NCBI RefSeq assembly: GCF_002177135.1 | Contig: NZ_MWPH01000002.1 | Location: forward strand, 62,001-126,000 | Reading direction: 5' to 3' | From: Natronolimnobius baerhuensis | GTDB lineage: Archaea > Halobacteriota > Halobacteria > Halobacteriales > Natrialbaceae | Length of the DNA: 64,000 nucleotides | Shown here: positions 1-64,000 of the stretch, piece after piece | Layout: each line of letters begins with the position of its first letter | How positions within the stretch are numbered: the first letter of the stretch is position 1 | Translations under genes and position numbers: made by a program | The notes under the pieces: generated by a model | Database searches by the model: none | Seen by the model: the letters and a program-made list of their open reading frames with translations, nothing else | Told to the model about the DNA's origin: nothing

Positions 1-364
1 GTGCAGTGTAGTAGACGATGTCGATATCGTGCGTATCAATCACTCGGATACCGGCCTGCACGACGGGCAAGATCCAGCGAAGCGCAAGGAGGTTGAACGA
101 CGGCGACGAGTCGCTGAGGAGGCGACGTTGCACGCGCGTGGTAAGTGTCCCGCCGAGGGGTTGTACGGGTCGAATCTCGGTGACGCCTCGTACATCGTCT
201 CGAAACTCGTGGGCCACCGGTTCGAACTGGGCGTCCCTACTGGCGGTCAGCACCGACGGCGTCCAGCCATATTCGGGGAGATATTTGAGAAATTTCACGG
301 TTCGGAAGACGCTCACGCCTCCGTGAGGCGGGAACGTATACGAGACGACCAGCACGTTATTCAC
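1..364 (-). CDS. glycosyltransferase family 4, N-terminal part (3' end outside window)
   Basis: About 121 N-terminal residues are visible; the gene runs off the left edge. The translation begins VNNVLVVSYTFPPHGGVSVF and continues with RTVKFLKYLPEYGW. This is the typical first beta strand and glycine loop of GT-B fold (GT4-type) glycosyltransferases. No ATG is present; the GTG at 364 or the one at 355 must be used, and the first overlaps the stop of the preceding gene by 8 bp. It is the last visible gene of the ten-gene glycan operon. By analogy it transfers a sugar from a nucleotide donor to a lipid-linked glycan at the inner face of the membrane. Donor and acceptor cannot be read from this fragment. 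Confidence 0.75.
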   Translation of the reverse strand, partial: MNNVLVVSYTFPPHGGVSVFRTVKFLKYLPEYGWTPSVLTASRDAQFEPVAHEFRDDVRGVTEIRPVQPLGGTLTTRVQRRLLSDSSPSFNLLALRWILPVVQAGIRVIDTHDIDIVYYTA

Positions 365-1580
365 GGCTATCGACCTCCGCATAGATTCGTTCGTACTGCG
401 TGAGACACGTCTCCCAGGAAAACTCGTTCGCGAACGCGCGAATCCGACTCGAATCCCATTCGGCCGAGAGGGCTTCTCGAATCCCCTCGGTGAGTGCATC
501 TACATCATCAGGGTCGACGCGGACACTGCAAATCCCATCGCCGGGGACGACCATTTCGGGCACGGCCGTTGTTCCAACGACGGGAACGCCACAGGCCATC
601 GCCTCGAGGTAGACGATGCCGAACGATTCGGACCGACTCGGCAGGACGAACAGGTCGGCTGCCTCGTAGTACGGCCTGACGTCATCGACGATTCCTTCGA
701 ACGAAACGCGGTCAGCGATCCCCTGCTCTCGAGCGTACGACTGCACACAATCGCGTTCGGGACCGTCTCCAACGACAGTGAGGTGAACGTCATGCGTCTC
801 GACAACGGCGGCAATCGCCTCGAGGAGCGCGTAGATCCCCTTTCGCTTCACTAAATTGCCGACAAACAGCAACTGGTGAGCAGCCGTCCCTGACGTACCG
901 GTAGACGAGGACAGTGGCTGTGGCAGATCGGCCGTCACGTTCGAAAAGCGCGAGATATCGATCGGGTTGGGAACGACCCACTCATGTGGACAGGGCGAGA
1001 AGTGCTCGTGAAAGTCCTCGCGGACGTCCTGACTCACGTAAATCATGTTGTCGATGTACTGAACGTTCTTTGCTACGAGTGGATGGAACCGAGCGACCAC
1101 CGCTGGCTCGGATTGCGTGATGGTATGCGTGCTGTGGACGGTGACGACGAGCGGTGGCGAGGACGCGGCCTCTCGAGCGGCGATGAGCGCCGGCGGGAAC
1201 CGGACCTCGGCATGGTGGACATGGATCACGTCCGGTTCGAACCGCTGGATTACGTCGAGGCAGACGAACGAGTAGGCGACGTACCGCGCTCGAGCGCTCG
1301 CTGGAAAGTCGTCGAACCACGAGAAGAGTGTTCGCACGATTGGTATCGACCGGAGGTTTCGGCCGAGCGCCCGGAGGCCGTCTTGGGGCGAGACGCCGTA
1401 TACGTCAACGCCGTCGATTCGAACAGGGTGTGATGACTGTGAGACGTTGTTTGCGAGCAGCGCGACCTCATGACCGTTTGCTGCCAGTTGCGCCGAGAGC
1501 TCCCAGGAGTGGGTAACGACGCCGCCTGCGCTCCGTCCGCCGATGTCCGGCGGCACGCCACCGAGTTGGAGGAGTCTCAC
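357..1580 (-). CDS. glycosyltransferase family 4 (GT-B fold)
   Basis: 407 aa. It starts VRLLQLGGVPPDIGGRSAGG, a GT4 N-terminus with the glycine loop. The C-terminal Rossmann domain opens at LLFVGNLVKRKG (about residue 240) and carries the E-x7-E region in SESFGIVYLEAMACGVPVV (about 316-335), which binds the nucleotide-sugar diphosphate. The GTG at 1580 is chosen because it gives a GTGA 4-bp overlap with the upstream stop and starts exactly at the family N-terminus; the longer frame to 1652 adds 24 non-homologous residues. It belongs to the minus-strand glycan operon, so its donor may be the diacetamido-uronic acid made by the operon; that is inference. Confidence 0.9.
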   Translation of the reverse strand: MRLLQLGGVPPDIGGRSAGGVVTHSWELSAQLAANGHEVALLANNVSQSSHPVRIDGVDVYGVSPQDGLRALGRNLRSIPIVRTLFSWFDDFPASARARYVAYSFVCLDVIQRFEPDVIHVHHAEVRFPPALIAAREAASSPPLVVTVHSTHTITQSEPAVVARFHPLVAKNVQYIDNMIYVSQDVREDFHEHFSPCPHEWVVPNPIDISRFSNVTADLPQPLSSSTGTSGTAAHQLLFVGNLVKRKGIYALLEAIAAVVETHDVHLTVVGDGPERDCVQSYAREQGIADRVSFEGIVDDVRPYYEAADLFVLPSRSESFGIVYLEAMACGVPVVGTTAVPEMVVPGDGICSVRVDPDDVDALTEGIREALSAEWDSSRIRAFANEFSWETCLTQYERIYAEVDSRE

Positions 1581-2782
1581 GCTGACACCACACCGTCGGA
1601 CGGAGTCGTAACAAGTTCGGTGAGACTGTACGCCATCCACGCCTGACACCATCGCATCAGGGTGAACCGCTTCGTGTAGTGCTTTCGCTGCTGGTAGTAG
1701 AACCGTCCGCCGCCAGCGTAGAGCGTATTGATGGCCCAGTCGGCGATCCGTCGGGCGAACGCTGGCTTGCCAGCGTACGCAAAGACGAGAATTCCCTGCG
1801 CGGCAGCGTGGATGTCGCGGGGGTAGGTAGATCGCTCATCCCAGTTCGGGGCGCCCGACGACTCGTACAGGCTGGTTCGGTAGAACTCGAGTGCACGGTC
1901 GACAGTGGCCGTAAATGCATCCGGGTCGATGACCGCTCGGTACCGGACGAACGACTCGATGATGAAGCCATTGTGGTAGTTATCCATCGAGACGTGCGAG
2001 GCGGACGGCGGGTCGCGGTACTTCCAGCCGCCGCTTGGGTGCTGGTTCGCCGCAACGTAGTGCAGGATCTGACGCGCAGTGTCGGCGTATGCTTCCGTCC
2101 CCGTCTGCTCGTACAGATCGACGAACAGCCGCGCGCCGAGAGCGTTCGCGTTGAGCGTGAACTGGTCGGTCGAACTCGTTGGTTTGTACGTCAGTCGCGC
2201 ACCCGTCCCCAACTCCGTCTCGATAGTATGGTACTCGAGGTCAGTGTACACGAACTCGGCGGCCGACGTGGCGATCTGTTGGTACCGCGGAATACCCGAC
2301 CGACACAACGAGCGAACCGCATACGACGTTGTCACGATGTCTGGCGTATTCGCTGGTGTCTTCGACTCGAGACTTTGTACCGGATGTCGGTGGCCGGCGC
2401 AGAATCCGGCGTATCCCTCGCGGCGCATGGAGCAGATCCAGTCGAGCAACTGCTGAGATTCGCTCCGGTACCGGTGGTCGGCGAGACAGTCGAACAGGTT
2501 CTGATACGCGACAGCGAAGAGACTCGCTCCCTTGATATTCCGTCGTTTGGGGACGAGAAACAGCGGACGGATGTTGATCGGCGCTCGCTTACAGCTCTCC
2601 TGGACGGCGATATTGAGCCATCGGTTCTCGACCGGCACCGCCTGAAGGAGCCTGCTGCTCAGTCCGTCTGCCTTGTCGTAGCCACTGTATTGTCGCCGTT
2701 TTGCGTACTGCAGGGCGTCCCTCGCGATCGATAGACGCTCTACATCGGTTCGTCTCAGTTCGGATTCAGTCGCGGTCGTCAT
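1577..2782 (-). CDS. alpha/alpha-barrel protein of unknown function in glycan operon
   Basis: 401 aa, soluble, no signal peptide. The helix-pair spacing and motifs such as QHPSGGWKYRDP, DNYHNGFIIESF and NWDERSTYPRDIHAAAQGI look like an (alpha/alpha) toroid. That fold is used by six-hairpin glycosidases, glycan lyases, uronyl epimerases and terpenoid cyclases. Asp and Glu residues cluster in DNYHNG and NWDERSTYPRD (about residues 265-330) and could be catalytic. It overlaps the epimerase gene by 17 bp and the GT4 gene by 4 bp, so it is translationally tied to the glycan genes and probably acts on a glycan intermediate in the cytoplasm. The ATG at 2782 removes 93 unrelated residues of the longer frame. 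Exact function is not known to me. Confidence 0.75.
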   Translation of the reverse strand: MTTATESELRRTDVERLSIARDALQYAKRRQYSGYDKADGLSSRLLQAVPVENRWLNIAVQESCKRAPINIRPLFLVPKRRNIKGASLFAVAYQNLFDCLADHRYRSESQQLLDWICSMRREGYAGFCAGHRHPVQSLESKTPANTPDIVTTSYAVRSLCRSGIPRYQQIATSAAEFVYTDLEYHTIETELGTGARLTYKPTSSTDQFTLNANALGARLFVDLYEQTGTEAYADTARQILHYVAANQHPSGGWKYRDPPSASHVSMDNYHNGFIIESFVRYRAVIDPDAFTATVDRALEFYRTSLYESSGAPNWDERSTYPRDIHAAAQGILVFAYAGKPAFARRIADWAINTLYAGGGRFYYQQRKHYTKRFTLMRWCQAWMAYSLTELVTTPSDGVVSA

Positions 2783-3836
2783 TTTCGAGGATAGTGATGA
2801 TCTTCTCTGCCGCACGGCCGTCACCGTAGAGTGACGGCGTGGACGTCGGCCAGGAGTCTGTCTCGAGCGCCGCGGTGAGTGCCTCTTGGTCGGCGCCGAC
2901 GAGTCGATTCCACCCGCAGTCGACCGTCTCCTGCCACTCGGTTTCCTCGCGCAGCGTGATGCAGGGCGTCTCGAGGTAGAACGCCTCCTTTTGTACCCCG
3001 CCGGAGTCGGTGACGACGCGCTCGGCACCCTCGAGAAGGTGCACGAAATCGAGGTAGCCAACGGGATCGATGATCTCGAGGCCCCGGTTTGCAGCCTCCC
3101 ACAGGCCGTACTCGCGCAGGGGCGCTTCCGTTCGCGGGTGCAGGGGAACGACGACCCGTTGGGGCGCAGCGACGAGGGCGTCGATAATAGTGGTCAGTCG
3201 ACTCGGCGTCTCGGTGTTTTTCGGCCGGTGAATCGTACCCAGAACGTAATTGTCCTCCTCGAGCGCCGATTGCTCGAGGATCTCGCTTCGGTCCGCCGCC
3301 CGTTCTCGAGCCCAGCGGATAGCGTCGTATCCGACGTCGCCGACGACGTGGACGCCGTCAGTAATGCCTTCTCCTTCGAGCATCGTCTTTGCCAGGTCAC
3401 TTGGTGCAAACAACAGATCGGAGACGTGATCCGTGAGGACCCGATTAATCTCTTCCGGCATCGACCGGTCGTGGCTCCGGAGCCCGGCTTCGACGTGGGC
3501 GATCGGATCGTCGAGCTTTGAAGCGGCAATCGCCCCTGCGAGCGTCGAGTTCGTATCGCCATAGAGGAGGACGATATCAGGCGATTCCTCGAGCAGGATC
3601 TCTTCGATACCCTCGATCATGGCTGCGGTCTGTCGACCGTGTGTATCGGAGCCGACGCCAAGGTTGTAGTCCGGATCCGGTATCGAGAGCTCGTCGAAGA
3701 ACACCGCCGACAGGTCGTCGCTGTAGTGCTGGCCGGTGTGGACGAGAATTTCCTCGTGATCGGGCCGAAGGTGGCGAGAGACCGCGAACGCCTTGACGAA
3801 CTGGGGCCGAGCACCGACAACGGAAACGAGTTTCAT
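2766..3836 (-). CDS. wecB: UDP-N-acetylglucosamine 2-epimerase family (WecB/WbpI type)
   Basis: 356 aa, the usual length of non-hydrolysing UDP-GlcNAc 2-epimerases. It starts MKLVSVVGARPQFVKAFAVS. Visible family motifs in order are HTGQHYSD (about 41), YGDTNSTLAG (about 90), HVEAGLRSHD, PLHPRTE (about 235) and VTDSGGVQKEA followed by LREETEWQETV, which bind UDP and the allosteric UDP-GlcNAc. In this operon the more likely substrate is UDP-2,3-diacetamido-glucuronic acid (WbpI-like, giving the manno isomer) rather than UDP-GlcNAc, because WbpA/B/D/E homologues lie upstream. The ATG at 3836 sits in an ATGA overlap with the upstream stop. Confidence 0.92.
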   Translation of the reverse strand: MKLVSVVGARPQFVKAFAVSRHLRPDHEEILVHTGQHYSDDLSAVFFDELSIPDPDYNLGVGSDTHGRQTAAMIEGIEEILLEESPDIVLLYGDTNSTLAGAIAASKLDDPIAHVEAGLRSHDRSMPEEINRVLTDHVSDLLFAPSDLAKTMLEGEGITDGVHVVGDVGYDAIRWARERAADRSEILEQSALEEDNYVLGTIHRPKNTETPSRLTTIIDALVAAPQRVVVPLHPRTEAPLREYGLWEAANRGLEIIDPVGYLDFVHLLEGAERVVTDSGGVQKEAFYLETPCITLREETEWQETVDCGWNRLVGADQEALTAALETDSWPTSTPSLYGDGRAAEKIITILENDDRD

Positions 3837-4876
3837 GCGCCACCCCCGACGTCGGCGATCTGCTCGAGCATATACTCGGTGACGTCGATCTTCTCCTCGA
3901 CGAGCCGCGCTCGCTTCGCCGACCATGTCTCCTGTAAAGCAGGCAATTCACACAGGTCGCGGACGAGTTTGATCGTTTCGTCGGCGTCCGAGCGGGAGTA
4001 CAGGAGCCCGTACTCGTCCTCGAGTTCGACGAAGTTGCTCATGTCGGCGTCGCCAGCGAACGTATTCGAACGAACCGCTGGCGTCCCGAGGACGGCGGCT
4101 TCAGTCGCCATCGTCTGCGAGTCGCCAACGTACAGGTCGGCGTAGTACAGCAAGTCGTGCATCCGTTCGGGCGGGATCGGCAGGCGGTACGAGTCGAACT
4201 CCTCGGGGAGCGGTCGCTCGCTGCTGATGTAGACCGCGCCGTACTCGTCGAGAACTGAGACGAGTTCGCGCTTGGCCTCGCTCGAGAGCCCGCGCTGTCC
4301 GATGTCGTGGTGTGCGCCCCAGGAGACGAACCGAACGACGGCGTACGGTTTCTCGGGTTCGACGCCGAACGCTCGGAGCGAATCTGGATCGGGACTGAAC
4401 CGATCCGGATGGAGGTACGCGAGTTCGTGGTAGCCGTCGTACGTCCGGTGTTTGTCGCCGTAATCGACGCTGAAGTTCGTCGGCGTACAGAGGCGGTCGA
4501 CGAACGGAAGCGTCAGCGACGACGCGAGCTTGACCGGTTCGCTGTCGTTGAACGCGATCACCGGACAGTCGAGCAGTCGCCCGGCGTGAGCGGTCGCGGG
4601 ACTCATGACGCAGAGCGCGACGTCAGGGTCGAATCGCTTGACCAGTCGAATCGTTCGAACTTCGCGTGCCAGCCACTCGGAGAGCAACGAGAGCTTCCGA
4701 GTACCGATCCTCGAGATGGGGAGGTGGTCGATTTCGTCACTGTCGAGCAACTGGATCGTGACGTCTTTCTCCCGAGAGAGCACCAGCACCTCGTGGCCGT
4801 CCGCCTCGAGCGCGCGAATGGCGTGTTTAAACAGGTGGACGTGTGCGGGGTGGCTGACGTCGAACAGTACTTTCAT
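3833..4876 (-). CDS. DUF354 family protein, glycosyltransferase/epimerase-like fold
   Basis: 347 aa. It starts MKVLFDVSHPAHVHLFKHAI, the hallmark N-terminus of archaeal DUF354 proteins, whose fold resembles GT-B enzymes and UDP-GlcNAc 2-epimerase. Further motifs are TYDGYHELAYLHPDRF (about 155), PPERMHDLLYYADLYVGD (about 245) and MATEAAVLGTPAVRSN, equivalent to the donor-binding C-terminal segment of GT-B enzymes. It overlaps the neighbouring genes by 4 bp on both sides. A second member (34513-35577) occupies the same kind of context in the other polysaccharide cluster. A glycosyltransferase-like role is inferred; no reaction is established for the family as far as I know. Confidence 0.88.
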   Translation of the reverse strand: MKVLFDVSHPAHVHLFKHAIRALEADGHEVLVLSREKDVTIQLLDSDEIDHLPISRIGTRKLSLLSEWLAREVRTIRLVKRFDPDVALCVMSPATAHAGRLLDCPVIAFNDSEPVKLASSLTLPFVDRLCTPTNFSVDYGDKHRTYDGYHELAYLHPDRFSPDPDSLRAFGVEPEKPYAVVRFVSWGAHHDIGQRGLSSEAKRELVSVLDEYGAVYISSERPLPEEFDSYRLPIPPERMHDLLYYADLYVGDSQTMATEAAVLGTPAVRSNTFAGDADMSNFVELEDEYGLLYSRSDADETIKLVRDLCELPALQETWSAKRARLVEEKIDVTEYMLEQIADVGGGA

Positions 4877-5952
4877 CGCGTATCGAATTTCGGTGGTTGG
4901 TCGTCGATTCCGACCGATTCGGAATCGGATCGAGTCGTCTCGATCCGGAGCTCTTTGTCCTCGTTGTGCTCCATGTCGAACACCATCGCAAGCAGCATGA
5001 AGAGCCACCCCTGTGCGAACAACAGGATGCTCGAGGCCGCCTTGAGGTGGAGGTGGTCGTCGTGGTTGCTCGCCGCGTGGAGCGTTCGGAGACCGCTGAG
5101 TATGCCGCTCCCTGCCGTTGCCGCGCCGGCGTAGTACAACAGCGCAAGCGGGTGGAAGTCTCGGACCAGATACTTGGCCTGTAACCGCCAGAAGAAACTC
5201 GAGAGCAACATGAGAGAGACCTTTCGGATGTACCGCGGGTACATGATCCCCGACTGCTCGGTGGCGTATATCGCGGGAATTGCCACGTCGGCGACCCGCA
5301 TCTCCTGGACGTTCAACTTCACCAAGAGATGGTTGCAGTAGCCGTAGTCCTCGTAGAGCCCTTCGATGTCGACCGCTTCGAGCGCGTCGCCGGAGATCGC
5401 CGTGTACCCATTCTGCGGGTCAGTCGTCTTCCAGTAGCCGCTGGCGATCTTCGTTAGCACGGAGAGGACCGTATTCCCGACGAAGCGCCACGTGGACATC
5501 CCCTGGCGGAACTCTCGAGAGAGTAATCGAGTGCCCTTCGCGTAGTCCACCCGATTCTCGACGACCGGATCCAGCAGCCGTTTGAGCACGAGCGGGTCCA
5601 TCTGATCGTCACCGGCCATGACGGCGATGACATCGATATCGTCGTCGAGTGCCGCCATGTACCCGGTTTTGATCGCGGCTCCGACACCGCGGTTGTGTTC
5701 GTGTCGCATCGGTTGGATTCGTGGCTCGAGCGCGGCGTCGCCGTCGGTTTCCGCCGTCTGGTTGGTACGAGACGACCTCTCGTTGAGGCGCACAGCGTGG
5801 CGTGTGAGTTCACTCCACGTCTCATCGCTCGAGCCGTCGTCGACCACGTACGCTCGGTCAACGAACGACGGCAGTCGCTCGAGAACCGAGCCGATGAGCG
5901 CCCCTTCATCGTACGCTGGGATAACGACACCCACAGTGTGCGTTCTATACAC
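4873..5952 (-). CDS. glycosyltransferase family 2, dolichol-phosphate-sugar synthase-like, membrane anchored
   Basis: About 359 aa. The GT2 catalytic domain starts near residue 9 with VVIPAYDEG, then VVDDGSSDET (about 38), HNRGVGAAIKTGY and the metal-binding region MAGDDQMDP (about 115). QNGYTAISGDALE follows, as in DPM1-type enzymes. The C-terminal third has two or three hydrophobic helices (LALLYYAGAATAGSGIL and SILLFAQGWLFMLLAMV), which anchor it to the membrane. It probably loads a sugar onto a polyprenyl/dolichyl phosphate. The GTG at 5952 has GGAGG about 7 nt upstream and overlaps the dehydrogenase stop by 8 bp; the GTG at 5961 is an alternative. Confidence 0.88.
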   Translation of the reverse strand: MYRTHTVGVVIPAYDEGALIGSVLERLPSFVDRAYVVDDGSSDETWSELTRHAVRLNERSSRTNQTAETDGDAALEPRIQPMRHEHNRGVGAAIKTGYMAALDDDIDVIAVMAGDDQMDPLVLKRLLDPVVENRVDYAKGTRLLSREFRQGMSTWRFVGNTVLSVLTKIASGYWKTTDPQNGYTAISGDALEAVDIEGLYEDYGYCNHLLVKLNVQEMRVADVAIPAIYATEQSGIMYPRYIRKVSLMLLSSFFWRLQAKYLVRDFHPLALLYYAGAATAGSGILSGLRTLHAASNHDDHLHLKAASSILLFAQGWLFMLLAMVFDMEHNEDKELRIETTRSDSESVGIDDQPPKFDTR

Positions 5953-7348
5953 CGCGATCACCTCCGACACCGATCGTGTACAGTCGGTGGCCAGCGTCGG
6001 TGATCTCAGCGACGTCGAGCGCGTCGCGTCCGTCGAGGACGAACAGTTGACCGCTCTCGCGCTCGAGTTCGTCCCACTGTATCGATTCGAACTCCTCGTG
6101 TGGCGTGACGACGACGACGGCGTCGAACAGTCGATCCTCGAGGTCGGCAAGAGAGAGTCGCTGAAGGTTGAACTCCCCGACGGATTCGAGCATCGGATCG
6201 ACGCCGTACACCGACGCATCCTGTTCTGACAGCTGTTGGGCGAGAGCCAGCGACGGCGACGCTCGAATCTCTTCGACACCCGGCCGGTACGTAAGTCCCA
6301 GCAGGAGTATCGAGGCCTCCGAGATCGTCGTGCCTTCGGCCTCGAACTCCGCTCTAAGTTTCTCGACGACGAATCCTGGCATCGAATCGTTGACCGCTCG
6401 AGCGGTCTCGAGCAGCGGCGTCGGCGTTTCGAAGGGGGCGATTACGAAGTAGGGATAGAAGGGGATGCAGTGGCCGCCGACACCCGGGCCCGGCCGGTGG
6501 ATGTCGCAGTAGGGCTGGGTGTTCGCGACCTCGATTGCCTCCAGAACGTCGATTCCCAACTCGTCCGCCATCGTCGCCAGCTCGTTCGCGAGCGCGATGT
6601 TGACGTCGCGGTAGAGTCCCTCGAACACCTTCACGGCTTCCGCGGTCGTCGCATCCGAGACGCAAAGTACGTCCGCATCCGTGAGTTCGCCGTAAATAAG
6701 CTCCGTCACGCGCCCGCTTTCGGCGTCGATACCGCCGACGACCTTCGGATACGCACCCCGGATATCCCTGAGTGCGCGCCCGCTCGAGGTTCGCTCGGGG
6801 CAGACAGCGAGTCCGAACTCACCGACCGACAGGCCGGATGTGGACTCGAGAGCGGGACGGACGCGTTCGGCCGTCGTTCTCGGCGGGACGGTGCACTCGA
6901 TGATGACGATGTCACCCGCCTCGAGTCCCGAACCGATATCGTCGATGACAGCGTCGAGGATCGAGAGGTCGGGTTCGTGTTCGGCCGTGATCGGCGTCGG
7001 AACGATCACGACGTGGACGATGCCGTATTCGGCGGCCTCGAGCGGATCGGCCGTCGCCGAGAGCGCCCCGTTCGAGACGAGTTCCGCGACGAGTTCCGGG
7101 AGTCCCGGCTCCCCTTTGACGTGACAGTGACCCTCGTTGAGTTCTTCGACGACCGCAGGATCGACATCGGCCCCGAGGACGTTTTCGGTCGTCTTTGCGT
7201 ACATTGCCGCGAGCGGGAGTCCCATCTTCCCGAGTCCGTAGACCGAAATTGGAACTGAACCGCTTTGCAGCGCCTCGATCTGGTGCTCGCTGGAGTGGTC
7301 CGAGTTGTACAGCGGCGTCGATTTGGTTCCGGGTCGGTGATTAGTCAT
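5945..7348 (-). CDS. UDP-N-acetyl-hexosamine 6-dehydrogenase (WbpA/WecC type)
   Basis: 467 aa. The NAD-binding motif is VYGLGKMGLPLA (residues 36-47) and VIVPTPI ends the first Rossmann domain. The central domain has AVKVFEGLYRDVNIALANE with Lys240 and Asn250. The catalytic Cys294 lies in GPGVGGHCIPFYPYF, and LGLTYRPGVEEIRASPS opens the UDP-binding domain. It oxidises C6 of a UDP-HexNAc to the uronic acid with two NAD. Followed by the WbpB/E/D/I homologues of the same operon it would supply UDP-GlcNAcA for the diacetamido-uronic acid route; a WecC role (UDP-ManNAc) is the alternative. It overlaps the upstream gene by 8 bp. Confidence 0.9.
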   Translation of the reverse strand: MTNHRPGTKSTPLYNSDHSSEHQIEALQSGSVPISVYGLGKMGLPLAAMYAKTTENVLGADVDPAVVEELNEGHCHVKGEPGLPELVAELVSNGALSATADPLEAAEYGIVHVVIVPTPITAEHEPDLSILDAVIDDIGSGLEAGDIVIIECTVPPRTTAERVRPALESTSGLSVGEFGLAVCPERTSSGRALRDIRGAYPKVVGGIDAESGRVTELIYGELTDADVLCVSDATTAEAVKVFEGLYRDVNIALANELATMADELGIDVLEAIEVANTQPYCDIHRPGPGVGGHCIPFYPYFVIAPFETPTPLLETARAVNDSMPGFVVEKLRAEFEAEGTTISEASILLLGLTYRPGVEEIRASPSLALAQQLSEQDASVYGVDPMLESVGEFNLQRLSLADLEDRLFDAVVVVTPHEEFESIQWDELERESGQLFVLDGRDALDVAEITDAGHRLYTIGVGGDRGV

Positions 7349-8327
7349 CTGCGATCTGTGATGGTTCTGGAAGATCCGTTCCGATCTCGTCGATTTTCTG
7401 TGCGACCTCGAGCGCCCGGAGCCCGTCGCTGACGGTCACCTCCGGTATACTTTCCGAACTGACGGCGTCGAGAAACGACTCGAGTTCCCTTGCGAGTGGC
7501 TCTTCACCGTAAATTTGTGGCTGTTCGATGGTGCTCATCTCGCGATACAGCGCTCGCCCCTGATCTTCGAGATACTCCGGCATCGAATCTCGGTGAATAT
7601 TGATCGACTGGTTGTTGTAGTCGAGTTTGACGAGGCACTCTTCGGCGGTGATATCGAGCGTTCGAGACGTTTGCTGTGTCAGCCGACTCGCCGTCAGCGA
7701 TGCCATCATGCCCGAGTCGAACTCGAGCAGTCCCGTGGCGTGTTTGTTCCCGTAGACGCCCACGCTCTGGATTGTAGCCGGCATCTCGCCGAGCAGCATG
7801 AGGATGATGTCGATGTCGTGGATCATCAGGTCGATCACGGCACTGTCCGCGATGTAGCGGTCTGGTGGCGGGCCGAGACGCCTCGACGTGATATCGATCA
7901 CGGTCAACTCGTCGAGAAACTCCTGGAGAGCGACGACCGCGGGATTGAAGCGCTCGACGTGTCCGACCTGGACGACTTCCGTCGATTCCTTCGCCTTCGT
8001 GAGGAGTTTGTACCCGACGTGGAGTTCGTCGACGACCGGTTTCTCGATCATGATCCCGATGTCCGTCTCGAGGCATTTGACCGCGAGATTGTAGTGATGA
8101 ACCGTGGGAACGACGATAGAGGCAGCGTCGATGGAGTCAAGTAACTCCTCGAGGTCCAGTGCCTTCGTACTGTACTCGTTGGCGACCTCTTCGGCAAGCG
8201 ACCGGTCATAGTCACAGATGCCGACGAGATTCGCGGACGGGAGGTTGTTGTATACTCGTGCGTGGTGTTGGCCCATTTTGCCGACGCCGATGACGCCGAC
8301 ATCGATTTGGGGAGTCTCTGTTGTCAT
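7341..8327 (-). CDS. Gfo/Idh/MocA oxidoreductase, WbpB-like UDP-sugar 3-dehydrogenase
   Basis: 328 aa. The N-terminal Rossmann domain has GVIGVGKMGQHHARVY (residues 11-26). The EKP motif appears as MIEKPVVDE (about 92), characteristic of Gfo/Idh/MocA enzymes, followed by VGHVERFNPAV. The C-terminal domain has the IHDIDIILMLLGE histidine region (about 170). Next to a DegT aminotransferase, a hexapeptide acetyltransferase and a UDP-sugar 6-dehydrogenase, the most likely reaction is oxidation of C3 of UDP-GlcNAcA to the 3-keto sugar before amination, as by WbpB. It follows the aminotransferase gene after a 27-bp gap, the only non-overlapping junction in this part of the operon. Confidence 0.85.
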   Translation of the reverse strand: MTTETPQIDVGVIGVGKMGQHHARVYNNLPSANLVGICDYDRSLAEEVANEYSTKALDLEELLDSIDAASIVVPTVHHYNLAVKCLETDIGIMIEKPVVDELHVGYKLLTKAKESTEVVQVGHVERFNPAVVALQEFLDELTVIDITSRRLGPPPDRYIADSAVIDLMIHDIDIILMLLGEMPATIQSVGVYGNKHATGLLEFDSGMMASLTASRLTQQTSRTLDITAEECLVKLDYNNQSINIHRDSMPEYLEDQGRALYREMSTIEQPQIYGEEPLARELESFLDAVSSESIPEVTVSDGLRALEVAQKIDEIGTDLPEPSQIADD

Positions 8328-8354
8328 TGATGTTCGTGGTGTAGGTGGTGCATC

Positions 8355-9440
8355 TCAGGTGAGGTACTGTGTGATCACCGTCGAGATTTGAGCGATTTCT
8401 GCGTCTGAAACCGAGGGGTGGACGGGAAGCGAGAGGACGTCCCGTGCCGCTTGCTCTGCTATGGGGGCGTCGGCGTCGATCTCGTCGTAGGCAGGCTGGT
8501 CGTGAATGCAGGTGGGATAGTAGACGCCGCTCCCGATATCGTGGTCGGCAAGGTGGTCCGCGAGGGCGGTGCGGTCGTGCGAGCGGACACGAACGGTGTA
8601 CTGATGGAACGCGTGTTTCGCCGGTGGCGATTCGACCGGAAGCACGAGATCCGTGTCCGAGAGTCCGGCGGAGAGTCGGGTGGCATTTTCCCGACGCCGG
8701 TCGACGAACCCGGGCAGCCGCTCGAGTTGAACACGACCGATTGCCGCTGCAAGACTGGTCATACGAAAGTTATACCCGACGGTAGAGTGTTCGTAGGTGC
8801 CAGTTTGCTCGCGTCCGTGATTGATGAACTGCCGCACACGCTCTGCAAGTCGAGGTTGGTCCGTCAGGACGATTCCACCTTCTCCTGTCGTCATATTCTT
8901 TGTCGGATAGAACGAGAAGCACGCTGCGTCGCCGAACGTTCCGACGGGTTGGCCATCGTACCGTGCCCCGTGGGCCTGCGCTGCATCCTCGATGAGTGGA
9001 ACCTCGAGGTCGTCGGCAAGTTCGACAAACGCGTCCATCTCTGCCGGGAGTCCGTAGAGGTGGACAACGATGATCGCATCAACCTGTGTTTCGGTCGCGA
9101 CGTCTCTGGCAGAGTCGGGATCGAGGTTATACGTTGTCGGATCGATGTCCGCAAACACCGGTTCGGCACCGACGTGCTTGATTGCATTCGCAGTCGCAAT
9201 GAACGAGAATGGTGTCGTGAGAACTCGATCACCGACACCGATTCCAAGGCTGGAAAGTGCTGCGTGGAGTGCAGTCGTCCCGTTCGACGTTGCGATGCCA
9301 TGAGCAGTGTCACAGTACGCCGCGAATTCGCGCTCGAACTTGCGAACCTCGGGGCCGTCGGCGATTGTCCCGCTCCGGATGACGTCTCCAACCCGTGTAA
9401 TCTCTGTCTCATCGAGAAGTGGCTGTGCGATAGTGATCAT
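8355..9440 (-). CDS. DegT/DnrJ/EryC1/StrS aminotransferase, WbpE-like
   Basis: 361 aa, the normal family length. [18 protein letters not shown] (about 51-68) is the PLP-phosphate loop, [10 protein letters not shown] and [11 protein letters not shown] (about 149) hold the cofactor Asp, and Lys181 in [13 protein letters not shown] is the Schiff-base lysine. NYNFRMT-type binding is seen as [20 protein letters not shown]. It would transfer an amino group from glutamate to the 3-keto UDP-sugar made by the neighbouring oxidoreductase. Its start ATG overlaps the stop of the acetyltransferase gene by 4 bp (ATGA). All key residues are present. Confidence 0.92.
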
Positions 9441-9985
9441 TCCATACGATTCTCTCCTTGCAGTTGGTCGGGAAGCGGTTCATGTGTGGCCGGCGCGCCA
9501 ATCGCTAGACACTCCGCGGGAACGTCTCGCGTCACGATTGCACCAGCAGCGATGAACGAGCCCCGACCGACCGTCACCCCCGGCAGAATAGTTGCGTTCG
9601 CTCCGACCGAAACGTGGTCCTCGAGTGTCGGCCCGCGGAGATCTACCTCGGTACGTGTGGGCATCGGATCATTCGTCAGAACTGCGTTGGGCCCCATGAA
9701 CACGTTGTCCCCAATGCTCGTGTTCGTTGGTATGTAGACGCCTGTCTGTAAGCGTACGTTCGATCCAATGTCGGTATTTCCGTCGATAACTGTGTTTGTA
9801 CCGATGAGGGCGTTGTCTCCAAGGGTGGTGAACTCCCTGATAACTGCATTGTGACCTGTCTGTAGATCGTCACCGCCGACAACGTCGTTATAGATGACCG
9901 TACCGCTTCGAATCGTTGTATTATCTCCCAGAACTGGTTCGCGTGAGTCCGGGTCATATTCGTACCCAATTGTTGCCCCGTCCAT
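9437..9985 (-). CDS. hexapeptide-repeat acetyltransferase, WbpD-like UDP-sugar N-acetyltransferase
   Basis: 182 aa. Nearly the whole protein is a left-handed beta helix of hexapeptide repeats: [44 protein letters not shown] and [15 protein letters not shown] loop ([13 protein letters not shown]) holds the usual acceptor region, and [20 protein letters not shown] marks the C-terminal acetyl-CoA side. As in WbpD it probably N-acetylates the 3-amino group of a UDP-amino-uronic acid. It is the first gene of the ten-gene minus-strand operon; a TATA-like box lies about 65 nt upstream of its ATG. Confidence 0.9.
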
Positions 9986-10048
9986 GACATGCTTTCGGAC
10001 ACCACAATTCGATAAGAAGTGACCCGATTGTTATTCAACGTAATCAGC

Positions 10049-10057
10049 AATATATAC
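10049..10057 (-). promoter_or_regulatory. TATA-box candidate for the glycan operon
   Basis: On the minus strand GTATATATT lies 64 nt upstream of the ATG at 9985, the first gene of the operon. Transcription starting about 25 nt downstream would give a leader of roughly 40 nt. It is the only strong AT-rich box in the 250 bp upstream on that strand. Based on sequence only. Confidence 0.45.
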
Positions 10058-10174
10058 TCATCAGAAGTTCACACCCTCACTCCGCGGGTCATCGATGACG
10101 ATATTTCCTTCACGAAAATCGTTGCGTGCTCTGCTCAGTGACCGGGAATTGTGTCGTTGTTCTATAGGAGCTAC

Positions 10175-10260
10175 TGATACGGATTGCTGTACCGATTTAC
10201 CGGTGCAACCGCCGGCCGGGTCGCGGTTGCACCGGAAATGACTTACAGTAAACCGTATGA
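10175..10260. repeat. long interrupted inverted repeat (hairpin element)
   Basis: A perfect 12-bp stem (10200-10211, CCGGTGCAACCG, with 10224-10235) encloses a 12-nt loop. The symmetry continues outward: the outer flanks 10175-10191 and 10244-10260 match in inverted orientation at 14 of 17 positions. The inner stem resembles the one at 25475-25510, including the flanks TTTACCG before and CGGAAATGACTT after. It lies in the gene-free interval 9986-10599 and is probably a dispersed mobile or regulatory palindrome. Confidence 0.6.
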
Positions 10261-10300
10261 AACAACGTACACACTGATTACGAAGCCACCTTTCGATCAG

Positions 10301-10332
10301 GTGTACAGTGACGTTCAGTGGCTACTATAGTG
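10301..10332. repeat. dispersed 32-bp repeat, copy 1
   Basis: GTGTACAGTGACG followed by TTCAGTGGCTACTATAGTG matches 56006-56037 at 28 of 32 positions, in the same orientation. Both copies are intergenic. The rest of 9986-10599 outside this repeat and the hairpin is AT-rich and shows no convincing gene. Confidence 0.55.
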
Positions 10333-10599
10333 TGTGTTTATGCTAAAAATCCGAAAAGACCTGTTGTCTATGGGTGCAAATAGCTGCGACAATCACGGAT
10401 ATTTCCGTTGTCACCGCTATCGGCGGAAGAAATCTATACTCGAGCTTTTCTCCACGTATCATTTTTTAGGAGAGTGAGTTGGTATAATCGTATTAATTTC
10501 GGTCTGGGGTGCAGATATTCACTAGTGATACGGGAGGCCATCCACAATTGATAATTATACCGGCTAGCTTTTTGCCGCTTTACCGAGTACCATGGGAAG

Positions 10600-11640
10600 A
10601 TGGTGGACTCTGATCGGATACGAACGCGTCTCTTTCGACCGATTCAGACATTTCCGATCGATCTAGCTGCCATCGTCGTGGTCGGTATTGCGATCAATCT
10701 GGTGGTCCTCACCCCGGTAGTCAGCAGCACGTGGGTCCTCGTTCCGCTGGGTCTCACGTTCGCGCTGTTTGTCCCGGGATACACGTTTGTTGCGGCGCTG
10801 TTTCCTGAACGTGGCACCGGTCCGACTGAAGGCAACTCTGAACGCACCGAGATCGCACACGAGCAAGCCGCCGTCGATTCAGCGCGGTCACGGATCAGTG
10901 GACTCGAGCGAGTGGTTCTTTCGATTACGCTAAGTGTTTCGATTGTGCCACTTGTCGGATTCGTTCTGAACGCCACCCCCTGGGGACTCCGACTGATTCC
11001 CTCTATGGTCGCTATTAGTGGAATTACACTCGCACTGTTGGTAATTGCTCTCATCCGAAGGTGGAACCTCGAACCAGAGAAGCGGTTACAGGTCCCGTAT
11101 CGGAACTGGTACGCGGCAGTTCGGACGGAGTTCGTCGAACCAGCGACACGTGCTGACGCCGCACTAAACGTCCTAGTCGTCATCGCCATTGTGGTGGCTG
11201 CAAGCAGTGTCGGTTACGCCGTGATCTCGACGACTCACGACGAGCAATTCTCAGCAGTGTATCTTTTGACTGAAGACGATGACGGCGAACAGATCGCAGA
11301 CGACTATCCGACGGAGTTTGAACACGGTGAGAGTCAAGAGCTCATTGTTGGCATCGATAACCACGAATATCGGCCGGTCAACTATACTGTCGTTGTCCTC
11401 GAGCAAGACATCGGAACCAATGGAAACGAGATGATCACTGAAGAACAACGGGAGATTGATCGATTTGAAATACAACTATCACACGATGAGACGGAACGAT
11501 TCCAATACGATCTTGAGCCAACGATAATTGGTACTGATATCCGAATTGTTTGGTTAGTCTACCAGAACGAAGTCCCACCAGCACCATCGATAGAGAATGC
11601 ACCAGCTGAGACTCATTTGTGGGTGGATGTACACAACTAA
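10600..11640 (+). CDS. DUF1616 family membrane protein
   Basis: 346 aa. Four hydrophobic helices are visible: DLAAIVVVGIAINLVVLTPVV (interrupted here as a description at about 20-42), about 47-68, about 105-130 and about 135-155, then a fifth at about 188-212. A non-cytoplasmic C-terminal domain of about 130 residues follows, beta-rich, with ELIVGIDNHEYRPVNYTVVV. The order loop GLTFALFVPGYTFVAALFP is typical of DUF1616. A paralogue is encoded at 40235-41230, and both lie beside glycan genes. The function is unknown; a surface-glycan related role is inferred from context. The TATA-like ATAATTATAC lies about 45 bp upstream of the ATG. Confidence 0.85.
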   Translation: MVDSDRIRTRLFRPIQTFPIDLAAIVVVGIAINLVVLTPVVSSTWVLVPLGLTFALFVPGYTFVAALFPERGTGPTEGNSERTEIAHEQAAVDSARSRISGLERVVLSITLSVSIVPLVGFVLNATPWGLRLIPSMVAISGITLALLVIALIRRWNLEPEKRLQVPYRNWYAAVRTEFVEPATRADAALNVLVVIAIVVAASSVGYAVISTTHDEQFSAVYLLTEDDDGEQIADDYPTEFEHGESQELIVGIDNHEYRPVNYTVVVLEQDIGTNGNEMITEEQREIDRFEIQLSHDETERFQYDLEPTIIGTDIRIVWLVYQNEVPPAPSIENAPAETHLWVDVHN

Positions 11641-11700
11641 CGGAGTCGTACTGGCCGAATCGCTTCAGCAGAGGGGACTATCATTCCTGTTTCCGTACTC

Positions 11701-11928
11701 ATGACACTGACATCGATGACGACCAACATTGATCTCCGAGACCATCCAACCGACGAGTATCACACGCACCTCTCCGAGCCGTTCACAGCAGCTGATCCCG
11801 GTGACCAGTTCGAAATCACTACCGAGCGAGACATCGACCCGTCTCTGATCCGCTCCCAACTCGAGCACGACCGGGCGCTCGAGTGGGAGTATATCGACCA
11901 GTGTGGCTGTGGCGGCCACGTTCCCTGA
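11701..11928 (+). CDS. DUF2249-like small protein
   Basis: 75 aa. The segment TNIDLRDHPTDEYHTHLSEP then PGDQFEITTERDIDPSLIRSQL and EWEYIDQCGCGGHVP has the beta-alpha-beta pattern and DLR/ERDIDP features of DUF2249 (TusA-like fold) proteins. A CGCG pair near the C-terminus could bind metal or take part in redox or sulfur chemistry; that is speculative. An ATG at 11716 is an alternative start. It stands alone, 60 bp after the DUF1616 gene on the same strand. Confidence 0.6.
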   Translation: MTLTSMTTNIDLRDHPTDEYHTHLSEPFTAADPGDQFEITTERDIDPSLIRSQLEHDRALEWEYIDQCGCGGHVP

Positions 11929-12366
11929 CCCTACTTCGCTCGGTCTGACGGATAATCCACAGAAATCACTGACGGCTACTGATGTCACTCTCTGGTCATC
12001 ACTCGAGTATCAGTCGAACACGAGTCCGATGCGTATAACGGTCTGCTGTCCACGGAGACGGCTGAGCTATCGAAATACTATTCCGCCTGACTGGTACACA
12101 GTATCGGAGGAACGGCAGTACGAGTCGTCTTTTGGCAGCCTAATCGGCCGAAATGAGTGCTGAAGACACCACTCCGTCGCACTCACCGGCTGTCAGCAGT
12201 ATCTCGTCCACCGCAATCTCGAGGGAAACCGTCAACAGGAAGTCGGTGAGTGTAGACGGCAAGTGGCTACTCGTAGCCAGCAAGACAGAGTCGATCTAAC
12301 CGCTGCTCTCGCCATCAACAATCACCTTCCTCAGAACGGTAGAATAAACATCTGTTACGAAAAGAG
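11929..12366. other. gene-free interval
   Basis: 438 bp between the DUF2249 gene and the GH43 gene. Short open frames here have no recognisable domain and poor haloarchaeal codon bias. The final 30 bp (AGAATAAACATC and following) contain AT-rich sequence upstream of the GH43 start that may hold its promoter. Confidence 0.5.
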
Positions 12367-13854
12367 ATGCCTATGCGCTACGAGAACCCCATACTGCCAG
12401 GATTTCATCCAGATCCCTCTCTCTGCCAAGTCGATGGGACCTTCTACCTCGCCACGAGTACCTTCGAGTACTTCCCCGGAGTGGCGCTCTATCGAAGCGA
12501 GAACCTCGCTGACTGGGAACCCATCGGTCACGCACTCACTCGCAAGTCCCAACTCGACGTCCGAGACATCGGTGCGTCCGGCGGCATCTTCGCACCCACA
12601 CTCCGTCACCACGACGGGACGTTCTACCTCGTCACGACGAACGTCGGCGGCGACGGCAACTTCTTCGTCACCGCCGAGGATCCGGCGGGCGAGTGGTCCG
12701 ACCCGACGTGGGTGGACGCACCGGGGTTCGACCCCGACCTCTTCTTCGACGACGGCACCTGCTATTTCACGTATCACGACGAAGATCCCGAGAATCCGAT
12801 CCGACAGGCCGAACTCGACGTCGAAACCGGCGAACTCGGCGACCCACAGACGATCTGGACGGGCTTCCGTGATCCGTACGTCGAGGCACCACACATCATC
12901 GAACGGGATGGAACGTATCACCTGCTTCTGGCCGAAGGGGGGACTCACGCAGGCCACATGGTCGTCGCAGCGCGTGCCGACGATCCGACTGGTCCGTACG
13001 AGGAGTGTCCAGACAACCCCATCCTGACACACTGGGGACGTCCACGAGCGGATATCCGTGCAGTCGGTCACGCCGACATCGTCGTGGACAACAACGGGCA
13101 GTGGTGGCTCGTCTGTCTCGGCATCCGCCAGCGTGGACCGTGGCCGAGATACCACCACCTCGGTCGAGAGACGTTCCTCGCCCCCATCTCGTGGGAGGAT
13201 GGCTGGCCGGTGGTCAACGACGGTGAGCCGCTTGAGGCCGAAATGGAGGCGCCACTCCCCGGCGAACGCCAGGCAAAACCGAACACGCTCGAGCGCACCG
13301 AAACCACGTTCGCGGACGGATTGGGGGTCGAGTGGCAGTTCCGCCGCAACCCCGACCACGACCGCTATCGGCCGACGTCCGACGGACTCCAACTCCACGG
13401 CGGTCCCGAGACACTCAACGAGCCCGGTTCGACCTTCGTCGGCCGTCGCCAGACTGCCTTCGACTGCCAGGCTGAAATGTCACTATCTTTCGATCCGGCC
13501 AACGGCGACGAAGCCGGCCTCGCGGTGGTCGCCAACGAACGCCACCACTATCAACTCGGGGTAACCCGTCGGAACGGGCAGCGGGAAGCCATCGTCCGCC
13601 TCCGTATCGGAGACGCAACCGACGTCGTCGGACGCACTCCGGTTGGGGCATCGACCGACCTGGCTGTGGTGGCCGACACCGACGAATACCGCTTTCGCGT
13701 CGACGGCGACGAACTCGCTTCGGCGGCGACCCGGTACCTCTCGACGGAGGTCGCCACCGGGTTTACGGGCGTCTTCATCGGTCCCTACGCGACCGGACAC
13801 GGAACCACCTGCGAGACGGATGCGGTGATCGAACGCTTCGTCTACGAGTCGTGA
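12367..13854 (+). CDS. glycoside hydrolase family 43 (beta-xylosidase/arabinofuranosidase type)
   Basis: 495 aa. The five-bladed propeller begins with RYENPILPGFHPDPSLCQVD, where Asp in HPDPS (about 16) is the expected general base. WVDAPGFDPDLFFDDG (about 118-132) carries the pKa-modulating Asp and YVEAPHIIERDG (about 176) the acid Glu. After about residue 320 comes a beta-sandwich domain (TFVGRRQTAFDCQAEMSL and onward) as in GH43 subfamilies 11/12. There is no signal peptide, so it acts on imported oligosaccharides. The stop codon lies inside the right end of the adjacent transposon; without it the frame would run 30 codons further. An ATG at 12373 is also possible. Confidence 0.92.
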   Translation: MPMRYENPILPGFHPDPSLCQVDGTFYLATSTFEYFPGVALYRSENLADWEPIGHALTRKSQLDVRDIGASGGIFAPTLRHHDGTFYLVTTNVGGDGNFFVTAEDPAGEWSDPTWVDAPGFDPDLFFDDGTCYFTYHDEDPENPIRQAELDVETGELGDPQTIWTGFRDPYVEAPHIIERDGTYHLLLAEGGTHAGHMVVAARADDPTGPYEECPDNPILTHWGRPRADIRAVGHADIVVDNNGQWWLVCLGIRQRGPWPRYHHLGRETFLAPISWEDGWPVVNDGEPLEAEMEAPLPGERQAKPNTLERTETTFADGLGVEWQFRRNPDHDRYRPTSDGLQLHGGPETLNEPGSTFVGRRQTAFDCQAEMSLSFDPANGDEAGLAVVANERHHYQLGVTRRNGQREAIVRLRIGDATDVVGRTPVGASTDLAVVADTDEYRFRVDGDELASAATRYLSTEVATGFTGVFIGPYATGHGTTCETDAVIERFVYES

Positions 13855-14000
13855 ACTACCCCACCCTACTCGCTCACGGCTGACGCCGTTCGCTCCTTGA
13901 GGGTGTCGTCAGAACTCTTCGAGTTCTGACTGCTAACCAGAAGTCTTTGACTTCTGGTGATGGGGCTTCCTGCTTCCACGACGCGCTTTGCAGACACGGA
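13851..14000 (-). ncRNA. candidate omega-RNA (TnpB guide RNA) of element 1
   Basis: TnpB guide RNAs overlap the 3' end of tnpB and extend past the right end into flanking DNA. Here the region contains hairpins at 13936-13958 (10-bp stem, 3-nt loop), 13908-13930 (10-bp stem, 3-nt loop) and the ACGGC/GCCGT palindrome near 13875-13889, then the terminus GTTCAC at 13851. The guide would start at 13850 and read GACTCGTAGACGAAGCG into the GH43 gene. The 5' boundary is not visible. Confidence 0.4.
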
Positions 14001-15164
14001 TGTATCCACAGGGAGCGCAGTCTCCACAGGCGTTTCTTCGGAGTATCCCACTCCTAGCTGGTCGTATCCGCGAGAAAGGATATTGATCGCTGCGTTCGCG
14101 TCCCGATCCGCTTCAAACCCGCAGGAAGGACAAGAGTGTTCACGAACCCACAGCGGTTTCTCGGTTTTCACGCCACAGGACGCACACTCTTTGGTCGTGT
14201 CTTTCGGGTCGACCGCCACAAAGTGCGTGCCTTCACGGTCGCATTTGTATTCGAGCATCCGCTTGAACGTCCCCCACGCCGCCGACGCTCGGTTTCGAGA
14301 GTTGCCCGGTAGTTCAACCAACCCTTTCGCGTCCAAGTCCTCGACGGCCACCAAGTCGTACTCGGTGGCGTAGTAGTTCGACAGCTTGTGCAAGAAATCA
14401 CGTCGCTTCCGTTTTAGATCGGCATGGCGTTGGGCAACGACTTTCCGTTGTTTCTCCCAGTTGTTCGACCTATGTTCTTTCCGTGAGAGGTCGCGCTGGG
14501 CGCGTTCCAACCGTTCGCATTCGTCGGACAGGTCAAGCGACCCGACAGCAGTTCCATCGGTATCGTGGGCGTATTTGAGTATCCCAACGTCGATCCCAAC
14601 ACATCGCTCGGAGTCGGTTGGTTTCTCCGGTGTCTGTTTGCCGTCGACAGCGAATGAGGCGAACCACTCACCAGTCGGCTCTTTCTTGATCGTGACCTCT
14701 TTGATCGTCACGTCGTCGGGGATCTCTCGGTGGTTCACGATTGGAATATCCGCGAGTTTCGACAGTGACAGTACAGGCTGGCCGTTCTTACTATCGAACT
14801 CGAAACCAGACTGTACGTAAGTGAAACTACGGAAGTCCTGTGGGGCTTTCCAGTTGAGACTACCGACGTTGTAGCCCCGCTCTTTCAGTTCGGAGAGAGC
14901 TTTGATACTGTCCTCAACTCGCATGACAGCTGCCTGTGCAACTGTCGAGTACAGATCGTTCAGCTCATTCCACCACTCTTTGAGGTCGGTGAGTTGATCC
15001 CGAACCTGCCGCACTCGTTGGTTGAGTGTCCCCGCCGAGTCTGGGATTTGCTCAAATTCGTTGAGTGCGTGGTTGTAGAGTTGCCTACAGGTGTCACGGT
15101 GGTAATCCAGTTGCTCACGCTGTTCGGGCGTGGGATTGAGTCGGAACCTATAGGCGTAGTGCAT
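13866..15164 (-). CDS. tnpB: RNA-guided endonuclease TnpB (IS200/IS605 family)
   Basis: 432 aa. The N-terminal helical region starts MHYAYRFRLNPTPEQREQLD. The RuvC-like nuclease residues are Asp192 (CVGIDVGI), Glu275 (AVEDLDAKGL) and Asp353 or Asp355 (EADRDANAAINIL). The zinc ribbon is CASC (327-330) and CPSC (345-348). All catalytic positions are intact. The last 35 residues (from about SPITRSQRLL) are encoded by two perfect hairpins, unusual for a coding region; this part probably doubles as the guide-RNA scaffold. TnpB proteins cut the empty donor site under omega-RNA guidance; that is known of the family and not tested here. Confidence 0.92.
   Translation of the reverse strand: MHYAYRFRLNPTPEQREQLDYHRDTCRQLYNHALNEFEQIPDSAGTLNQRVRQVRDQLTDLKEWWNELNDLYSTVAQAAVMRVEDSIKALSELKERGYNVGSLNWKAPQDFRSFTYVQSGFEFDSKNGQPVLSLSKLADIPIVNHREIPDDVTIKEVTIKKEPTGEWFASFAVDGKQTPEKPTDSERCVGIDVGILKYAHDTDGTAVGSLDLSDECERLERAQRDLSRKEHRSNNWEKQRKVVAQRHADLKRKRRDFLHKLSNYYATEYDLVAVEDLDAKGLVELPGNSRNRASAAWGTFKRMLEYKCDREGTHFVAVDPKDTTKECASCGVKTEKPLWVREHSCPSCGFEADRDANAAINILSRGYDQLGVGYSEETPVETALPVDTSVSAKRVVEAGSPITRSQRLLVSSQNSKSSDDTLKERTASAVSE
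13908..13958. repeat. double-hairpin module D (right end of element 1)
   Basis: GTCAGAACTC and GAGTTCTGAC pair perfectly around loop TTC; a 5-nt spacer follows, then ACCAGAAGTC and GACTTCTGGT pair around loop TTT. It lies inside the tnpB frame. The architecture matches the modules at 15411-15459, 29624-29698, 29966-30010 and 31694-31768. Confidence 0.8.
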
Positions 15165-15173
15165 TGGGAGTAG

Positions 15174-15314
15174 CTATTCGTCGGGGTCAGACGTTCGGAC
15201 GATTTTCACGTCTGCGCCACGCCACTGTTTCGGAACGAGGACGTGTGCGCCGTTTCCGGTGGCTTTCACCTCGCCTTCGATGACTTCGTGGCCTTCGATT
15301 TCGTGTCTATCCAT
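15174..15314 (-). CDS. DUF2080 transposon-associated small protein
   Basis: 46 aa, beginning MDRHEIEGHEVIEGEVKATG and including AHVLVPKQWRGADVKIVRTS. This is the pattern of DUF2080 proteins that accompany IS1341-type tnpB genes in haloarchaea, with an AbrB/SpoVT-like strand arrangement (VLVPKQW). The stop is 10 bp before the tnpB start, so the two are cotranscribed. A small DNA-binding regulator of the transposon is the likely role, by inference. An AT-rich TATTTATACA on the + strand at 15321-15330 may contain the promoter. Confidence 0.8.
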   Translation of the reverse strand: MDRHEIEGHEVIEGEVKATGNGAHVLVPKQWRGADVKIVRTSDPDE

Positions 15315-15410
15315 CACCTGTATTTATACATTGTTTCAACATAAATGTGTCGGTGCGTGGGGTGTGGAGTAGTGATAGAGAGCAGTGTATGAGAGACGAT
15401 GACAGCGGGG

Positions 15411-15459
15411 ACGAATCGCTCCGCGATTCGTTCGCACACCAGAAATCTTCGATTTCTGG
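15411..15459. repeat. double-hairpin module E (left end of element 1)
   Basis: ACGAATCGC pairs with GCGATTCGT around loop TCC, then after a short spacer CCAGAAATC pairs with GATTTCTGG around loop TTC (15439-15459). It lies near the left terminus of element 1. The stems differ from module D but pairing is complete. Confidence 0.75.
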
Positions 15460-15623
15460 GGACGGTGTATCCCCTCCCTACTGCGCTACTCGGCCTCCGG
15501 CCTGTGTTGCTCCTTGAGGAAGGGGGCTTACCGCCTGTATTCAGCTAAAAACGCTACAATCGCCGTCTCTCCACAACCAAACAACCCCCGATGTTTTTTT
15601 GCCCCGGGTGCGAGGTCACTCCA

Positions 15624-16457
15624 ATGAGTGGACGACCACAGATCCCGGAACAGTGGGAGCGCGGTTTCGTCGAGACGAATGGCATCGAGGTGCATTATTG
15701 CCGCACCGGCGGGTCGGGTCCGCCGTTCGTCATCTCCCACGGCTTGACCGATGACGGGTACTGTCGGCTCGACCTCGCCCGTGAACTCGAGGACGAGTTC
15801 GATGTCGTACTGTATGACGCTCGAGGCCATGGCCGGTCCGACGCCCCTGACGAGGAATACGGCGCATCTGAACGGGCGGCGGACCTGTTCGGCCTGCTCG
15901 AGGCGCTCGCAATTGAAGACCCGATCCTGTTTGGCCACTCCATGGGTGCCGATACGGTCACGGAAGCCGCGACTCGCCGACCAGATCGACCGCGAGCTGT
16001 CATCCTCGAGGACCCCGTCTGGATGGTCGAGGGGGTCAACGATGCTGTAATCGAGACTGACCCAGGAGATGGTATCGAGGCACAGATTGCGAACTGGCAG
16101 GACCACAGCGTCGAAGACCTCCTTGAGGCCGAGACAATGTTCAGAGACCTCGCCGAGCGCGGACAGGCCGACCTCGCACGGCGAGTGGCCGAAGCGAGAC
16201 GCCGACTCAGGCCCGAAATCGCTCGCGTGTTCGAGGCCGGACTGCTCGATCCCACCGAGCTGTACGGCGATCTCGAGGCACCGACGCTTATCCTGAAAGC
16301 CGACGCGAACGAGGCAGAACGCGAGCGGGAACAAGAGATCGCTGCGTTTCTCCCAGACGGGCGACTCGTACACGTGGACAACGCCGGACACTGTGTCTTC
16401 TGGGACGAGCGCGAACGTGCGACCGAGGAACTCCGGGCGTTCCTCGAAATGGTCTGA
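15624..16457 (+). CDS. alpha/beta hydrolase
   Basis: 277 aa. The fold is clear: PFVISHGLTDDG (oxyanion loop, about 34), VLYDARGHGRSDAPDE (about 63-78), nucleophile Ser in LFGHSMGADTVTEA (GHSMG, about 103), LKADANEAERE (acid region, about 223) and catalytic His in VDNAGHCVFWDE (about 257). The ATG at 15624 is preferred over the upstream one at 15591, which adds a Cys-rich stretch. It is a cytoplasmic esterase/hydrolase of unknown substrate. Its start lies 88 bp beyond the left end of element 1, so before that insertion it followed the GH43 gene closely. Confidence 0.85.
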   Translation: MSGRPQIPEQWERGFVETNGIEVHYCRTGGSGPPFVISHGLTDDGYCRLDLARELEDEFDVVLYDARGHGRSDAPDEEYGASERAADLFGLLEALAIEDPILFGHSMGADTVTEAATRRPDRPRAVILEDPVWMVEGVNDAVIETDPGDGIEAQIANWQDHSVEDLLEAETMFRDLAERGQADLARRVAEARRRLRPEIARVFEAGLLDPTELYGDLEAPTLILKADANEAEREREQEIAAFLPDGRLVHVDNAGHCVFWDERERATEELRAFLEMV

Positions 16458-16476
16458 TCGTCGATTCGGACACGGA

Positions 16477-16623
16477 TCAGTTGTCGTCTGTTTTTGAATG
16501 AGTCACGTCCTCGCTTGCGGGCGTCACACTCTCGAGTTGCCGTGTTTCGTAGCCGCCCCAATCGAACTGCTGCTGGAAGTAGATCGCCACATTGACTGAC
16601 GCCAGCAGGTCTGGTACCTCAAT
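16477..16623 (-). pseudogene. fragment of an acr3 arsenite transporter gene (C-terminal 48 codons)
   Basis: The minus-strand translation EVPDLLASVNVAIYFQQQFD and its continuation to SEDVTHSKTDDN aligns with the last residues of the intact ACR3 at 23175-24356 (EVPVLLALVNVAIYFQEKFD to SEDVTHSKTDDD). Even the stop-proximal nucleotides are nearly identical. Nothing upstream on this strand encodes the rest of the transporter. This is a duplicated 3' piece or the remnant of a second gene, 6.7 kb from the intact copy. Confidence 0.85.
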
Positions 16624-16746
16624 TGATCCAGAACGGTCAGGGACGTATTGAGGAAATCATCTGAACTGATAATTTGGCTACCTCACCGTCCGAACCACCG
16701 CAAAAGCAAAAGTTGCGTGCCTCACCGAACGCACAGAACAGACCGA

Positions 16747-16896
16747 ATGGCGCACGACCAGTACGACGTAGTCGGTGTCGGGATCGCGGGCTGTTTTGCG
16801 GCGGCCGGATTCGAACGGTGGGTAGCCCAACGAAATCGTATCGATCAGGCGTTTTACGACGATCTCGGACTGGCCCCGTCCGAGCACAAGTACTGA
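16747..16896 (+). pseudogene. possible remnant of an FAD-dependent oxidoreductase N-terminus
   Basis: The 49-codon frame starts MAHDQYDVVGVGIAGCFAAA, which resembles the Rossmann beta-alpha-beta start of FAD oxidoreductases such as geranylgeranyl reductases but with a shortened GxGxxG loop. The rest (GFERWVAQRNRIDQAF) is unlike that family. No coding sequence follows to 17035. It may be a degraded fragment or a spurious frame. The interval 16458-17035 otherwise holds only this and the acr3 fragment. Confidence 0.3.
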
Positions 16897-17035
16897 GCAG
16901 TGCTCGACAATCCGGGCAGAACGCGCGATTGTGGGTGGATACGGTGTGTAACTTCGCTAAGAGTGAGACTGGTGTAGCCAGTGAAACGGAGTTAACGCGC
17001 ATATTAGAAAGACCGTAGCGCCGGAAGCAGGTTGT

Positions 17036-18928
17036 ATGGACCGTAATATCTCAAGACGACAACTCGTTGGTGCTGTCAGTGCTGCTTCGATCACGGTCGC
17101 AGGCTGTCTCAACGTATTCGATAGCGAGGGAGACGGAGAGACAACCCCCGGGACAGAGTCCAAACTCAACGATGGAAACGAATCGTCCACGGACGGTGAG
17201 GACGAGTCGGCGGCTGGCGACTACACCTGGCCCGCTATCGAGGCTGGCGAGGTCGTCTCAGACTTCGAGACGACAGCAGCGTGGACGGCAGTGACTGGCG
17301 ACCTCGAGACGGTCTCCGATGCACCCTCGGGAACGCAGGCAATTGCCGTCGAAAGCAACGAGGAAACGGCTGCAATGCGGATCGAATTCCCACGTGGACT
17401 CGATCTCGAGGGCTGGGACCTCTCGATGGCGATCAAGGCAGACGCCGCGGATCGAGTCCACGTCGAGTTCATGGCTCCCGAGCGTGGCGATCACCTGACC
17501 AGTATTCGTGACGTCCCCGACGATCACGACGGCTGGTTGCGTCTCGATTTCGGGTATATCCAGAAACACGGCGAGCCGGATCTCTCCAACGTGCGTCAAC
17601 TAAACATCATCGCAGTTGGCTCCGACAGCGGGACGCGACTCGTGGCTGATGACCTTCGTCGAACCGACGCCGTTGACAACGGGAAGGCAATCCTCGCACT
17701 GTACGACGGCGATCCCTCGCACTACGAACTTGCAGCGCCCCGACTCGAGGAGCGCGGGTGGGGTGCTGCAGTGCCAGTCGAACCGAGTCACATCGGTGAC
17801 GGCGGCCGTATGGATGCCCAACAGTTGCGCGAATTGAACGACCGAGGCTGGGATATCTGTTCGTATCCGACCGTTGATGGCCCGCTGCCAGCCCTGCCGG
17901 AAGACCGGACCCAACAGATCGTCGAAACCGCTCGAGGCAGCCTCGAGGATCTCGGCTTCGACGACGGTGCGCGCCACCTGTTCGTTCCGGGCGACCGACT
18001 GGACGAGCAAACGCAGGCCATCATCCGCGAGCACCAGGAGTCTGCGTTCCTGTTCGGTGCGTCTCCAACCGGTGCGCCGCCGACTGGACGCTACGCAACG
18101 CCGGTGATCTGGGGACCAGACCTCCACGGTGGGGTTCGCCGGGCGATCAACCTCTGTGATCAGTACCAGCAACTCGTCGTGCTTCGCATTCCCCGGATCG
18201 TCGAGGAGGAAGCCGGAAGCAACAGCATGTCCCTCGCGGATTTCGAGCACCTGCTCGACCACCTCGAGCACCGCGGCCTCGACGTGGTGACGCCCTCTGA
18301 CGTGCTCGACGGCCGGTTGGACAGCACTGACACCCGTGACGATGACCAGACCGAGCATCTCGAGGGGACCATTCTCGAAGCGGGCGAACAGCAGACATTC
18401 GAGGGCAACGGGTCGACCGAGTCCGAGACGTTCGATCTCGCGGATGGCGTCGTCAGACTGGCTGTCACTCACGACAGTGGGTCGCCCCTCGAGTGTGAGC
18501 TGATTTCGGTCGACGACGACAGCGCGCGAGAGATTCAGATACTGGGCACAGCATCGGGTGCGAGTGAGTCACTCGTCCCTGTCGACGCAGGACAGTACCG
18601 GCTCGCCGTCGACGCAGACGACTCGTGGGAGATCGATCTCGAGCAGCCGGCAGTGCATGCAGACGATCTCGAGGGGCTCCCAGCCTCGGCCTCGGGCAGT
18701 GGCTCTGCAGTCGTTGGCCCACTTCGGACTGAGGGCAACGTTAGCGTCACCGCGACATACGACGGCACCGGACAGTTCATCGTTGACGGCCACGGGGCTG
18801 ACGGCCACACTGAACAGCTTATCAATCGGGTCGGCGAGTTCGACAGTTCCCGGTCTTACAGCGCCGGCGGCGCAGTCTGGCTCACCGTCGCGGCTGACGG
18901 CGAGTGGACGCTCGAGATTGAAGCGTAA
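17036..18928 (+). CDS. Tat-type lipoprotein with degenerate polysaccharide-deacetylase-like domain
   Basis: 630 aa. The N-terminus [20 protein letters not shown] has a twin-arginine SRRQLVG motif and a lipobox ending VAGC (about residue 23), then an acidic linker. Residues about 70-200 form a beta-sandwich ([19 protein letters not shown]). Residues 215-410 resemble the NodB-type barrel, starting [19 protein letters not shown] and including [14 protein letters not shown]. The catalytic DDG and His motifs seen in the relative at 44884-46245 are not conserved here, so deacetylase activity is doubtful. The C-terminal 200 residues look like a binding domain. It is probably membrane-anchored outside the cell. 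Confidence 0.8.
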
Positions 18929-18936
18929 GGCTCACC

Positions 18937-19140
18937 GTTGACATCCTCCACACGGCTGACGCCGTGGGCTTTCGCCTGTACTTTCTGTAATCCGCATGGT
19001 TCTGATACCCGCACTTCAAGCACTCGAAGTGCTCGCCATCACGGTTGTCCTCACGAGTACGCCCGCACGTCGAACAGCGTTGGGACGTGTGCTCGACAGC
19101 CAGCGTCTGGCTGCAGTCGAATTGGACGACGGTCAAATCC
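18937..19140 (-). pseudogene. tnpB remnant (zinc-ribbon end) of a different IS1341-type element
   Basis: The minus-strand translation [20 protein letters not shown] then [16 protein letters not shown] is the C-terminal zinc ribbon of TnpB (CxxC, CxxC, HAD). It then jumps directly into a right-end-like sequence (GAAAGCCCACGGCGTCAGCC then GGAGGATGTCAAC). The RuvC domain, the N-terminal part and the segment after HADY are missing. The ends differ from those of elements 1 and 2. It is a deletion relic between the lipoprotein gene and the small gene at 19180. Confidence 0.75.
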
Positions 19141-19179
19141 GACCGAAATCTACAGAACAACGCGCCTCGTCTGCGGCAT

Positions 19180-19458
19180 ATGGCGAAAACAGTGGCTGAA
19201 CTCCGAAACGAGATTCGGAAAGCCGTGGGGAGATACGAACGGATCGAATCGACTGGGTTCACCAAAGAAGCGCTCGCTGCAATCTGTACCTCATTGGGTG
19301 CCGAGATCGAGACACACAAACTGCCGCCCAAATCAGAGATGCGAGCCACTATTCTCGAGCGAATCGATGCCGAAGACAAAGTCGATCCAGCAACGCTCGA
19401 GCGGTCCTTCCGGAAAGCAGAACTGCAATCGATCAACGCGGCGCTGCAGGACGAGTAG
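19180..19458 (+). CDS. hypothetical protein, small helical
   Basis: 92 aa, mostly charged amphipathic helices: [56 protein letters not shown] and [20 protein letters not shown]. There are no cysteines and no membrane segments. I do not recognise the family; the regular helix-turn spacing resembles SAP or HTH-like nucleic-acid binding modules. It starts 40 bp after the tnpB relic on the opposite strand and ends 60 bp before the carbamoyltransferase stop (convergent). Codon usage fits the host. Confidence 0.6.
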
Positions 19459-19516
19459 CGCGTCCTGCCAGTCGCGTTCAGCGCGGACAGAACTGTTCGA
19501 CGAGCTGACAACCTCC

Positions 19517-21292
19517 TCAGTTGCCGGGAACGAGTGTCTGTGGTTCGCCCGCTGCGTGCTCTGGGAGCCGTTCGACTGTGTCTTTCTCGAGAATGTACTC
19601 CTCGAGGACGAGCACGTCGAGCCCCATCCCGTAGAAGTCCTTGACGGCCTCGGTCGGCGTGTTGACGATTGGTTCGCCGTGGTCGTTGAACGACGTGTTG
19701 AGCAGGACAGGGACGCCGGTCAGCTCCTCGAATTCGGAGAGCAGTCGGTGATAGCGTGGGTGCTGATCCTCGCGAACAGTCTGTGGGCGCGTCGTGCCGT
19801 CAGCCGGGTGCACCACGGCAGCGAGGTCCTCGGCTCGTTCCGGGCGGACGTCGAACGTGTCGATCATAAACGGCGCTGGCTGGCCATCGACGAGGTACGT
19901 GTCAGCGCCCTCCTCGAGCATCGATGGCGCGAACGGACGCCACTCCTCGCGGTGTTTGACGAATCGGTTGGCACGGTCGCGTGAGGCAGCAGTACGCGGA
20001 TCGGCGAGGATGCTCCGCGCCCCCAGCGCTCGCGGCCCCAGTTCCGTCCGTCCCTGGAACCAGCCGACAAGCGCCCCCGCTGCGAGACATTCGGCGACGT
20101 AGCGCTCGAGGTCGTCCGGTTTCGAATAGGCGATTTTGTTCGTCTCGAGTCGCTGTTCGATTTCGTCGGCATCGTACTCGGGCCCGAAGTAGACTGACTC
20201 GAGCGGGTCGACTGCGGTCGGACGCTGTGTTGCCCAGCCAGCACCGAGCGCCAAGCCAGCATCGTGTGCGACGGGTTGAACGAACGTGTCGTCGACGATT
20301 GGAAGCTCGCGGATGGCCTTGTTGAGTTTGCAGTTGAGCACGACACCACCGGCGAGCGCGACACGGGTCGAACCGACCTGGGGGACGTACTCGCGAACGA
20401 GTTCGCAGACGATCTCCTCGAGCAGGCGCTGGGCGGTGTACGCGAGGTCTTTCTCCCACTGGTCGAACTCGCCGGGCGAGTCCGTTCGGGGACGGTCGAA
20501 CGCCGCCTCGAGTTGCTCGACGCCGTAGCCGGTCCCCCAGCGCTTGGTCAGGTCCGTCACGTCGTAGTCGGGGCCGACATCGACGAACTCTCGAAGTGTG
20601 CGTTCGATCTCGGGGTTGTACTGTCCATAGGGTGCGAGTCCCATGACCTTCCCTTCGCCGTTGAACATCCGATAGCCGAGATACTCCGTGATGATCGCGT
20701 AGAACAGTCCGAGACTGTTCGGATGCTCGTGGGTGTGGATACGCGTGAGTCCGTCCTCGCTCCCGCGCCAGACGACCGTCGAGTCGTACTCGCCTTTCGC
20801 ATCAATCGTCAACACGAGTGCGTCCTCGAAACCGGAGGGATGGAACGCGCTGGCGGCGTGACAGCGATGATGAGAGAGCGTCTCGATTGGCGGCACCGGC
20901 GTGTCGATCTCCTCGAGATGGCGCTCGACGCGACTGGTCGGTGCCAGGCGGCTCGTGAGTTCGTCGACAGCAGTCTGCTCGAGTGCCGAGAGTTTTCGTG
21001 TCAGACCCGGTGCCCGCAGGGCGTCAGTCACGTAATGCCCTCGAATTTGCGAGCGAAGTGTCGGGTCGTAGGGGAGCAAAATACGGTCGATATCCGCCAA
21101 CTCGAGGTCGCGATGCTCGAGACAGGCGGCGATTGCGTTCGTCGGGAAGGTCTCCGGGGCGTGTTTTTGTCTCGTCAGCCGTTCCTCCTCGATGCCGAAC
21201 ACTGGCGTTCCGTCTTCGAAGAGAACCGCGCTGGGATCATGTTGCCCGTAGAGCCCAATCGCCGGTTTGAACGCAAGCGTATAGCGGACCAT
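19517..21292 (-). CDS. carbamoyltransferase, NodU/CmcH/TobZ family
   Basis: 591 aa, family length. The N-terminal Kae1-like domain shows [14 protein letters not shown] (about 14-27), [16 protein letters not shown] with the metal-binding histidines (about 139-154), [13 protein letters not shown] and [20 protein letters not shown] (about 325). The C-terminal YrdC-like domain has [20 protein letters not shown] (about 413) and [20 protein letters not shown] (about 535). It makes carbamoyl-adenylate from carbamoyl phosphate and ATP and carbamoylates a hydroxyl or amine, probably on a surface sugar in this genomic context. A TATA-like element about 27 bp upstream of the ATG suggests a leaderless mRNA. 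Confidence 0.92.
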
Positions 21293-21319
21293 AGCGATGA
21301 CACGAACGACCCCTACACT

Positions 21320-21521
21320 ACTATACGGCTGTTAAACGCCGTCTCAGTGCTCGAGAGAGTTGGTTCCGACGGACATGCCGACGTACGGTGAGAACGTGAG
21401 AGTAGACACTCGAGACGGGACGACCGCGGAAGCCGCCGATCAGAAAGGCCACGTTCGCTCGGCCACCACACCCATACTCCGGCTCGTTCCGGTTCGAAAA
21501 CCGGTTTAACAACCGTATAGT
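21320..21521. repeat. inverted repeat pair containing TATA-like promoter sequence
   Basis: ACTATACGGCTGTTAAAC at 21320-21337 is repeated inverted at 21504-21521 with one mismatch. Read toward the carbamoyltransferase, the left arm contains GTATAGT about 27 bp before its ATG, the right distance for a leaderless haloarchaeal promoter. The right arm points toward the gene at 21664. The 166 bp between the arms hold no gene. The structure could be a MITE or a symmetric promoter pair. Confidence 0.5.
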
Positions 21522-21663
21522 GAACCACCGGGGAGTGAAACGATTCTCACAATGCAACAACCGCAGTATCACCGGACCGACCGGGTAGAGCGAGTTCTCG
21601 AACCGCCGGGACGCCCCACAAACGACCGTCACGACGGCTAACAGCTATCGAACCTAACACACT

Positions 21664-22662
21664 ATGAGCCGACATTCCCGCAGAACGAACGCGAAGACGC
21701 GATCACTCCAGAACAGCGTACAGGCCCTGCTGGTCCTCGCCGGTATTGGACTGCTCGTCGCTGGACTGGCGCTTGCTGCAAGCGGTGCCTCCATCAACGG
21801 CGCGGTCGGTACCGTCAGCGACGAGTGGGGCGATTCGGGAAGCGACGAACCGGCAGCATCTGAAGACGACGAAGACAGCAACGGTGACGACGCCGATGGT
21901 GACAGCGGTAGCGACGACGAACCTGATGGTGACAGCGGATCTGATGACGACGGCGAGAGCGTCGATGATGACGATAGTGGCGCTGATGACGGTGACAACG
22001 GCGCGGACGATCAGGACGGAACTGGCGACGATAACGGCACAGACGGGTCGGATGACGAATCCGACGACGAGAACGAGGACGACCACGAAGACGGAAACGA
22101 ATCCGTTGACGAAACGCACACGCTCACCACCTTCGTTGAGGATGAAGACGGCGATGCACTCGACAATGCCTCCCTCACAGTCGACGGAAGTGACAACGAC
22201 AGCGTGACCAACGAAACCGAGGTCGACGACGATGGGGAGGCAACCTTCGAACTGCCGGACGGCGACTATGAACTCACTGCCTCCGCTGATGGCTATGAGG
22301 ACGTCGAGCACGAGGTCGAACTCGACGGCGACGGTGAGTTCGTCGTGCTGACACTCGAGGCAAGCGACGAGGACGACGAGAGCGATGCAGACGAAGACGA
22401 TGCGAACACACTCACAACGGTCGTCGTCGATGACGATGGCGAGCCAGTCGAGAACGCGACCGTCGAGGTCGACGAAGGCGGACTCTTCGGCGACTCCGAC
22501 GAGGCTGACGTGAACGACGACGGGGAGGCCGTCTTCGAACTCGCAGACGGTGACTACGAACTCACCGCCTCCGCTGACGGCTACGACGACGCCGAGGACG
22601 ATATCGAACTCGACGGCGACGACGAGACGGTCCTGCTAACGCTCGAGGGCACAGCGGAATAG
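21664..22662 (+). CDS. acidic surface protein with two carboxypeptidase-regulatory-like repeats
   Basis: 332 aa. One N-terminal membrane helix (ALLVLAGIGLLVAGLALAAS, about 21-40) is followed by a low-complexity stalk of Asp, Gly, Ser and Glu (about 55-145). Two homologous beta domains follow: THTLTTFVEDEDGDALDNAS to about 218, and NTLTTVVVDDDGEPVENATV to the end. Both contain the pair FEL(P/A)DGDYELTASADGY. The fold is that of PEGA/CarboxypepD_reg-like or CnaB domains, typical of cell-surface attachment. It is most likely a membrane-anchored extracellular protein. The stalk length may vary between strains because of its repetitive DNA. Confidence 0.75.
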   Translation: MSRHSRRTNAKTRSLQNSVQALLVLAGIGLLVAGLALAASGASINGAVGTVSDEWGDSGSDEPAASEDDEDSNGDDADGDSGSDDEPDGDSGSDDDGESVDDDDSGADDGDNGADDQDGTGDDNGTDGSDDESDDENEDDHEDGNESVDETHTLTTFVEDEDGDALDNASLTVDGSDNDSVTNETEVDDDGEATFELPDGDYELTASADGYEDVEHEVELDGDGEFVVLTLEASDEDDESDADEDDANTLTTVVVDDDGEPVENATVEVDEGGLFGDSDEADVNDDGEAVFELADGDYELTASADGYDDAEDDIELDGDDETVLLTLEGTAE

Positions 22663-22880
22663 AGACAGAGCACCGGAACAAAGTTATACCAATACTATTC
22701 CACATTGGCGCCATCATAGTGATGGTTAGCAGATAAGAAGAGGTTTTTTATTGCACCTGTTTTAGCGTTCCTACTATTTCTTTTAAATCTAATAGATACC
22801 TACTGTGACTATTAGAATAACTATGAACGAGTAAATAGTGGATCAGTTTGAAGTATACATATCTGTATATTTGGCTCTGG

Positions 22881-23148
22881 TGAATCACTAGACGGCGTCG
22901 AGTTGATCCGTTACAACTAGGGAATTGGAGCGGGAAACGGCGGATGGTCTATGTCCAAAGTTTCCCGCTTCACTGGAAAAGTGGTGACGTTGGCTAAAAG
23001 TGCTGTTGGTGGCCTCGTTCACCCGTAACGCTTTGTGCTATCGAAACGCAACGCTCGGTGAAGCGGGAAATTTGCGTCATGAACAACTGAAGTCTCCCGC
23101 TTCAACTCCTTTGATTTACTGACCTTCCCGACGCCGTCTAGCGATTCA
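22881..23148. mobile_element. MITE-like element with 22-bp terminal inverted repeats
   Basis: TGAATCACTAGACGGCGTCG at 22881 recurs inverted at 23127-23148 (20 of 22 positions match; the core CTAGACGGCGTC is perfect). The 268-bp element has no gene but contains several copies of a GCGGGAAA/TTTCCCGCTTCA motif in both orientations. It ends 27 bp from the acr3 stop. No clear target duplication is visible. The remainder of 22663-23174 is AT-rich and without genes. Confidence 0.6.
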
Positions 23149-23174
23149 ACACAGCCGTCGAATGTCATTAGTGG

Positions 23175-24356
23175 TTAGTCATCGTCTGTTTTTGAATGAG
23201 TCACGTCCTCGCTTGGAGGCTTCGTACTCTCGAGTTGGCCGGTATCGTACCCAGCCCAGTCGAACTTTTCCTGGAAGTAGATGGCCACGTTGACCAGCGC
23301 CAGCAGGACTGGGACCTCGATTAGCGGACCGACCACGGTGGCGAAGGCGACACTGGAACCGACGCCGAAGACGGCGACGGCAACTGCAATCGCGAGTTCG
23401 AAGTTGTTTGACGCCGCGGTAAAGCCGATTGCAGTCGTCGTCGAGTAGTCCGCGCCGATACCCCGCCCCATCGCGAAGCTCACGAGGAACATGATAACGA
23501 AGTAAATCGTCAGCGGGACCGCAATCCAGACGACATCGGTCGGCTGAGCGAGGATGTTCTCTCCCTGCGTCGCGAACATCACGACGACGGTAAACAGGAG
23601 TGCGATCAGCGTGACGGGACTGATCTTCGGGACGAACTGTTCTTCGTACCACTCCTCACCCTTGGATCGGACGCCGCCGAGACGGGTCAGGATCCCACCG
23701 GCAAAGGGTATGCCGAGGAAGATCGCAATCGCCCAGAATACCTGTGTGACCGTGATGTCGAATGTGCCGATGCCGGCGACCAGTGCGTCCATCCCCAGCA
23801 GCGGCGGCAGGAACAGCGCGAAAAACCAGATGTACACTCCGTAGGTGATGATCTGGAAGACGCTGTTGAACGCGACCAGTCCGGCAGCGTACTCCGAGGA
23901 GCCGTCAGCGAGGTCGTTCCAGACGAGTACCATCGCAATACACCGAGCCATGCCGATGAAGATCAACCCGAGGAAATACTCGGGGTGGGCTGGGAATGGT
24001 GGCACAAGGCCGCTGAAGAAAACAACTGCAAGCAGGAACATTAACGTCGGCCCGATGAGCCAGTTCTGGATCAGACTCAGACTGAGCACGCGCCACGCGC
24101 TGAACACCCGTGGCAACTGGCCGTAGTTGACCTTCGCCAGCGGTGGGTACATCATCGCAATCAGGCCGATTTCGACGAGATGGTACTGCTGAATCGGGTC
24201 GACGATCCCTGGAGCGACGTACCCCAGGCCGACACCCAGCCCCATTGCAAGGAAGATCCAGACGGTCAGGTACTTATCAAGGAAGTCCATCGACCGCGGA
24301 TCACCACAGTCCGGACAGCCACAGTCGGGCCCGTGTTCGTGTTCGAGCCCACTCAT
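23175..24356 (-). CDS. acr3: ACR3 family arsenite efflux transporter
   Basis: 393 aa with ten predicted membrane helices. A Cys-rich N-terminal tail (HGPDCGCPDCGDPRSMDFLD) precedes the first helix. Family signatures are GLIAMMYPPLAKVNYG (TM2-3), FIGMARCIAMVLVWNDLADG with the conserved Cys (about 137), AGLVAFNSVFQIITYGVYIW (about 158) and ATAIGFTAASNNFELAIAVAVAVFG-type text seen as GFTAASNNFELAIAVAV (about 310). It exports arsenite (or antimonite) using the proton gradient. It is the last gene of the arsR-rid-acr3 cluster. A duplicate of its 3' end lies at 16477-16623. Confidence 0.93.
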   Translation of the reverse strand: MSGLEHEHGPDCGCPDCGDPRSMDFLDKYLTVWIFLAMGLGVGLGYVAPGIVDPIQQYHLVEIGLIAMMYPPLAKVNYGQLPRVFSAWRVLSLSLIQNWLIGPTLMFLLAVVFFSGLVPPFPAHPEYFLGLIFIGMARCIAMVLVWNDLADGSSEYAAGLVAFNSVFQIITYGVYIWFFALFLPPLLGMDALVAGIGTFDITVTQVFWAIAIFLGIPFAGGILTRLGGVRSKGEEWYEEQFVPKISPVTLIALLFTVVVMFATQGENILAQPTDVVWIAVPLTIYFVIMFLVSFAMGRGIGADYSTTTAIGFTAASNNFELAIAVAVAVFGVGSSVAFATVVGPLIEVPVLLALVNVAIYFQEKFDWAGYDTGQLESTKPPSEDVTHSKTDDD

Positions 24357-24444
24357 CAGTTATCACCACCCCAATACCAAGTCATCCCTGCGTCTTCGTG
24401 ATATTTCAGCAGTGGTGGGGTGCTCGTGTTCATTTGTCTCCACA

Positions 24445-24867
24445 TTATTCTTCAGCAGCGATGACATCGAACTGCACAGCCGCATCACCCGGAAGCGAAC
24501 AGACACCAATCGTCGTTCGTGGTGGATAGGTTCCATCAAACCGGTCTTGATACACGTCGTCTATGACAGCTCGGTCGGCGAGATCGGTCAGTTGCATCTC
24601 TACTTTCATCACGTTCGTCAGATCGAGTCCTCGTGCAGAGAGAACGGCCTCGAGTCTGTCGAAGCAAGTCGAGGCCTGCTCTTCGATTGAGAGATCGTTC
24701 AATACTTCCTCGTCGGATTCGGGGAGGATGCCTTCGAGAAAGACGAGGTCTGAATCACCGGTTCGCGTTCCAAACGCACCCGTATGACTCGGTCCGTCGC
24801 GCTGGCGCTTGCTTGTACTACTCAATCGCGCGGTCTGTGATGATTCGGTGTTGATCGAGCGATTCAC
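24445..24867 (-). CDS. Rid (YjgF/YER057c/UK114) family protein
   Basis: 140 aa. The trimeric Rid fold is seen from DSDLVFLEGILPESDEEVLN through STCFDRLEAVLSARGLDLTN and VMKVEMQLTDLADRAVIDDV to YPPRTTIGVCSLPGDAAVQF. The conserved Arg of RidA that binds the imine carboxylate is represented by Arg in PPRTTIGV. The first 30 residues are a low-complexity extension; a later start is possible. Family members hydrolyse reactive enamines or imines. Its place between arsR and acr3 on one strand suggests coexpression during arsenic stress, by inference. Confidence 0.85.
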   Translation of the reverse strand: MNRSINTESSQTARLSSTSKRQRDGPSHTGAFGTRTGDSDLVFLEGILPESDEEVLNDLSIEEQASTCFDRLEAVLSARGLDLTNVMKVEMQLTDLADRAVIDDVYQDRFDGTYPPRTTIGVCSLPGDAAVQFDVIAAEE

Positions 24868-24972
24868 ACATCGTTTGATTAATTGCTCAAATATAAATGT
24901 GTCTATCGATCTATCGGATAGGGAACTTCTCCGTCACAGAGAGACGTGAGGAAAGTATCGACGCTGATGTAC

Positions 24973-25362
24973 TCACCGCGACCCGTCGAGAACAGTGAGA
25001 AGAGCGCTTGCTCGGCTTGTTGCTCGATACTTCCGCCATCGTCCATCTTTGCGTTTCGTCACGAGACCTGCGTCAGTAAGGGTCGACAGCGCATGGCTCA
25101 CAGCACTATCACTTACATCAACCAGTGGTGCTATTTCACAGACACAGAGTTCATCATCAGCTTCAACAAGGAGCCGTACGAGTCGATACCGTGTTTCATT
25201 GCCAAGTGCAGATAGCGTTTGAACATCTCTCGAAATAACGTTCTCATCAAGCACTGATTCCAGATCGTCGAGTTCGTCAAGACGGTCCTGAAGATCCTTA
25301 TTTCGGCACTCTCCGAGTTCGTCCTCGAGATAGCGACGGAGCCGATCAGCTGTTTCTGCCAT
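24973..25362 (-). CDS. ArsR family metalloregulator
   Basis: 129 aa winged-helix protein. A helical N-terminal part (about 1-45) precedes the wHTH domain, LSALGNETRYRLVRLLVEAD. The metal site is in helix 3, DELCVCEIAPLVDVS, with a Cys-x-Cys pair (about 72-74) as in As(III)-sensing ArsR. VSDSAVSHALSTLTDAGLV is the recognition helix and TKRKDGRWRKY the wing. It should repress the downstream rid-acr3 genes until arsenite binds. It is first in the cluster; the hairpin repeat at 25475-25510 lies about 110 bp upstream. Confidence 0.9.
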   Translation of the reverse strand: MAETADRLRRYLEDELGECRNKDLQDRLDELDDLESVLDENVISRDVQTLSALGNETRYRLVRLLVEADDELCVCEIAPLVDVSDSAVSHALSTLTDAGLVTKRKDGRWRKYRATSRASALLTVLDGSR

Positions 25363-25474
25363 GAGAAGATAGTTGTGGGGACACTCAAATAAGAGTTCTG
25401 TCGAGAGAATTCCTTGGTGTGTTGATTCTCAAGTGAGAACCACTGTGCCACATGAACTGACGCCCATAGTTTTA

Positions 25475-25510
25475 CCGCCGCACCCGCGACCTGCCCTGCA
25501 GGTGCGGCGG
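25475..25510. repeat. hairpin repeat related to 10200-10235
   Basis: CCGCCGCACC (25475-25484) pairs perfectly with GGTGCGGCGG (25501-25510). The flanks TTTA before and AAATGACTT after match those of the hairpin at 10200-10235, while the stem sequence differs. It is located 3' of the membrane-protein gene at 25533-26006 and upstream of arsR, so it could also act as a terminator. Confidence 0.6.
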
Positions 25511-25532
25511 AAATGACTTCCAATGGTCTGTA

Positions 25533-26006
25533 TCAACTGACCCTGCGAGCGAAGCCGGTAACGATACTCAGCGGGACCCAGACCAGCATAAGGAATACCA
25601 AAAATCCCGTCAATATGGCTCGTTTTAACCGCGTTTCGTACGCCGTGAGGTCGTTACTATTGGTGGACAGAATCCAGAGTATATAGATCGCGCTTTTAAG
25701 TGGGTTGCTGTGTCCTCCCCCGGAGTGTTCTTTACGCATCTGCCGAACCTGCCAGAACGACCAGCCACTGTAACAGAGTAACGACAACCCAGCCCCAAGA
25801 TACGAACCGATGAGCAACAACACTGGGAGATCAGTTGTCGTTAATTCGTCCGCTTCATCTGGGAATAACAAACTTAGTAAAATAATTATAATTTGTGACA
25901 GAACGAACGCAAACACAGAGGCAGCAAAGAGTTTCCCGAGGACCGGTCCAAAATTGTCCGTATCCATGTTTCTCCGATACATTGCCAGATAACCCACTTT
26001 CGTCAA
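25533..26006 (-). CDS. hypothetical membrane protein
   Basis: 157 aa with four predicted helices: about 25-47 (LFAASVFAFVLSQIIIILLS), 60-82, 106-116 (weaker, SAIYILWILS) and 131-152 (ILTGFLVFLMLVWVPLSIVT). A polar loop RQMRKEHSGGGHSNPLKS lies between helices 2 and 3. I do not recognise the family. An alternative start (MYRRNMDTDNF) lies 8 codons in. The upstream DNA is AT-rich with TATA-like boxes near 26010-26040. Confidence 0.65.
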   Translation of the reverse strand: MTKVGYLAMYRRNMDTDNFGPVLGKLFAASVFAFVLSQIIIILLSLLFPDEADELTTTDLPVLLLIGSYLGAGLSLLCYSGWSFWQVRQMRKEHSGGGHSNPLKSAIYILWILSTNSNDLTAYETRLKRAILTGFLVFLMLVWVPLSIVTGFARRVS

Positions 26007-26050
26007 TGACTAATACATAAAATATGTATACAACATAAGAAACTATCCAC

Positions 26051-27859
26051 TCACTCGACAGTGACACTCTTTGCGAGATTCCGTGGCTTGTCAATCGAGC
26101 GCTCGAGTAGCGTCGCCGCGTGATACGACACGAGTTGCAACTGGACGTTCGCGAGCAGGCCCGCCCAGACAGGGTGGGTGTCGGGAACCGACAGATGCGC
26201 GTCGGCGACGTCGACGAGCGGATGATCCGCCGGTCCGACGGCGACGATAGGTGCGCCTCGAGACTGAGCCTCGATTGCGTTGGTCTTCGTCTTGTCGTCG
26301 GAGCCGTCGGTGTAGACCGCAAACAGGGGCGACTTGTCGGTCACGAGCGCGAGCGGGCCGTGTTTGAGTTCGCCCGAGGCGAAGCCTTCGGCGTGCTCGT
26401 AGGTGATCTCCTTGAACTTCAGCGCCCCCTCGAGGGCGACCGAGTGCCCGAAGCCGTTCCCGATGAAGAAATAGGAGGTGCTATTCATGAACTCCCGAGC
26501 GAGTACTCTCGCTCGAGACGTCTCGAGGACGGTGTCGACGTGCTGGGGGAGGTCCTGAAGCGTCTCGAGGAGGTCCTCGCGATCCTCGGCGGGGGTTGCC
26601 TCGGGGACGTCCGCTGCGAGTCGCTGGGTCAACAGGGTCAGCGTGACGGCCTGTGAGGAGTAGGTCTTCGTCGCGGCGACGCCGACCTCCGGGCCGGCGC
26701 GGATGTACAGTGCGTTGTCGGCCTCGCGGGCAGCGGTCGAGCCGACGACGTTCGTGACGGCAAGCGTCTGTGCGCCGTGGCCGGCTGCCGTTCGAACGGC
26801 ATCGAGCGTGTCTGCAGTCTCGCCACTCTGGGTGACTGCGACGACGAGGGTTCCCTCGTCGACCGGGCCTGCCGCTGTCTCGTACTCGCTCGCACGAATG
26901 ACGTCGGTTGGGAGTCCCGCGGCCCGCAGCAGTTGGCCGGCGTACATCGCCGCGTGGTAGGAGGTCCCGCAGGCGACGAACTGGACGGCGTCGACGTTCT
27001 CGAACGTCCCCGGCTCGAGGCTGTCGAACGAGACCGTGCCGTCCTCGACACGACCCTCGATAGTGTTTGCGAGCGACGTCGGCTGGGAGTGAATCTCCTT
27101 TTCCATGTAGTGGTCGTACTCGCCCTTCCCGGCGTCTTCCGGGTCCCAGTCGACGGTGTCAACTGAGCGCTCGAGTGGCTCGCCTTCGAGGTTGGTAATT
27201 CGGTAGTTGTCAGGCTCGAGGACAACGATATCGCCGTCCTCGAGGTAGATCACCTGGTCCGTATGATCGAGGAAGGCTGGGACGTCGCTGGCGAGGAACC
27301 ACTCCTCGTCGTCGAGTCCGAGCACGAGCGGCGAGCCCTTGCGTGCCGCGTAGACACGCTCTTCGCCGTCGACGATGGCGGCGATAGCGTAGCTTCCCTC
27401 GAGCGTCTCGACGGCCTTGCGGACCGCCTGCTCGGTGTCGTCGGTCTCCTGACGATACTCGTCGATGAGGTGTGGGATGACCTCGGTGTCAGTGTCGCTG
27501 TTGAACTCGTGGCCCTGTGCTTGTAACTGGGTTCTGAGTTCGTCGTAGTTGTCGATGACACCGTTGTGGACGACGGCAACGTCGCCTGCGGTATCCGTAT
27601 GCGGGTGTGCGTTTTCGTCGGTTGGTGGACCGTGCGTACTCCATCGCGTGTGGCCGATCCCCATATTGCCGTGGGGCTGGCGCTCGAGCGAGGACTTGAG
27701 GTCGTCGACCTCGCCCGAACACTTGTGGACTTTGACGCCAGAGCCGTTCTGGACGGCGATTCCCGCCGAGTCATAGCCACGGTACTCGAGGTTCTCCAGT
27801 CCCGACAGCAGCGTCTCCGCGGCGTCACCGTGACCGATGCGGGCGATGATGCCACACAT
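26051..27859 (-). CDS. glmS: glutamine-fructose-6-phosphate aminotransferase (isomerizing)
   Basis: 602 aa, full length. The glutaminase domain begins MCGIIARIGHGDAAETLLSG with catalytic Cys2, and has LEYRGYDSAGIA (about 27) and HTRWSTHGPPTDENAHPH (about 75). Two SIS domains follow: VACGTSYHAAMYAGQLLRAA (about 296), VAVTQSGETADTL (about 343) and YFFIGNGFGHSVALEGALKF (about 463), ending in the family C-terminus KPRNLAKSVTVE. It forms glucosamine-6-phosphate from fructose-6-phosphate and glutamine, the first step to the UDP-GlcNAc used by the glycan clusters of this window. It is monocistronic. Confidence 0.96.
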   Translation of the reverse strand: MCGIIARIGHGDAAETLLSGLENLEYRGYDSAGIAVQNGSGVKVHKCSGEVDDLKSSLERQPHGNMGIGHTRWSTHGPPTDENAHPHTDTAGDVAVVHNGVIDNYDELRTQLQAQGHEFNSDTDTEVIPHLIDEYRQETDDTEQAVRKAVETLEGSYAIAAIVDGEERVYAARKGSPLVLGLDDEEWFLASDVPAFLDHTDQVIYLEDGDIVVLEPDNYRITNLEGEPLERSVDTVDWDPEDAGKGEYDHYMEKEIHSQPTSLANTIEGRVEDGTVSFDSLEPGTFENVDAVQFVACGTSYHAAMYAGQLLRAAGLPTDVIRASEYETAAGPVDEGTLVVAVTQSGETADTLDAVRTAAGHGAQTLAVTNVVGSTAAREADNALYIRAGPEVGVAATKTYSSQAVTLTLLTQRLAADVPEATPAEDREDLLETLQDLPQHVDTVLETSRARVLAREFMNSTSYFFIGNGFGHSVALEGALKFKEITYEHAEGFASGELKHGPLALVTDKSPLFAVYTDGSDDKTKTNAIEAQSRGAPIVAVGPADHPLVDVADAHLSVPDTHPVWAGLLANVQLQLVSYHAATLLERSIDKPRNLAKSVTVE

Positions 27860-28620
27860 TAGCCGGTCACCTCTGTTCGGGAGACGGTTGCAGTGGTCGT
27901 ACCGGCTCGGTTCGAGATCGATGTCCAGCGGGGGGTACTAGGTCGTGTCATTGCTGTCACCTGCCCGCAACCGTCGTATCCGAGACGGGCGGGTCGCTAT
28001 CGTCAGCGAGGGCGACAGCGCCCATTACTATATGACTGATAAGCCCGCTGCTACCGACCGCAAAAGACGGTTTCAGCGCGTGCAAGTCTCGAGTAGGTAA
28101 GGGTGACGACGAGTCTACGGATGGCGACGGAAGAGACTGGCGAGACGTGTGAGACTGGTCTGGCGGCACCTATGAGAGACCACCAGCAATTAGCACACGA
28201 AATCGTCAGTGAGCGGCCGAACATGACCGGTCCTGAGTCGATCCCTCCCCCTTGTTTCGCCGTTGAAAACCGGCATTGGCGTCGATTCTGTCCGCTCAGG
28301 GATTCGAGAGACACCCCGCAGTACTCAGTTCAATCCTCGAGCCAGAACGTGCGACTCGAGAGGGGAGATGACTGAGAGTGACGACTGAAAATCGCTCCAG
28401 TCTCGAGTGCAACCACGCAGTCTGTGCCTGCTGAGAGGGGGAAGACGGATGTTGCGCTCAGCGAAACGGTCATCGATTGACGAGTTGTGTGTCTCGAGTG
28501 TAGAAAGACGCCAGCAGAGAGGGTAAAACTCTCAGGCCGCAGAACGTTCAATACATCCAGAAAAGTAGTTCCTGAGCACATCAAAAACAGATATACTGTG
28601 TGAGGGAGTGACAAACAGGC
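27860..28620. other. 761-bp interval without a convincing gene
   Basis: Upstream of glmS (minus) and of the lipoprotein gene (plus), so it holds both promoters. Short frames (for example 28103-28375 plus) have no recognisable motifs. Minus-strand sequence at about 28240-28265 reads GGCGAAACAAGGGGGAG, reminiscent of one half of an origin recognition box, but it is a single copy and no cdc6 gene is present. CTCGAG sites are frequent. Confidence 0.45.
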
Positions 28621-29604
28621 ATGGACCGACGAACGGTACTGCTCGGAAGTGGGGTTGCGTTCTCAGCTGTGCTGGCTGGGTGTGCAGGGAGCGAAGACGA
28701 CGAACCAGCGGCTGTCGACGATGGGGGAGATGAGAGCGGAAATGGAAGCGACGGCGGGAATGACGACAGTGCTGACGAAACCGATGCGGACGAAACAGAT
28801 GACGCCGACGCCGATGGCGAAGACGTTGACGCCGTCATCGGCGAACTGGTAGAGGGCGATCAGATGCACCTCGTTGTCGAAGGCGTCGAACGAACGACAG
28901 TACTCGGCGAGTTCCAGGACGCCGACGCCGGCAGCGAGTTCGTCGTCGTCGATCTCGCGATGAAAAACGTTTCCGACGAATTCCTCTCGGTATCGAACCT
29001 GCTCCAGACGAGCGTACGCGATGACGAGGACTACTCCTACGACCAGACAATTGCGACCGGCGGAGGGAACACATTCAATGACGGCCAGTTCGCCCCTGGT
29101 GAGGTCGAGCGCGGAATACTCGCCTTCGAAGTGCCCGATAACGCTGGCGGCCTCGAGCTTTGGTTCAACTTCGATGTCAGCCTCTTCGGTGGCGTTGATC
29201 GCGCACATATCGACCTCGAGAGCGAGGCGGACGTCTACATACTCGAGCAGGACCTCGGCGTCGACGTATACGATGTCGGCGAGACGGTCGAGTACGGCGA
29301 CGTACAGGTTGCGGTGCGTGACGTCGAGTACGAATCCGAACTGGGGATGTTTGCCCAGCCCGACGACGGACACGAGTATGCGATTCTCGACCTCGAGATC
29401 ACAAACGAGAGCGGCGAGGAACAGCGCATTTCGACGATGCTACAGATGCTCATCAAGGACGGCGAGGGATACAGTTATCAGGAGGACTTCGGGGCGAGTT
29501 CGGAACTCTCCCGGCCGCTCGATGAGACAGAGCCGCTGGTCGATGGGGAAACGCGTGCTGGCGAGGTTGCCTACGAAGTGCCAGCGGATGCCAGCCCCTT
29601 CTAC
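28621..29604 (+). pseudogene. lipoprotein gene with DUF4352-like domains, 5' part (split by transposon)
   Basis: 328 codons in frame before the insertion. The signal MDRRTVLLGSGVAFSAVLAG ends in the lipobox LAGC, followed by an acidic linker (about 25-70). Two similar immunoglobulin-like DUF4352-type domains follow: one from EGDQMHLVVEGVERTTVLGE with ASEFVVVDLAMKNVSDE-like text, the second from VGETVEYGDVQVAVRDVEYE with GHEYAILDLEITNESGEEQR. The frame breaks at SPFY (29604), where the transposon begins; joining 29604 to 31777 restores it. Without excision a truncated protein with 18 foreign residues would be made. Confidence 0.88.
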
Positions 29605-29623
29605 AGGCGGAACAGGCCGAGTG

Positions 29624-29698
29624 CCTCGGGGTCGTACGGAAGACCTTGTCTTCCGTGATGACGAGACGCTTCGCGTCTCGAACCACTTGACCCCGAGG
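29624..29698. repeat. double-hairpin module A with outer stem (left end of element 2)
   Basis: The outer stem CCTCGGGGTC (29624-29633) pairs with GACCCCGAGG (29689-29698). Inside are hairpin 29637-29655 (CGGAAGAC, loop CTT) and hairpin 29662-29680 (CGAGACGC, loop TTC), each with perfect 8-bp stems. The result is a three-way junction. Compare with module B at the right end. Confidence 0.85.
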
Positions 29699-29717
29699 GT
29701 GAAGGCCGTAAGCCCCG

Positions 29718-30169
29718 TTAAACGTGTTCCGTTCGCTCGATATACTGCTCAATCGTGTCGGTCGAAACATCTCCTGCTGTCCCGACGTAGTACGATTCCT
29801 CCCAAAATCCACCGCCCCATAGATACTCCTCCAAGAGCGGTTCGTGCTGTTCCCACATCTCCCGCGCCGTGATGCTCTTGACTGTTCGCACGATTTCGCT
29901 CGGTGCGTGTTTCGGATGTGCTGACAGAAACAGGTGTATGTGGTCGGGTGAGATGTGGAGTCGTTCGAGAGACGATGTCTCTCGTGATCCCGAAAATCTC
30001 CGATTTTCGGACGACGCCAGTATCTTGTAGTCGTACTCGTCGCACACATTGCGGAAACTCGCTTCCAGCGAGTCCTCGATTGGTTCGAGAATCGCGTGGC
30101 GGTATTTGGACACCACACGAAGTGGTAGTTGACGTTGTACACCGTGTGGTTCGACCGCTTCTCACCCAT
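29718..30169 (-). pseudogene. tnpA: IS200-type Y1 transposase TnpA, frameshifted and carrying an inserted double hairpin
   Basis: The start MGEKRSNHTVYNVNYHFVWC (from 30169) is in one frame; the rest, KYRHAILEPIEDSLEASFRN to IEQYIERTEHV, is in the next. One missing C in the codon after TGGTGT (near 30108) explains the shift. The HUH motif is ISPDHIHLF and the catalytic Tyr is in TIEQYIERTEHV. Between ILA and LHISPDHIHLF lie about 18 extra residues (SENRRFSGSRETSSLER) encoded by two perfect hairpins at 29966-30010. Without recoding the transposase is probably inactive. Confidence 0.8.
29966..30010. repeat. double-hairpin module C inside tnpA
   Basis: CGAGAGAC pairs with GTCTCTCG around loop GAT (29966-29984). 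After spacer TGATC, CCGAAAATC pairs with GATTTTCGG around loop TCC (29990-30010). Read on the tnpA strand it has the same order as modules A and B: a CGGAAA-type hairpin, a GATCA/TGATGA spacer, a CGAGA-type hairpin, then AACNACT. It adds whole codons to tnpA. Confidence 0.8.
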
Positions 30170-30264
30170 ACCTACCAATACAACGACCAATCAGAAGTAT
30201 TCTTTGGGAAGACTCATAGACTACCACCAGTAGACTTTTAAGCGTGGGAGAACAAGGGGTAGAC

Positions 30265-30408
30265 ATGACGAAGCAACTCAAGGTATCCGACGCCGTGTAC
30301 GACGACCTTGACGAACTCAAGGACGAGGAGGGGCACACGAGTTTCGACAGCGTACTCCGCACGCTCCTCCTCCACTACCGTCACGTCCAACCCAACGACC
30401 AAGAATGA
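30265..30408 (+). CDS. small antitoxin-like protein upstream of tnpB
   Basis: 47 aa: it begins MTKQLKVSDAVYDDLDELKD and continues with HTSFDSVLRTLLLHYRHVQP. The strand-helix-helix pattern with KQLKVSDAVYDDL resembles ribbon-helix-helix or VapB-type antitoxins that accompany haloarchaeal tnpB genes. The stop overlaps the tnpB start in ATGA, so translation is coupled. It may repress the element's promoter, by analogy. The divergent tnpA remnant starts 96 bp upstream on the other strand. Confidence 0.75.
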   Translation: MTKQLKVSDAVYDDLDELKDEEGHTSFDSVLRTLLLHYRHVQPNDQE

Positions 30409-31682
30409 CCAACGAACAGGTTCTCGTCAAGACGCTGGACTTCCAACTCGACATTCAGAGTGACAACGAGAGCCTGCTGTACGACGCCACCCTTGAATCG
30501 CGCTCAGTATATAATGAAACCATCCGCCTCGCCAAACAAGGCGTGGACTGGGACATGATTCCCGACCGTGTGGCCGACGACGCCAACCTCGTGAAAAACA
30601 CGACACAGCGCGTCGTCGCCAAGGCTCTTGGTGCGATGGAGAACTACTACGAGTACGACGACTTCGCCCAACCGAGTCACACCAAGGACGGCGCATACCC
30701 GCTCCGAGCCAACTACGAGGAAGGCTACAACTTGTCGCTCACCGACGACGGTGACGTGACGTTCCGCATCAGCGCGAAGCCGTACAAGCACGTCAAGGGC
30801 GTTCTCGAAGGCGACGACGCCCACCTCGACATTCTCAAGACCGCGCTCACGAGCGACGAGTGGAAGATTGGGACAGCAGAAGCCCTGTTCCACAACGAGA
30901 ACGCCGAATTACACGTCAACGTCACCAACACCAAGCAGACCGTCCGAGACAAGCAGGATTCACGAACGGTCGTCGGTGTGGACGTGAACGAGGATAACGT
31001 GGCTCTCACCGCGCTCTCCGAGGATGGCGTCGAGGACACGCTGGTTATTGACTTCCCCGAAATCAAGTTCGAGCGTCATCGCTACTTCACGATGCGAAAG
31101 CGCGTGCAGAACGCGGGAAAGGACAGCATCCACGACACGCTTGAAGGGCGCGAGGAACGGTTCGTCCGTGACCGACTCCACAAGGTGTCTCGACACATCG
31201 TGGAGTGGAGCCAGCAGTTCGAGAAACCGTGCATCGTCTTTGAAGACCTCAAAGAGATGCGCGACAGTATCGACTACGGCACGCGGATGAACCGACGCTT
31301 GCACCACCTCCCGTTCCGCGCCCTTCAGTTCTATACGTCGTACAAAGCGTCGTTCAAGGGGATTCCGACTGCGTGGATTAACCCCGAGTACACGAGTCAG
31401 AGGTGTCCGATGTGCGGGCATACAGAGCGTGCGAACCGCAACAAGAAGCGGTTCAAGTGTCGGTCTTGTTCCCATCAAGACCACAGCGACCGAGTTGCAA
31501 GCGTCAACATCGCCGTCAAAGGCATCAAGAAGCATCAAGACTGGAATGTGCCTGCTCTCAACAGCCTTCCCGTTGTTCGGAAGGTGCGACGGCAGGCATC
31601 GGGGGCCGTGGACGCCCCGACCGTGACCCACGACGCCGTTCGAGGTTATCAGACCGATGGTATCGTGGGAGTGTCCGACTAA
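30405..31682 (+). CDS. tnpB: RNA-guided endonuclease TnpB (IS200/IS605 family)
   Basis: 425 aa. The RuvC residues are intact: Asp193 (VVGVDVNEDNVALTAL), Glu280 (CIVFEDLKEMRDS) and Asp362 (HQDHSDRVASVNIAVKGIKK). The zinc ribbon is CPMC (334-337) and CRSC (352-355). The WINPEYTSQRCPMCGHTERA segment is typical. It differs strongly from the TnpB at 13866-15164, so the two elements belong to separate lineages that share ends. It should form a ribonucleoprotein with an RNA from its own 3' end and cut the resealed empty lipoprotein site; that is family knowledge applied here. Confidence 0.93.
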   Translation: MTNEQVLVKTLDFQLDIQSDNESLLYDATLESRSVYNETIRLAKQGVDWDMIPDRVADDANLVKNTTQRVVAKALGAMENYYEYDDFAQPSHTKDGAYPLRANYEEGYNLSLTDDGDVTFRISAKPYKHVKGVLEGDDAHLDILKTALTSDEWKIGTAEALFHNENAELHVNVTNTKQTVRDKQDSRTVVGVDVNEDNVALTALSEDGVEDTLVIDFPEIKFERHRYFTMRKRVQNAGKDSIHDTLEGREERFVRDRLHKVSRHIVEWSQQFEKPCIVFEDLKEMRDSIDYGTRMNRRLHHLPFRALQFYTSYKASFKGIPTAWINPEYTSQRCPMCGHTERANRNKKRFKCRSCSHQDHSDRVASVNIAVKGIKKHQDWNVPALNSLPVVRKVRRQASGAVDAPTVTHDAVRGYQTDGIVGVSD

Positions 31683-31796
31683 ACCACGGGAAGCCTCGGG
31701 GTCGTACGGAAATCTCTGATTTCCGTGATGACGAGACGCTCCGCGTCTCGAACCACTTGACCCCGAGGCGGTTCACTGGCTCTTCGAGTTCACGTG
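31640..31796 (+). ncRNA. candidate omega-RNA (TnpB guide RNA) of element 2
   Basis: The region from the tnpB 3' end to the right terminus contains the three-stem module B and ends GTTCAC at 31776. The following 20 nt in the lipoprotein gene start TGGCTCTTCGAG and would be the guide. The empty site would read TTCTAC followed by exactly this sequence, so the target-adjacent motif and guide match the excision product. The 5' limit is a guess. Confidence 0.45.
31694..31768. repeat. double-hairpin module B with outer stem (right end of element 2)
   Basis: The outer stem is CCTCGGGGTC (31694-31703) with GACCCCGAGG (31759-31768). Hairpin 31707-31725 has stem CGGAAATC with GATTTCCG (module A has CGGAAGAC with GTCTTCCG). 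Hairpin 31732-31750 has stem CGAGACGC with loop TCC. The changes relative to module A are paired, preserving the stem. Confidence 0.85.
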
Positions 31797-31836
31797 CTGG
31801 AATGACGGCGACAAGACGTTCTGGCAACTGCGCTGA
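31777..31836 (+). pseudogene. lipoprotein gene with DUF4352-like domains, 3' part
   Basis: Nineteen codons and a stop: WLFEFTCWNDGDKTFWQLR. Together with the SPFY end at 29604 this gives SPFYWLFEF, a normal end strand of DUF4352-type domains. The restored protein would be 347 aa. Confidence 0.85.
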
Positions 31837-31893
31837 GCGAGCGGGAACCGCTCGCCACGGATGGTGTATCGGACAGTTTGAAAAATAGAACGG

Positions 31894-32565
31894 CTAGGCG
31901 ACCGGATTCTCGGGGTCGTCCGACTGCGTCGGCTCGCCCGAGTCATCCGCAGGTGGGTGTGTGTCGGACAGCGCGATAACGTTCTCCCGACCGATTGATC
32001 GTTTCTCGATTGTGCCGTCAGCGTGCATCTGCGAGCAGATCCGACTGACTTTCGACTTCGACCATCCAGTCTCGTCCGTGATCTGATGTTGACGGATTCG
32101 ACCGTGGTTTGCGACTAACAGTGTGACGACTGTGCCTTCATCGCTCAGGAGTTCTGTCGGCGTCTCGGGTGAGAGATAGTGTTCGTACCCCTGATGATCG
32201 GTTGGTTCTGAGCGGTGTGTGTGTGGTTGCTCAACACTCTCAGCCGAGTCGCCGGATTCGGTATCGGTGTCCGTCTCTGAGTTGGACTGCAACGGACTGC
32301 TCGGACGCGTGTAGCCACGGTCCGATGCCACCGCCAGCAGGCGGAGGACAATGAGTCCGCTGAGTAGCACGAACAGAACCGCCAGCACGGCTAGCTCCCA
32401 GGACGACGTGAGGTCAGACAAGTGCAACCAGGACAACGGTCCACTGCGTTGATCGGTGTGGCGTGTGATGATTGCGTGTGCGTCGTACTGGTGAGTCGTC
32501 GCCAGAATCGACTCACGGGGTGCTGTGAGTCCGATTCGGGCGCCGGTTGGGACGGTTGATGCCAT
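31894..32565 (-). CDS. membrane-anchored winged-helix transcription regulator (short form)
   Basis: About 223 aa from the ATG at 32565. One strong membrane helix (WELAVLAVLFVLLSGLIVLR, about residue 55-75) follows a short non-cytoplasmic N-terminus. After an acidic linker, a C-terminal wHTH (about 145-205) reads VVTLLVANHGRIRQHQITDE, TGWSKSKVSRICSQMHADGT and IEKRSIGRENVIALS. The same HTH with GWSKSKVS is found at the C-terminus of the protein encoded at 51093-52424. The upstream start at 32694 is less likely because a TATA-like CTATAATG (about 32665) lies after it. It converges with the lipoprotein fragment. Confidence 0.7.
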   Translation of the reverse strand: MASTVPTGARIGLTAPRESILATTHQYDAHAIITRHTDQRSGPLSWLHLSDLTSSWELAVLAVLFVLLSGLIVLRLLAVASDRGYTRPSSPLQSNSETDTDTESGDSAESVEQPHTHRSEPTDHQGYEHYLSPETPTELLSDEGTVVTLLVANHGRIRQHQITDETGWSKSKVSRICSQMHADGTIEKRSIGRENVIALSDTHPPADDSGEPTQSDDPENPVA

Positions 32566-32934
32566 GTGTGATCGCGGTTCTGTTGCGGTCGAGGTGTGGT
32601 GGGTAGGGTGGTGATGGTGGTGGGAACCTCGACCGCAGGAGAGACGACGCGAACAGAGTACTTCATTATAGAGCGCTACAGGTCCGCTTAACAATGGTTT
32701 AAACCACTGAGGCGGGACGGTTCCGAATTTTCTCGAGAACTACCAGTAGCGAGACTCGAGCGGCCTGTTTCGCGCCGATGTAGCCGCTGCAACGGTTTAT
32801 TCGCGCTATAGTAAACCGCCCCCATGGAGTGGGTGTACTCAGCGGCACGCCCCACGGATGCGGGTGTTCCGAGACGACCACTCGCCATCACACGCAGTCG
32901 TGTGATGGCCACGAGACAACAGGCAACGTTCACC
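32566..32934. promoter_or_regulatory. divergent promoter region
   Basis: 369 bp between the wHTH gene (minus) and the UDP-sugar dehydrogenase (plus). TATA-like sequences are CTATAATG on the minus strand near 32665 and CTATAGTA at 32806-32813 on the plus strand. The latter would place a transcript start near 32838 and a leader of about 100 nt before the ATG at 32935. No small gene is seen. Confidence 0.4.
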
Positions 32935-34335
32935 ATGACCACGACACTCACCAATACGGACCCTCGAGCGGACGACGGAGAGCACGAGCAAAACGCCCGC
33001 GACTCGACGACGGGTGGAACGACGCTGGAACACACCGGAGAGGTAGTAGCGCGGGATGCGACTGTCTGCGTCGTCGGCCTCGGCTACGTTGGACTCCCGC
33101 TTGCGGTCGGGTTCGCACAGTCGAACTACCGCGTCATCGGCTTCGACATTAACGATGAGACCGTCGACAAACTTCAGTCGGGCATCGATACGACCGGCGA
33201 CCTCTCGAGTGAGGCCATTTCCGACGACGACATCTCGTATACGTCGAATGCAGGCCAGATCAGTGAGGGAGACTACGTCATCATCACTGTCCCAACGCCA
33301 ATCGACGACGACGACCAGCCGGACCTCAGCTACGTCGAGCAGGCCGGTCGAACCGTCGGCTCGAGAATGGACCCCGGAACGACGGTCATCCTCGAATCGA
33401 CCGTCTACCCGGGAACGACCGAGGAGGTCCTCGTCCCCGCGCTCGAAGACGCCTCCGACCTGACCGCAGGCGAGGACTTCTTCGTTGGCTACTCGCCCGA
33501 GCGGGCGACACCGGGCGATCCCGAGCACGGCCTCGCAGACGTCATCAAAGTCGTCAGTGGCCAGAACGAGAAGGTGCTCGAGGACGTGGCGACGCTGTAC
33601 GAATCGGTCGTCGACGCGGGCGTCCACCGTGCGCCGTCGATTTCGGTTGCAGAAGCCAGTAAGGTCGTCGAGAACGCCCAGCGTGACGTAAATATCGCGT
33701 TCGTCAACGAACTCTCGATGGCCCTCGAGCGAATGGACGTCGACGCACACGCGGTACTCGAGGCCGCGGGCACGAAGTGGAACTTTCACGACTACCGGCC
33801 CGGGCTGGTCGGCGGCCACTGTATTCCGGTGGATCCGTACTTCCTGGCCCATCGCTCGGCCCGCGAAGGGTTCGAACCCGATCTCGTGAAAACGGGTCGG
33901 GCGGTCAACGAATCCGTCCCCGAACACATCGCAGACCTGACGATCAAGGCACTCAACGACTGCCACAAGACGCTTCGAGACAGTCGCGTACTGGTTCTTG
34001 GCCTGTCGTACAAACCGGGCGTTGGCGACATTCGAAGTTCGAAAGTCGCTGATGTCGTCGACGAACTCGCGGAGTACAGCGTCGATGTCGAGGGATTCGA
34101 CCCCTTCGCTGACACCGACGCGGTCCAAGACGCGTTCAGCCTCGAGACCCAGGAGTCGCTGTCCTTCGAGGGCATCGATGCGGTTCTGCTGGCGACGCCC
34201 CATGCCGAGTTCGAACAGCTCGATCTCGAGGTCGTCGCTGCCGAACTCGAGGACTGTCCGGCACTCATCGACGTGACTGGCACGTTCGAGGAAGCAACTG
34301 CAGCAGACGCCGGGTTCGTCTATCGGAGGTTGTGA
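32935..34335 (+). CDS. UDP-N-acetyl-hexosamine dehydrogenase (TviB/WbpO/WecC type)
   Basis: 466 aa. A 40-residue acidic N-terminal extension precedes the NAD fold CVVGLGYVGLPLAVGFAQS (45-63). VPTPIDDDDQPDLSYVEQA (about 119) follows, then VVENAQRDVNIAFVNELSMA with the catalytic Lys243/Asn pair, Cys295 in RPGLVGGHCIPVDPYFLAH, and LGLSYKPGVGDIRSSKVADV in the UDP domain. It makes a UDP-HexNAc uronic acid with two NAD. It heads a second plus-strand polysaccharide cluster (DUF354, GT4, membrane protein) and is clearly distinct from the dehydrogenase at 5945-7348. An ATG at 32908 is an alternative start. Confidence 0.9.
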   Translation: MTTTLTNTDPRADDGEHEQNARDSTTGGTTLEHTGEVVARDATVCVVGLGYVGLPLAVGFAQSNYRVIGFDINDETVDKLQSGIDTTGDLSSEAISDDDISYTSNAGQISEGDYVIITVPTPIDDDDQPDLSYVEQAGRTVGSRMDPGTTVILESTVYPGTTEEVLVPALEDASDLTAGEDFFVGYSPERATPGDPEHGLADVIKVVSGQNEKVLEDVATLYESVVDAGVHRAPSISVAEASKVVENAQRDVNIAFVNELSMALERMDVDAHAVLEAAGTKWNFHDYRPGLVGGHCIPVDPYFLAHRSAREGFEPDLVKTGRAVNESVPEHIADLTIKALNDCHKTLRDSRVLVLGLSYKPGVGDIRSSKVADVVDELAEYSVDVEGFDPFADTDAVQDAFSLETQESLSFEGIDAVLLATPHAEFEQLDLEVVAAELEDCPALIDVTGTFEEATAADAGFVYRRL

Positions 34336-34512
34336 ACCGATGTGGGTGCCGAAACTGATGCAGCCGAGGTCGAACTGTGGCGGATGCCAACGAGCGACGC
34401 CATCGATCCGGGCTGTCCCGACGGCGGACCCAAGCTCGAGTGCAACACGCACTTATCGAGAGGAGCCGCTGGCTCGAGCGACTGGACGAAACGGCGACGG
34501 AGGTGACGTGTA

Positions 34513-35577
34513 ATGCGTATTATCGTCACGATCCAACACCCCGGGCACGTCCACTTCTTTCGGCACCCGATTACGGAGTTAACGGCACGCGGCCACGAGG
34601 TCCACGTCTTCGCTCGAGAGAACGACGTGGCAATCGATCTCCTCGAGGCCTACGACATCGACCACGAGGTGCTGGCCGGCGAATCCGGCTCGCTGGTCTC
34701 GCTGGCAACAGTCCAGGCCACCTACGAGGCGCGACTGTTGCGGCGAGCACGTCGGATCGATCCGGACGTGATTACGGCAATCGGCGGCGTCGCCGCGGCC
34801 CACGTCTCCTCCATACTGCGGGCCCAAAGCATCGTCTTCTACGACACTGAGCACGCGACGCTCATCACGGCGCTTGGCTACCCGTTCGCAGACGTGATCT
34901 GCACGCCCGAGTGCTACCGCGAGGAGATCGGGTCGAAACAGGTGACGTATCCGGGCTACCACGAACTCGCCTACCTTCACCCGGACCGCTTCGAGCCCGA
35001 GTCGTCGATCCGCGAGTCAGTCGGACTCGAGCCGGACGATTCGTTCGCCGTCGTCCGTCTCAGCAGTTGGAAGGCGTCTCACGACGTCGGTCACGGCGGG
35101 TTCGACGACCCACAGGAACTCGTCGACCGACTCGAGGAAGTCGGACTCGAGGTGTTGCTCTCTGCGGAAGGCGAGCCACCGGCCGCACTCGAGGCGTACC
35201 AGTTCTCGACGGCCCCAGACCGGATGCACGACCTACTCGCCGAAGCCGACGTCGTCCTGAGCGAGGGGGCAACGACTGCGGCGGAGGCTGCCGTTCTTGG
35301 CACGCCAGCAGTCTACGTGAACCCGCTCTCGCTCGGATACACGCGGGAACTCGAGGCGGAGTACGGCCTGCTGTTCGAGTACAACGGCGAAAATCGCCAC
35401 GTTCGTGGCCTCGAACGAGCCGTTTCGGTCGTCAAGCAACCCGCTGATGAGTGGCGCGACCGACGCGAACGATTGCTCGAGGAACGCCTCGACGTCACGG
35501 CGTTCGTCGTCCGCCAGATCGAATCGCTCGCACAGCCACAGATGGCTGCCGGAACGCCAGCGACCAACACAGGGTAA
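34513..35577 (+). CDS. DUF354 family protein, second copy
   Basis: 354 aa. It starts MRIIVTIQHPGHVHFFRHPI, matching the DUF354 N-terminus of the gene at 3833-4876. Shared motifs are TYPGYHELAYLHPDRFEPES, FAVVRLSSWKASHDVGHGG, APDRMHDLLAEADVVLSEG and TTAAEAAVLGTPAVYVNPLS. The 177 bp before it show no gene; ATG at 34513 has a GGAGGTGA ribosome-binding site 6-10 nt upstream. It is followed after 2 bp by a GT4 gene. A role in polymer assembly is inferred from the repeated linkage of DUF354 with UDP-sugar dehydrogenases in this window. Confidence 0.88.
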   Translation: MRIIVTIQHPGHVHFFRHPITELTARGHEVHVFARENDVAIDLLEAYDIDHEVLAGESGSLVSLATVQATYEARLLRRARRIDPDVITAIGGVAAAHVSSILRAQSIVFYDTEHATLITALGYPFADVICTPECYREEIGSKQVTYPGYHELAYLHPDRFEPESSIRESVGLEPDDSFAVVRLSSWKASHDVGHGGFDDPQELVDRLEEVGLEVLLSAEGEPPAALEAYQFSTAPDRMHDLLAEADVVLSEGATTAAEAAVLGTPAVYVNPLSLGYTRELEAEYGLLFEYNGENRHVRGLERAVSVVKQPADEWRDRRERLLEERLDVTAFVVRQIESLAQPQMAAGTPATNTG

Positions 35578-35579
35578 CG

Positions 35580-36572
35580 ATGAAGGTACTGCAACTGGTC
35601 ACGTCGCCGCGACCGTTCTTCGACCAGCAGGTCGACGTCCTCGAGGACCGCGGCGTCGACTGTACAGTGCTCGCCGTTCCCGGTGCGTACGACGGTGACT
35701 CCCCGCGCTCGCCGATGGACTACGTGCGATACTATCCAGAGATACTCAACACAGTCCGCGAGACGGAGTACGACCTCGTTCACGCGAACTACGGGCTCGT
35801 CGTGCCGTTCGCACTCGCACAGCCGACCCGCCCAGTCGTCACGACACTGTGGGGGACCGACCTGATGAGTGATATCGGCTGGCTCCGTTCCCTCAGTCGG
35901 TTCGGCGCACGCCGTTCGGACGCGACGGTCGTGCCGAGTCCGGCGATGTCCCAGCAACTCGAGGCCGACCACGAACTGATTCCGTTCGGCGTCGATACCG
36001 ACCTGTTCCGCCCGATTCCACAGGACGAGGCGCGCGAGCGCGTCGGCTGGGAGACGGACCGGCCGGTCGCACTGTTTCCGTACGATCAGACCCGGGCAGT
36101 AAAGGACTTCTCGCGAGCCACGCGACTCGTCGACCGGGCCGAAACCGACCTCGAGTTGCGGACCGTCTCCGGCGTCGGCCACGCGGAAATTCCCTACTAT
36201 ATGAACGCCAGCGACGTGTTGCTGGTCACTTCGCGTCGCGAAAGCGGGCCGATGGTCGTCAAGGAGGCCGCAGCGTGTACGCTCCCGGTCGTCTCGACCG
36301 ACGTCGGCTTCGTCCGCGAAACGCTTGCCGGCGTGGACAACTGCGTCGTCAGCGACTCGGATTCCATCCTCATCGATGGGCTCGAGCGAATCGTCGCCGA
36401 CGGTGGCCGAGCAAATGGCCGCGACGTGATCGATGGACTGGGATTCGAGGCGATGGGCGACCGGCTGCTCGAGGTGTACCAGACGGTGTTGGACCGACGC
36501 GCTGGCGGAGGCGAACAGTCCGATAGAGACCACAATCCAGAGCAACAGACGGGGGTAGACCATGGTATTTAG
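35580..36572 (+). CDS. glycosyltransferase family 4
   Basis: 330 aa, starting MKVLQLVTSPRPFFDQQVDV. The N-domain has YDLVHANYGLVVPFALAQPT and LWGTDLMSD; the C-domain has NASDVLLVTSRRESGPMVVK followed by EAAACTLPVVSTDVGFVRET (about 207-245), equivalent to the GT4 E-x7-E donor site. The DUF354 stop lies 2 bp before the ATG and the next gene overlaps by 11 bp, so it is part of one transcription unit. Donor and acceptor are unknown. Confidence 0.88.
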   Translation: MKVLQLVTSPRPFFDQQVDVLEDRGVDCTVLAVPGAYDGDSPRSPMDYVRYYPEILNTVRETEYDLVHANYGLVVPFALAQPTRPVVTTLWGTDLMSDIGWLRSLSRFGARRSDATVVPSPAMSQQLEADHELIPFGVDTDLFRPIPQDEARERVGWETDRPVALFPYDQTRAVKDFSRATRLVDRAETDLELRTVSGVGHAEIPYYMNASDVLLVTSRRESGPMVVKEAAACTLPVVSTDVGFVRETLAGVDNCVVSDSDSILIDGLERIVADGGRANGRDVIDGLGFEAMGDRLLEVYQTVLDRRAGGGEQSDRDHNPEQQTGVDHGI

Positions 36573-38544
36573 CAGACTAACTGACGTGCGTCCGCTTCGT
36601 CTCGATACGGTCGCAGCAATCGTCGGACTCGGACTCGCAATCGCACTGCTTCCGCTACAGCTGTTAGCGTCGCAGGTGTATCTCAACACGGTTCCGATTG
36701 TCCTCGGGACCGCGTGTGCGTTGTACCTCCTCTCGCTGTATCAGGAGGACGACGCTCGGACGCTGCCGACGCTGCCCTCGAGCGTGACGATGGCGCTGCC
36801 GGGTATCGTCCTCGTTGCACTCGCCGGACTCGTCGCGCTTGGTATCGTCCAGGAGACGCGGACGCCGCTCTTTTTCGGAGCAGCGAGCGTCGTCGGGACG
36901 CTGGTCGTCGGACAGATTCTCTTTGCGAGCGACGAGGATCTCCATCCGGGAGTGCTGGTGCTCCAGATCGTCCTGTTCGCGTTTATTTTCCGGTTTACGG
37001 CGCTGTACGTGACGCCGGGATACATCGGGATCGACATCTGGACGCACGCGGAGCTGACGCGGTCGATCCTGACCGAACAGTCCCTGAGCGGGATTGCAGA
37101 CGACAAACACTACGCCGCGCCGTTTTACCACCTGCTGGTGGCTGCATCGGCGCTCGTGTACGACGTTCCAATCCGGCTCGCAGTGTATCTCTCCGTCGGC
37201 CTCGTGATGCCGCTGTCGATCCTGTTGGTGTATGCAACCACAAACCTGCTCGTCTCCCCACGGTGGGCGACCCTCTCTGCGGCGTTGTATGCCCTCGCCA
37301 GCCACGTCTCGATGTGGGGTATCCACCCGATCCCGACGAGTCTGGGGCTGGTCTTCTTCCTCGGCATGCTGTACGCGCTCATCCGCGTGATGCGCATCGA
37401 GTACACCATCCGTGACTTCTCGTTGCTGTTGCTGCTGAGCGTCGCCGTCGTCCTCACTCACCAGGTGTCGACGTTCATCATGCTCGTCCTGTTGCTGGCC
37501 GCGTTCGTCGCCCAACTCGTCTTCGTTGTCGGCCCGCTCGGACTCACCCGACTCGACGCGAGCGTCTTCCGGGCGAAAAAGCCGGTCAACCTCGTCGGCC
37601 TCGTCGTCTTCAACGTCGGGCTGACCATCTTCGCCTGGTCGCTGACACCCTACCGACAGGACTCGTTCTTAGAGACCATCCTGAGTTTCTTCACCCAGAC
37701 GCTCGAGGAGAGTGCCGGCTTCCTCAACATCGCGAGTGGGTCGACTGCAGGCGATGAGGACGCCGCCGAAGCGGCTGCGTCGCCGACACTACTCGAGCAA
37801 CTCGTTCCCTACATCGACGTCCTTGGCTTCCTGTTCCTGCTGGGGGCGACGTTCGTCGGCTGTCTGTACGTCGTCCACCGACGCCGTGCCGAGCAGTCGG
37901 TGTTTACGCTGTTGCTCGCCTCGGCGTTCATGCTGGTGTTCGTTCTTGGCTTCCCGATGTTCGGCATCCACAACTTCATCCCGACGCGCTGGTTCGCGTT
38001 CCTGTATGCGCCGATGGCTATCCTCGGCGCAATCGGGCTGCGAACGCTCAGTGCGAATCTGAACCCAGCGATCATCACCGCAGTCCTCTTACTGTTCGCG
38101 CTGGCCTTCCCCGGCGCGATGATCTTTGCGGCCGAGAGCAACATCGACAACCCGGTCTTCGACGGCCAGCACGAGCGACTCGCCTACGACGAACCCGACC
38201 TTGCGGCCGCCGAGTCGATTGCCGAGATTACCGGATCACCAAGCGGGAGCGAGATTCGACCAGACCAGCAACTCCACACGGATCATCCGTATCAGACTGT
38301 GATCACCAGAACCGGCGCGTATCCGTCGACAACAACCGCGACGGTCCCTGACGGTGGTGTTGCAGACCACGACTACACGGTCTATCGTTCTGCACAATCG
38401 TCCGATGCGGTCTACTTCACCGACGAAAACGGTGAGGGACGAATCGAACAGATTGACTCGAGCCAACTGTGTCGCAGCGATCAGGCGACCGTCTACACGA
38501 ACGGCGACGTGACGCTGTGTACGCCATCGCCGGCCTCGAGCTAA
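36562..38544 (+). CDS. large polytopic membrane protein, possible GT-C glycosyltransferase or polymerase
   Basis: 660 aa with about 14 predicted membrane helices over residues 15-545, then a soluble C-terminal domain of about 115 residues (from NPVFDGQHERLAYDEPDL). The first long loop after helix 5 has GYIGIDIWTHAELTRSILTE (about 153-172), acid residues placed as in GT-C enzymes that use polyprenyl-phosphate sugars. HQVSTFIMLVLLLAAF and FGIHNFIPTRWFAFLYAPMA are further conserved-looking loops. It overlaps the GT4 gene by 11 bp. A role as polymerase, ligase or lipid-sugar transferase is inferred; I do not assign a family. Confidence 0.7.
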   Translation: MVFSRLTDVRPLRLDTVAAIVGLGLAIALLPLQLLASQVYLNTVPIVLGTACALYLLSLYQEDDARTLPTLPSSVTMALPGIVLVALAGLVALGIVQETRTPLFFGAASVVGTLVVGQILFASDEDLHPGVLVLQIVLFAFIFRFTALYVTPGYIGIDIWTHAELTRSILTEQSLSGIADDKHYAAPFYHLLVAASALVYDVPIRLAVYLSVGLVMPLSILLVYATTNLLVSPRWATLSAALYALASHVSMWGIHPIPTSLGLVFFLGMLYALIRVMRIEYTIRDFSLLLLLSVAVVLTHQVSTFIMLVLLLAAFVAQLVFVVGPLGLTRLDASVFRAKKPVNLVGLVVFNVGLTIFAWSLTPYRQDSFLETILSFFTQTLEESAGFLNIASGSTAGDEDAAEAAASPTLLEQLVPYIDVLGFLFLLGATFVGCLYVVHRRRAEQSVFTLLLASAFMLVFVLGFPMFGIHNFIPTRWFAFLYAPMAILGAIGLRTLSANLNPAIITAVLLLFALAFPGAMIFAAESNIDNPVFDGQHERLAYDEPDLAAAESIAEITGSPSGSEIRPDQQLHTDHPYQTVITRTGAYPSTTTATVPDGGVADHDYTVYRSAQSSDAVYFTDENGEGRIEQIDSSQLCRSDQATVYTNGDVTLCTPSPASS

Positions 38545-38643
38545 CGACGGTCCTCACTCCCGTTCCGCTGACGCACTCCCTCCCGATACGTTCTATCGGC
38601 TTCGCTTCCGTTCTGCCCCGACACTCGTCTCGAGATGACGTGA

Positions 38644-39477
38644 CTACGTCACCGGGACGTGCTCACGAAGAAACTCGAGCAGCAGATCGTTGAACACTGT
38701 CGGGTTGTCCTGGTTTGCGTTGTGTCCGGCGTTCGGAATCACCTCGTACTGGCAGTTGGGTTCGCGAGCCGCCCACGCGGGCGCGTCACGGGCAATCGTT
38801 CCCGTCCGGTCGGACTCGCCGTGGGTGAGCAGCGCCGGTTTCTCGATTCGGTAGGCCGGTTCGTCGTGGAGTGAATCGGCAACGCCCGTCCAGACCGTGA
38901 TGAACTCTCGCTTGGACAGTTGGCACGTCGCACTGTAGGCATACCGCTGTGCGTCCACTGTCTCGGCGGTATACCTGGCGATGGTCTTGCGAAGATGGCG
39001 ATCCGGCCACAGCCAGAACAGGTACGGCGAGAATCGAAGGGCCAGTGACTCGAGTAGTGGTGGTGTCGTAGTAATATCGGTCGCGCCAATCACACAGAGT
39101 GCGCTCACACGCTCTGGGGACCGAAACAACAGTTCCTGTGAGACGTAGCCGCCGAAGGACTGGCCGACAAGTATCACCTCATCGTACTCGAGGTGATCGA
39201 GAATCGCACAGAGGTCCTCGACGACGAGCGGGACACTGAATCCGGTGCCAATCGGTTTGGAGTAGCCGTGCCCGCGAACGTCCCACGCGAGAACGCGATA
39301 GCCAGCGTCGACGAGTGGCTGTCGCTGGGCGTCGAACAGGCGGTGATCCATCGTTGCGCCGTGTGTAAGCACAACCAGCGGCCCGGAGTCAGGCCCAACA
39401 ACCCAGTAGTGAATTCGTGACCCGCCGCGCTCGAGTGTGTTCGGCTCGCCCCAGTACGTCGCGTCGGCGTCTGACAT
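38644..39477 (-). CDS. alpha/beta hydrolase
   Basis: 277 aa. Signatures: LVVLTHGATMDHRLF (oxyanion loop, about 34-48), VLAWDVRGHGYSKP (about 64), nucleophile Ser in ILVGQSFGGYVSQE (GQSFG, about 102), acid region LLTHGESDRTG (about 217) and catalytic His in PNAGHNANQDNP (about 255). There is no signal peptide. The substrate is unknown. It is convergent with the membrane-protein gene (about 100 bp apart) and probably not functionally linked to it. Confidence 0.85.
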   Translation of the reverse strand: MSDADATYWGEPNTLERGGSRIHYWVVGPDSGPLVVLTHGATMDHRLFDAQRQPLVDAGYRVLAWDVRGHGYSKPIGTGFSVPLVVEDLCAILDHLEYDEVILVGQSFGGYVSQELLFRSPERVSALCVIGATDITTTPPLLESLALRFSPYLFWLWPDRHLRKTIARYTAETVDAQRYAYSATCQLSKREFITVWTGVADSLHDEPAYRIEKPALLTHGESDRTGTIARDAPAWAAREPNCQYEVIPNAGHNANQDNPTVFNDLLLEFLREHVPVT

Positions 39478-39538
39478 ACTGTTTCATCCGGAGCAAGCCA
39501 CGTAACCGCTTCGTTCAAACGCAAGAACATGAGACGTA

Positions 39539-39591
39539 TATCCCTCGTTGCGCACAACCAGACACCATCTGATCTGGCGCAACGAGGGATA
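39539..39591. terminator. perfect 15-bp stem-loop between two minus-strand genes
   Basis: TATCCCTCGTTGCGC (39539-39553) is exactly complementary to 39577-39591, with a 23-nt loop that itself contains CCAGA/TCTGG. It lies 66 bp beyond the stop of the gene at 39657-40235 and 61 bp before the hydrolase start. It could be a transcription terminator for the upstream gene or an operator for the hydrolase; no T-run follows it on the minus strand. Confidence 0.45.
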
Positions 39592-39656
39592 AATCGCAGA
39601 CCTGGATCTCACGACCCAACCGAACATGATCATGCTGCTCGAGTGGCTTGGCTACG

Positions 39657-40235
39657 TCACCGAAGCCGAGACCGCACGATTCGCACACAGTCGCTGGCGA
39701 TGGGTGCGCCGTCGTAAAGCCAGAGTGCAACGACGGCAACGACAACCCAGAGTTGGGCGAGAAGCGCACCCGACAGGCCGCCGCTGAGCAGCTGGTTTGT
39801 GTACCGGACGAAGTAGATGACGAAGTGATCGAGAAAGCCGCCGTGGTCATCCGTTGGCGGCGATTCAAGCGGCCAGAGGATCACGCGTAACTCCGGGTCG
39901 CGGCCCATTCGCATCGGGTTGAGGACATCGGTCACGAGGTGGGAGCCATACGCCAGTGAGAACGCCCCCGTAAGGAATCGACCGTCCCGAAAACGGGCTG
40001 TGATCGCGAAGACGGCGAGACAGACGAACGGAACGACGACAATCGAATGCCCAATCGCATAGCCGGTGTCGGTGATGCCGAATGTCCACGCGAGCGGCTT
40101 GTCGATCAGATCGGGCAGTTGCGAGCCAACAGCAACCGCAATCGTCTCACGCGTCGTCGGTGGTCGCCGCCAGGTGACGTGAACCAGCAGCGAGTAACAC
40201 ACGTACGCGACGACGAGATGTTCCCACGGCCACAT
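39657..40235 (-). CDS. YdjM/DUF457-type membrane-bound metal-dependent hydrolase
   Basis: 192 aa with four to five membrane helices. The N-terminus WPWEHLVVAYVCYSLLVHVT has the conserved His. GSQLPDLIDKPLAW (about 37-50) and YAIGHSIVVVPF (about 59) hold the Asp and His residues that define this metal-dependent membrane family, and GSHLVTDVLNPMRM (about 97) completes the site. The start ATG overlaps the DUF1616 stop by 1 bp (TAATG), so the two are cotranscribed. The substrate is unknown. Confidence 0.85.
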   Translation of the reverse strand: MWPWEHLVVAYVCYSLLVHVTWRRPPTTRETIAVAVGSQLPDLIDKPLAWTFGITDTGYAIGHSIVVVPFVCLAVFAITARFRDGRFLTGAFSLAYGSHLVTDVLNPMRMGRDPELRVILWPLESPPTDDHGGFLDHFVIYFVRYTNQLLSGGLSGALLAQLWVVVAVVALWLYDGAPIASDCVRIVRSRLR

Positions 40236-41230
40236 TATGCTCCCTCCATCGGAAGCTGAATCACGCGGTAGGCGTTCTCAGCCGTGGGGTCTTCCGGCGG
40301 CTCATCGTCGTAGAGCAACAGCGTCAACCGAAGCTCCGAATCAGACATCGTTGGCGTCACATCAAGCGTCTGCTGGATCGTCTCCCCGTCGCCAATCGTC
40401 GTTGTCTGACGATCCAGCTCATCGGCCTCATGGACCGTGACATCGCGTTCGTCTCCATCGTCGTAGCTCACGTCCTCGAGCATGACGACAGTTGTGTACG
40501 TCCGCTCGTCGTGTTCATTGTTCGTGATCGTCGTCTCGAGTTCCTGTGGTCCATCGCCGTCGTAGGCCGACTCATAGATCGTCTCGACATCCCCATCGAC
40601 AGCGTCGGTTTCAATCGCGAACTCGGTGTAGCCATCGTGCTGTGGTGGGTTGGCAACCGCAAAGCCAACAGCCCCAACCACGAGCACCAGTCCAACGACG
40701 ATTGCGACGTTGTACGCTCGCGTACTGGACTGGTCGTAAAGCGTCGACCGTGGGGTAAAAAACGGTATCATCGGTCGCACAGCGGGTGTGTATCGACGTT
40801 TCGGTGTACATCGGTAGCGTGCCACAATTGCGATGAGGGAACACAGGACAGTCACAGTTGCAATCCCGAAGAGTACCGGTTCGACCGTCACACCCCTGGG
40901 GGTCACGGACGCAAGAAGGGTGATCGTCGGAACGAGGGCAACGCTAAAGACGATTGACAGGACAAATCGCTCAATCGACTCGAGGCCACCACTGACGAGC
41001 AAGGGATTTCCGAGTCCAGTTTTCCCTTCATCGAACGACTGATACTTGTCGTTTGGTTCGTCAGGAAAGAGCGCTGAAACGAGTGCATACCCGGGAAGAA
41101 AGCAAATAAGCGGTATTGCGAGCAGTATTCGTCCAGTACCACTAATACCGGAAATGATCCCAAACGTGAGAGTGCCAGCAATGACAATGACCAGTGCCAG
41201 ATCTAAGAACCACCAGTTGGTATCGCTCAT
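40235..41230 (-). CDS. DUF1616 family membrane protein, second copy
   Basis: 331 aa from the ATG at 41230, which removes 61 residues of AT-rich, non-conserved upstream frame. Four N-terminal helices include ISGTGRILLAIPLICFLPGY and ALVSALFPDE, then SIERFVLSIVFSVALVPTIT and NVAIVVGLVLVVGAVGFAVA. The C-terminal half is a non-cytoplasmic beta domain with ELETTITNNEHDERTYTTVV and TLLLYDDEPPEDP. The architecture matches the protein of 10600-11640. A perfect 20-bp palindrome lies 65 bp upstream of the start. Confidence 0.85.
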   Translation of the reverse strand: MSDTNWWFLDLALVIVIAGTLTFGIISGISGTGRILLAIPLICFLPGYALVSALFPDEPNDKYQSFDEGKTGLGNPLLVSGGLESIERFVLSIVFSVALVPTITLLASVTPRGVTVEPVLFGIATVTVLCSLIAIVARYRCTPKRRYTPAVRPMIPFFTPRSTLYDQSSTRAYNVAIVVGLVLVVGAVGFAVANPPQHDGYTEFAIETDAVDGDVETIYESAYDGDGPQELETTITNNEHDERTYTTVVMLEDVSYDDGDERDVTVHEADELDRQTTTIGDGETIQQTLDVTPTMSDSELRLTLLLYDDEPPEDPTAENAYRVIQLPMEGA

Positions 41231-41294
41231 ACGATCAGCAGTTGGAGTCTCATGGGGTTTATTATCGCCCCAGTAAGCGCCGTATTGAGGGGGT

Positions 41295-41314
41295 CGTCTG
41301 ACGGCCGTCAGACG
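41295..41314. promoter_or_regulatory. perfect 20-bp palindrome, candidate operator
   Basis: CGTCTGACGGCCGTCAGACG is its own reverse complement and lies 65 bp upstream of the DUF1616 gene start at 41230. The rest of 41231-41610 is AT-rich (40-50 percent GC by eye), contains promoter-like sequence for both divergent genes, and has no small gene. Confidence 0.5.
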
Positions 41315-41610
41315 GGTATCTATCAGAAAAACTATACAGGTATCATCTATATACTCGACGGCTGTTTTGAACTGTCCCAGTAGCTGCAACAGACCGAAAT
41401 ACAAGATGATCATTTACAATAATACTACATCAGATACCATGCGAATAAACACCCTCACACATAATCTATATGGGAGTTACAGACCCTAATAGGCGAATAA
41501 ATAGAGTTTTAAAATGGCTGAAAAACATTCATCTGGGCATTAAAATCTGGTAAATTGAACCGTCACGAAATACACTGTATCTATGCTTTATTACCCACCT
41601 GTGGATAGGG

Positions 41611-42213
41611 ATGATCGACGCGATGAAACCGACACATATCACCACGGAAGAACAGTCCAGCGCGGAAACGGAGACGGAGAGTGAGTGTTCCGGTGAGGAG
41701 GCCGCAGTTTCAAAGGACGAACTCTTCCATCTGCTCCAAAACGAGCGCAGACGGATGGTCATCCGGTATCTTCGCGGGACGGAAGGCCCCGTACGCATGC
41801 GTGATGTCGCAGAGCAGGTTGCAGCGTGGGAGCACGAGACGACAGTTGAGAAGCTCACATCGAAACAGCGCCAGCGTGTCTACATCCCGCTCTATCAGTC
41901 ACACCTCACGAAGCTCGACGACGCAGGTGTCATCGACTACCAGAAAGATCGCGGAATCGTCGAACGGAAACCGTTTGCTGACACAGTCGATGCGTATCTC
42001 GATATCGAGCACACCGACGAGTCACCAGCTGAGACAGACGCAACAACAGAGAACTGGGACGACTACTACATCGTCGCGACCGCTGTCTGTTACATGGTCT
42101 TGTTCGGCGCAGTGATAGAGTTGCCGTTCATGTCGATCCTCTCAGGGATCGGCCTCAGCGCACTGATCTTGTTCCTGTTCACCGTCCTCACGATTACTCG
42201 ACTTGTTAACTAA
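41611..42213 (+). CDS. DUF7344-type winged-helix protein with two C-terminal membrane helices
   Basis: 200 aa. After an acidic N-terminus, the domain KDELFHLLQNERRRMVIRYL (about 36-55) through AAWEHETTVEKLTSKQRQRV and YIPLYQSHLTKLDDAGVIDY to KDRGIV is the haloarchaeal DUF7344 winged helix. Two membrane helices follow (about 152-172 and 176-197). Such proteins are thought to be membrane-associated transcription regulators. The ATG at 41623 (MKPTHITTEEQ) is an alternative start. It is convergent with a related gene at 42246-42785. Confidence 0.85.
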   Translation: MIDAMKPTHITTEEQSSAETETESECSGEEAAVSKDELFHLLQNERRRMVIRYLRGTEGPVRMRDVAEQVAAWEHETTVEKLTSKQRQRVYIPLYQSHLTKLDDAGVIDYQKDRGIVERKPFADTVDAYLDIEHTDESPAETDATTENWDDYYIVATAVCYMVLFGAVIELPFMSILSGIGLSALILFLFTVLTITRLVN

Positions 42214-42245
42214 CCACCTGGCCCCTCCGAGCTACAACGACTGTC

Positions 42246-42785
42246 TTACACGAAACTCGGAACGAACCAGACGACTGTTGTCGTAACGACCGTCACCGTA
42301 AGCGCAGTTAGTAGCGACACCGACACCAGCGTGAGCAACGCAAACAGCAAGACGAGCGAAATCGTCCCGAAAACAGCTGCCGAGAGTGTTGTCCCCTCCT
42401 CGTCCATCTGCGTCATCGAACGCTCGACGACCCCCTGTGTCTCATCGAACTCGATCTCACCTGCCTCCGCGAGTGCTGGCAAACGATCTTGGTGCAAGCG
42501 TTCGTGAACGCCAGCCCACGTGTCGAGTGGCGGCTGTGCCGGTGTAATCAACTCATCAGTGATCTCATCGACAGTTGCTGGTAACTGCATCTCCTCGAGG
42601 GTGTCACACAGTTCACCGTCGGAGTCAGGAAGAAATGCGTCGACATCGCCACCCCCTGCTGTAGACGTGCCCTGCAGATTGCGGTAAATAGGCACGTCTG
42701 GTCCGGAAGATGCCTCAGACCTTTCCTGGCGCTCCTCGGGGGGAGTGTCCGATGAAGAGCGCAACCAAGCCGGCGTCAGACGCAT
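42246..42785 (-). CDS. divergent DUF7344-like winged-helix protein with two C-terminal membrane helices
   Basis: 179 aa from the ATG at 42785. The middle part, ELITPAQPPLDTWAGVHERL then HQDRLPALAEAGEIEFDETQ and GVVERS, corresponds to the second half of DUF7344, including the segment equivalent to YIPLYQSHLTKLDDAGVI in the neighbour. The first half (GELCDTLEEMQLPATVDEIT) is much altered. Two membrane helices end the protein. The recognition part looks eroded, so DNA binding is uncertain. The two genes end 32 bp apart, tail to tail. Confidence 0.65.
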   Translation of the reverse strand: MRLTPAWLRSSSDTPPEERQERSEASSGPDVPIYRNLQGTSTAGGGDVDAFLPDSDGELCDTLEEMQLPATVDEITDELITPAQPPLDTWAGVHERLHQDRLPALAEAGEIEFDETQGVVERSMTQMDEEGTTLSAAVFGTISLVLLFALLTLVSVSLLTALTVTVVTTTVVWFVPSFV

Positions 42786-42928
42786 ATTCCGGGCTACCCC
42801 TTCTTTGCATATAAGTATTTTCACGGTTTAGCCGGCTCAAACGATTTCAAAGCCTCTTAGAGTGGATTTTAGCGGCAATCTACACGTATAGAGAAAACTA
42901 GCTCGATTAACAGGTGTATACAGACAGA

Positions 42929-44641
42929 TCAAATAGTCTGACTCGTCGATTTCAGTGGTCGAAACCAGCGCTGGACAGCAGGATCAGCAACGTCCCAGGA
43001 ATCGAGCCAGCCACGAAGGTCCGTGATTCTGAGTTTATGTCGGGCTGGCAACGAGTGGACGGACTCGAGGTCAGCCAAAAGCCGCTCATCGAAGTCGTGT
43101 CGGTCGAAGAGTGCTTCGCGGTTCGGCCACGGCGGCTCGAACGAGGACAAAAACGGCGTCTTCCGACGCACGAAGCCTTCGATCTCATTGAGTAGCGCCG
43201 CATCGTGCGGTCGATCCGGCGGCCGATGGCGAAGAATCTCACTGTCGAGTTGCTCGCAGGCCTCGAGGAACGTTGCCGTCGTCCGGTGTTTTGGCGGCGT
43301 TCGAAGGTGCCAGTCGATCAACTCGCGATCCGTCGCCAGAAACGACGTGAGGAAGTGATCCGACAGCTGGGTGTGGAACGGTATCGAGGGCTGGTTTGCG
43401 ATGCCACAGCACGTCAGCGTGTTCTGGACGCCATCAGCCCGCGCTTGGCAGGCGTCGAACTCGTCGCCGACGGCCTCTCTGACGAACGATTCCGGATCGA
43501 CGTCGAACGTCGTTCGCTCGGTGAGTTCGAGGCTTGCCTCACGACTGTAGCCGAACTTCTCGAGGAGGGTTTCGACGGGGTTCGGATCAGCCTCGAGTCG
43601 GCCAACCGGAATGCGTTTGTCGAGAACATCGACGGTCTCACGCGCGGTGAAGTGCCCGCGGAAGAACGTATCACAGAGCAGTCCGTGGTACATTGTCTCG
43701 ACACCGATTTCGTCGGTATAGCCGGCGTGGTGGATGTGCAAGGACTCCTTGATACCCTGTGAGTAGCGAATCTTCGACTCGTCGGGGCGAAGATAGCGTT
43801 CGTCCGGCGGAAACGCGGTGTGGGAAGCGCCGTACTGCGCTGCGAGGTGTTTCGCCCCGGCCACCTCCTGTGCAGCGGGCGACCCCACGGTATAGCCGTG
43901 TTCAATCCCCTCGACCTGCGAGAGGATAATCCGTGAGTCATAGCCCGCCGAAAGGAGGACGCCTTTGTGTCCGGGAAGCCGTGAACGACGCTGTAGCGCC
44001 CGCTCGAGGCGACTCGCCAGTTCCGAAACGTAATCGAACTCCGTGGGTCGGTACACGAACCGGTCGAGCGACGTGATCGTAGCTGACTCGAGTCGACTAT
44101 CAATTGGCAGTCGGCGAAGTTCGTCGACCGCCGTCTTCTCGCCGAGGATGACCCCGAGATGCAGGTACTCGAGGATGCCCGCTCGGTTTGGCGTTGGCTC
44201 TGGAATTGTCTCTCCGACGGCAGCGGCGTCGGTACCGAAGACTCGAGGCCCGGGGTCGTCGGTGTAGAAACACTCTCTCGAGCGAACGGGATCCGTCGCG
44301 ACGAACGTTTCGTCGGCTGCCTCGTGGTCGAGGACGACCAGATATGAGCCGTTGAGGTCCCGAAGGACGCCGTGGCCGCGGGTTTCGTACTGCTCGACGA
44401 GCCACTGTGCCGTATTCGACGTCGCCTCGACATCGGAGTCGGGGACGTAGGCTTCGCCCCAGACCACACAACAGCCCCTGTCGTCGCTATACTGTGCACT
44501 CCAGCCGGGTGCGCCGAGGTCGTCGTCTCTGATCCCGACCGTGAGCTGGGGGCCAGAACAGACGACGTCGAACTCGTCGCTCGATCTGAAGCGGTCGAAC
44601 TGCTCGCGATCACCGAAAACGCCGAAGAGTTCCCTATGCAT
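42929..44641 (-). CDS. asparagine-synthase-like protein lacking the N-terminal Cys
   Basis: 570 aa. The C-terminal ATP-pyrophosphatase domain has the P-loop GVLLSAGYDSRIILSQ (227-242, SAGYDS for SGGxDS), then YTVGSPAAQEVAGAKHLAAQ and the His/Lys region. The N-terminal 200 residues have the class-II glutaminase fold (CCVVWGEAYVPDSDVEATSN, LRDLNGSYLVVLDHEAADET, DPVRSRECFYTDD) but begin MHRELFGVFG, so Cys2 is absent. Glutamine-dependent ammonia production is therefore unlikely; ammonia or another amine could serve. In polysaccharide clusters, relatives amidate uronic acids, a plausible role here. Confidence 0.85.
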   Translation of the reverse strand: MHRELFGVFGDREQFDRFRSSDEFDVVCSGPQLTVGIRDDDLGAPGWSAQYSDDRGCCVVWGEAYVPDSDVEATSNTAQWLVEQYETRGHGVLRDLNGSYLVVLDHEAADETFVATDPVRSRECFYTDDPGPRVFGTDAAAVGETIPEPTPNRAGILEYLHLGVILGEKTAVDELRRLPIDSRLESATITSLDRFVYRPTEFDYVSELASRLERALQRRSRLPGHKGVLLSAGYDSRIILSQVEGIEHGYTVGSPAAQEVAGAKHLAAQYGASHTAFPPDERYLRPDESKIRYSQGIKESLHIHHAGYTDEIGVETMYHGLLCDTFFRGHFTARETVDVLDKRIPVGRLEADPNPVETLLEKFGYSREASLELTERTTFDVDPESFVREAVGDEFDACQARADGVQNTLTCCGIANQPSIPFHTQLSDHFLTSFLATDRELIDWHLRTPPKHRTTATFLEACEQLDSEILRHRPPDRPHDAALLNEIEGFVRRKTPFLSSFEPPWPNREALFDRHDFDERLLADLESVHSLPARHKLRITDLRGWLDSWDVADPAVQRWFRPLKSTSQTI

Positions 44642-44883
44642 TGTCATTGGTTCCACTCACTCCACAAGCGACTCGGCGTCCACGCTCAGCCCTCGGGTAC
44701 ACTCGAGCGGACTGCACTCGCGGACGCGTCACTATCACTCCATCCGGAGTACCAACCAATAACTATGGTATCAATAAGCCTCGAGAACGGTGTTTTCAGC
44801 GGTTTCAGTGAACCGCAGCGTCGACAGTGTCGTCACCTATTCGCTCTATAATAATGGGGTCATTGCCAGAACAATCGGGCACG

Positions 44884-46245
44884 ATGTCACAGCACCGTTC
44901 GACACGACGACGGTTCCTCGCACTCTCGAGTGCGGCTGGAATCACTGGTATCGCAGGCTGTGCAGACCGACTCAACTCGGTTACCGACCGCTCCGACGAT
45001 GACGACGAAACCAACGCCGGCAACGAAAGCGACTCGGAAACCGACGCAGATATCGACGATGGCGCAGGCCCGGCCGCGCCCGTAGACGGGGTTCCAGACC
45101 TCGAAACCGAGTACAACAGCCGCGAGCAGTACCGCCAGCCGGGCGACCAGCTGGACGACTTCAGCGATCTCGACGCCTGGGAGGTCGTCCAGGGGTCGGG
45201 CGAAGCAGACGAGGACATCGTCTTCGACGGCGACCAGAGTTTCCGACTCGAGTCCGATGGCGAAGCAAACATCGTTGCCCAGCGCAGTCTCGAGGGCGAA
45301 GACCTGACGGAGATTGACCTGTCGTTTGCCGTTCGAACGACGACACCGCAGAACATTACGATCAATCTGCGACTCGTCGATCAGTTCGGGAGCGCGCGCG
45401 TGCACTCGCTGCGCGAGATTACCTATCGCGAACCCGATGTCGGCTGGTTCCGAGCGAGTCCCGGCGTCTTCGAGCAAGACGACTACGAGCCCGCAATGGA
45501 CCACCTCGACCGCCTCGAGATACAGGTACTACACTCGATGGACGAGGCCGAGGTCTGGGTCGACGACCTGCGGATGCACGACCGGCCCGACCAGGGCTAC
45601 GTCATGCTGGTCTGGGACGACGGATTCACCGACTACTACGAGACGGCGTCGCCGCTGCACGACGAATTCGGTTTCCGAACGGTCCAGGCACCCGTTCCCC
45701 GCTGGACCGAGCAGGGCCGTGACGGAATTATGTCCACCGCCGAACTGCTGGAACGCCAGGATGAAGGCGACCAGATCGTCGTCCACGGAACCCACGACCC
45801 GATCCACGAGTACGAAGACGAGGAGGCCGTCGAAACCAGGCTCCGACAGGACAAACGCTGGTTCATCCAGAACGGGTTCGAGGGCGCGAACTACATCGTC
45901 TACCCGCACAACAGCTTCGACAAAACCAGCCTCGAGCACACGGCACAGTATCACTACTGCGGCGGGTTCAATCAGGCCGGGGACGTCAACACGACGAGCG
46001 TCTACGGCTTCGATCCCCTCGTGCTTCCGCGGACAATCGGCCACGACCTCGATATTTCGAAGCGCTGTGTGGATCTCGCCGCCGAACACAACCAGTGTAC
46101 CATCCTGAACTTCCACGCTTTCGACCAGGACAACACGATGCCCGCGGACGACTACGAGGAACTCCTCGAGCACATCGACGACGCTGATGTCGAGGTCATC
46201 ACGTTCGACGACCTCTGGGAGATGCGCACTGAACCGCACTATTGA
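44884..46245 (+). CDS. Tat-type lipoprotein with polysaccharide deacetylase (NodB-like) domain
   Basis: 453 aa from the ATG at 44884. The signal STRRRFLALSSAAGITGIAG has twin arginines and the lipobox IAGC. An acidic linker and a beta-sandwich domain (DDFSDLDAWEVVQGSGEADE, about 90-225) precede the deacetylase domain. That domain has the DD motif in YVMLVWDDGFTDYYETASPL (about 240), the HGTH motif in QIVVHGTHDPIHEYED (about 297) and the FHAFD strand near the end. It would act outside the membrane on an acetylated glycan. The protein of 17036-18928 has the same plan but has lost these motifs. Confidence 0.85.
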   Translation: MSQHRSTRRRFLALSSAAGITGIAGCADRLNSVTDRSDDDDETNAGNESDSETDADIDDGAGPAAPVDGVPDLETEYNSREQYRQPGDQLDDFSDLDAWEVVQGSGEADEDIVFDGDQSFRLESDGEANIVAQRSLEGEDLTEIDLSFAVRTTTPQNITINLRLVDQFGSARVHSLREITYREPDVGWFRASPGVFEQDDYEPAMDHLDRLEIQVLHSMDEAEVWVDDLRMHDRPDQGYVMLVWDDGFTDYYETASPLHDEFGFRTVQAPVPRWTEQGRDGIMSTAELLERQDEGDQIVVHGTHDPIHEYEDEEAVETRLRQDKRWFIQNGFEGANYIVYPHNSFDKTSLEHTAQYHYCGGFNQAGDVNTTSVYGFDPLVLPRTIGHDLDISKRCVDLAAEHNQCTILNFHAFDQDNTMPADDYEELLEHIDDADVEVITFDDLWEMRTEPHY

Positions 46246-46425
46246 AAGGCGGTTTGTCCAACAGACTGCTCGACGATCCGACGAGGGCGACCGTTCTACT
46301 CGAGTCTTCAAGGTACTCAGCCTGCTTCATCTGTAGAGAACGGGTAGACGAGAGAGGTTGTCTGTTCGATCTACCAATCCCAGCATGAGCGCCGATACGA
46401 CGGCGCCAAGAATCATACTTGAGAG

Positions 46426-46447
46426 TATCATACTTTAAAGTACGATA
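46426..46447. promoter_or_regulatory. operator-like 22-bp near-palindrome
   Basis: TATCATACTTTAAAGTACGA starts a palindrome centred on TACTTTAAAGTA (46431-46442, perfect) with one mismatched pair over 22 bp. A further half site ATCATACTT lies at 46412-46420. It is in the interval 46246-46570, between two converging genes, where no promoter is expected. No gene is seen in this interval. Confidence 0.4.
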
Positions 46448-46570
46448 TCTGCAGTATCGTGCTATCCAGAGAACGTTGTCCCTCGAGTATCCATCACAGT
46501 CGGACAGATGGGGGAACGGAGCACAAAACGGGAAATGCTATGGAGGCGATGTCCGCCGAGAGACGGCAGA

Positions 46571-47815
46571 TCAGTCCGTCGAGAGCGTGATCGACGTGGT
46601 TGCAGTCCGGTCAGCATCGTCAACGACCCGCAAGACAATCGTATCGCGGCCATTGGTACCGGCTGTCACCTCGAGTGTCTCACCAGACTCATCGAACACA
46701 GCAGTGGCGCCGACGTCCCACTGATAGTAGACGATCTCACCAGCAGGGGCGGTTGAACACGTCGCATCGAGCGTCACGGTCTGACCTGCCTCGAGCGCCA
46801 GATCAGCGGCACCGTCGGGGTCGGTTCTGATCTCGGCGACCGGTGTCTCGTCTGGAGCATCCGCAACGTTCTCGTCCGCTTCGTCGTCTTCGTCGTCCTC
46901 GGCGTCAGGTGTGTCGTCGCTCTCGTCCGCAGCTGCAGTCTCCCCGTCGACATCGGGCGCGTGTCCATTGTCAGGCTCGGAACCGAACACCGCATCGGCG
47001 ACCAACTGTTCCGTGATGGCGAGGTGCCACTGGACGCGAGTCTCGAGGGGCACATCAGTCGAGAGCGTCTCGACGAGATAGGAGTCAGCACCCAGGTCTC
47101 GAGTCGCCTTGTGGACGAGTAAGCCGCTCGGTTCGGTGCTTGGGCCGCTGAAGGGACCGGTTTCGAACTCGAGGGCGGGATCGTCGACGTACTGGTCCGT
47201 CGCGAACTCGGCGGCAGCTGCGGCGGTTTCGACTTCAGTCGGGCTGTCACCGTGGAAGATCGCCTGCCCGACGCCGTCGACGGGGTCGCCGGCGTAGATC
47301 CCCGTCGACTCGTGGAGATCGACGACCACATCGGCATCGTACTCGACGAGTACGTCCCAGATCGCCGCCGCGAGGTCGGATTCCGGGGCCTCGCTTTCGG
47401 GGAACTGGCGATTGAGATCGCTCCAGTCGTCGCCGCTTCGGGTGCCCTGCTCGACAGCGACCGCGTGGGCCTCCGGAATCACAACGAGTGTTCCAGCGTC
47501 AATTTGCCAGCCATTAATGTCACCCGCCGCCTCGTAGCCAGCGACCTCGTTGCCGTGGATCCCCCCGACGACGACGGCGGTCGGGCCATCGACTGGTGCG
47601 TCGATGACGTACACCGTCGTCTCGTGTGTCGTTCCTGCCATAATAGAAAACGAGTCTCGAGAGAGGTCCGCCTCGGTTGCCCCAGTGTCGGCGTCATCGC
47701 CGTCTTCTGCATCGTCCTCGAGCGTTCCGCCGACCGTCGCCGCACCGAGGCCAGAAGCCATACAGCCGGTTGTAAGCGCCACTACTGATCGTCGCGAAAG
47801 CGTCTCGCGTTGCAT
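46571..47815 (-). CDS. secreted succinylglutamate desuccinylase/aspartoacylase-like (M14 fold) protein with PKD domain
   Basis: 414 aa from the ATG at 47815. The Tat-like signal TLSRRSVVALTTGCMASGLG is followed by an acidic spacer. The metallo-carboxypeptidase fold has zinc ligands in VVGGIHGNEVAGYEAAGDIN (HxxE, about 84) and VVVDLHESTGIYAGDP (His, about 163); SDLNRQFPES supplies the Arg/Asn substrate site and VETLSTDVPL the acid region. After an acidic low-complexity linker (about 300-345) comes a PKD-type beta domain (AGQTVTLDATCSTAPAGEIV to the end). It should act outside the cell on amide-linked acidic compounds or peptides; substrate unknown. Confidence 0.8.
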   Translation of the reverse strand: MQRETLSRRSVVALTTGCMASGLGAATVGGTLEDDAEDGDDADTGATEADLSRDSFSIMAGTTHETTVYVIDAPVDGPTAVVVGGIHGNEVAGYEAAGDINGWQIDAGTLVVIPEAHAVAVEQGTRSGDDWSDLNRQFPESEAPESDLAAAIWDVLVEYDADVVVDLHESTGIYAGDPVDGVGQAIFHGDSPTEVETAAAAAEFATDQYVDDPALEFETGPFSGPSTEPSGLLVHKATRDLGADSYLVETLSTDVPLETRVQWHLAITEQLVADAVFGSEPDNGHAPDVDGETAAADESDDTPDAEDDEDDEADENVADAPDETPVAEIRTDPDGAADLALEAGQTVTLDATCSTAPAGEIVYYQWDVGATAVFDESGETLEVTAGTNGRDTIVLRVVDDADRTATTSITLSTD

Positions 47816-48151
47816 GCAGGTATCGAGACGCGTGAGAGGGTGTTTACTATCATAGCGATAATGTTGCATGAAATGCTGTTTCGGCACTGAAACAAGCGTT
47901 TTCGCACTCGAGAACGGTTCGGGAACGACAACCAGCATACCTCGGTACTCGAGTCGGTCGTTGTACCGCCAACAACGGTTTCGACGATAGAACGGAAAGG
48001 AGAGCAACTACCCAAGACGACAAGACGTGGTCTGACGCAGTAACCAGAGCACTGCGGTGTTCAGATCGGAGCGCACAGTGGACCCATCAAATAGAGGGTA
48101 TTCGATCATCGCCGTGGGGTCCCTCTGTACAAATACAAGAGCTGACCCACG
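47816..48151. other. divergent upstream region without genes
   Basis: 336 bp between the start of the secreted M14-like gene and the DoxX gene. It contains promoter sequence for both (AT-rich segments near 47845-47875 and 48095-48145). No small gene or strong repeat is seen. Confidence 0.4.
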
Positions 48152-48718
48152 ATGTCCACAACAACGCAAAACAAACTCGAAAGCCGATATGCAGGAATTA
48201 CACTCGAAGGACACCCTCACGCGCTGACTGCATGGTTCGTCGTCGCCCTCCGATTCGTGATGGGCGGCATGATTCTGTTCGCAGGCCTTGGCAAGCTCGC
48301 GGTCGTCAGCGGCGAAGCGTTCGACGCCAGCGGCTTCCTGATTCACGGCGTCGACCCGGCCAGCCCCGTCAGCGGCCTCTTCGCTGCGATGGCCGGCAAC
48401 GCCGCCCTCCTCGAGGTCATTAACGTCGTCGTCCCGGTCACGCAGGTGCTGATCGGCGTCGCACTGATCGCCGGCGCGTTCGTCCGTCTGGCCGCCCTCG
48501 GCGGCGCGATGCAGATGGCGATGTTCTACCTCGGCGGCTGGGAAGGACAGTGGCTCGCCCTGTTCGACTCGACGCTGATCTACGCCATCCTGTTCCTGGC
48601 GCTGGGCGCGTTCGCCGCCGGTCGGATCGTCGGCCTCGACCGCTACATCGAACAGCTCACCGTCGGCGGCCAACCGCTCCTCGAGCGGTTCCCCACACTC
48701 CGGTACATCCTGGGCTGA
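48152..48718 (+). CDS. DoxX/DoxD-family membrane protein
   Basis: 188 aa with four membrane helices: about 28-48 (WFVVALRFVMGGMILFAGLG), 82-108, 113-128 and 135-158. GKLAVVSGEAFDASGFL after the first helix is the loop typical of DoxX proteins and of the small subunit of thiosulfate:quinone oxidoreductase. An N-terminal segment (MSTTTQNKLESRYAGITLEG) is cytoplasmic. Members act in respiratory or redox stress functions. It stands alone; no partner oxidoreductase is adjacent. Confidence 0.85.
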   Translation: MSTTTQNKLESRYAGITLEGHPHALTAWFVVALRFVMGGMILFAGLGKLAVVSGEAFDASGFLIHGVDPASPVSGLFAAMAGNAALLEVINVVVPVTQVLIGVALIAGAFVRLAALGGAMQMAMFYLGGWEGQWLALFDSTLIYAILFLALGAFAAGRIVGLDRYIEQLTVGGQPLLERFPTLRYILG

Positions 48719-48948
48719 GAGGACTGTAACTCGCCAATCTCAAAATTGGCTTTCTGGGAGTCTGTTTTTCGAAACGCTCCGCTGGCCCAATACATTCAGA
48801 TAGTTATCACGATACTCAGCATCTACCGTCTGCCCTTCCATGATTGGGCGGGCGAACTTGCGTTACTCGAGACTGCATCCTGTTCTGTACGTCGCAGTAC
48901 AGCACTCGGACATTCACATTTATGCCAACTGACGAGAGTACTTCGCCA

Positions 48949-50256
48949 ATGGCCAAAATCACGTTCATCGGTGCCGGCAGTATGGTCTTCGCCAAGAATC
49001 TCATTGGAGATATTCTCTCGTTCGAGGCACTCGAGGACAGTACACTCGCGCTCATGGATATCGACGAGCAGCGATTGGCACAGACGACTGCCGTCGCTGA
49101 GGCGCTGGTCGAAAACGGCGATGTTGGGGCAACCATCGAATCGACGACAGACCGTCGAGAAGCCCTCGAGGGTGCCGATTACGTCCTCAACATGATCAAC
49201 GTTGGTGGGACGGAACCGTTCGAGAACGAAATTCGCATTCCCGAGCGCTACGGTGTCGAACAGGCAATCGGCGATACGCTCGGCCCAGGTGGCATTTTCA
49301 GGGGCCTGCGCACGATCCCGACAATGCTCGAGATTGCCGCGGATATGGAGGCAGTGTGCCCTGATGCCTTGCTTTTGAACTACACGAACCCAATGGCTAT
49401 CGTCTGCTGGGTGATGTTCGAAGCGACTGATATCGAGACCGTTGGCCTCTGTCACAGTGTGCCCCACACGGTCGATGCGATTGCGGAGTATATCGACGTC
49501 CCCAGCGATGAACTCGAGTACTGGGTCGCTGGCATCAACCACATGGCGTGGTTCCTCGAGTGTACGTGGCAGGGTGAGGACGTGTATCCACAGCTACAGG
49601 AGGCACTCAAGGACGAGGGCACCTACGAGAAAGATACCGTTCGCTTCGAACTCTTGGACCACTTCGGCGCGTTTGTCACGGAATCGAGCCATCACAACTC
49701 GGAGTATCACCCGTATTTCCGCACGGACAGCGAATCAATCGAGCAGTTGGCGGGGACGAACTACGCCGGGCGGATGCCGACTGCGACGTATCTCGAGGGC
49801 TGGCTGGAACGCTCCGAAGAGCGAGACAATGCACATGCCGAATTCGACCCTGAGGACGTTTCAATCGAACGCTCGGAGGAGTATGCCTCGCGATTGATTC
49901 ACTCACTCGAGACGGGGACACCGCGCCGACTCAATCTGAACGTCGACAACGAGGCAGGCCACATCCAGAATCTCAGATCCGATGCCTGTGTCGAGGTCCC
50001 GTGTCTGGTGGATGGAACCGGCGTTCATCCGTGTTCTGTGGGCACCCTCCCACCGCAACTCGCTGCGCTCAACCGAACCAACGTTAACGTCCAGCGTCTT
50101 GCCGTAAAAGGCGCACTCGAGGGCAACCGCGATGCCATCCATCAGGCTGTCACACTCGATCCACTGACCGCGGCGACACTCTCACTCGAGGAGATTCACG
50201 AGATGACCGAAGAACTTCTCGAGGCGAACGACGCGTATCTGCCCGACTTCTCGTGA
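48949..50256 (+). CDS. melA: glycoside hydrolase family 4, alpha-galactosidase type
   Basis: 435 aa. MAKITFIGAGSMVFAKNLIG is the NAD-binding start of GH4 enzymes. YVLNMINVGGTEPFENEIRI contacts the cofactor, LLNYTNPMAIVCWVMFEATD the sugar, and VGLCHSVPHTV carries the Cys and His that bind Mn(II). GINHMAWFLECTWQGEDVYP completes the metal site. GH4 enzymes cleave by an oxidation-elimination route that needs NAD and Mn. The CHSV motif points to alpha-galactosidase (MelA) rather than phospho-glycosidases. An ATG 9 codons upstream (48922) is also possible. No transporter genes are adjacent. Confidence 0.9.
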   Translation: MAKITFIGAGSMVFAKNLIGDILSFEALEDSTLALMDIDEQRLAQTTAVAEALVENGDVGATIESTTDRREALEGADYVLNMINVGGTEPFENEIRIPERYGVEQAIGDTLGPGGIFRGLRTIPTMLEIAADMEAVCPDALLLNYTNPMAIVCWVMFEATDIETVGLCHSVPHTVDAIAEYIDVPSDELEYWVAGINHMAWFLECTWQGEDVYPQLQEALKDEGTYEKDTVRFELLDHFGAFVTESSHHNSEYHPYFRTDSESIEQLAGTNYAGRMPTATYLEGWLERSEERDNAHAEFDPEDVSIERSEEYASRLIHSLETGTPRRLNLNVDNEAGHIQNLRSDACVEVPCLVDGTGVHPCSVGTLPPQLAALNRTNVNVQRLAVKGALEGNRDAIHQAVTLDPLTAATLSLEEIHEMTEELLEANDAYLPDFS

Positions 50257-50467
50257 GTCGAGGTTGAGTAGGGCAATATTGTACAACGCATGGGACAGTG
50301 GAACGTATATCTCTTTTCTCGAGACTGTTGGCTGATGGCCCATATTAAACGAAACCATCATACGAGGGTGTATTTGGGCAGTGCTATTACCGTATTTGTG
50401 AGTAGACCGCCTGTTACCCAATCCATTTTGGGACAGGTTCTTTCCGTAGATAGTCACAAGTACTGAT

Positions 50468-50758
50468 GTGAACAATCAAAACTGTGGAGGCTCACAGGCG
50501 GACAATTCTGTCGTCATCGAGTCTGAAATCCACCATCCCGAATCGCTAGTCGAGTCGATTGTCCGGGGGGTCTCCATCTGTACGAACACTCCTCAGGCCG
50601 AACTCACACCATTATATGAGTATGTTGATCCGGAGCCACTCGCTGCTGTCTTGGAACATGCACGGCAACACGACTCCGACGTGACGTTCGAATTCAAATA
50701 TGAAGGCTGTCGTATTACGCTGTCTCAGGAGAACGACCTCCGCGTTCGTCACCTGTAA
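50468..50758 (+). CDS. HalOD1 output-domain protein
   Basis: 96 aa from GTG. The sequence VESIVRGVSICTNTPQAELT, PLYEYVDPEPLAAVLEHARQ and VTFEFKYEGCRITLSQENDL is the haloarchaeal HalOD1 domain (a small alpha/beta domain often downstream of sensor modules), here as a stand-alone protein. No ATG fits: the frame is preceded by an ATG-TGA. An AT-rich region 60-100 bp upstream may hold the promoter. Confidence 0.7.
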   Translation: MNNQNCGGSQADNSVVIESEIHHPESLVESIVRGVSICTNTPQAELTPLYEYVDPEPLAAVLEHARQHDSDVTFEFKYEGCRITLSQENDLRVRHL

Positions 50759-50792
50759 GTAGTTCACGGTGAAGACTGCAAGAACGCGACAT

Positions 50793-50877
50793 GTGAGATG
50801 CGCCAACTGGGATTCGAACCTGATGTAAATCCTCGCAGTACTCGGATTTCCGTGATTCGAGTCCAGTGTCGCATTCA
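50793..50877. repeat. inverted pair of tRNA 3'-end-like sequences
   Basis: The sequence 50799-50820 (TGCGCCAACTGGGATTCGAA and following) resembles the T arm and acceptor of a tRNA read on the minus strand. 50854-50873 (GATTCGAGTCCAGTGTCGCA) is a similar end read on the plus strand. The two are imperfect inverted copies, 33 bp apart. No anticodon arm of normal size fits between them, so this is not a functional tRNA. It lies 28 bp beyond the 3' end of tRNA-Glu. Confidence 0.5.
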
Positions 50878-50904
50878 CAGCTCACCGTTTTGTTCGTCGT
50901 AAAA

Positions 50905-50979
50905 TGCTCCGACTGGGATTCGAACCCAGGTCATTGCCGTGAGAGGGCAATATGATTGGCCGGACTACACCATCGGAGC
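50905..50979 (-). tRNA. tRNA-Glu (CTC)
   Basis: 75 nt. The acceptor stem GCTCCGA pairs with TCGGAGC, followed by discriminator A. The anticodon stem TTGCC/GGCAA encloses loop CTCTCAC, giving anticodon CTC. The T arm is GGGTTCGAATCCC-like and complete. There is no intron; CCA is not encoded. Confidence 0.95.
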
Positions 50980-51092
50980 GGGTGTGCGTCTGCATCCGTT
51001 TCTAACGCAGTACGATGTTTAAGCATTCCGTTTCGATTCGAGGTTGGGGAGAGATACCACGTTGCTGACCGGTCGTGGTCCCGGTCTTGTGG

Positions 51093-52424
51093 CTACTCCT
51101 GTTCGTCAAAGGGAGATTTGGTCGCCTCGGGTTCAAAACCCTCGAGGCTGATGATATTCTCGCGGCCGACGCGGAGTTTGCTGATTGTGTCGTCGGATTC
51201 CATCTCAGACAATAGCATGCTGACTTTGGATTTCGACCAGCCGGTTTCCTCGACGATCTTGACCTGTTTCATTCGACCGCCGTTTTCGCGGATGAGTTTG
51301 ACGACGCGGTCCTCGTCGGTGAGTAGGTCGTCTTCGGAGAGTGTCGGCTGTGGAGAGACACCAGCTACTGTGTCGGGTTGCTTTGGTGTGTCAGCGCCTG
51401 TCGACGGGTCGGTTGCTCCGGGCTGGGGTGGCTGAGAATCGGCTGTGGCAGGGCCGTGCTCGGAATCACCAGAAGACGATGCTGTTGGCTGTGGAGTACC
51501 GACGGAGTCACCAGCTGTGTGGCCGCTCCGTCGGTACCAGAACGCACCGGCAGCGACTGCCAGCACGAGAAGACCACCAGCGACGAGCAGCCACGAGGTA
51601 TCAGCGCGCTCGGTCATCGCCGTCACTGGCGAGTTCGGCCCTCCCTCGGTTACGGTCAGTTCCGCTCGAGGATGGCCATCGAGGAACTGCCGTTCGCCGC
51701 TCCAGCGGACGTAATTGGCCTCCGAAAGGGAGGTCCCGACGTACTGGGCGTCTGGCTCGACGTGTTCGAACGCGAGCCCGTCAGCTGTCTGCAGTTCCAT
51801 CGCCTGGTCCTCGGTGAGGATCAGGTTCTGATTCTGGAAGACGTCGCCAACGACGACGCTGTCGTCGTCAACGGTGGCGAATCCGTGCCAGGTGAATGTC
51901 ATCTCGACGACGCCAACAGGGTTGAATGCGCCTTCGACCTGTGCAGAGCGGTTGAATCCGGTGGCTTCCATTTCACGTGCTGTCTGGTCGTCACCACTTT
52001 CGACCATGGCTTGCGCTTGCTCGGAAAAGAGCGTGTAGAGATCGCTCTCCGACGATTCGAACTCCTCGGCAAACGTTTCGAACTCCGCTCGAGTCGTTTC
52101 GTCACCGCTGTCCTCGAGATAGTGTTCGTATCGGAACGTCCAGGTCGCACTGCCGTTTTCGTGGACGGTAATTTCGAACGTTGTACTGTCGAAATCGCCG
52201 GAACTAATGTCGTCAGTTGCAGCCGCTGCGGCGGTCGGGTGCTGTGTCTGGACGGACGCAGATGATGGTTCAGCTGTCGTGTCGGCCGGTCCGGTGATAG
52301 CGGGCGATACAGTGTCGAACCCAGTCCCACCACTCCCAGCCGCCACTATCGGGCCACCTACGCCAGCGACCAAACCGATGGCGAGAATGGCGACGAGCAG
52401 CCCGACTATAACCGGCTGGTTCAT
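51093..52424 (-). CDS. membrane-anchored regulator: extracytoplasmic domain, one helix, cytoplasmic winged helix
   Basis: 443 aa. An N-terminal signal or anchor (VIVGLLVAILAIGLVAGVGG, about 4-24) is followed by an extracytoplasmic domain (about 75-285, TTFEITVHENGSATWTFRYE, VEMTFTWHGFATVDDDSVVV), then a membrane helix (LLVAGGLLVLAVAAGAFWYR). The cytoplasmic end is a wHTH (about 375-430): DRVVKLIRENGGRMKQVKIV, EETGWSKSKVSMLLSEMESD and RVGRENIISLEGF. It looks like a one-component system sensing an external signal. The regulator at 31894-32565 shares the wHTH but lacks the sensor domain. Confidence 0.82.
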   Translation of the reverse strand: MNQPVIVGLLVAILAIGLVAGVGGPIVAAGSGGTGFDTVSPAITGPADTTAEPSSASVQTQHPTAAAAATDDISSGDFDSTTFEITVHENGSATWTFRYEHYLEDSGDETTRAEFETFAEEFESSESDLYTLFSEQAQAMVESGDDQTAREMEATGFNRSAQVEGAFNPVGVVEMTFTWHGFATVDDDSVVVGDVFQNQNLILTEDQAMELQTADGLAFEHVEPDAQYVGTSLSEANYVRWSGERQFLDGHPRAELTVTEGGPNSPVTAMTERADTSWLLVAGGLLVLAVAAGAFWYRRSGHTAGDSVGTPQPTASSSGDSEHGPATADSQPPQPGATDPSTGADTPKQPDTVAGVSPQPTLSEDDLLTDEDRVVKLIRENGGRMKQVKIVEETGWSKSKVSMLLSEMESDDTISKLRVGRENIISLEGFEPEATKSPFDEQE

Positions 52425-52531
52425 TGGTGTGTCCCTACGTGCGGGAACTAAAAATGTTTGTGAATAGATGGGGCCCTATTGGTCGACACCCGTGTCGATA
52501 CGCACAAACGAATCGATACTGTAGCACAGGT

Positions 52532-53116
52532 ATGATCACGAATCTCGCACGCGGCGTCCAGACCTTTACGAGTAATGCGTTTCTGGTCGAGGGCGACCGA
52601 CCCGTCCTGATCGATACGGGTTCGAACTTCGACGTCGTTGCAGCCGTTCGCGAGCACGTTGACGACCTCGAGGCCGTTGTCCTCACGCACACCCATCACG
52701 ATCATATCGGCAATCTCGAGGCCGTTACCGACGAGTTCGGTATCGAAACGTGGGGCTACGATACCGAACTCGACGACGTCAGTGTCGACCACGAAATCGC
52801 AGACGAGGCGACGGTCCAACTCGGTGATCACGAGTATACGGCGCTGTACACGCCCGGTCACAAAGACGACCATCTGTGTTTTCACTCGAGTGAGGCAGGC
52901 GTTCTCTTTGCGGGCGATCTCGTCTTCCAGAACGGCAGTTTCGGGCGTACCGACCTTCCGGAAGGAGATCGTGCAACGCTGATCGAGAGTATCGACCGCG
53001 TTCTCTCGGTTGTCGAGGATGATCTCGAGGCGATGCATACGGGTCACGGGCCGAGTGTGACGCGTAATCCGTACAGGGATATCGAACTTGCGAGTCAGTT
53101 GGCACGGCAGGCGTAG
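52532..53116 (+). CDS. MBL-fold metallo-hydrolase
   Basis: 194 aa. The metal motif VLTHTHHDHIGNLEAV (HxHxDH, about 52-66) is followed by a His in YTPGHKDDHLCFHSS (about 113), Asp in LFAGDLVFQNGSFGRTDLP (about 130) and the last His in MHTGHGPSVTRNPYRD (about 173). This is a glyoxalase II-like hydrolase. The ATG at 52532 (MITNLARGVQTFTSNAFLVE) fits the family; the upstream frame is not conserved. Thioester or lactone substrates are typical. Confidence 0.88.
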   Translation: MITNLARGVQTFTSNAFLVEGDRPVLIDTGSNFDVVAAVREHVDDLEAVVLTHTHHDHIGNLEAVTDEFGIETWGYDTELDDVSVDHEIADEATVQLGDHEYTALYTPGHKDDHLCFHSSEAGVLFAGDLVFQNGSFGRTDLPEGDRATLIESIDRVLSVVEDDLEAMHTGHGPSVTRNPYRDIELASQLARQA

Positions 53117-53212
53117 TGCGCTCTGAGAGATGATCCAGTTGTGCAGGTCGATTTACCCGATTAGTCAAACAGTTCTGCCTCGTGTTGGCCGGCAGCACGA
53201 AACCGACGACTG

Positions 53213-54040
53213 TCACTGCTGGGCGGCGGCCAACACTGCATCGTACGCAGCCGCGTAGGCAGCAGAAATTTGCTCGAGCGACTTGCGTTCGTTATCACGA
53301 AGCGGGGGTAACCGAACACACTCGAGCGGGTCGAGGTGCTCGAGAACGTCACCGACGCGCTTCTCGAGGTAGCCGTCGGTCGGACTCGCAGAGACGAGTT
53401 CGCAGGCGCGACAGTACCGATGGCCGGGGTAGATCCGCGCTTGACCTGGCTCGACAGCAGCGACGGCATCGATGTTGGCTGGATCGAGTGCCTGTAACGG
53501 CTGTGCGATGTCGCCGTAGGATTCGACGACGGCGACGGGTTCGGATTCGATGTCTGCGGCGAGTTGTTCGAAGGCGGGAACGTATTGGCGCTCGGCGACT
53601 GTGTTGAACTCCGCGACGGTCTCGACCGGAATCGCATCCTCGAGTGGGAGTGTCTCGGACACTGCTGCAGGAATCTCTGCAGTCGCGTTGTAGACGAAGC
53701 GACACTCCCCGTCAGTTCGGCCCACGCGGTCGACGACGAAGGCGCGGTCACTGCGTCCAAACAGACCGTCGTCGTCGCCCGGCGCAGGCTGCCAGAGCCG
53801 ATGAACGGGATTGAGCTGTTCGGGTGGACGCGATCTCGTCTCTGCGCGAGCGAGCGTCGCTGCATCCTTGCCGTAGAGTCGGCCGTCAGCAAGGGCTCGT
53901 CGGCAGTCGTCGTGATCGAACCAGAAGTCGTTGCCTGCGCGGGGTTTGTAGCCAGCCGCGCCGGTACGCTCGAGCAGGCCAGCTGAGAACGTGGTCTTAC
54001 CGGCATCGACGCGGTCGGCACCGACGACCAGAACGATCAT
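53213..54040 (-). CDS. P-loop NTPase
   Basis: 275 aa. It starts MIVLVVGADRVDAGKTTFSA, a deviant Walker A (GADRVDAGKTT) like that of dethiobiotin-synthetase/MinD-type ATPases. KPRAGNDFWFDHDDCRRALA follows as a likely substrate loop. VAVVESYGDIAQPL may be the Walker B or switch region (about 168), and PGHRYCRACELVSASPTDGY is a distinctive Cys-rich stretch (about 204). The family is conserved in haloarchaea, as far as I recall, without a known function. It overlaps the small gene upstream by 4 bp. Confidence 0.75.
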   Translation of the reverse strand: MIVLVVGADRVDAGKTTFSAGLLERTGAAGYKPRAGNDFWFDHDDCRRALADGRLYGKDAATLARAETRSRPPEQLNPVHRLWQPAPGDDDGLFGRSDRAFVVDRVGRTDGECRFVYNATAEIPAAVSETLPLEDAIPVETVAEFNTVAERQYVPAFEQLAADIESEPVAVVESYGDIAQPLQALDPANIDAVAAVEPGQARIYPGHRYCRACELVSASPTDGYLEKRVGDVLEHLDPLECVRLPPLRDNERKSLEQISAAYAAAYDAVLAAAQQ

Positions 54041-54321
54041 TCGTCGTCGGTGTCGTCCTCCCTGACGCCGTAGTAGCCGGGTTCGTCATCACTGCGTGGT
54101 TCGGCGACGACGAGGTCGTTCGCGTTCGTCATGATCCACGGAATCGCCCAGTCGAGCAAGACATCCTCTGTCTCCGGTTCGATCTCTGCTTCGGCCTCGA
54201 GTCCCTGTAGCAGGCGCGCGATTTCGTAGACAGTGTACATCTGGTCGTTCTCGAGCAACTCTGCCGGCGTGTAGAAGTCACACGGTGGCCGGTTCTCGAA
54301 CTCGGATTTTGGAACGGGCAT
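54037..54321 (-). CDS. DUF5827-like small protein
   Basis: 94 aa. PCDFYTPAELLENDQMYTVY then EIARLLQGLEAEAEIEPETE and VLLDWAIPWIMTNANDLVVA match my memory of the haloarchaeal family DUF5827. It is acidic, soluble and without cysteine motifs apart from one Cys. Translationally coupled (ATGA) to the NTPase downstream, so the pair may work together. Function unknown. Confidence 0.65.
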   Translation of the reverse strand: MPVPKSEFENRPPCDFYTPAELLENDQMYTVYEIARLLQGLEAEAEIEPETEDVLLDWAIPWIMTNANDLVVAEPRSDDEPGYYGVREDDTDDE

Positions 54322-54468
54322 ACGCCGTTGTTTCGGCTTCGAACGCCTAAATCGTTCGTTCCTGACTGCCCATTGCTCTTTGACTCTGTGGGCATCGAAC
54401 GCTGTCGCTCTCCGATAGTTCCGAAAGAAAATCTGTGTTGACCGGGTCGTCGCGTTACGGCAACTGGA

Positions 54469-55071
54469 TTACTCGAAGTGGTCGAGGCACTTCTGGAACT
54501 CCTCGTCGACGCTGTCCCAGTTGATGACGTCGAAGAAGCCATCGATGAACTCGCCGCGGTCTGGGCCGTAGTCGTAGTAGTAGGAGTGTTCCCAGACGTC
54601 CAGCGCCAGAATTGGGTGCGAGCCCCAGAGTGCGCCCTGGTCGTGCTTGTCGACCGCGAGGTTACGCAGTTGCTTGGAAACTGGGTCGTAGACGAGCAGT
54701 GCCCAGCCACCAGCAGCGCTGGCTGCAGCCTCGAATTCGCCTTTCCAGCCCTCGTAGGAACCGAAGTCCTCTTCGATGCGGTCGGCGATGTCGCCCGCTG
54801 GCTCGCCGCCGCCGTTTGGACTCATGTTCTCCCAGAACAGCGTGTGGAGATAGTGTCCACTGCCGTTGTGGGTGACGTTACCGAGCGCACCAGCAGTCGA
54901 ACCGTAGTCGCCGGACTCACGGTTCTCCTCGAGGGTTTCCTCAGCGGCGTTGAGACCGTTGACGTAGCCCTGATGGTGGGTGTCGTGATGCCAGGTAACG
55001 ACCTGTTCGGAGATCGATGGTTCCAGTGCGTCGTAATCGTATGGTAGTGGTGGAAGTTCGTGGTCAGCCAT
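54469..55071 (-). CDS. sod: superoxide dismutase, Fe/Mn type
   Basis: 200 aa. Metal ligands are visible in order: His in SEQVVTWHHDTHHQGYVNGL (about 27), His in NGSGHYLHTLFWENMSPNGG (about 77), and Asp and His in ILALDVWEHSYYYDYGPDRG (about 160-164). ELPPLPYDYDALEPSIS is the usual N-terminus; the ATG at 55071 is chosen over the one 3 codons upstream. It converts superoxide to oxygen and hydrogen peroxide in the cytoplasm. It is a single-gene unit. Confidence 0.95.
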   Translation of the reverse strand: MADHELPPLPYDYDALEPSISEQVVTWHHDTHHQGYVNGLNAAEETLEENRESGDYGSTAGALGNVTHNGSGHYLHTLFWENMSPNGGGEPAGDIADRIEEDFGSYEGWKGEFEAAASAAGGWALLVYDPVSKQLRNLAVDKHDQGALWGSHPILALDVWEHSYYYDYGPDRGEFIDGFFDVINWDSVDEEFQKCLDHFE

Positions 55072-55353
55072 GTGTCTCACCTGTTGCTAGGTTACGGTAT
55101 CTCTCCTGTTAAACGTTGAGGAGAGAAACGCTATCATACTACACGGCCCGCGTTTCGTCACTGACAATCGGGCCTTCAGTTCGTTCCACACCAATGGGTG
55201 TGTTAAACCTTTCATACGGTCGATATCCGTCACTGTTGATATGTACGGACACCATGAGGTTGCAACGAAATACGCAGGAGTAGCCACATCGGATGCATCT
55301 CCGCCATCGAATGCGTACGCTGTCACGTGTCGAACCAGGCCTGACCGAGACGG

Positions 55354-55743
55354 CTACAACGGTGTCGTCGACTCTTTGTGGTAGGCGTGCTCGAGCCACT
55401 CCTCGAGCGACGGTTGCGTCCAGTATCGGACCGTCTCACTCCGCTGATCTTGCTCGAGAACCCCCGCATCCTCGAGTTTGGGCAGGTGGACGTGCTGTAG
55501 TTCCGTCCGAATCGTCGTGATGAGTTCGTCGGTTACCTCCGTTGGCGGCGTCTCATCAGCTGCAACCTCAAGTCTAGCAACGTGATTCGTCAGTTCAGTT
55601 GCCGTTGCAACACCGTCATCCTGTTCGTAAAGATGATACAGGGTATACCGGCGTCGACGACTCGAGAGCAGGCGAAAAACCTCATCCAGCGACGGCGTTA
55701 CGTCTGCCTCGAGCGGTGTCGACGCTTGCTCAGTTTCACGCAT
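55354..55743 (-). CDS. DUF7344-type winged-helix protein
   Basis: 129 aa. PSLDEVFRLLSSRRRRYTLY (about 17-36), HLYEQDDGVATATELTNHVA, RTELQHVHLPKLEDAGVLEQ and DQRSETVRYW are the classical DUF7344 winged helix. Unlike the genes at 41611 and 42246 it has no membrane helices, so it is a soluble regulator. No target can be named. TATA-like sequence lies in the AT-rich stretch near 55800-55870. Confidence 0.85.
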   Translation of the reverse strand: MRETEQASTPLEADVTPSLDEVFRLLSSRRRRYTLYHLYEQDDGVATATELTNHVARLEVAADETPPTEVTDELITTIRTELQHVHLPKLEDAGVLEQDQRSETVRYWTQPSLEEWLEHAYHKESTTPL

Positions 55744-56078
55744 CCACGGACCACCTACGATAAGTTACCATTCGAAACCACCAACAGCCCCTTCTACAGC
55801 CGACACATTAGATGTTACGTCTCCCTAGAACAATATCTGTCTTTTATACATACTATTCTTTGGCAGTATAATAGGGTACAGTACCTCTGACGGCACTCTA
55901 GGAAACAGTGAACGAACGATATTGGACGATCCAACAGTAATCTCCAATACCCATCGTAACAATTGGACGAGTGAGACACTGATCACTGATCCGATTAATG
56001 AGCAGGTGTACAGTGACGGTTAGTGGTTACTAAAGTGGGCAGTGGACAAAGAGAAATTTGGTTCGAAGGCGAAGGCGA
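55744..56078. other. AT-rich gene-free interval
   Basis: 335 bp between the DUF7344 start and the ndk stop. It holds the DUF7344 promoter, a weak frame that reads through from the DUF7344 gene antisense, and the 32-bp dispersed repeat at 56006-56037. GC drops well below that of the neighbouring genes. Confidence 0.5.
56006..56037. repeat. dispersed 32-bp repeat, copy 2
   Basis: Same sequence as 10301-10332 with four substitutions (GTGTACAGTGACG, then GTTAGTGGTTACTAAAGTG). It lies 42 bp beyond the ndk stop. Confidence 0.55.
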
Positions 56079-56549
56079 TTACTCGTAGAGCCACTCGGCG
56101 TCGTGCTGATCGTAGTCGATCAGCTCATCGTCGTCGAAGTGGATCCCGATTTCACGCTCGTTTGCGCCTTCGTCCTCGTGGTCGGCCGCGTGAACGACGT
56201 TGCGACCGAGGTCAAGTGCGAAGTCACCGCGGATCGTTCCAGGCTGGGCCTCGAGTGGGTCGGTTTCGCCGATCATCTGGCGAACCTGACGGGTTGCGTC
56301 CTGTCCTTCCCAGACCATCGGGACGACCGGTCCCGAGGTGATGAAGTCCACGAGGTCGTCGTAGAACGGTTTGTCCTCGTGTTCTCCGTAGTGTTCTTCA
56401 GCCCGTTCGCGGGGCATGGTCTCGACCTTAATGCCGACGAGTTTGAGTCCGCGTTCCTCGAGTCGGGAGATAACCTCGCCGACGAGGCCGCGACCGAAGG
56501 CGTCGGGCTTGATCATCACGAAGGTTCGCTCGTGACCGCCGTCGCTCAT
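56079..56549 (-). CDS. ndk: nucleoside diphosphate kinase
   Basis: 156 aa. [20 protein letters not shown] is the canonical start, [20 protein letters not shown] (about 88) binds the nucleotide, and the phospho-accepting His lies in [20 protein letters not shown] (NVVHAADH, about 123). It transfers gamma-phosphate between nucleotides. Last gene of the L7Ae-S28e-L24e-Ndk operon conserved in archaea; its ATG overlaps the L24e stop by 4 bp. Confidence 0.96.
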
Positions 56550-56908
56550 TGCTCGGCCTCCGCCTGCTCGTCGTCGTCCGATTCGGTCTCCTCAACCGTT
56601 TCGTCATCGGCAGCGACGTCGTCTTCGTCGACCTCGCTTTCTTCCTCGAGATCCTCGTCTTCGTCCGCGTTGACGGCCTCGTCCTGGTCGGCCGTCTCGT
56701 CGGTAGCCGTCTCAGTCTGGGCTGGCCCTTTGCCAGCGCGACCTTCCTCGGTCCACTCGAGATCGCGCGGTTCGCGACCGAGTTTGTAGTTCTTCTCGGC
56801 TTTCGAGTCGACGAAGTGGAGCACACTGCCGTCGTTTCGGACGTACATGATGCCCGTCCCGGGTTCGATATCTTCGCCCGTGTAGTCACAAGTTCGTTTC
56901 TCGACCAT
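56546..56908 (-). CDS. rpl24e: ribosomal protein L24e with acidic tail
   Basis: 120 aa. The L24e core is residues 1-60: [40 protein letters not shown] and [12 protein letters not shown]. Only the first Cys of the four zinc ligands remains ([14 protein letters not shown] instead of CxxC, FCxxKC), as in halophiles that lost the zinc site. The remaining 60 residues are almost all Glu, Asp, Ala and Thr, an unusual extension that should be disordered. The stop is followed directly by ndk. Confidence 0.92.
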
Positions 56909-56911
56909 TGG

Positions 56912-57136
56912 TTACTGACCTCCGATGGAGTCGGCCTCACGGGCGGTCTCACGAAGTTGGAGAATATCCCCTTCGCGGACCGGCCCGAGGCAGTTTCGGG
57001 TGATGATACGGCCTTGATTCTCGCCCTCCTGAATGCGGCACTTGACCTGCATGGCTTCACCGTGCATGCCGGTCTTGCCGACGATCTCGATGACCTCGGC
57101 GGGCGTGGATCCGCTTTCGTCCTCTTCAGCACTCAT
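56912..57136 (-). CDS. rps28e: ribosomal protein S28e
   Basis: 74 aa. [40 protein letters not shown] and [20 protein letters not shown] are the S28e OB-fold sequence in full. Lies 10 bp after rpl7ae and 3 bp before rpl24e in the standard order. Confidence 0.96.
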
Positions 57137-57146
57137 CTCTGATCAC

Positions 57147-57509
57147 CTACTCGAGGTCCTCGAGCTTGTTGGCGATATCTTCGACGTCGCCGTCGGCCTC
57201 GCCGGTGTCGACGATTGCCGCAGCCGCGCTGCCAACCTCGAGGCCGGCAGCGTGGCCGACGTCGTCCTGTGTCTCGATGAAGACGACTGGGATTCCCTTC
57301 TCCTCTGCGAGGTCGGGAATGTGCATGACGATCTCCTCGGGGGAGACGTCTTCAGCGACGAAAACGAGGTCTGCGTTACCGCGTTCAATCGCTTTGGTAG
57401 ATTCGTTGGTTCCTTTCTTTACTCGGCCTGTGTCTCGTGCGACCTCGAGCGCCTCAAGGGCGTCATCTGCGAGGTCAGCTGGGATGTCGGTATTGACGTA
57501 GACTGACAT
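57147..57509 (-). CDS. rpl7ae: ribosomal protein L7Ae, kink-turn RNA binding
   Basis: 120 aa from the ATG at 57509. [20 protein letters not shown] (about 31-50) is the RNA-binding loop, then [40 protein letters not shown] and [17 protein letters not shown]7Ae binds kink-turns in rRNA, C/D box RNAs and RNase P. First gene of the operon. Its ribosome-binding site AGGAGAGGTG lies 8-16 nt before the ATG. The leader of about 150 nt has stable hairpins (see separate entry). Confidence 0.95.
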
Positions 57510-57668
57510 AGGTTGTTCACCTCTCCTACACGTGGGCTCGCGCTCCCCTGCCATCCGGGAACGAGGTTCCCGTGCCGGCGTCGTGCCGGCGGAAGTCCTG
57601 TAGGGCTAGGAGCATCATCAACCCCGCATAGGGTGTACTACGTCTGTAGCGTTGCCCCCCTTAAAAGC
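57510..57668 (-). promoter_or_regulatory. structured 5' leader and promoter of the L7Ae operon
   Basis: A TATA-like CTTTTAAG lies at about 57660-57667 on the minus strand, about 150 nt before the L7Ae ATG. The leader then has GTTGATGATG (about 57612-57621, containing the box-C-like TGATGA), a hairpin GCCGGC with loop ACGAC (57574-57590) and a 7-bp hairpin CGGGAAC with GTTCCCG around loop CTC (57555-57571). Such structure before an L7Ae gene suggests feedback control; not proven. Confidence 0.45.
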
Positions 57669-57785
57669 GTGTTCAAACGAACGGCGGCGTGGGATGGTGG
57701 CGCATGGGCGTCCCACCAAGGCAGTCTTCCACGCTTGTCGGGGTCGCTCCGCTGTCTATTACTGTTCCGACACCAAGAACGCTGC

Positions 57786-60095
57786 ATGGATGTCGACGCC
57801 GTTTCGCTCGCCGAGTCGCTGCTCGAGGAGGCGACCCAGACGAACGAGCGACGCGCCCTCGTCCTCGCGGGCGAGCGCGAACAGGGGTATCGAACGCTCG
57901 AGTCCGTCCTCGATGCGCTGCCGGTGGGAATCACGGAGACGACGCTGGTCGGTCCCGAGGATCGACTGCGCTGTGAGCACGTCCAGCAGGTGAACGCAAG
58001 CCAACTACTCGGCACGACGCGCACCATCGCGACCCTCGACGCCTCCGATGACCTCCAGCCGAACGCACTCGGCAAGGTTGTGGGCGCAGTTGACGGCGGT
58101 GGCCTCCTTATTCTCCTGACGCCGCCCCTCGAGGAGTGGCCCGACCGACAGGGTGCGTTCGCCGAGTCGCTTGCCGTCCCGCCGTTCGCGCTGTCAGATG
58201 TGACCGGGCGATTCCAGCGACGACTCGCCGAGACGCTGCGAGCACATCGAGGCATCGGAATCGTCGATCTCGAGACTGACACGGTCGTCGATGACGGTCA
58301 CACGAATCCCGCGCCGAGCATCGACCGACAGACCGCGGACTGGCTCGAGAGCGCCCCCGGCGACCGCACGGGGGGATTCCCGCCCGAATCCTACGCGGCC
58401 TGTCTCACGGGCGATCAGGCTAACGCCGTCGGCGCGCTCGAGTCGCTACACCCGGACTCGGATAACAGCGATTCCCAACAGCGTTCCGTCGTCCTCGAGG
58501 CGGACCGCGGCCGCGGGAAATCGAGCGCAGCAGGTGTCGCTGCGGGCGCGTTCGCCGCCGACGGACTCGAGGTGCTCGTCACCGCACCGGCCGCGAGAAA
58601 TGCGGCCGAAGTCTTCGAACGCGCGACGGCACTCTGTGAGACGCTCTCAGGCAGTACCGTGACCGCGACCGGCCCGCGACAACTCGAGACGGACGCAGGC
58701 GGACGCGTTCACTTTCTCGAGCCTGCCGAGGCCCTCGACGGACTCGCAGACGCCGATATCGTCATCGTCGACGAAGCCGCGGCGCTTCCCGTCTCGCGAC
58801 TCGAGGCATTTCTCGCGGCGGATCGAATCGCTTTCGCGACGACAATCCACGGCTACGAGGGCGCTGGGCGGGGGTTCTCGGTCCGGTTCCGTGACCGACT
58901 CGCGGAGAGCGACCACGCGGTGACTGACTGTACGCTCGTCGAACCAATTCGCTACGCCGCGGGCGATCCCCTTGAGGTCTGGGCGTTCCGTGCACTTTTG
59001 CTCGATGCGCGCCCGCCGGTCGAACCGCTCGTCGCCGACGCCGGCCCGGAGACCGTCACCTACCGACGACTCGAGCCCGACGATCTACTCGCGGACGAGC
59101 AACTGCTTTGCGAGGCGTTCGGCCTGCTCGTCCTCGCACACTACCGGACCGAACCCAACGACCTCGCACGGCTGCTCGATGCGCCCAATCTCGAGGCGCG
59201 GGCGCTCTGTCACGACGGCCACGTCGTCAGCGTCGCCTTGCTCGCCCGCGAGGGCGGCCTCGAGCAGGAAACCCGGACGATGATGTACGAGGGCGGGCGC
59301 GTCCGCGGGAACATGCTCCCGGACATCCTGACGAGCCAACTTCGCGACGAGGCCGCCGCCGAGCCCGCTGGTGTGCGAATCGTTCGGATCGCGACCCATC
59401 ATGCCGTTCGCTCCCAGGGACTTGGCTCGCACCTCCTCGAGTGCATTCGCAATGAGTTCAAATCCAAGGTTGACTGGCTCGGCACCGCCTTCGGCGCGAC
59501 GCCCGGCCTCCTCGAGTTCTGGCGCGAGAGCGGCTCCCGAGCGATTCACCTCTCGACGACGCGAAACGACGCCAGCGGCGAGTACTCGGTGCTGATGCTT
59601 GCGCCTCTCAGCGACGCCGGCAGAACGCTCGCAAAGCGCCACGCAACGTGGTTCGCCGACCGCTTCGGGGCGCTCTGTTCGGACAAGTTGGGGGATCTCG
59701 AGCCTGACGTCGCCCGTGCGGTCTTGCGAAGCGTCGACGCGGATGCGGCACCGACGCTCCACCTCAGCGACCACGACTGGCGCGTCGTCGCCGGTGCCGC
59801 CTACGGTCCCGGCCTGTTCGACGTCAACCCCAGCCCGTTCCGACAACTGGCCGTCCGATACCTGATCGAGCGGCCCGACGGACTCGACCTGACGACCCGT
59901 CGGGAACGGCTCCTCATCTTGCGCGTCCTGCAAACACACGACTGGGAACACGTCGCGGATCGCCTCGAGTATCACTCGACGGGCCAGTGCATGCGGGCAC
60001 TGGGTGATGCGTTCCAGCCGCTGGTCGATCACTACGGCGTGGACGACGGTGTCGAGGTCGCACACGAGGTTCGGGAGCGGTTTCTCGAGGAGTAA
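57786..60095 (+). CDS. tmcA: tRNA(Met) cytidine acetyltransferase TmcA
   Basis: 769 aa from the ATG at 57786 (MDVDAVSLAESLLEEATQTN). The helicase-like domain carries Walker A in VVLEADRGRGKSSAAGVAAG (about 238-257), Walker B in DADIVIVDEAAALPVSRLEA (about 320) and ATTIHGYEGAGRGFSVRF (motif III). The GNAT domain has VRIVRIATHHAVRSQGLGSH and LLECIR (about 533-558), and the C-terminal tRNA-binding domain follows (GPGLFDVNPSPFRQLAVRYL). It makes N4-acetylcytidine in tRNA (and in archaea also rRNA) using acetyl-CoA and ATP. Monocistronic, divergent from the ribosomal operon. Confidence 0.95.
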   Translation: MDVDAVSLAESLLEEATQTNERRALVLAGEREQGYRTLESVLDALPVGITETTLVGPEDRLRCEHVQQVNASQLLGTTRTIATLDASDDLQPNALGKVVGAVDGGGLLILLTPPLEEWPDRQGAFAESLAVPPFALSDVTGRFQRRLAETLRAHRGIGIVDLETDTVVDDGHTNPAPSIDRQTADWLESAPGDRTGGFPPESYAACLTGDQANAVGALESLHPDSDNSDSQQRSVVLEADRGRGKSSAAGVAAGAFAADGLEVLVTAPAARNAAEVFERATALCETLSGSTVTATGPRQLETDAGGRVHFLEPAEALDGLADADIVIVDEAAALPVSRLEAFLAADRIAFATTIHGYEGAGRGFSVRFRDRLAESDHAVTDCTLVEPIRYAAGDPLEVWAFRALLLDARPPVEPLVADAGPETVTYRRLEPDDLLADEQLLCEAFGLLVLAHYRTEPNDLARLLDAPNLEARALCHDGHVVSVALLAREGGLEQETRTMMYEGGRVRGNMLPDILTSQLRDEAAAEPAGVRIVRIATHHAVRSQGLGSHLLECIRNEFKSKVDWLGTAFGATPGLLEFWRESGSRAIHLSTTRNDASGEYSVLMLAPLSDAGRTLAKRHATWFADRFGALCSDKLGDLEPDVARAVLRSVDADAAPTLHLSDHDWRVVAGAAYGPGLFDVNPSPFRQLAVRYLIERPDGLDLTTRRERLLILRVLQTHDWEHVADRLEYHSTGQCMRALGDAFQPLVDHYGVDDGVEVAHEVRERFLEE

Positions 60096-60106
60096 CCTGT
60101 CTCAGA

Positions 60107-60553
60107 TCAGTCCCTATCTTGCTCGTAAGTCATCCGAACGAGTTCCTCGGTACCGCCCTCAGGAATCTCTATTTCGGGGTCGAATAGGTCGAAGCCAACC
60201 GACTCGTAGTACGGAACTAGCCCTCGCCGACAGAGCAGCGACAGCCCCACGACATCCTGCAGGTCGGGGTGGTCGACGACCGCCTGCATGAGCCGTTTAC
60301 CGACTCCCTCGCCACGTCGGTCAGCGGCGACGAGCACGTCGAAAACGGTCGCGTAGTACGTTCCGTCGGTCAGCACTCGAGCAGCGCCGATGAGGTCGTC
60401 TGTTGCTGTGTCCTCGAGTCCAACCGCCACATCTGTCTGAGAAAGCGCCCTTCGAACCCCCTCGCGTTCGCGGTCGGCCCACCATTTGTAGTCTTCGTAG
60501 AGGTCAGTCAACGCGGCTGCATCGTTCGGCGTGAGATCTCGAACGGTCGTCAT
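60107..60553 (-). CDS. GNAT family N-acetyltransferase
   Basis: 148 aa. The acetyl-CoA pyrophosphate loop is in VFDVLVAADRRGEGVGKRLM (R-x2-G-x-G/A, about 84-103). The strand before it, IGAARVLTDGTYYAT, and the C-terminal QDVVGLSLLCRRGLVPYYES with VGFDLFDPEIEIP complete the GNAT fold. The substrate is unknown. It converges with tmcA, 12 bp apart, and its upstream neighbour is an SDR gene on the same strand. Confidence 0.88.
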   Translation of the reverse strand: MTTVRDLTPNDAAALTDLYEDYKWWADREREGVRRALSQTDVAVGLEDTATDDLIGAARVLTDGTYYATVFDVLVAADRRGEGVGKRLMQAVVDHPDLQDVVGLSLLCRRGLVPYYESVGFDLFDPEIEIPEGGTEELVRMTYEQDRD

Positions 60554-60613
60554 CCACTCGAGTCGTCTGCCGCCGCCGGAGTAGCTGTTACGCTGGTGTG
60601 GGAGACAATCACA

Positions 60614-61351
60614 CTACGAGAGGAGTCGCCGGGTCACCGACTCCGGGAGCGCTTTCAACAGCCACGCGACCAGCCGCCAGCGCCGGGTGACGTAGGCGTG
60701 AGTGCGCTTTTTGCGGATCGCTCGAGCGATCTGTGCCGCTGCAGTCTCTGGCGAACACTGCCAGAACGAGCCGTAGGCCATCTCGGTGTCGACGAAACCG
60801 GGTTCGATTGTCGTGATCGTCACGTCCGCGTCGCTGCTCGCTTGCCGAGCGCGAAGCCCCTCGAGATAGCGCGAGACGTACGCTTTCGAGGCGTTGTACG
60901 CCTGCGTGCCGCCGTTACCGAAGTGAGCGGCGACCGACGAAATGCCGACGAGGTGGCCATCCGACTCGCTCGCGTGGTCGGGCTGGGTTTCGAAGTACTC
61001 GAGCGCAGCCGTCGCAATAGCGGTGAAGCCACGCACGTTGACATCGATTGTTCGGCGTTCGCGCTCCCACTCGAGGTCGTAATTTGCCTCGCCAACGCCA
61101 GCGCTGATGACGACGAGATCAACAGCTTCCATTGCCGTAGCCAGTTCGAAAAATCCCTCGCGGGCATCTGCGGTGTCCGTCACGTCGAGCGTCGCGACGT
61201 AGGCTTTGGTGGGCAGTTCGGCCCCGATCTGTCGCATGCGGTCCGTTCGGCGGGCGGCCAGTCCGATCTCGTAGCCATCGTCGGCGAGTTCGTGAGCCAG
61301 CGCTTTGCCGATGCCCGAGGATGCGCCGACGATGATCGCACCACGCGTCAT
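60614..61351 (-). CDS. short-chain dehydrogenase/reductase
   Basis: 245 aa from the ATG at 61351. GAIIVGASSGIGKALAHELA (about 4-23) is the NAD(P) motif TGxxxGIG. LVVISAGVGEANYDLEW corresponds to NNAG, the catalytic Ser is in LVGISSVAAHFG (about 138), and the YxxxK pair is in QAYNASKAYVSRYLEGLRAR (about 153). IEPGFVDTEMA follows. The longer frame upstream adds 75 unrelated residues. The redox substrate is not evident. Confidence 0.92.
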   Translation of the reverse strand: MTRGAIIVGASSGIGKALAHELADDGYEIGLAARRTDRMRQIGAELPTKAYVATLDVTDTADAREGFFELATAMEAVDLVVISAGVGEANYDLEWERERRTIDVNVRGFTAIATAALEYFETQPDHASESDGHLVGISSVAAHFGNGGTQAYNASKAYVSRYLEGLRARQASSDADVTITTIEPGFVDTEMAYGSFWQCSPETAAAQIARAIRKKRTHAYVTRRWRLVAWLLKALPESVTRRLLS

Positions 61352-61453
61352 ACTCACCGGTTCGGTGGCCAGTACGTAGTCCTGTCGGAGCAGGTATTGA
61401 GACACCGGCCGAGAAGGCAGTAGGTCTTTGCCTGATCCACTCGAGAAGCGAGT

Positions 61454-61939
61454 ATGGTTGACGCGATCACGATTGTCGCGGTTTTGCTGCTCGTCGGTGG
61501 CGTGGTTGGCACGCTCGTGCCGCTCGTTCCCGGCGGGTTGCTCTCGCTGTCGGGCGTCTATCTGTACTGGTGGCACTCGGGCTTTACCGCACCGGGAACC
61601 ATCTCGCTGGCCGTCCTGACGTTCCTGGGACTACTCACGCTGCTCGTCGAATTTTTCGGCGGGTCGATTGCGGCACGGGCTGGCGGTGCCTCCTGGTCGA
61701 CGACCGCGGCTGCCGCCGCCGTTGGCATCCTGCTCATGCTCGTCACTGGCCCGCTCGGGCTGATCGTCGGCCTGTTCGGGACTGTCTTCGCCCTCGAGTT
61801 CGTCCGCGGCGGTGACGTCGATGGCAGTGTTCAGTCGGCACTGTATGCGACCGGCGGCATCCTCGCGTCGACGGCTGTCCAGGCACTGTTGACGATTTCG
61901 ATACTGTTCGGCTTTGTCATCGCAGTCTTCGTGTTCTGA
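61454..61939 (+). CDS. DUF456 family membrane protein
   Basis: 161 aa with four membrane helices: about 5-30 (VLLLVGGVVGTLVPLVPGGL), 46-66, 83-112 and 131-160. LLVEFFGGSIAARAGGASWS, then GPLGLIVGLFGTVFALEFVRGG, is the DUF456 Gly-rich pattern. Small polytopic protein of unknown function. Divergent from the SDR gene. Confidence 0.85.
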   Translation: MVDAITIVAVLLLVGGVVGTLVPLVPGGLLSLSGVYLYWWHSGFTAPGTISLAVLTFLGLLTLLVEFFGGSIAARAGGASWSTTAAAAAVGILLMLVTGPLGLIVGLFGTVFALEFVRGGDVDGSVQSALYATGGILASTAVQALLTISILFGFVIAVFVF

Positions 61940-62027
61940 GCTGTGCAGTGGTCGATTCTCCTGTGACGTCACCACACCACACCAACAGCGCCCCTGTCTG
62001 ACCGTTCTCGAGGCAGACTGCGTCGGG

Positions 62028-62053
62028 ACTCGAGCGAGTGCACTCGCTCGAGT
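62028..62053. promoter_or_regulatory. perfect 26-bp palindrome
   Basis: ACTCGAGCGAGTG (62028-62040) is followed directly by its exact reverse complement (62041-62053), with no spacer. It lies 88 bp after the DUF456 stop and 112 bp before the halocyanin start. It may be a protein binding site, or a cruciform terminator for DUF456. Note that CTCGAG, frequent in this genome, is part of it. Confidence 0.5.
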
Positions 62054-62165
62054 GAGAAATCACCAGACAGTAGCGTGATTGGGCAGTATATGGCCTGCAG
62101 GCGGGGATTAACTCGCTGCATATGAAAGGGATAGGTGTTCGGAGTGTGTCCGCATAGGGGTGTCC

Positions 62166-62873
62166 ATGGAGGACTCCGACGACCTGTCCCGTCGAACGAT
62201 GCTCAAACTGACTGGTGTTGCCGGTATCACAGCAGCGGCTGCTGGCTGTGCAGACAATGGTAATGGCAACGGTGAGGAGGAAGAAGACCCAGCAGATGAC
62301 CCCGCCGACGAGGAAGACGACACCGCGCCAGTCGAAGACGAAGACGAGGAAGAAGACGACGAAATGGAGGATGAGGAAGAAGACGACCCTGACGAAGAAG
62401 AGGAGGAAGAAGACGAAGCTGATGAGGATGAGGCAGACGACGAAAACGGCGACGCCATCGAACCCGGCACGACAATCGAACTTGATGCACAGACTGCCGG
62501 CTGGGTTGGTGTCGAACCAGAGGAAATCGCCGACGATGAGAACCCAACGCTGACGCTCGAGGAAGGCGAAGAGTACGAAATCGGCTGGGAAGAAGGCGAC
62601 GGCTCTAACCACAACATCGAACTGGTCGACGAGGACGACGAGGTCGTCGACGATTACGAAACCGAAGAGGAAAGCGAAGGTGGCGATGATCAGTTCATCG
62701 AGTTCGAAGCGACCGATGACATCGCCGAGTACGTCTGTCGTCCACACGAAGCCACGATGCGCGGCACAATCGAAATCGAAGGCAACGGCAACGGTGACGA
62801 CGAGGAAGACGACAACGGCGACGAAGACGAAAACGGTGACGAGGAGAACGGCGATAACGGCGACGACGAGTAA
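62166..62873 (+). CDS. halocyanin-like blue copper lipoprotein with acidic flanks
   Basis: 235 aa from ATG 62166 (GTG 62160 also possible). The signal DLSRRTMLKLTGVAGITAAA has twin arginines and ends in the lipobox AAGC. Residues 30-100 are almost pure Glu/Asp. The cupredoxin domain spans about 100-210; its copper ligands are His in GDGSNHNIELVDE, and Cys, His and Met in IAEYVCRPHEATMRGTIEIE. The last 25 residues are again acidic. It would carry electrons outside the membrane. The acidic stretches are encoded by repetitive GAAGA/GACGA codons. Confidence 0.88.
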   Translation: MEDSDDLSRRTMLKLTGVAGITAAAAGCADNGNGNGEEEEDPADDPADEEDDTAPVEDEDEEEDDEMEDEEEDDPDEEEEEEDEADEDEADDENGDAIEPGTTIELDAQTAGWVGVEPEEIADDENPTLTLEEGEEYEIGWEEGDGSNHNIELVDEDDEVVDDYETEEESEGGDDQFIEFEATDDIAEYVCRPHEATMRGTIEIEGNGNGDDEEDDNGDEDENGDEENGDNGDDE

Positions 62874-62960
62874 CGCACTCGCCAACTCGGTCCGTTTGCG
62901 ACCTATTTCTTCACAATCCTCGAGCCAGCGCTGTCGTCGCCACCCGGAGATAGCGCCGAG

Positions 62961-64000
62961 TCAGTCGTGCGTGTAGTAGGTAACCGTCTCGTCACCGCTC
63001 GAGTCGTCGATGCGAGCGAAGCCGACGCGGACGAACTGGACGACTTCGTCGGCTGCGAGGTCGCCGACGCCTGGCTCGGCACGGCCGGTCACGTCGCCGT
63101 CCATCGTTCGCATCCGAACGGGGACGCTCTCGCTTGCAGGAACCCAGTGGACGACATCGGCGTTGCCCTCGCGGACGACGTCGATGTCGTCGTCGGTGTA
63201 CTCCAGCGTCTCCTCGGTAAATCGGAAGCAGCCGAGTCCCTTGAGCCAGAGCCGTTCGCCTGAGTCGGGAAGGTCGTCGGCCTCGAGGAGGACGGAGTCC
63301 CCAACTGGGATCTCGCGGACGCCGCGCTCGTCGTGGTCGGGATGGACTGGCGGGGTCCCCTGAGCAGGTGAGTTGCCGGCGAGTGGAACCTGCATGCCGT
63401 CGCGGACAAAGAATCGGCGGTCGGCCTCGTCGTCGATCAGGTCGCGGTTGGTCGCGTAGATGGTGCTCATCGCGAGGTCGACGTCGCTGGTCGAAGTGCC
63501 GAGGCCAGTCATTGCCTCGACGATGGCCTCGCCACGGATACCTCTGCGACGGAGGCTCTTGAGCGTCGGCGCGCGTGGGTCGTCCCAGCCCTCGAGTTCG
63601 CCGGCGTCGATGAGCTCCGAAATGGTCGAGGTGCTCATCTTCACGTCGTAGGCGTCGATCTGGACGTGGCCCCAGTGGACCACTTCGGGGTACTCCCAGC
63701 CGAAGTAGTCGTAGACGAACTGTTGGCGCTTGGCCGAATCCTGCAGGTCGATTCCACGGATGATGTGGGTGATGCCGAGCAGGTGGTCGTCGACGCCGGA
63801 CTGGAAGTCGAGCATCGGCCAGCACCGATATTCGCTGGCCTCCTCGCGTGGGTGGGGCGTGTCGATCATTCGGAACGCAACCCAGTCACGCAGCGCGGGG
63901 TTCTTGTGTTCGATATCGGTCTTGACGCGAAGCACCATCTCGCCGCTCTCGTACTCGCTGGCGATCATGTCTGCGAACTCCGATAGCACGGTGTCTGCGT
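62961..64000 (-). CDS. gltX: glutamate-tRNA ligase, archaeal type (N-terminal part outside window)
   Basis: About 346 C-terminal residues. The class I catalytic domain end has MLDFQSGVDDHLLGITHIIR and DLQDSAKRQQFVYDYFGWEY. The KMSKS loop is YDVKMSTSTISELIDAGELE (KMSTS), followed by ALRDW-like and RRRGIRGEAIVEAMTGLGTS anticodon-region helices. The C-terminal beta barrels include GERLWLKGLGCFRFTEETLE and DEVVQFVRVGFARIDD, ending TVTYYTHD. It charges tRNA-Glu, and in haloarchaea also tRNA-Gln for later amidation. The 5' end lies beyond position 64000. Confidence 0.95.
   Translation of the reverse strand, partial: ADTVLSEFADMIASEYESGEMVLRVKTDIEHKNPALRDWVAFRMIDTPHPREEASEYRCWPMLDFQSGVDDHLLGITHIIRGIDLQDSAKRQQFVYDYFGWEYPEVVHWGHVQIDAYDVKMSTSTISELIDAGELEGWDDPRAPTLKSLRRRGIRGEAIVEAMTGLGTSTSDVDLAMSTIYATNRDLIDDEADRRFFVRDGMQVPLAGNSPAQGTPPVHPDHDERGVREIPVGDSVLLEADDLPDSGERLWLKGLGCFRFTEETLEYTDDDIDVVREGNADVVHWVPASESVPVRMRTMDGDVTGRAEPGVGDLAADEVVQFVRVGFARIDDSSGDETVTYYTHD

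Follow-up and report, generated by a model that had tools for sequence, protein, structure and literature searches.

The window analysed here, a 64,000-nucleotide stretch of the Natronolimnobius baerhuensis genome, carries within a glycan region a gene for an asparagine-synthetase-like protein that lacks the glutaminase Cys, which raises the question of what such an enzyme could make there. We regard it as moderately probable that this protein, hereafter the ligase, is an ATP-dependent amide ligase of the asparagine-synthetase fold that acts in the synthesis of amino-uronic-acid surface glycans on the C6 carboxylate. The gene is read from the minus strand and encodes 570 aa (MHRELFGVFGDREQF). 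Its ORF begins at 44656, but the sixth codon of the frame, M6 at 44641, is the conserved start; since relatives begin at this Met, 42929–44641 was taken as the correct gene span (Table 1). The open frame and the recurrence of the same start in relatives show that the gene is neither a frameshift nor a chance frame. Low scores against Pfam (Asn_synthase, 19 bits with a cut-off of 21; GATase_7, 14.4 bits with a cut-off of 25) and NCBIfam (TIGR01536, 41.4 bits versus a cut-off of 267.1) mark the ligase as a very divergent relative. Within its own genome, a protein search (E 0.001) returned a single copy, plus other ORFs of the Asn_synthase family.

Table 1 Features of the ligase gene and its surroundings, in window positions
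Feature	Position	Strand	Remarks
Second nucleotide-sugar dehydrogenase, UDP-ManNAc-dehydrogenase- or WbpA-like	5945..7348	-	Over TIGR03026 cut-off
Oxidoreductase, nearest UDP-GlcNAc 3-dehydrogenase	7341..8327	-	217 bits, below cut-off 450
PseC/DegT-like aminotransferase	8355..9440	-	Below cut-offs; WbpE-like by context
Hexapeptide acetyltransferase	9437..9985	-	WbpD-like by context
GlmS (GlcN-6-P synthase)	26051..27859	-	TIGR01135 over cut-off; MCGII start
Coupled nucleotide-sugar dehydrogenase, TviB-like	32824..34335	+	Over TIGR03026 cut-off
DUF354 protein	34513..35577	+	Weak glycosyltransferase-like matches
Group-1 (GT4-type) glycosyltransferase	35451..36572	+
660-aa protein, perhaps membrane glycosyltransferase	36562..38544	+	Weak PMT_2 match in one search only
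DUF1616 protein	40235..41413	-	Conserved neighbour
DUF7344-like protein	42246..42824	-	Directly downstream of ligase; match below cut-off
Cys-less asparagine-synthetase-like protein	42929..44641	-	570 aa; read as amide ligase
Synthetase (PP-loop) domain	43007..44062	-	Residues ~194-545
HGLLCD	43670..43687	-	Residues 319-324; D324 (78/78) aligned to AsnB Asp351
Family signature ESLHIHH	43727..43747	-	Residues 299-305; E299, H302, H304 in 78/78
PP-loop SAGYDSR	43931..43951	-	Residues 231-237; G233, D235, S236, R237 in 78/78
Degenerate class-II glutaminase-like domain	44072..44641	-	Residues ~1-190; from AsnB alignment; GATase_7 below cut-off
Polysaccharide deacetylase, divergently transcribed	44827..46245	+	Start resembles Tat lipoprotein signal by eye

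The N-terminal domain was compared in a family alignment of 78 distinct rows, the window's protein included. Neither the nucleophile position nor those next to it hold a Cys in any of the 78, which bears out the initial annotation's remark that MHRELFGVFG stands where MCGIFG would be expected; a single row, L045, has a Cys in the N-terminal stretch, and it occupies position 9. Residue 1 is Met in 74 rows, residue 2 is Asn, His, Lys or Arg in 76, and residue 4 (Glu or Gln) and F6-G7 are constant in 78/78. Cys1 of Escherichia coli AsnB aligns with residue 3, an Arg in the window's protein, and the AsnB Asn74 column holds W61 of the ligase (W/F/Y/V in 78/78 and aromatic in 77/78). Eleven family rows were aligned with E. 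coli AsnB; all of them replace Asn74 and all have a non-Asp residue in the Asp98 column (11/11 each). The Arg49 column is also replaced, yet an Arg lies one column off in most rows shown, so that this loss is uncertain. With the Cys absent and two more glutamine-site residues replaced, the glutaminase domain of the family is very probably catalytically dead. The ATP half, by contrast, is kept, as had been noted for SAGYDS: the loop (LLSAGYDSR in its wider context) follows SxGxDSR with D, S and R in 78/78, and G233, D235, S236, R237 and the Mg-binding Asp D324 are invariant, as are E299, H302, H304, H319, D438, W444, H445 and L446.

The missing Cys had been taken as a feature of one protein, but it is fixed across a haloarchaeal family that lies within a broader Cys-less archaeal clade. 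Among 391 Halobacteria genomes, 149 gave a ligase match at E 1e-10 and 121 a full-length one; the other 28, with weak hits only, were omitted from the profile counts as not full-length. In a family-profile search over 392 genomes of the phylum, scores dropped from 747 bits for the lowest full-length relative to 122 bits, and only five genomes outside the order matched, all at ≤122 bits. A contig scan for close relatives yielded 19 loci, all haloarchaeal as judged by contig title, and no relative was found on viral contigs. In a tree of 31 rows, built quickly without bootstrap and containing two long branches, the ligase family was recovered as a single clade (SH-aLRT 100), nested within a larger clade that comprises 23 archaeal rows (SH-aLRT 99). 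Among the rows listed, no MCG-type start occurs in this larger clade, which suggests that the Cys was probably lost before the haloarchaeal family arose. We found no description of the family among the open-licence papers searched; the available part of the EvoMining paper does not treat it, and the mentions of asparagine synthase in the available parts of two papers proved irrelevant to it.

The initial annotation had also pointed to the window's two uronic acid pathways, a statement that holds at gene level, as the dehydrogenases at 5945–7348 and 32824–34335 both exceed the TIGR03026 cut-off. For the latter, the nearest equivalog is TviB (UDP-GlcNAc C6 dehydrogenase; 363.5 bits, below the cut-off of 592), and its true start may lie further inside the frame, as many remote homologues align from residue ~60–78. 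This TviB-like dehydrogenase (E 1e-95) occurs in 140 of the 391 genomes, with a distribution close to that of the ligase: 120 genomes have both genes, 1 has the ligase only, 20 the dehydrogenase only and 250 neither (Fisher p 4e-78, with shared ancestry ignored), in a table built by hand-copying genome handles and positions from the match lists. The one ligase-only genome (G309) is 88% complete, and its ligase gene lies at a contig end. Among the matches listed, the two genes share a contig in at least 114/121 genomes and are less than 20 kb apart in at least 109/121 (median 9.4 kb), the distance being measurable in all but 7 of the 121; outside the window's own family, at least 43/53 of the listed cases are under 20 kb. 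Given that the N. baerhuensis genome has four dehydrogenases over the cut-off in 3.9 Mb, the chance of finding any dehydrogenase within 20 kb is ~4%. The contrast is provided by the 5945–7348-type dehydrogenase (E 1e-110), which is present in 251/391 genomes and, among the matches listed and judged by eye, lies less than 20 kb from the ligase in at least five (G141, G213, G291, G376 and G379), and hits to it lie within ~11 kb in as many as five further loci (L055, L065, L067, L070 and L093). Of the two uronic acid pathways, only the one at 32.8 kb is coupled so tightly to the ligase.

The idea of a uronamide synthase or amine ligase, already raised in the initial annotation, gains genomic support from this phylogenetic profile, next to the lost glutaminase site and the intact ATP site. 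As for WbpS, an association with uronic-acid sugar biosynthesis is seen, the dehydrogenase accompanying the ligase in 120/121 genomes. A near-perfect pairing over 391 genomes points to a specific substrate class. From it, surface sugars of haloarchaea would be expected to carry amides, of which no report was found in the titles and abstract openings of the open-licence papers listed. Our proposal builds on the loss of the glutaminase site, the intact ATP and Mg residues, the fold family and the dehydrogenase coupling. In the pathway that we infer, the TviB-like dehydrogenase would convert UDP-HexNAc to UDP-HexNAcA, an assignment that follows its nearest model, TviB, at a score below the cut-off. 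The ligase would then adenylate the C6 carboxylate of HexNAcA, either on the nucleotide sugar or later on a lipid-linked glycan, and a nitrogen nucleophile would displace AMP to form the amide. With the glutaminase site lost, the nitrogen would not be released from glutamine within the ligase; the nucleophile could be free ammonia, with a uronamide as the product, or some small amine, for example an amino acid or an amino sugar. Counting against an amide ligase are the 20 of 140 dehydrogenase genomes without a full-length ligase, four of six loci with a second synthetase (below) that have no clear glycan gene in ~39 kb, and scores far under the cut-offs of curated amidotransferases and cyclases.

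Glycan amidases of the asparagine-synthetase fold are known to take their nitrogen from glutamine, and the WbpS-type uronate amidotransferases, unlike the ligase, retain the N-terminal Cys and use glutamine. A glycan-linked synthetase unable to do so would have to draw on ammonia directly or ligate an amine. Like the ligase, WbpS, WbqG and eps_aminotran_1 (TIGR03108) belong to the asparagine-synthetase family and are encoded in amino-uronic acid loci; according to the available part of one report, they are needed or proposed for C6-carboxylate amidation, and deletion of the asparagine-synthase homologue WbpS in Porphyromonas gingivalis abolished the uronamide (PMC7468200). The Bordetella b-Cool locus holds an asparagine synthase gene and its product carries two HexNAcA amides, the gene responsible being unspecified in the part of the paper available (PMC12407052). 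For PesC, an asparagine-synthetase-like enzyme, ammonia can be used instead of glutamine, as stated in the accessible part of its description (PMC13060819). The ligase gave no match to TIGR03108 (cut-off 816.9 bits) at E 0.1, and 10 of 36 relatives matched it at E 0.001 (best 1.9e-8). Beta-lactam synthetase, CarA and the lasso cyclases, Cys-less members of known chemistry, use amines, which weakens a pure ammonia reading. In the archaellin glycan of Methanococcus, threonine is attached to C6 of ManNAcA, an archaeal amide on an amino-uronic acid; neither AglU of Methanococcus nor this threonine amide was found as a precedent in the open-licence literature. A bolder version of our proposal, possible but distinctly doubtful, is that the ligase is the first member of a haloarchaeal group of glycan ligases joining an amino-uronic acid to an amine-bearing unit (an amino sugar or amino acid) and so amide-bridging surface glycans, with some lineages using two enzymes, the second being an upstream Cys-less synthetase.

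The neighbourhood of the ligase, in many divergent lineages a glycan operon in which it lies immediately behind glmS, adds to the support for the proposed role. In the window's own family, the ligase sits among glycosyltransferases, the divergent deacetylase, DUF7344, DUF1616, DUF354 and the TviB-like dehydrogenase. The deacetylase is probably secreted, as its Tat-lipoprotein-like start suggests by eye, and was rejected as a supplier of free amines because it probably acts outside the cell, where ATP is absent. Among 58 loci probed by tblastn, DUF354 was found in 41, the dehydrogenase in 37 and GT4 in 37, and the gene directly upstream of the ligase was GlmS in 13 and a second synthetase in 6. 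Many of these loci are closely related and not independent; L051 (short) and L050 (the same locus as L067) were excluded. The gene calls used for the window's own family, unlike these tblastn counts, came from a crude script that misses or misplaces genes, the ligase itself being lost at 10 of the 58 loci. When 20 divergent loci were extended upstream, tblastn placed GlmS directly 5' in 12 loci and a second Cys-less synthetase there in 6. Six of the 20 contained three Wbp-type genes, for an aminotransferase, a 3-dehydrogenase-like protein and an acetyltransferase. Loci with a GlmS–ligase pair often also carry DUF354, glycosyltransferases, a flippase, GlmU and PGM. Of 10 genomes checked, 9 had a frame of GlmS length with a GATase_7 hit less than 20 kb from a ligase copy; among those hits, the family model named only the window's copy GlmS. 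GlmS-length frames with a GATase_7 hit lie at C1:501735, C1:884255, C2:89269 and C2:1258547 in the N. baerhuensis genome, which by these matches may encode GlmS more than once, with one copy at the ligase locus.

The second Cys-less synthetase directly before the ligase (L056, L058, L059, L062, L066 and L090) is ~640 aa long and has an MVGL start in most cases. At L056, L059, L062 and L090, ~39 kb contained no probed glycan gene except an uninformative one, and at L058 and L066 GlmS and GlmU hits lie at a greater distance from the ligase. Five of the six genomes carry another ligase copy.

The position of GlmS directly 5' of the ligase, with gaps of 1–154 bases in the 13 loci, suits a different reaction, in which an amino acid would provide the carboxylate and GlmS would supply an amino sugar as the amine. 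Such an aminoacyl-glucosamine ligase would give a product like the N-glycyl-glucosamine wall bridges of Halococcus; the available part of one source describes N-glycyl-glucosaminyl bridges in Halococcus morrhuae (PMC4187196), and two contigs titled as Halococcaceae MAGs (L051 and L052) carry the ligase gene. It would leave the near-universal dehydrogenase companion unexplained, however, and we consider it rather unlikely.

Departures from AsnB in the synthetase half raise the further question of whether the protein is an enzyme at all. The AsnB Glu348 column is Leu in 70/78 family rows, the window's protein included, and the Lys449 column is empty, an Arg occupying the preceding column. Given the roles of Glu348 and Lys449 in AsnB, the chemistry of the ligase may differ from that of AsnB. 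The failure to find counterparts of these two residues in the alignment would be consistent with a paralogue that is catalytically dead or regulatory, binding ATP and modulating glycan enzymes. The ATP and Mg residues and parts of the ESLHIHH and WHL motifs are nonetheless invariant in 78 rows down to ~40% identity, the pattern expected for an active site under selection, which makes a dead protein improbable.

A profile of 36 relatives matched beta-lactam synthetase (E 3.6e-6), the nearest solved structure by this measure, and asparagine synthetases in the PDB; a phmmer search of the PDB with the single ligase sequence gave no match at E 1. AF2 models were poor for the whole protein (19 rows, mean pLDDT 50) and modest for the synthetase domain (17 rows, mean pLDDT 57), and Foldseek ranked E. 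coli AsnB first for both with low TM-scores, so no active-site geometry is claimed. The profile and fold matches together include beta-lactam synthetase, AsnB and CarA and count in favour of the proposed amide ligase. In beta-lactam synthetase and CarA, the glutaminase half is present but unused, the Cys is absent and a carboxylate is adenylated. The ligase shares with them a glutaminase domain without Cys; they differ from it in using an intramolecular amine in antibiotic pathways. At the Glu348 column, which bears on their Tyr-Glu dyad, the ligase family has mostly Leu, and the models are too weak for placing the dyad.

The lasso and albusnodin-ikarugamycin cyclases (NF033535 and NF033561) are also asparagine-synthetase-like makers of amide bonds. 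Lasso cyclases act on a peptide and are encoded with precursor and protease genes, probable points of difference from the ligase. An intramolecular macrolactam or peptide-modifying ligase, akin to the lasso cyclases or a RiPP amidase, would account for the weak matches of 21 of 36 family members to the macrolactam cyclase model NF033561 (E 0.001, best 1.3e-8). The window's ligase has no match to NF033535 or NF033561 at E 0.1, and among its annotated neighbours, which cover part of the surrounding genes and exclude short ORFs, no lasso protease, precursor or B-protein gene was found. A separate lasso cyclase over the cut-off is encoded elsewhere in the same genome (L002) and, like the ligase, is Cys-less. 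We therefore hold a peptide-directed role to be very improbable. The L002 cyclase (C2 1242680–1246825, ORF 1456–3360, minus strand; NF033535, 632 bits versus 525) has a neighbour, ORF 41–877 on the plus strand, that is HPr-kinase-like by eye and has no NCBIfam match at E 1e-10; this locus is likely a haloarchaeal lasso peptide cluster.

With E. coli AsnB the ligase has in common the two-domain order, the PP-loop and the Mg-binding Asp, and it differs in the replaced Cys1, Asn74, Asp98 and Glu348, the Lys449 gap and the uncertain Arg49. An ammonia-dependent asparagine synthetase is scarcely credible, and free asparagine synthesis by the ligase is unlikely: the fold and ATP site would allow it, but the TIGR01536 score is far under the cut-off, the Glu348 column is replaced, another synthetase ORF of the same genome (L003) has an AsnB-like GADE motif and the ligase gene tracks a sugar dehydrogenase. 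As the ligase does not share all the tested features with AsnB, WbpS, beta-lactam synthetase or the lasso cyclases, we set it apart from each of them.

Several further loci and genes were observed in passing. The window contains a TnpB-family RNA-guided endonuclease within the glycan region (30405–31682, plus strand; NF040570, 135 bits versus 100), an ACR3 arsenite efflux transporter (23175–24356, minus strand; TIGR00832 over cut-off) and, adjoining the glycan genes, a family 4 glycosyl hydrolase (48844–50256, plus strand; NF011657 alpha-galactosidase over cut-off). Outside the order but in the same phylum, a Cys-less synthetase starting MPGLTGII comes after a WecB epimerase, a gene resembling UDP-ManNAc dehydrogenase and what by eye is a flippase (region L149:1237–8922), so that a different branch of the clade shows a comparable pairing with an amino-uronic acid pathway; the sole other such locus examined, L148, showed no such pairing by eye. 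Two MVGL-type Cys-less synthetases (L150:3140–4963, plus strand, and 10027–11853, minus strand) have an acetyltransferase and a gene resembling histamine N-monooxygenase (433 bits against a cut-off of 700) nearby, and the ORFs that separate the two synthetases look by eye like a transporter set. The two synthetases are perhaps the amide ligases of a haloarchaeal hydroxamate siderophore.
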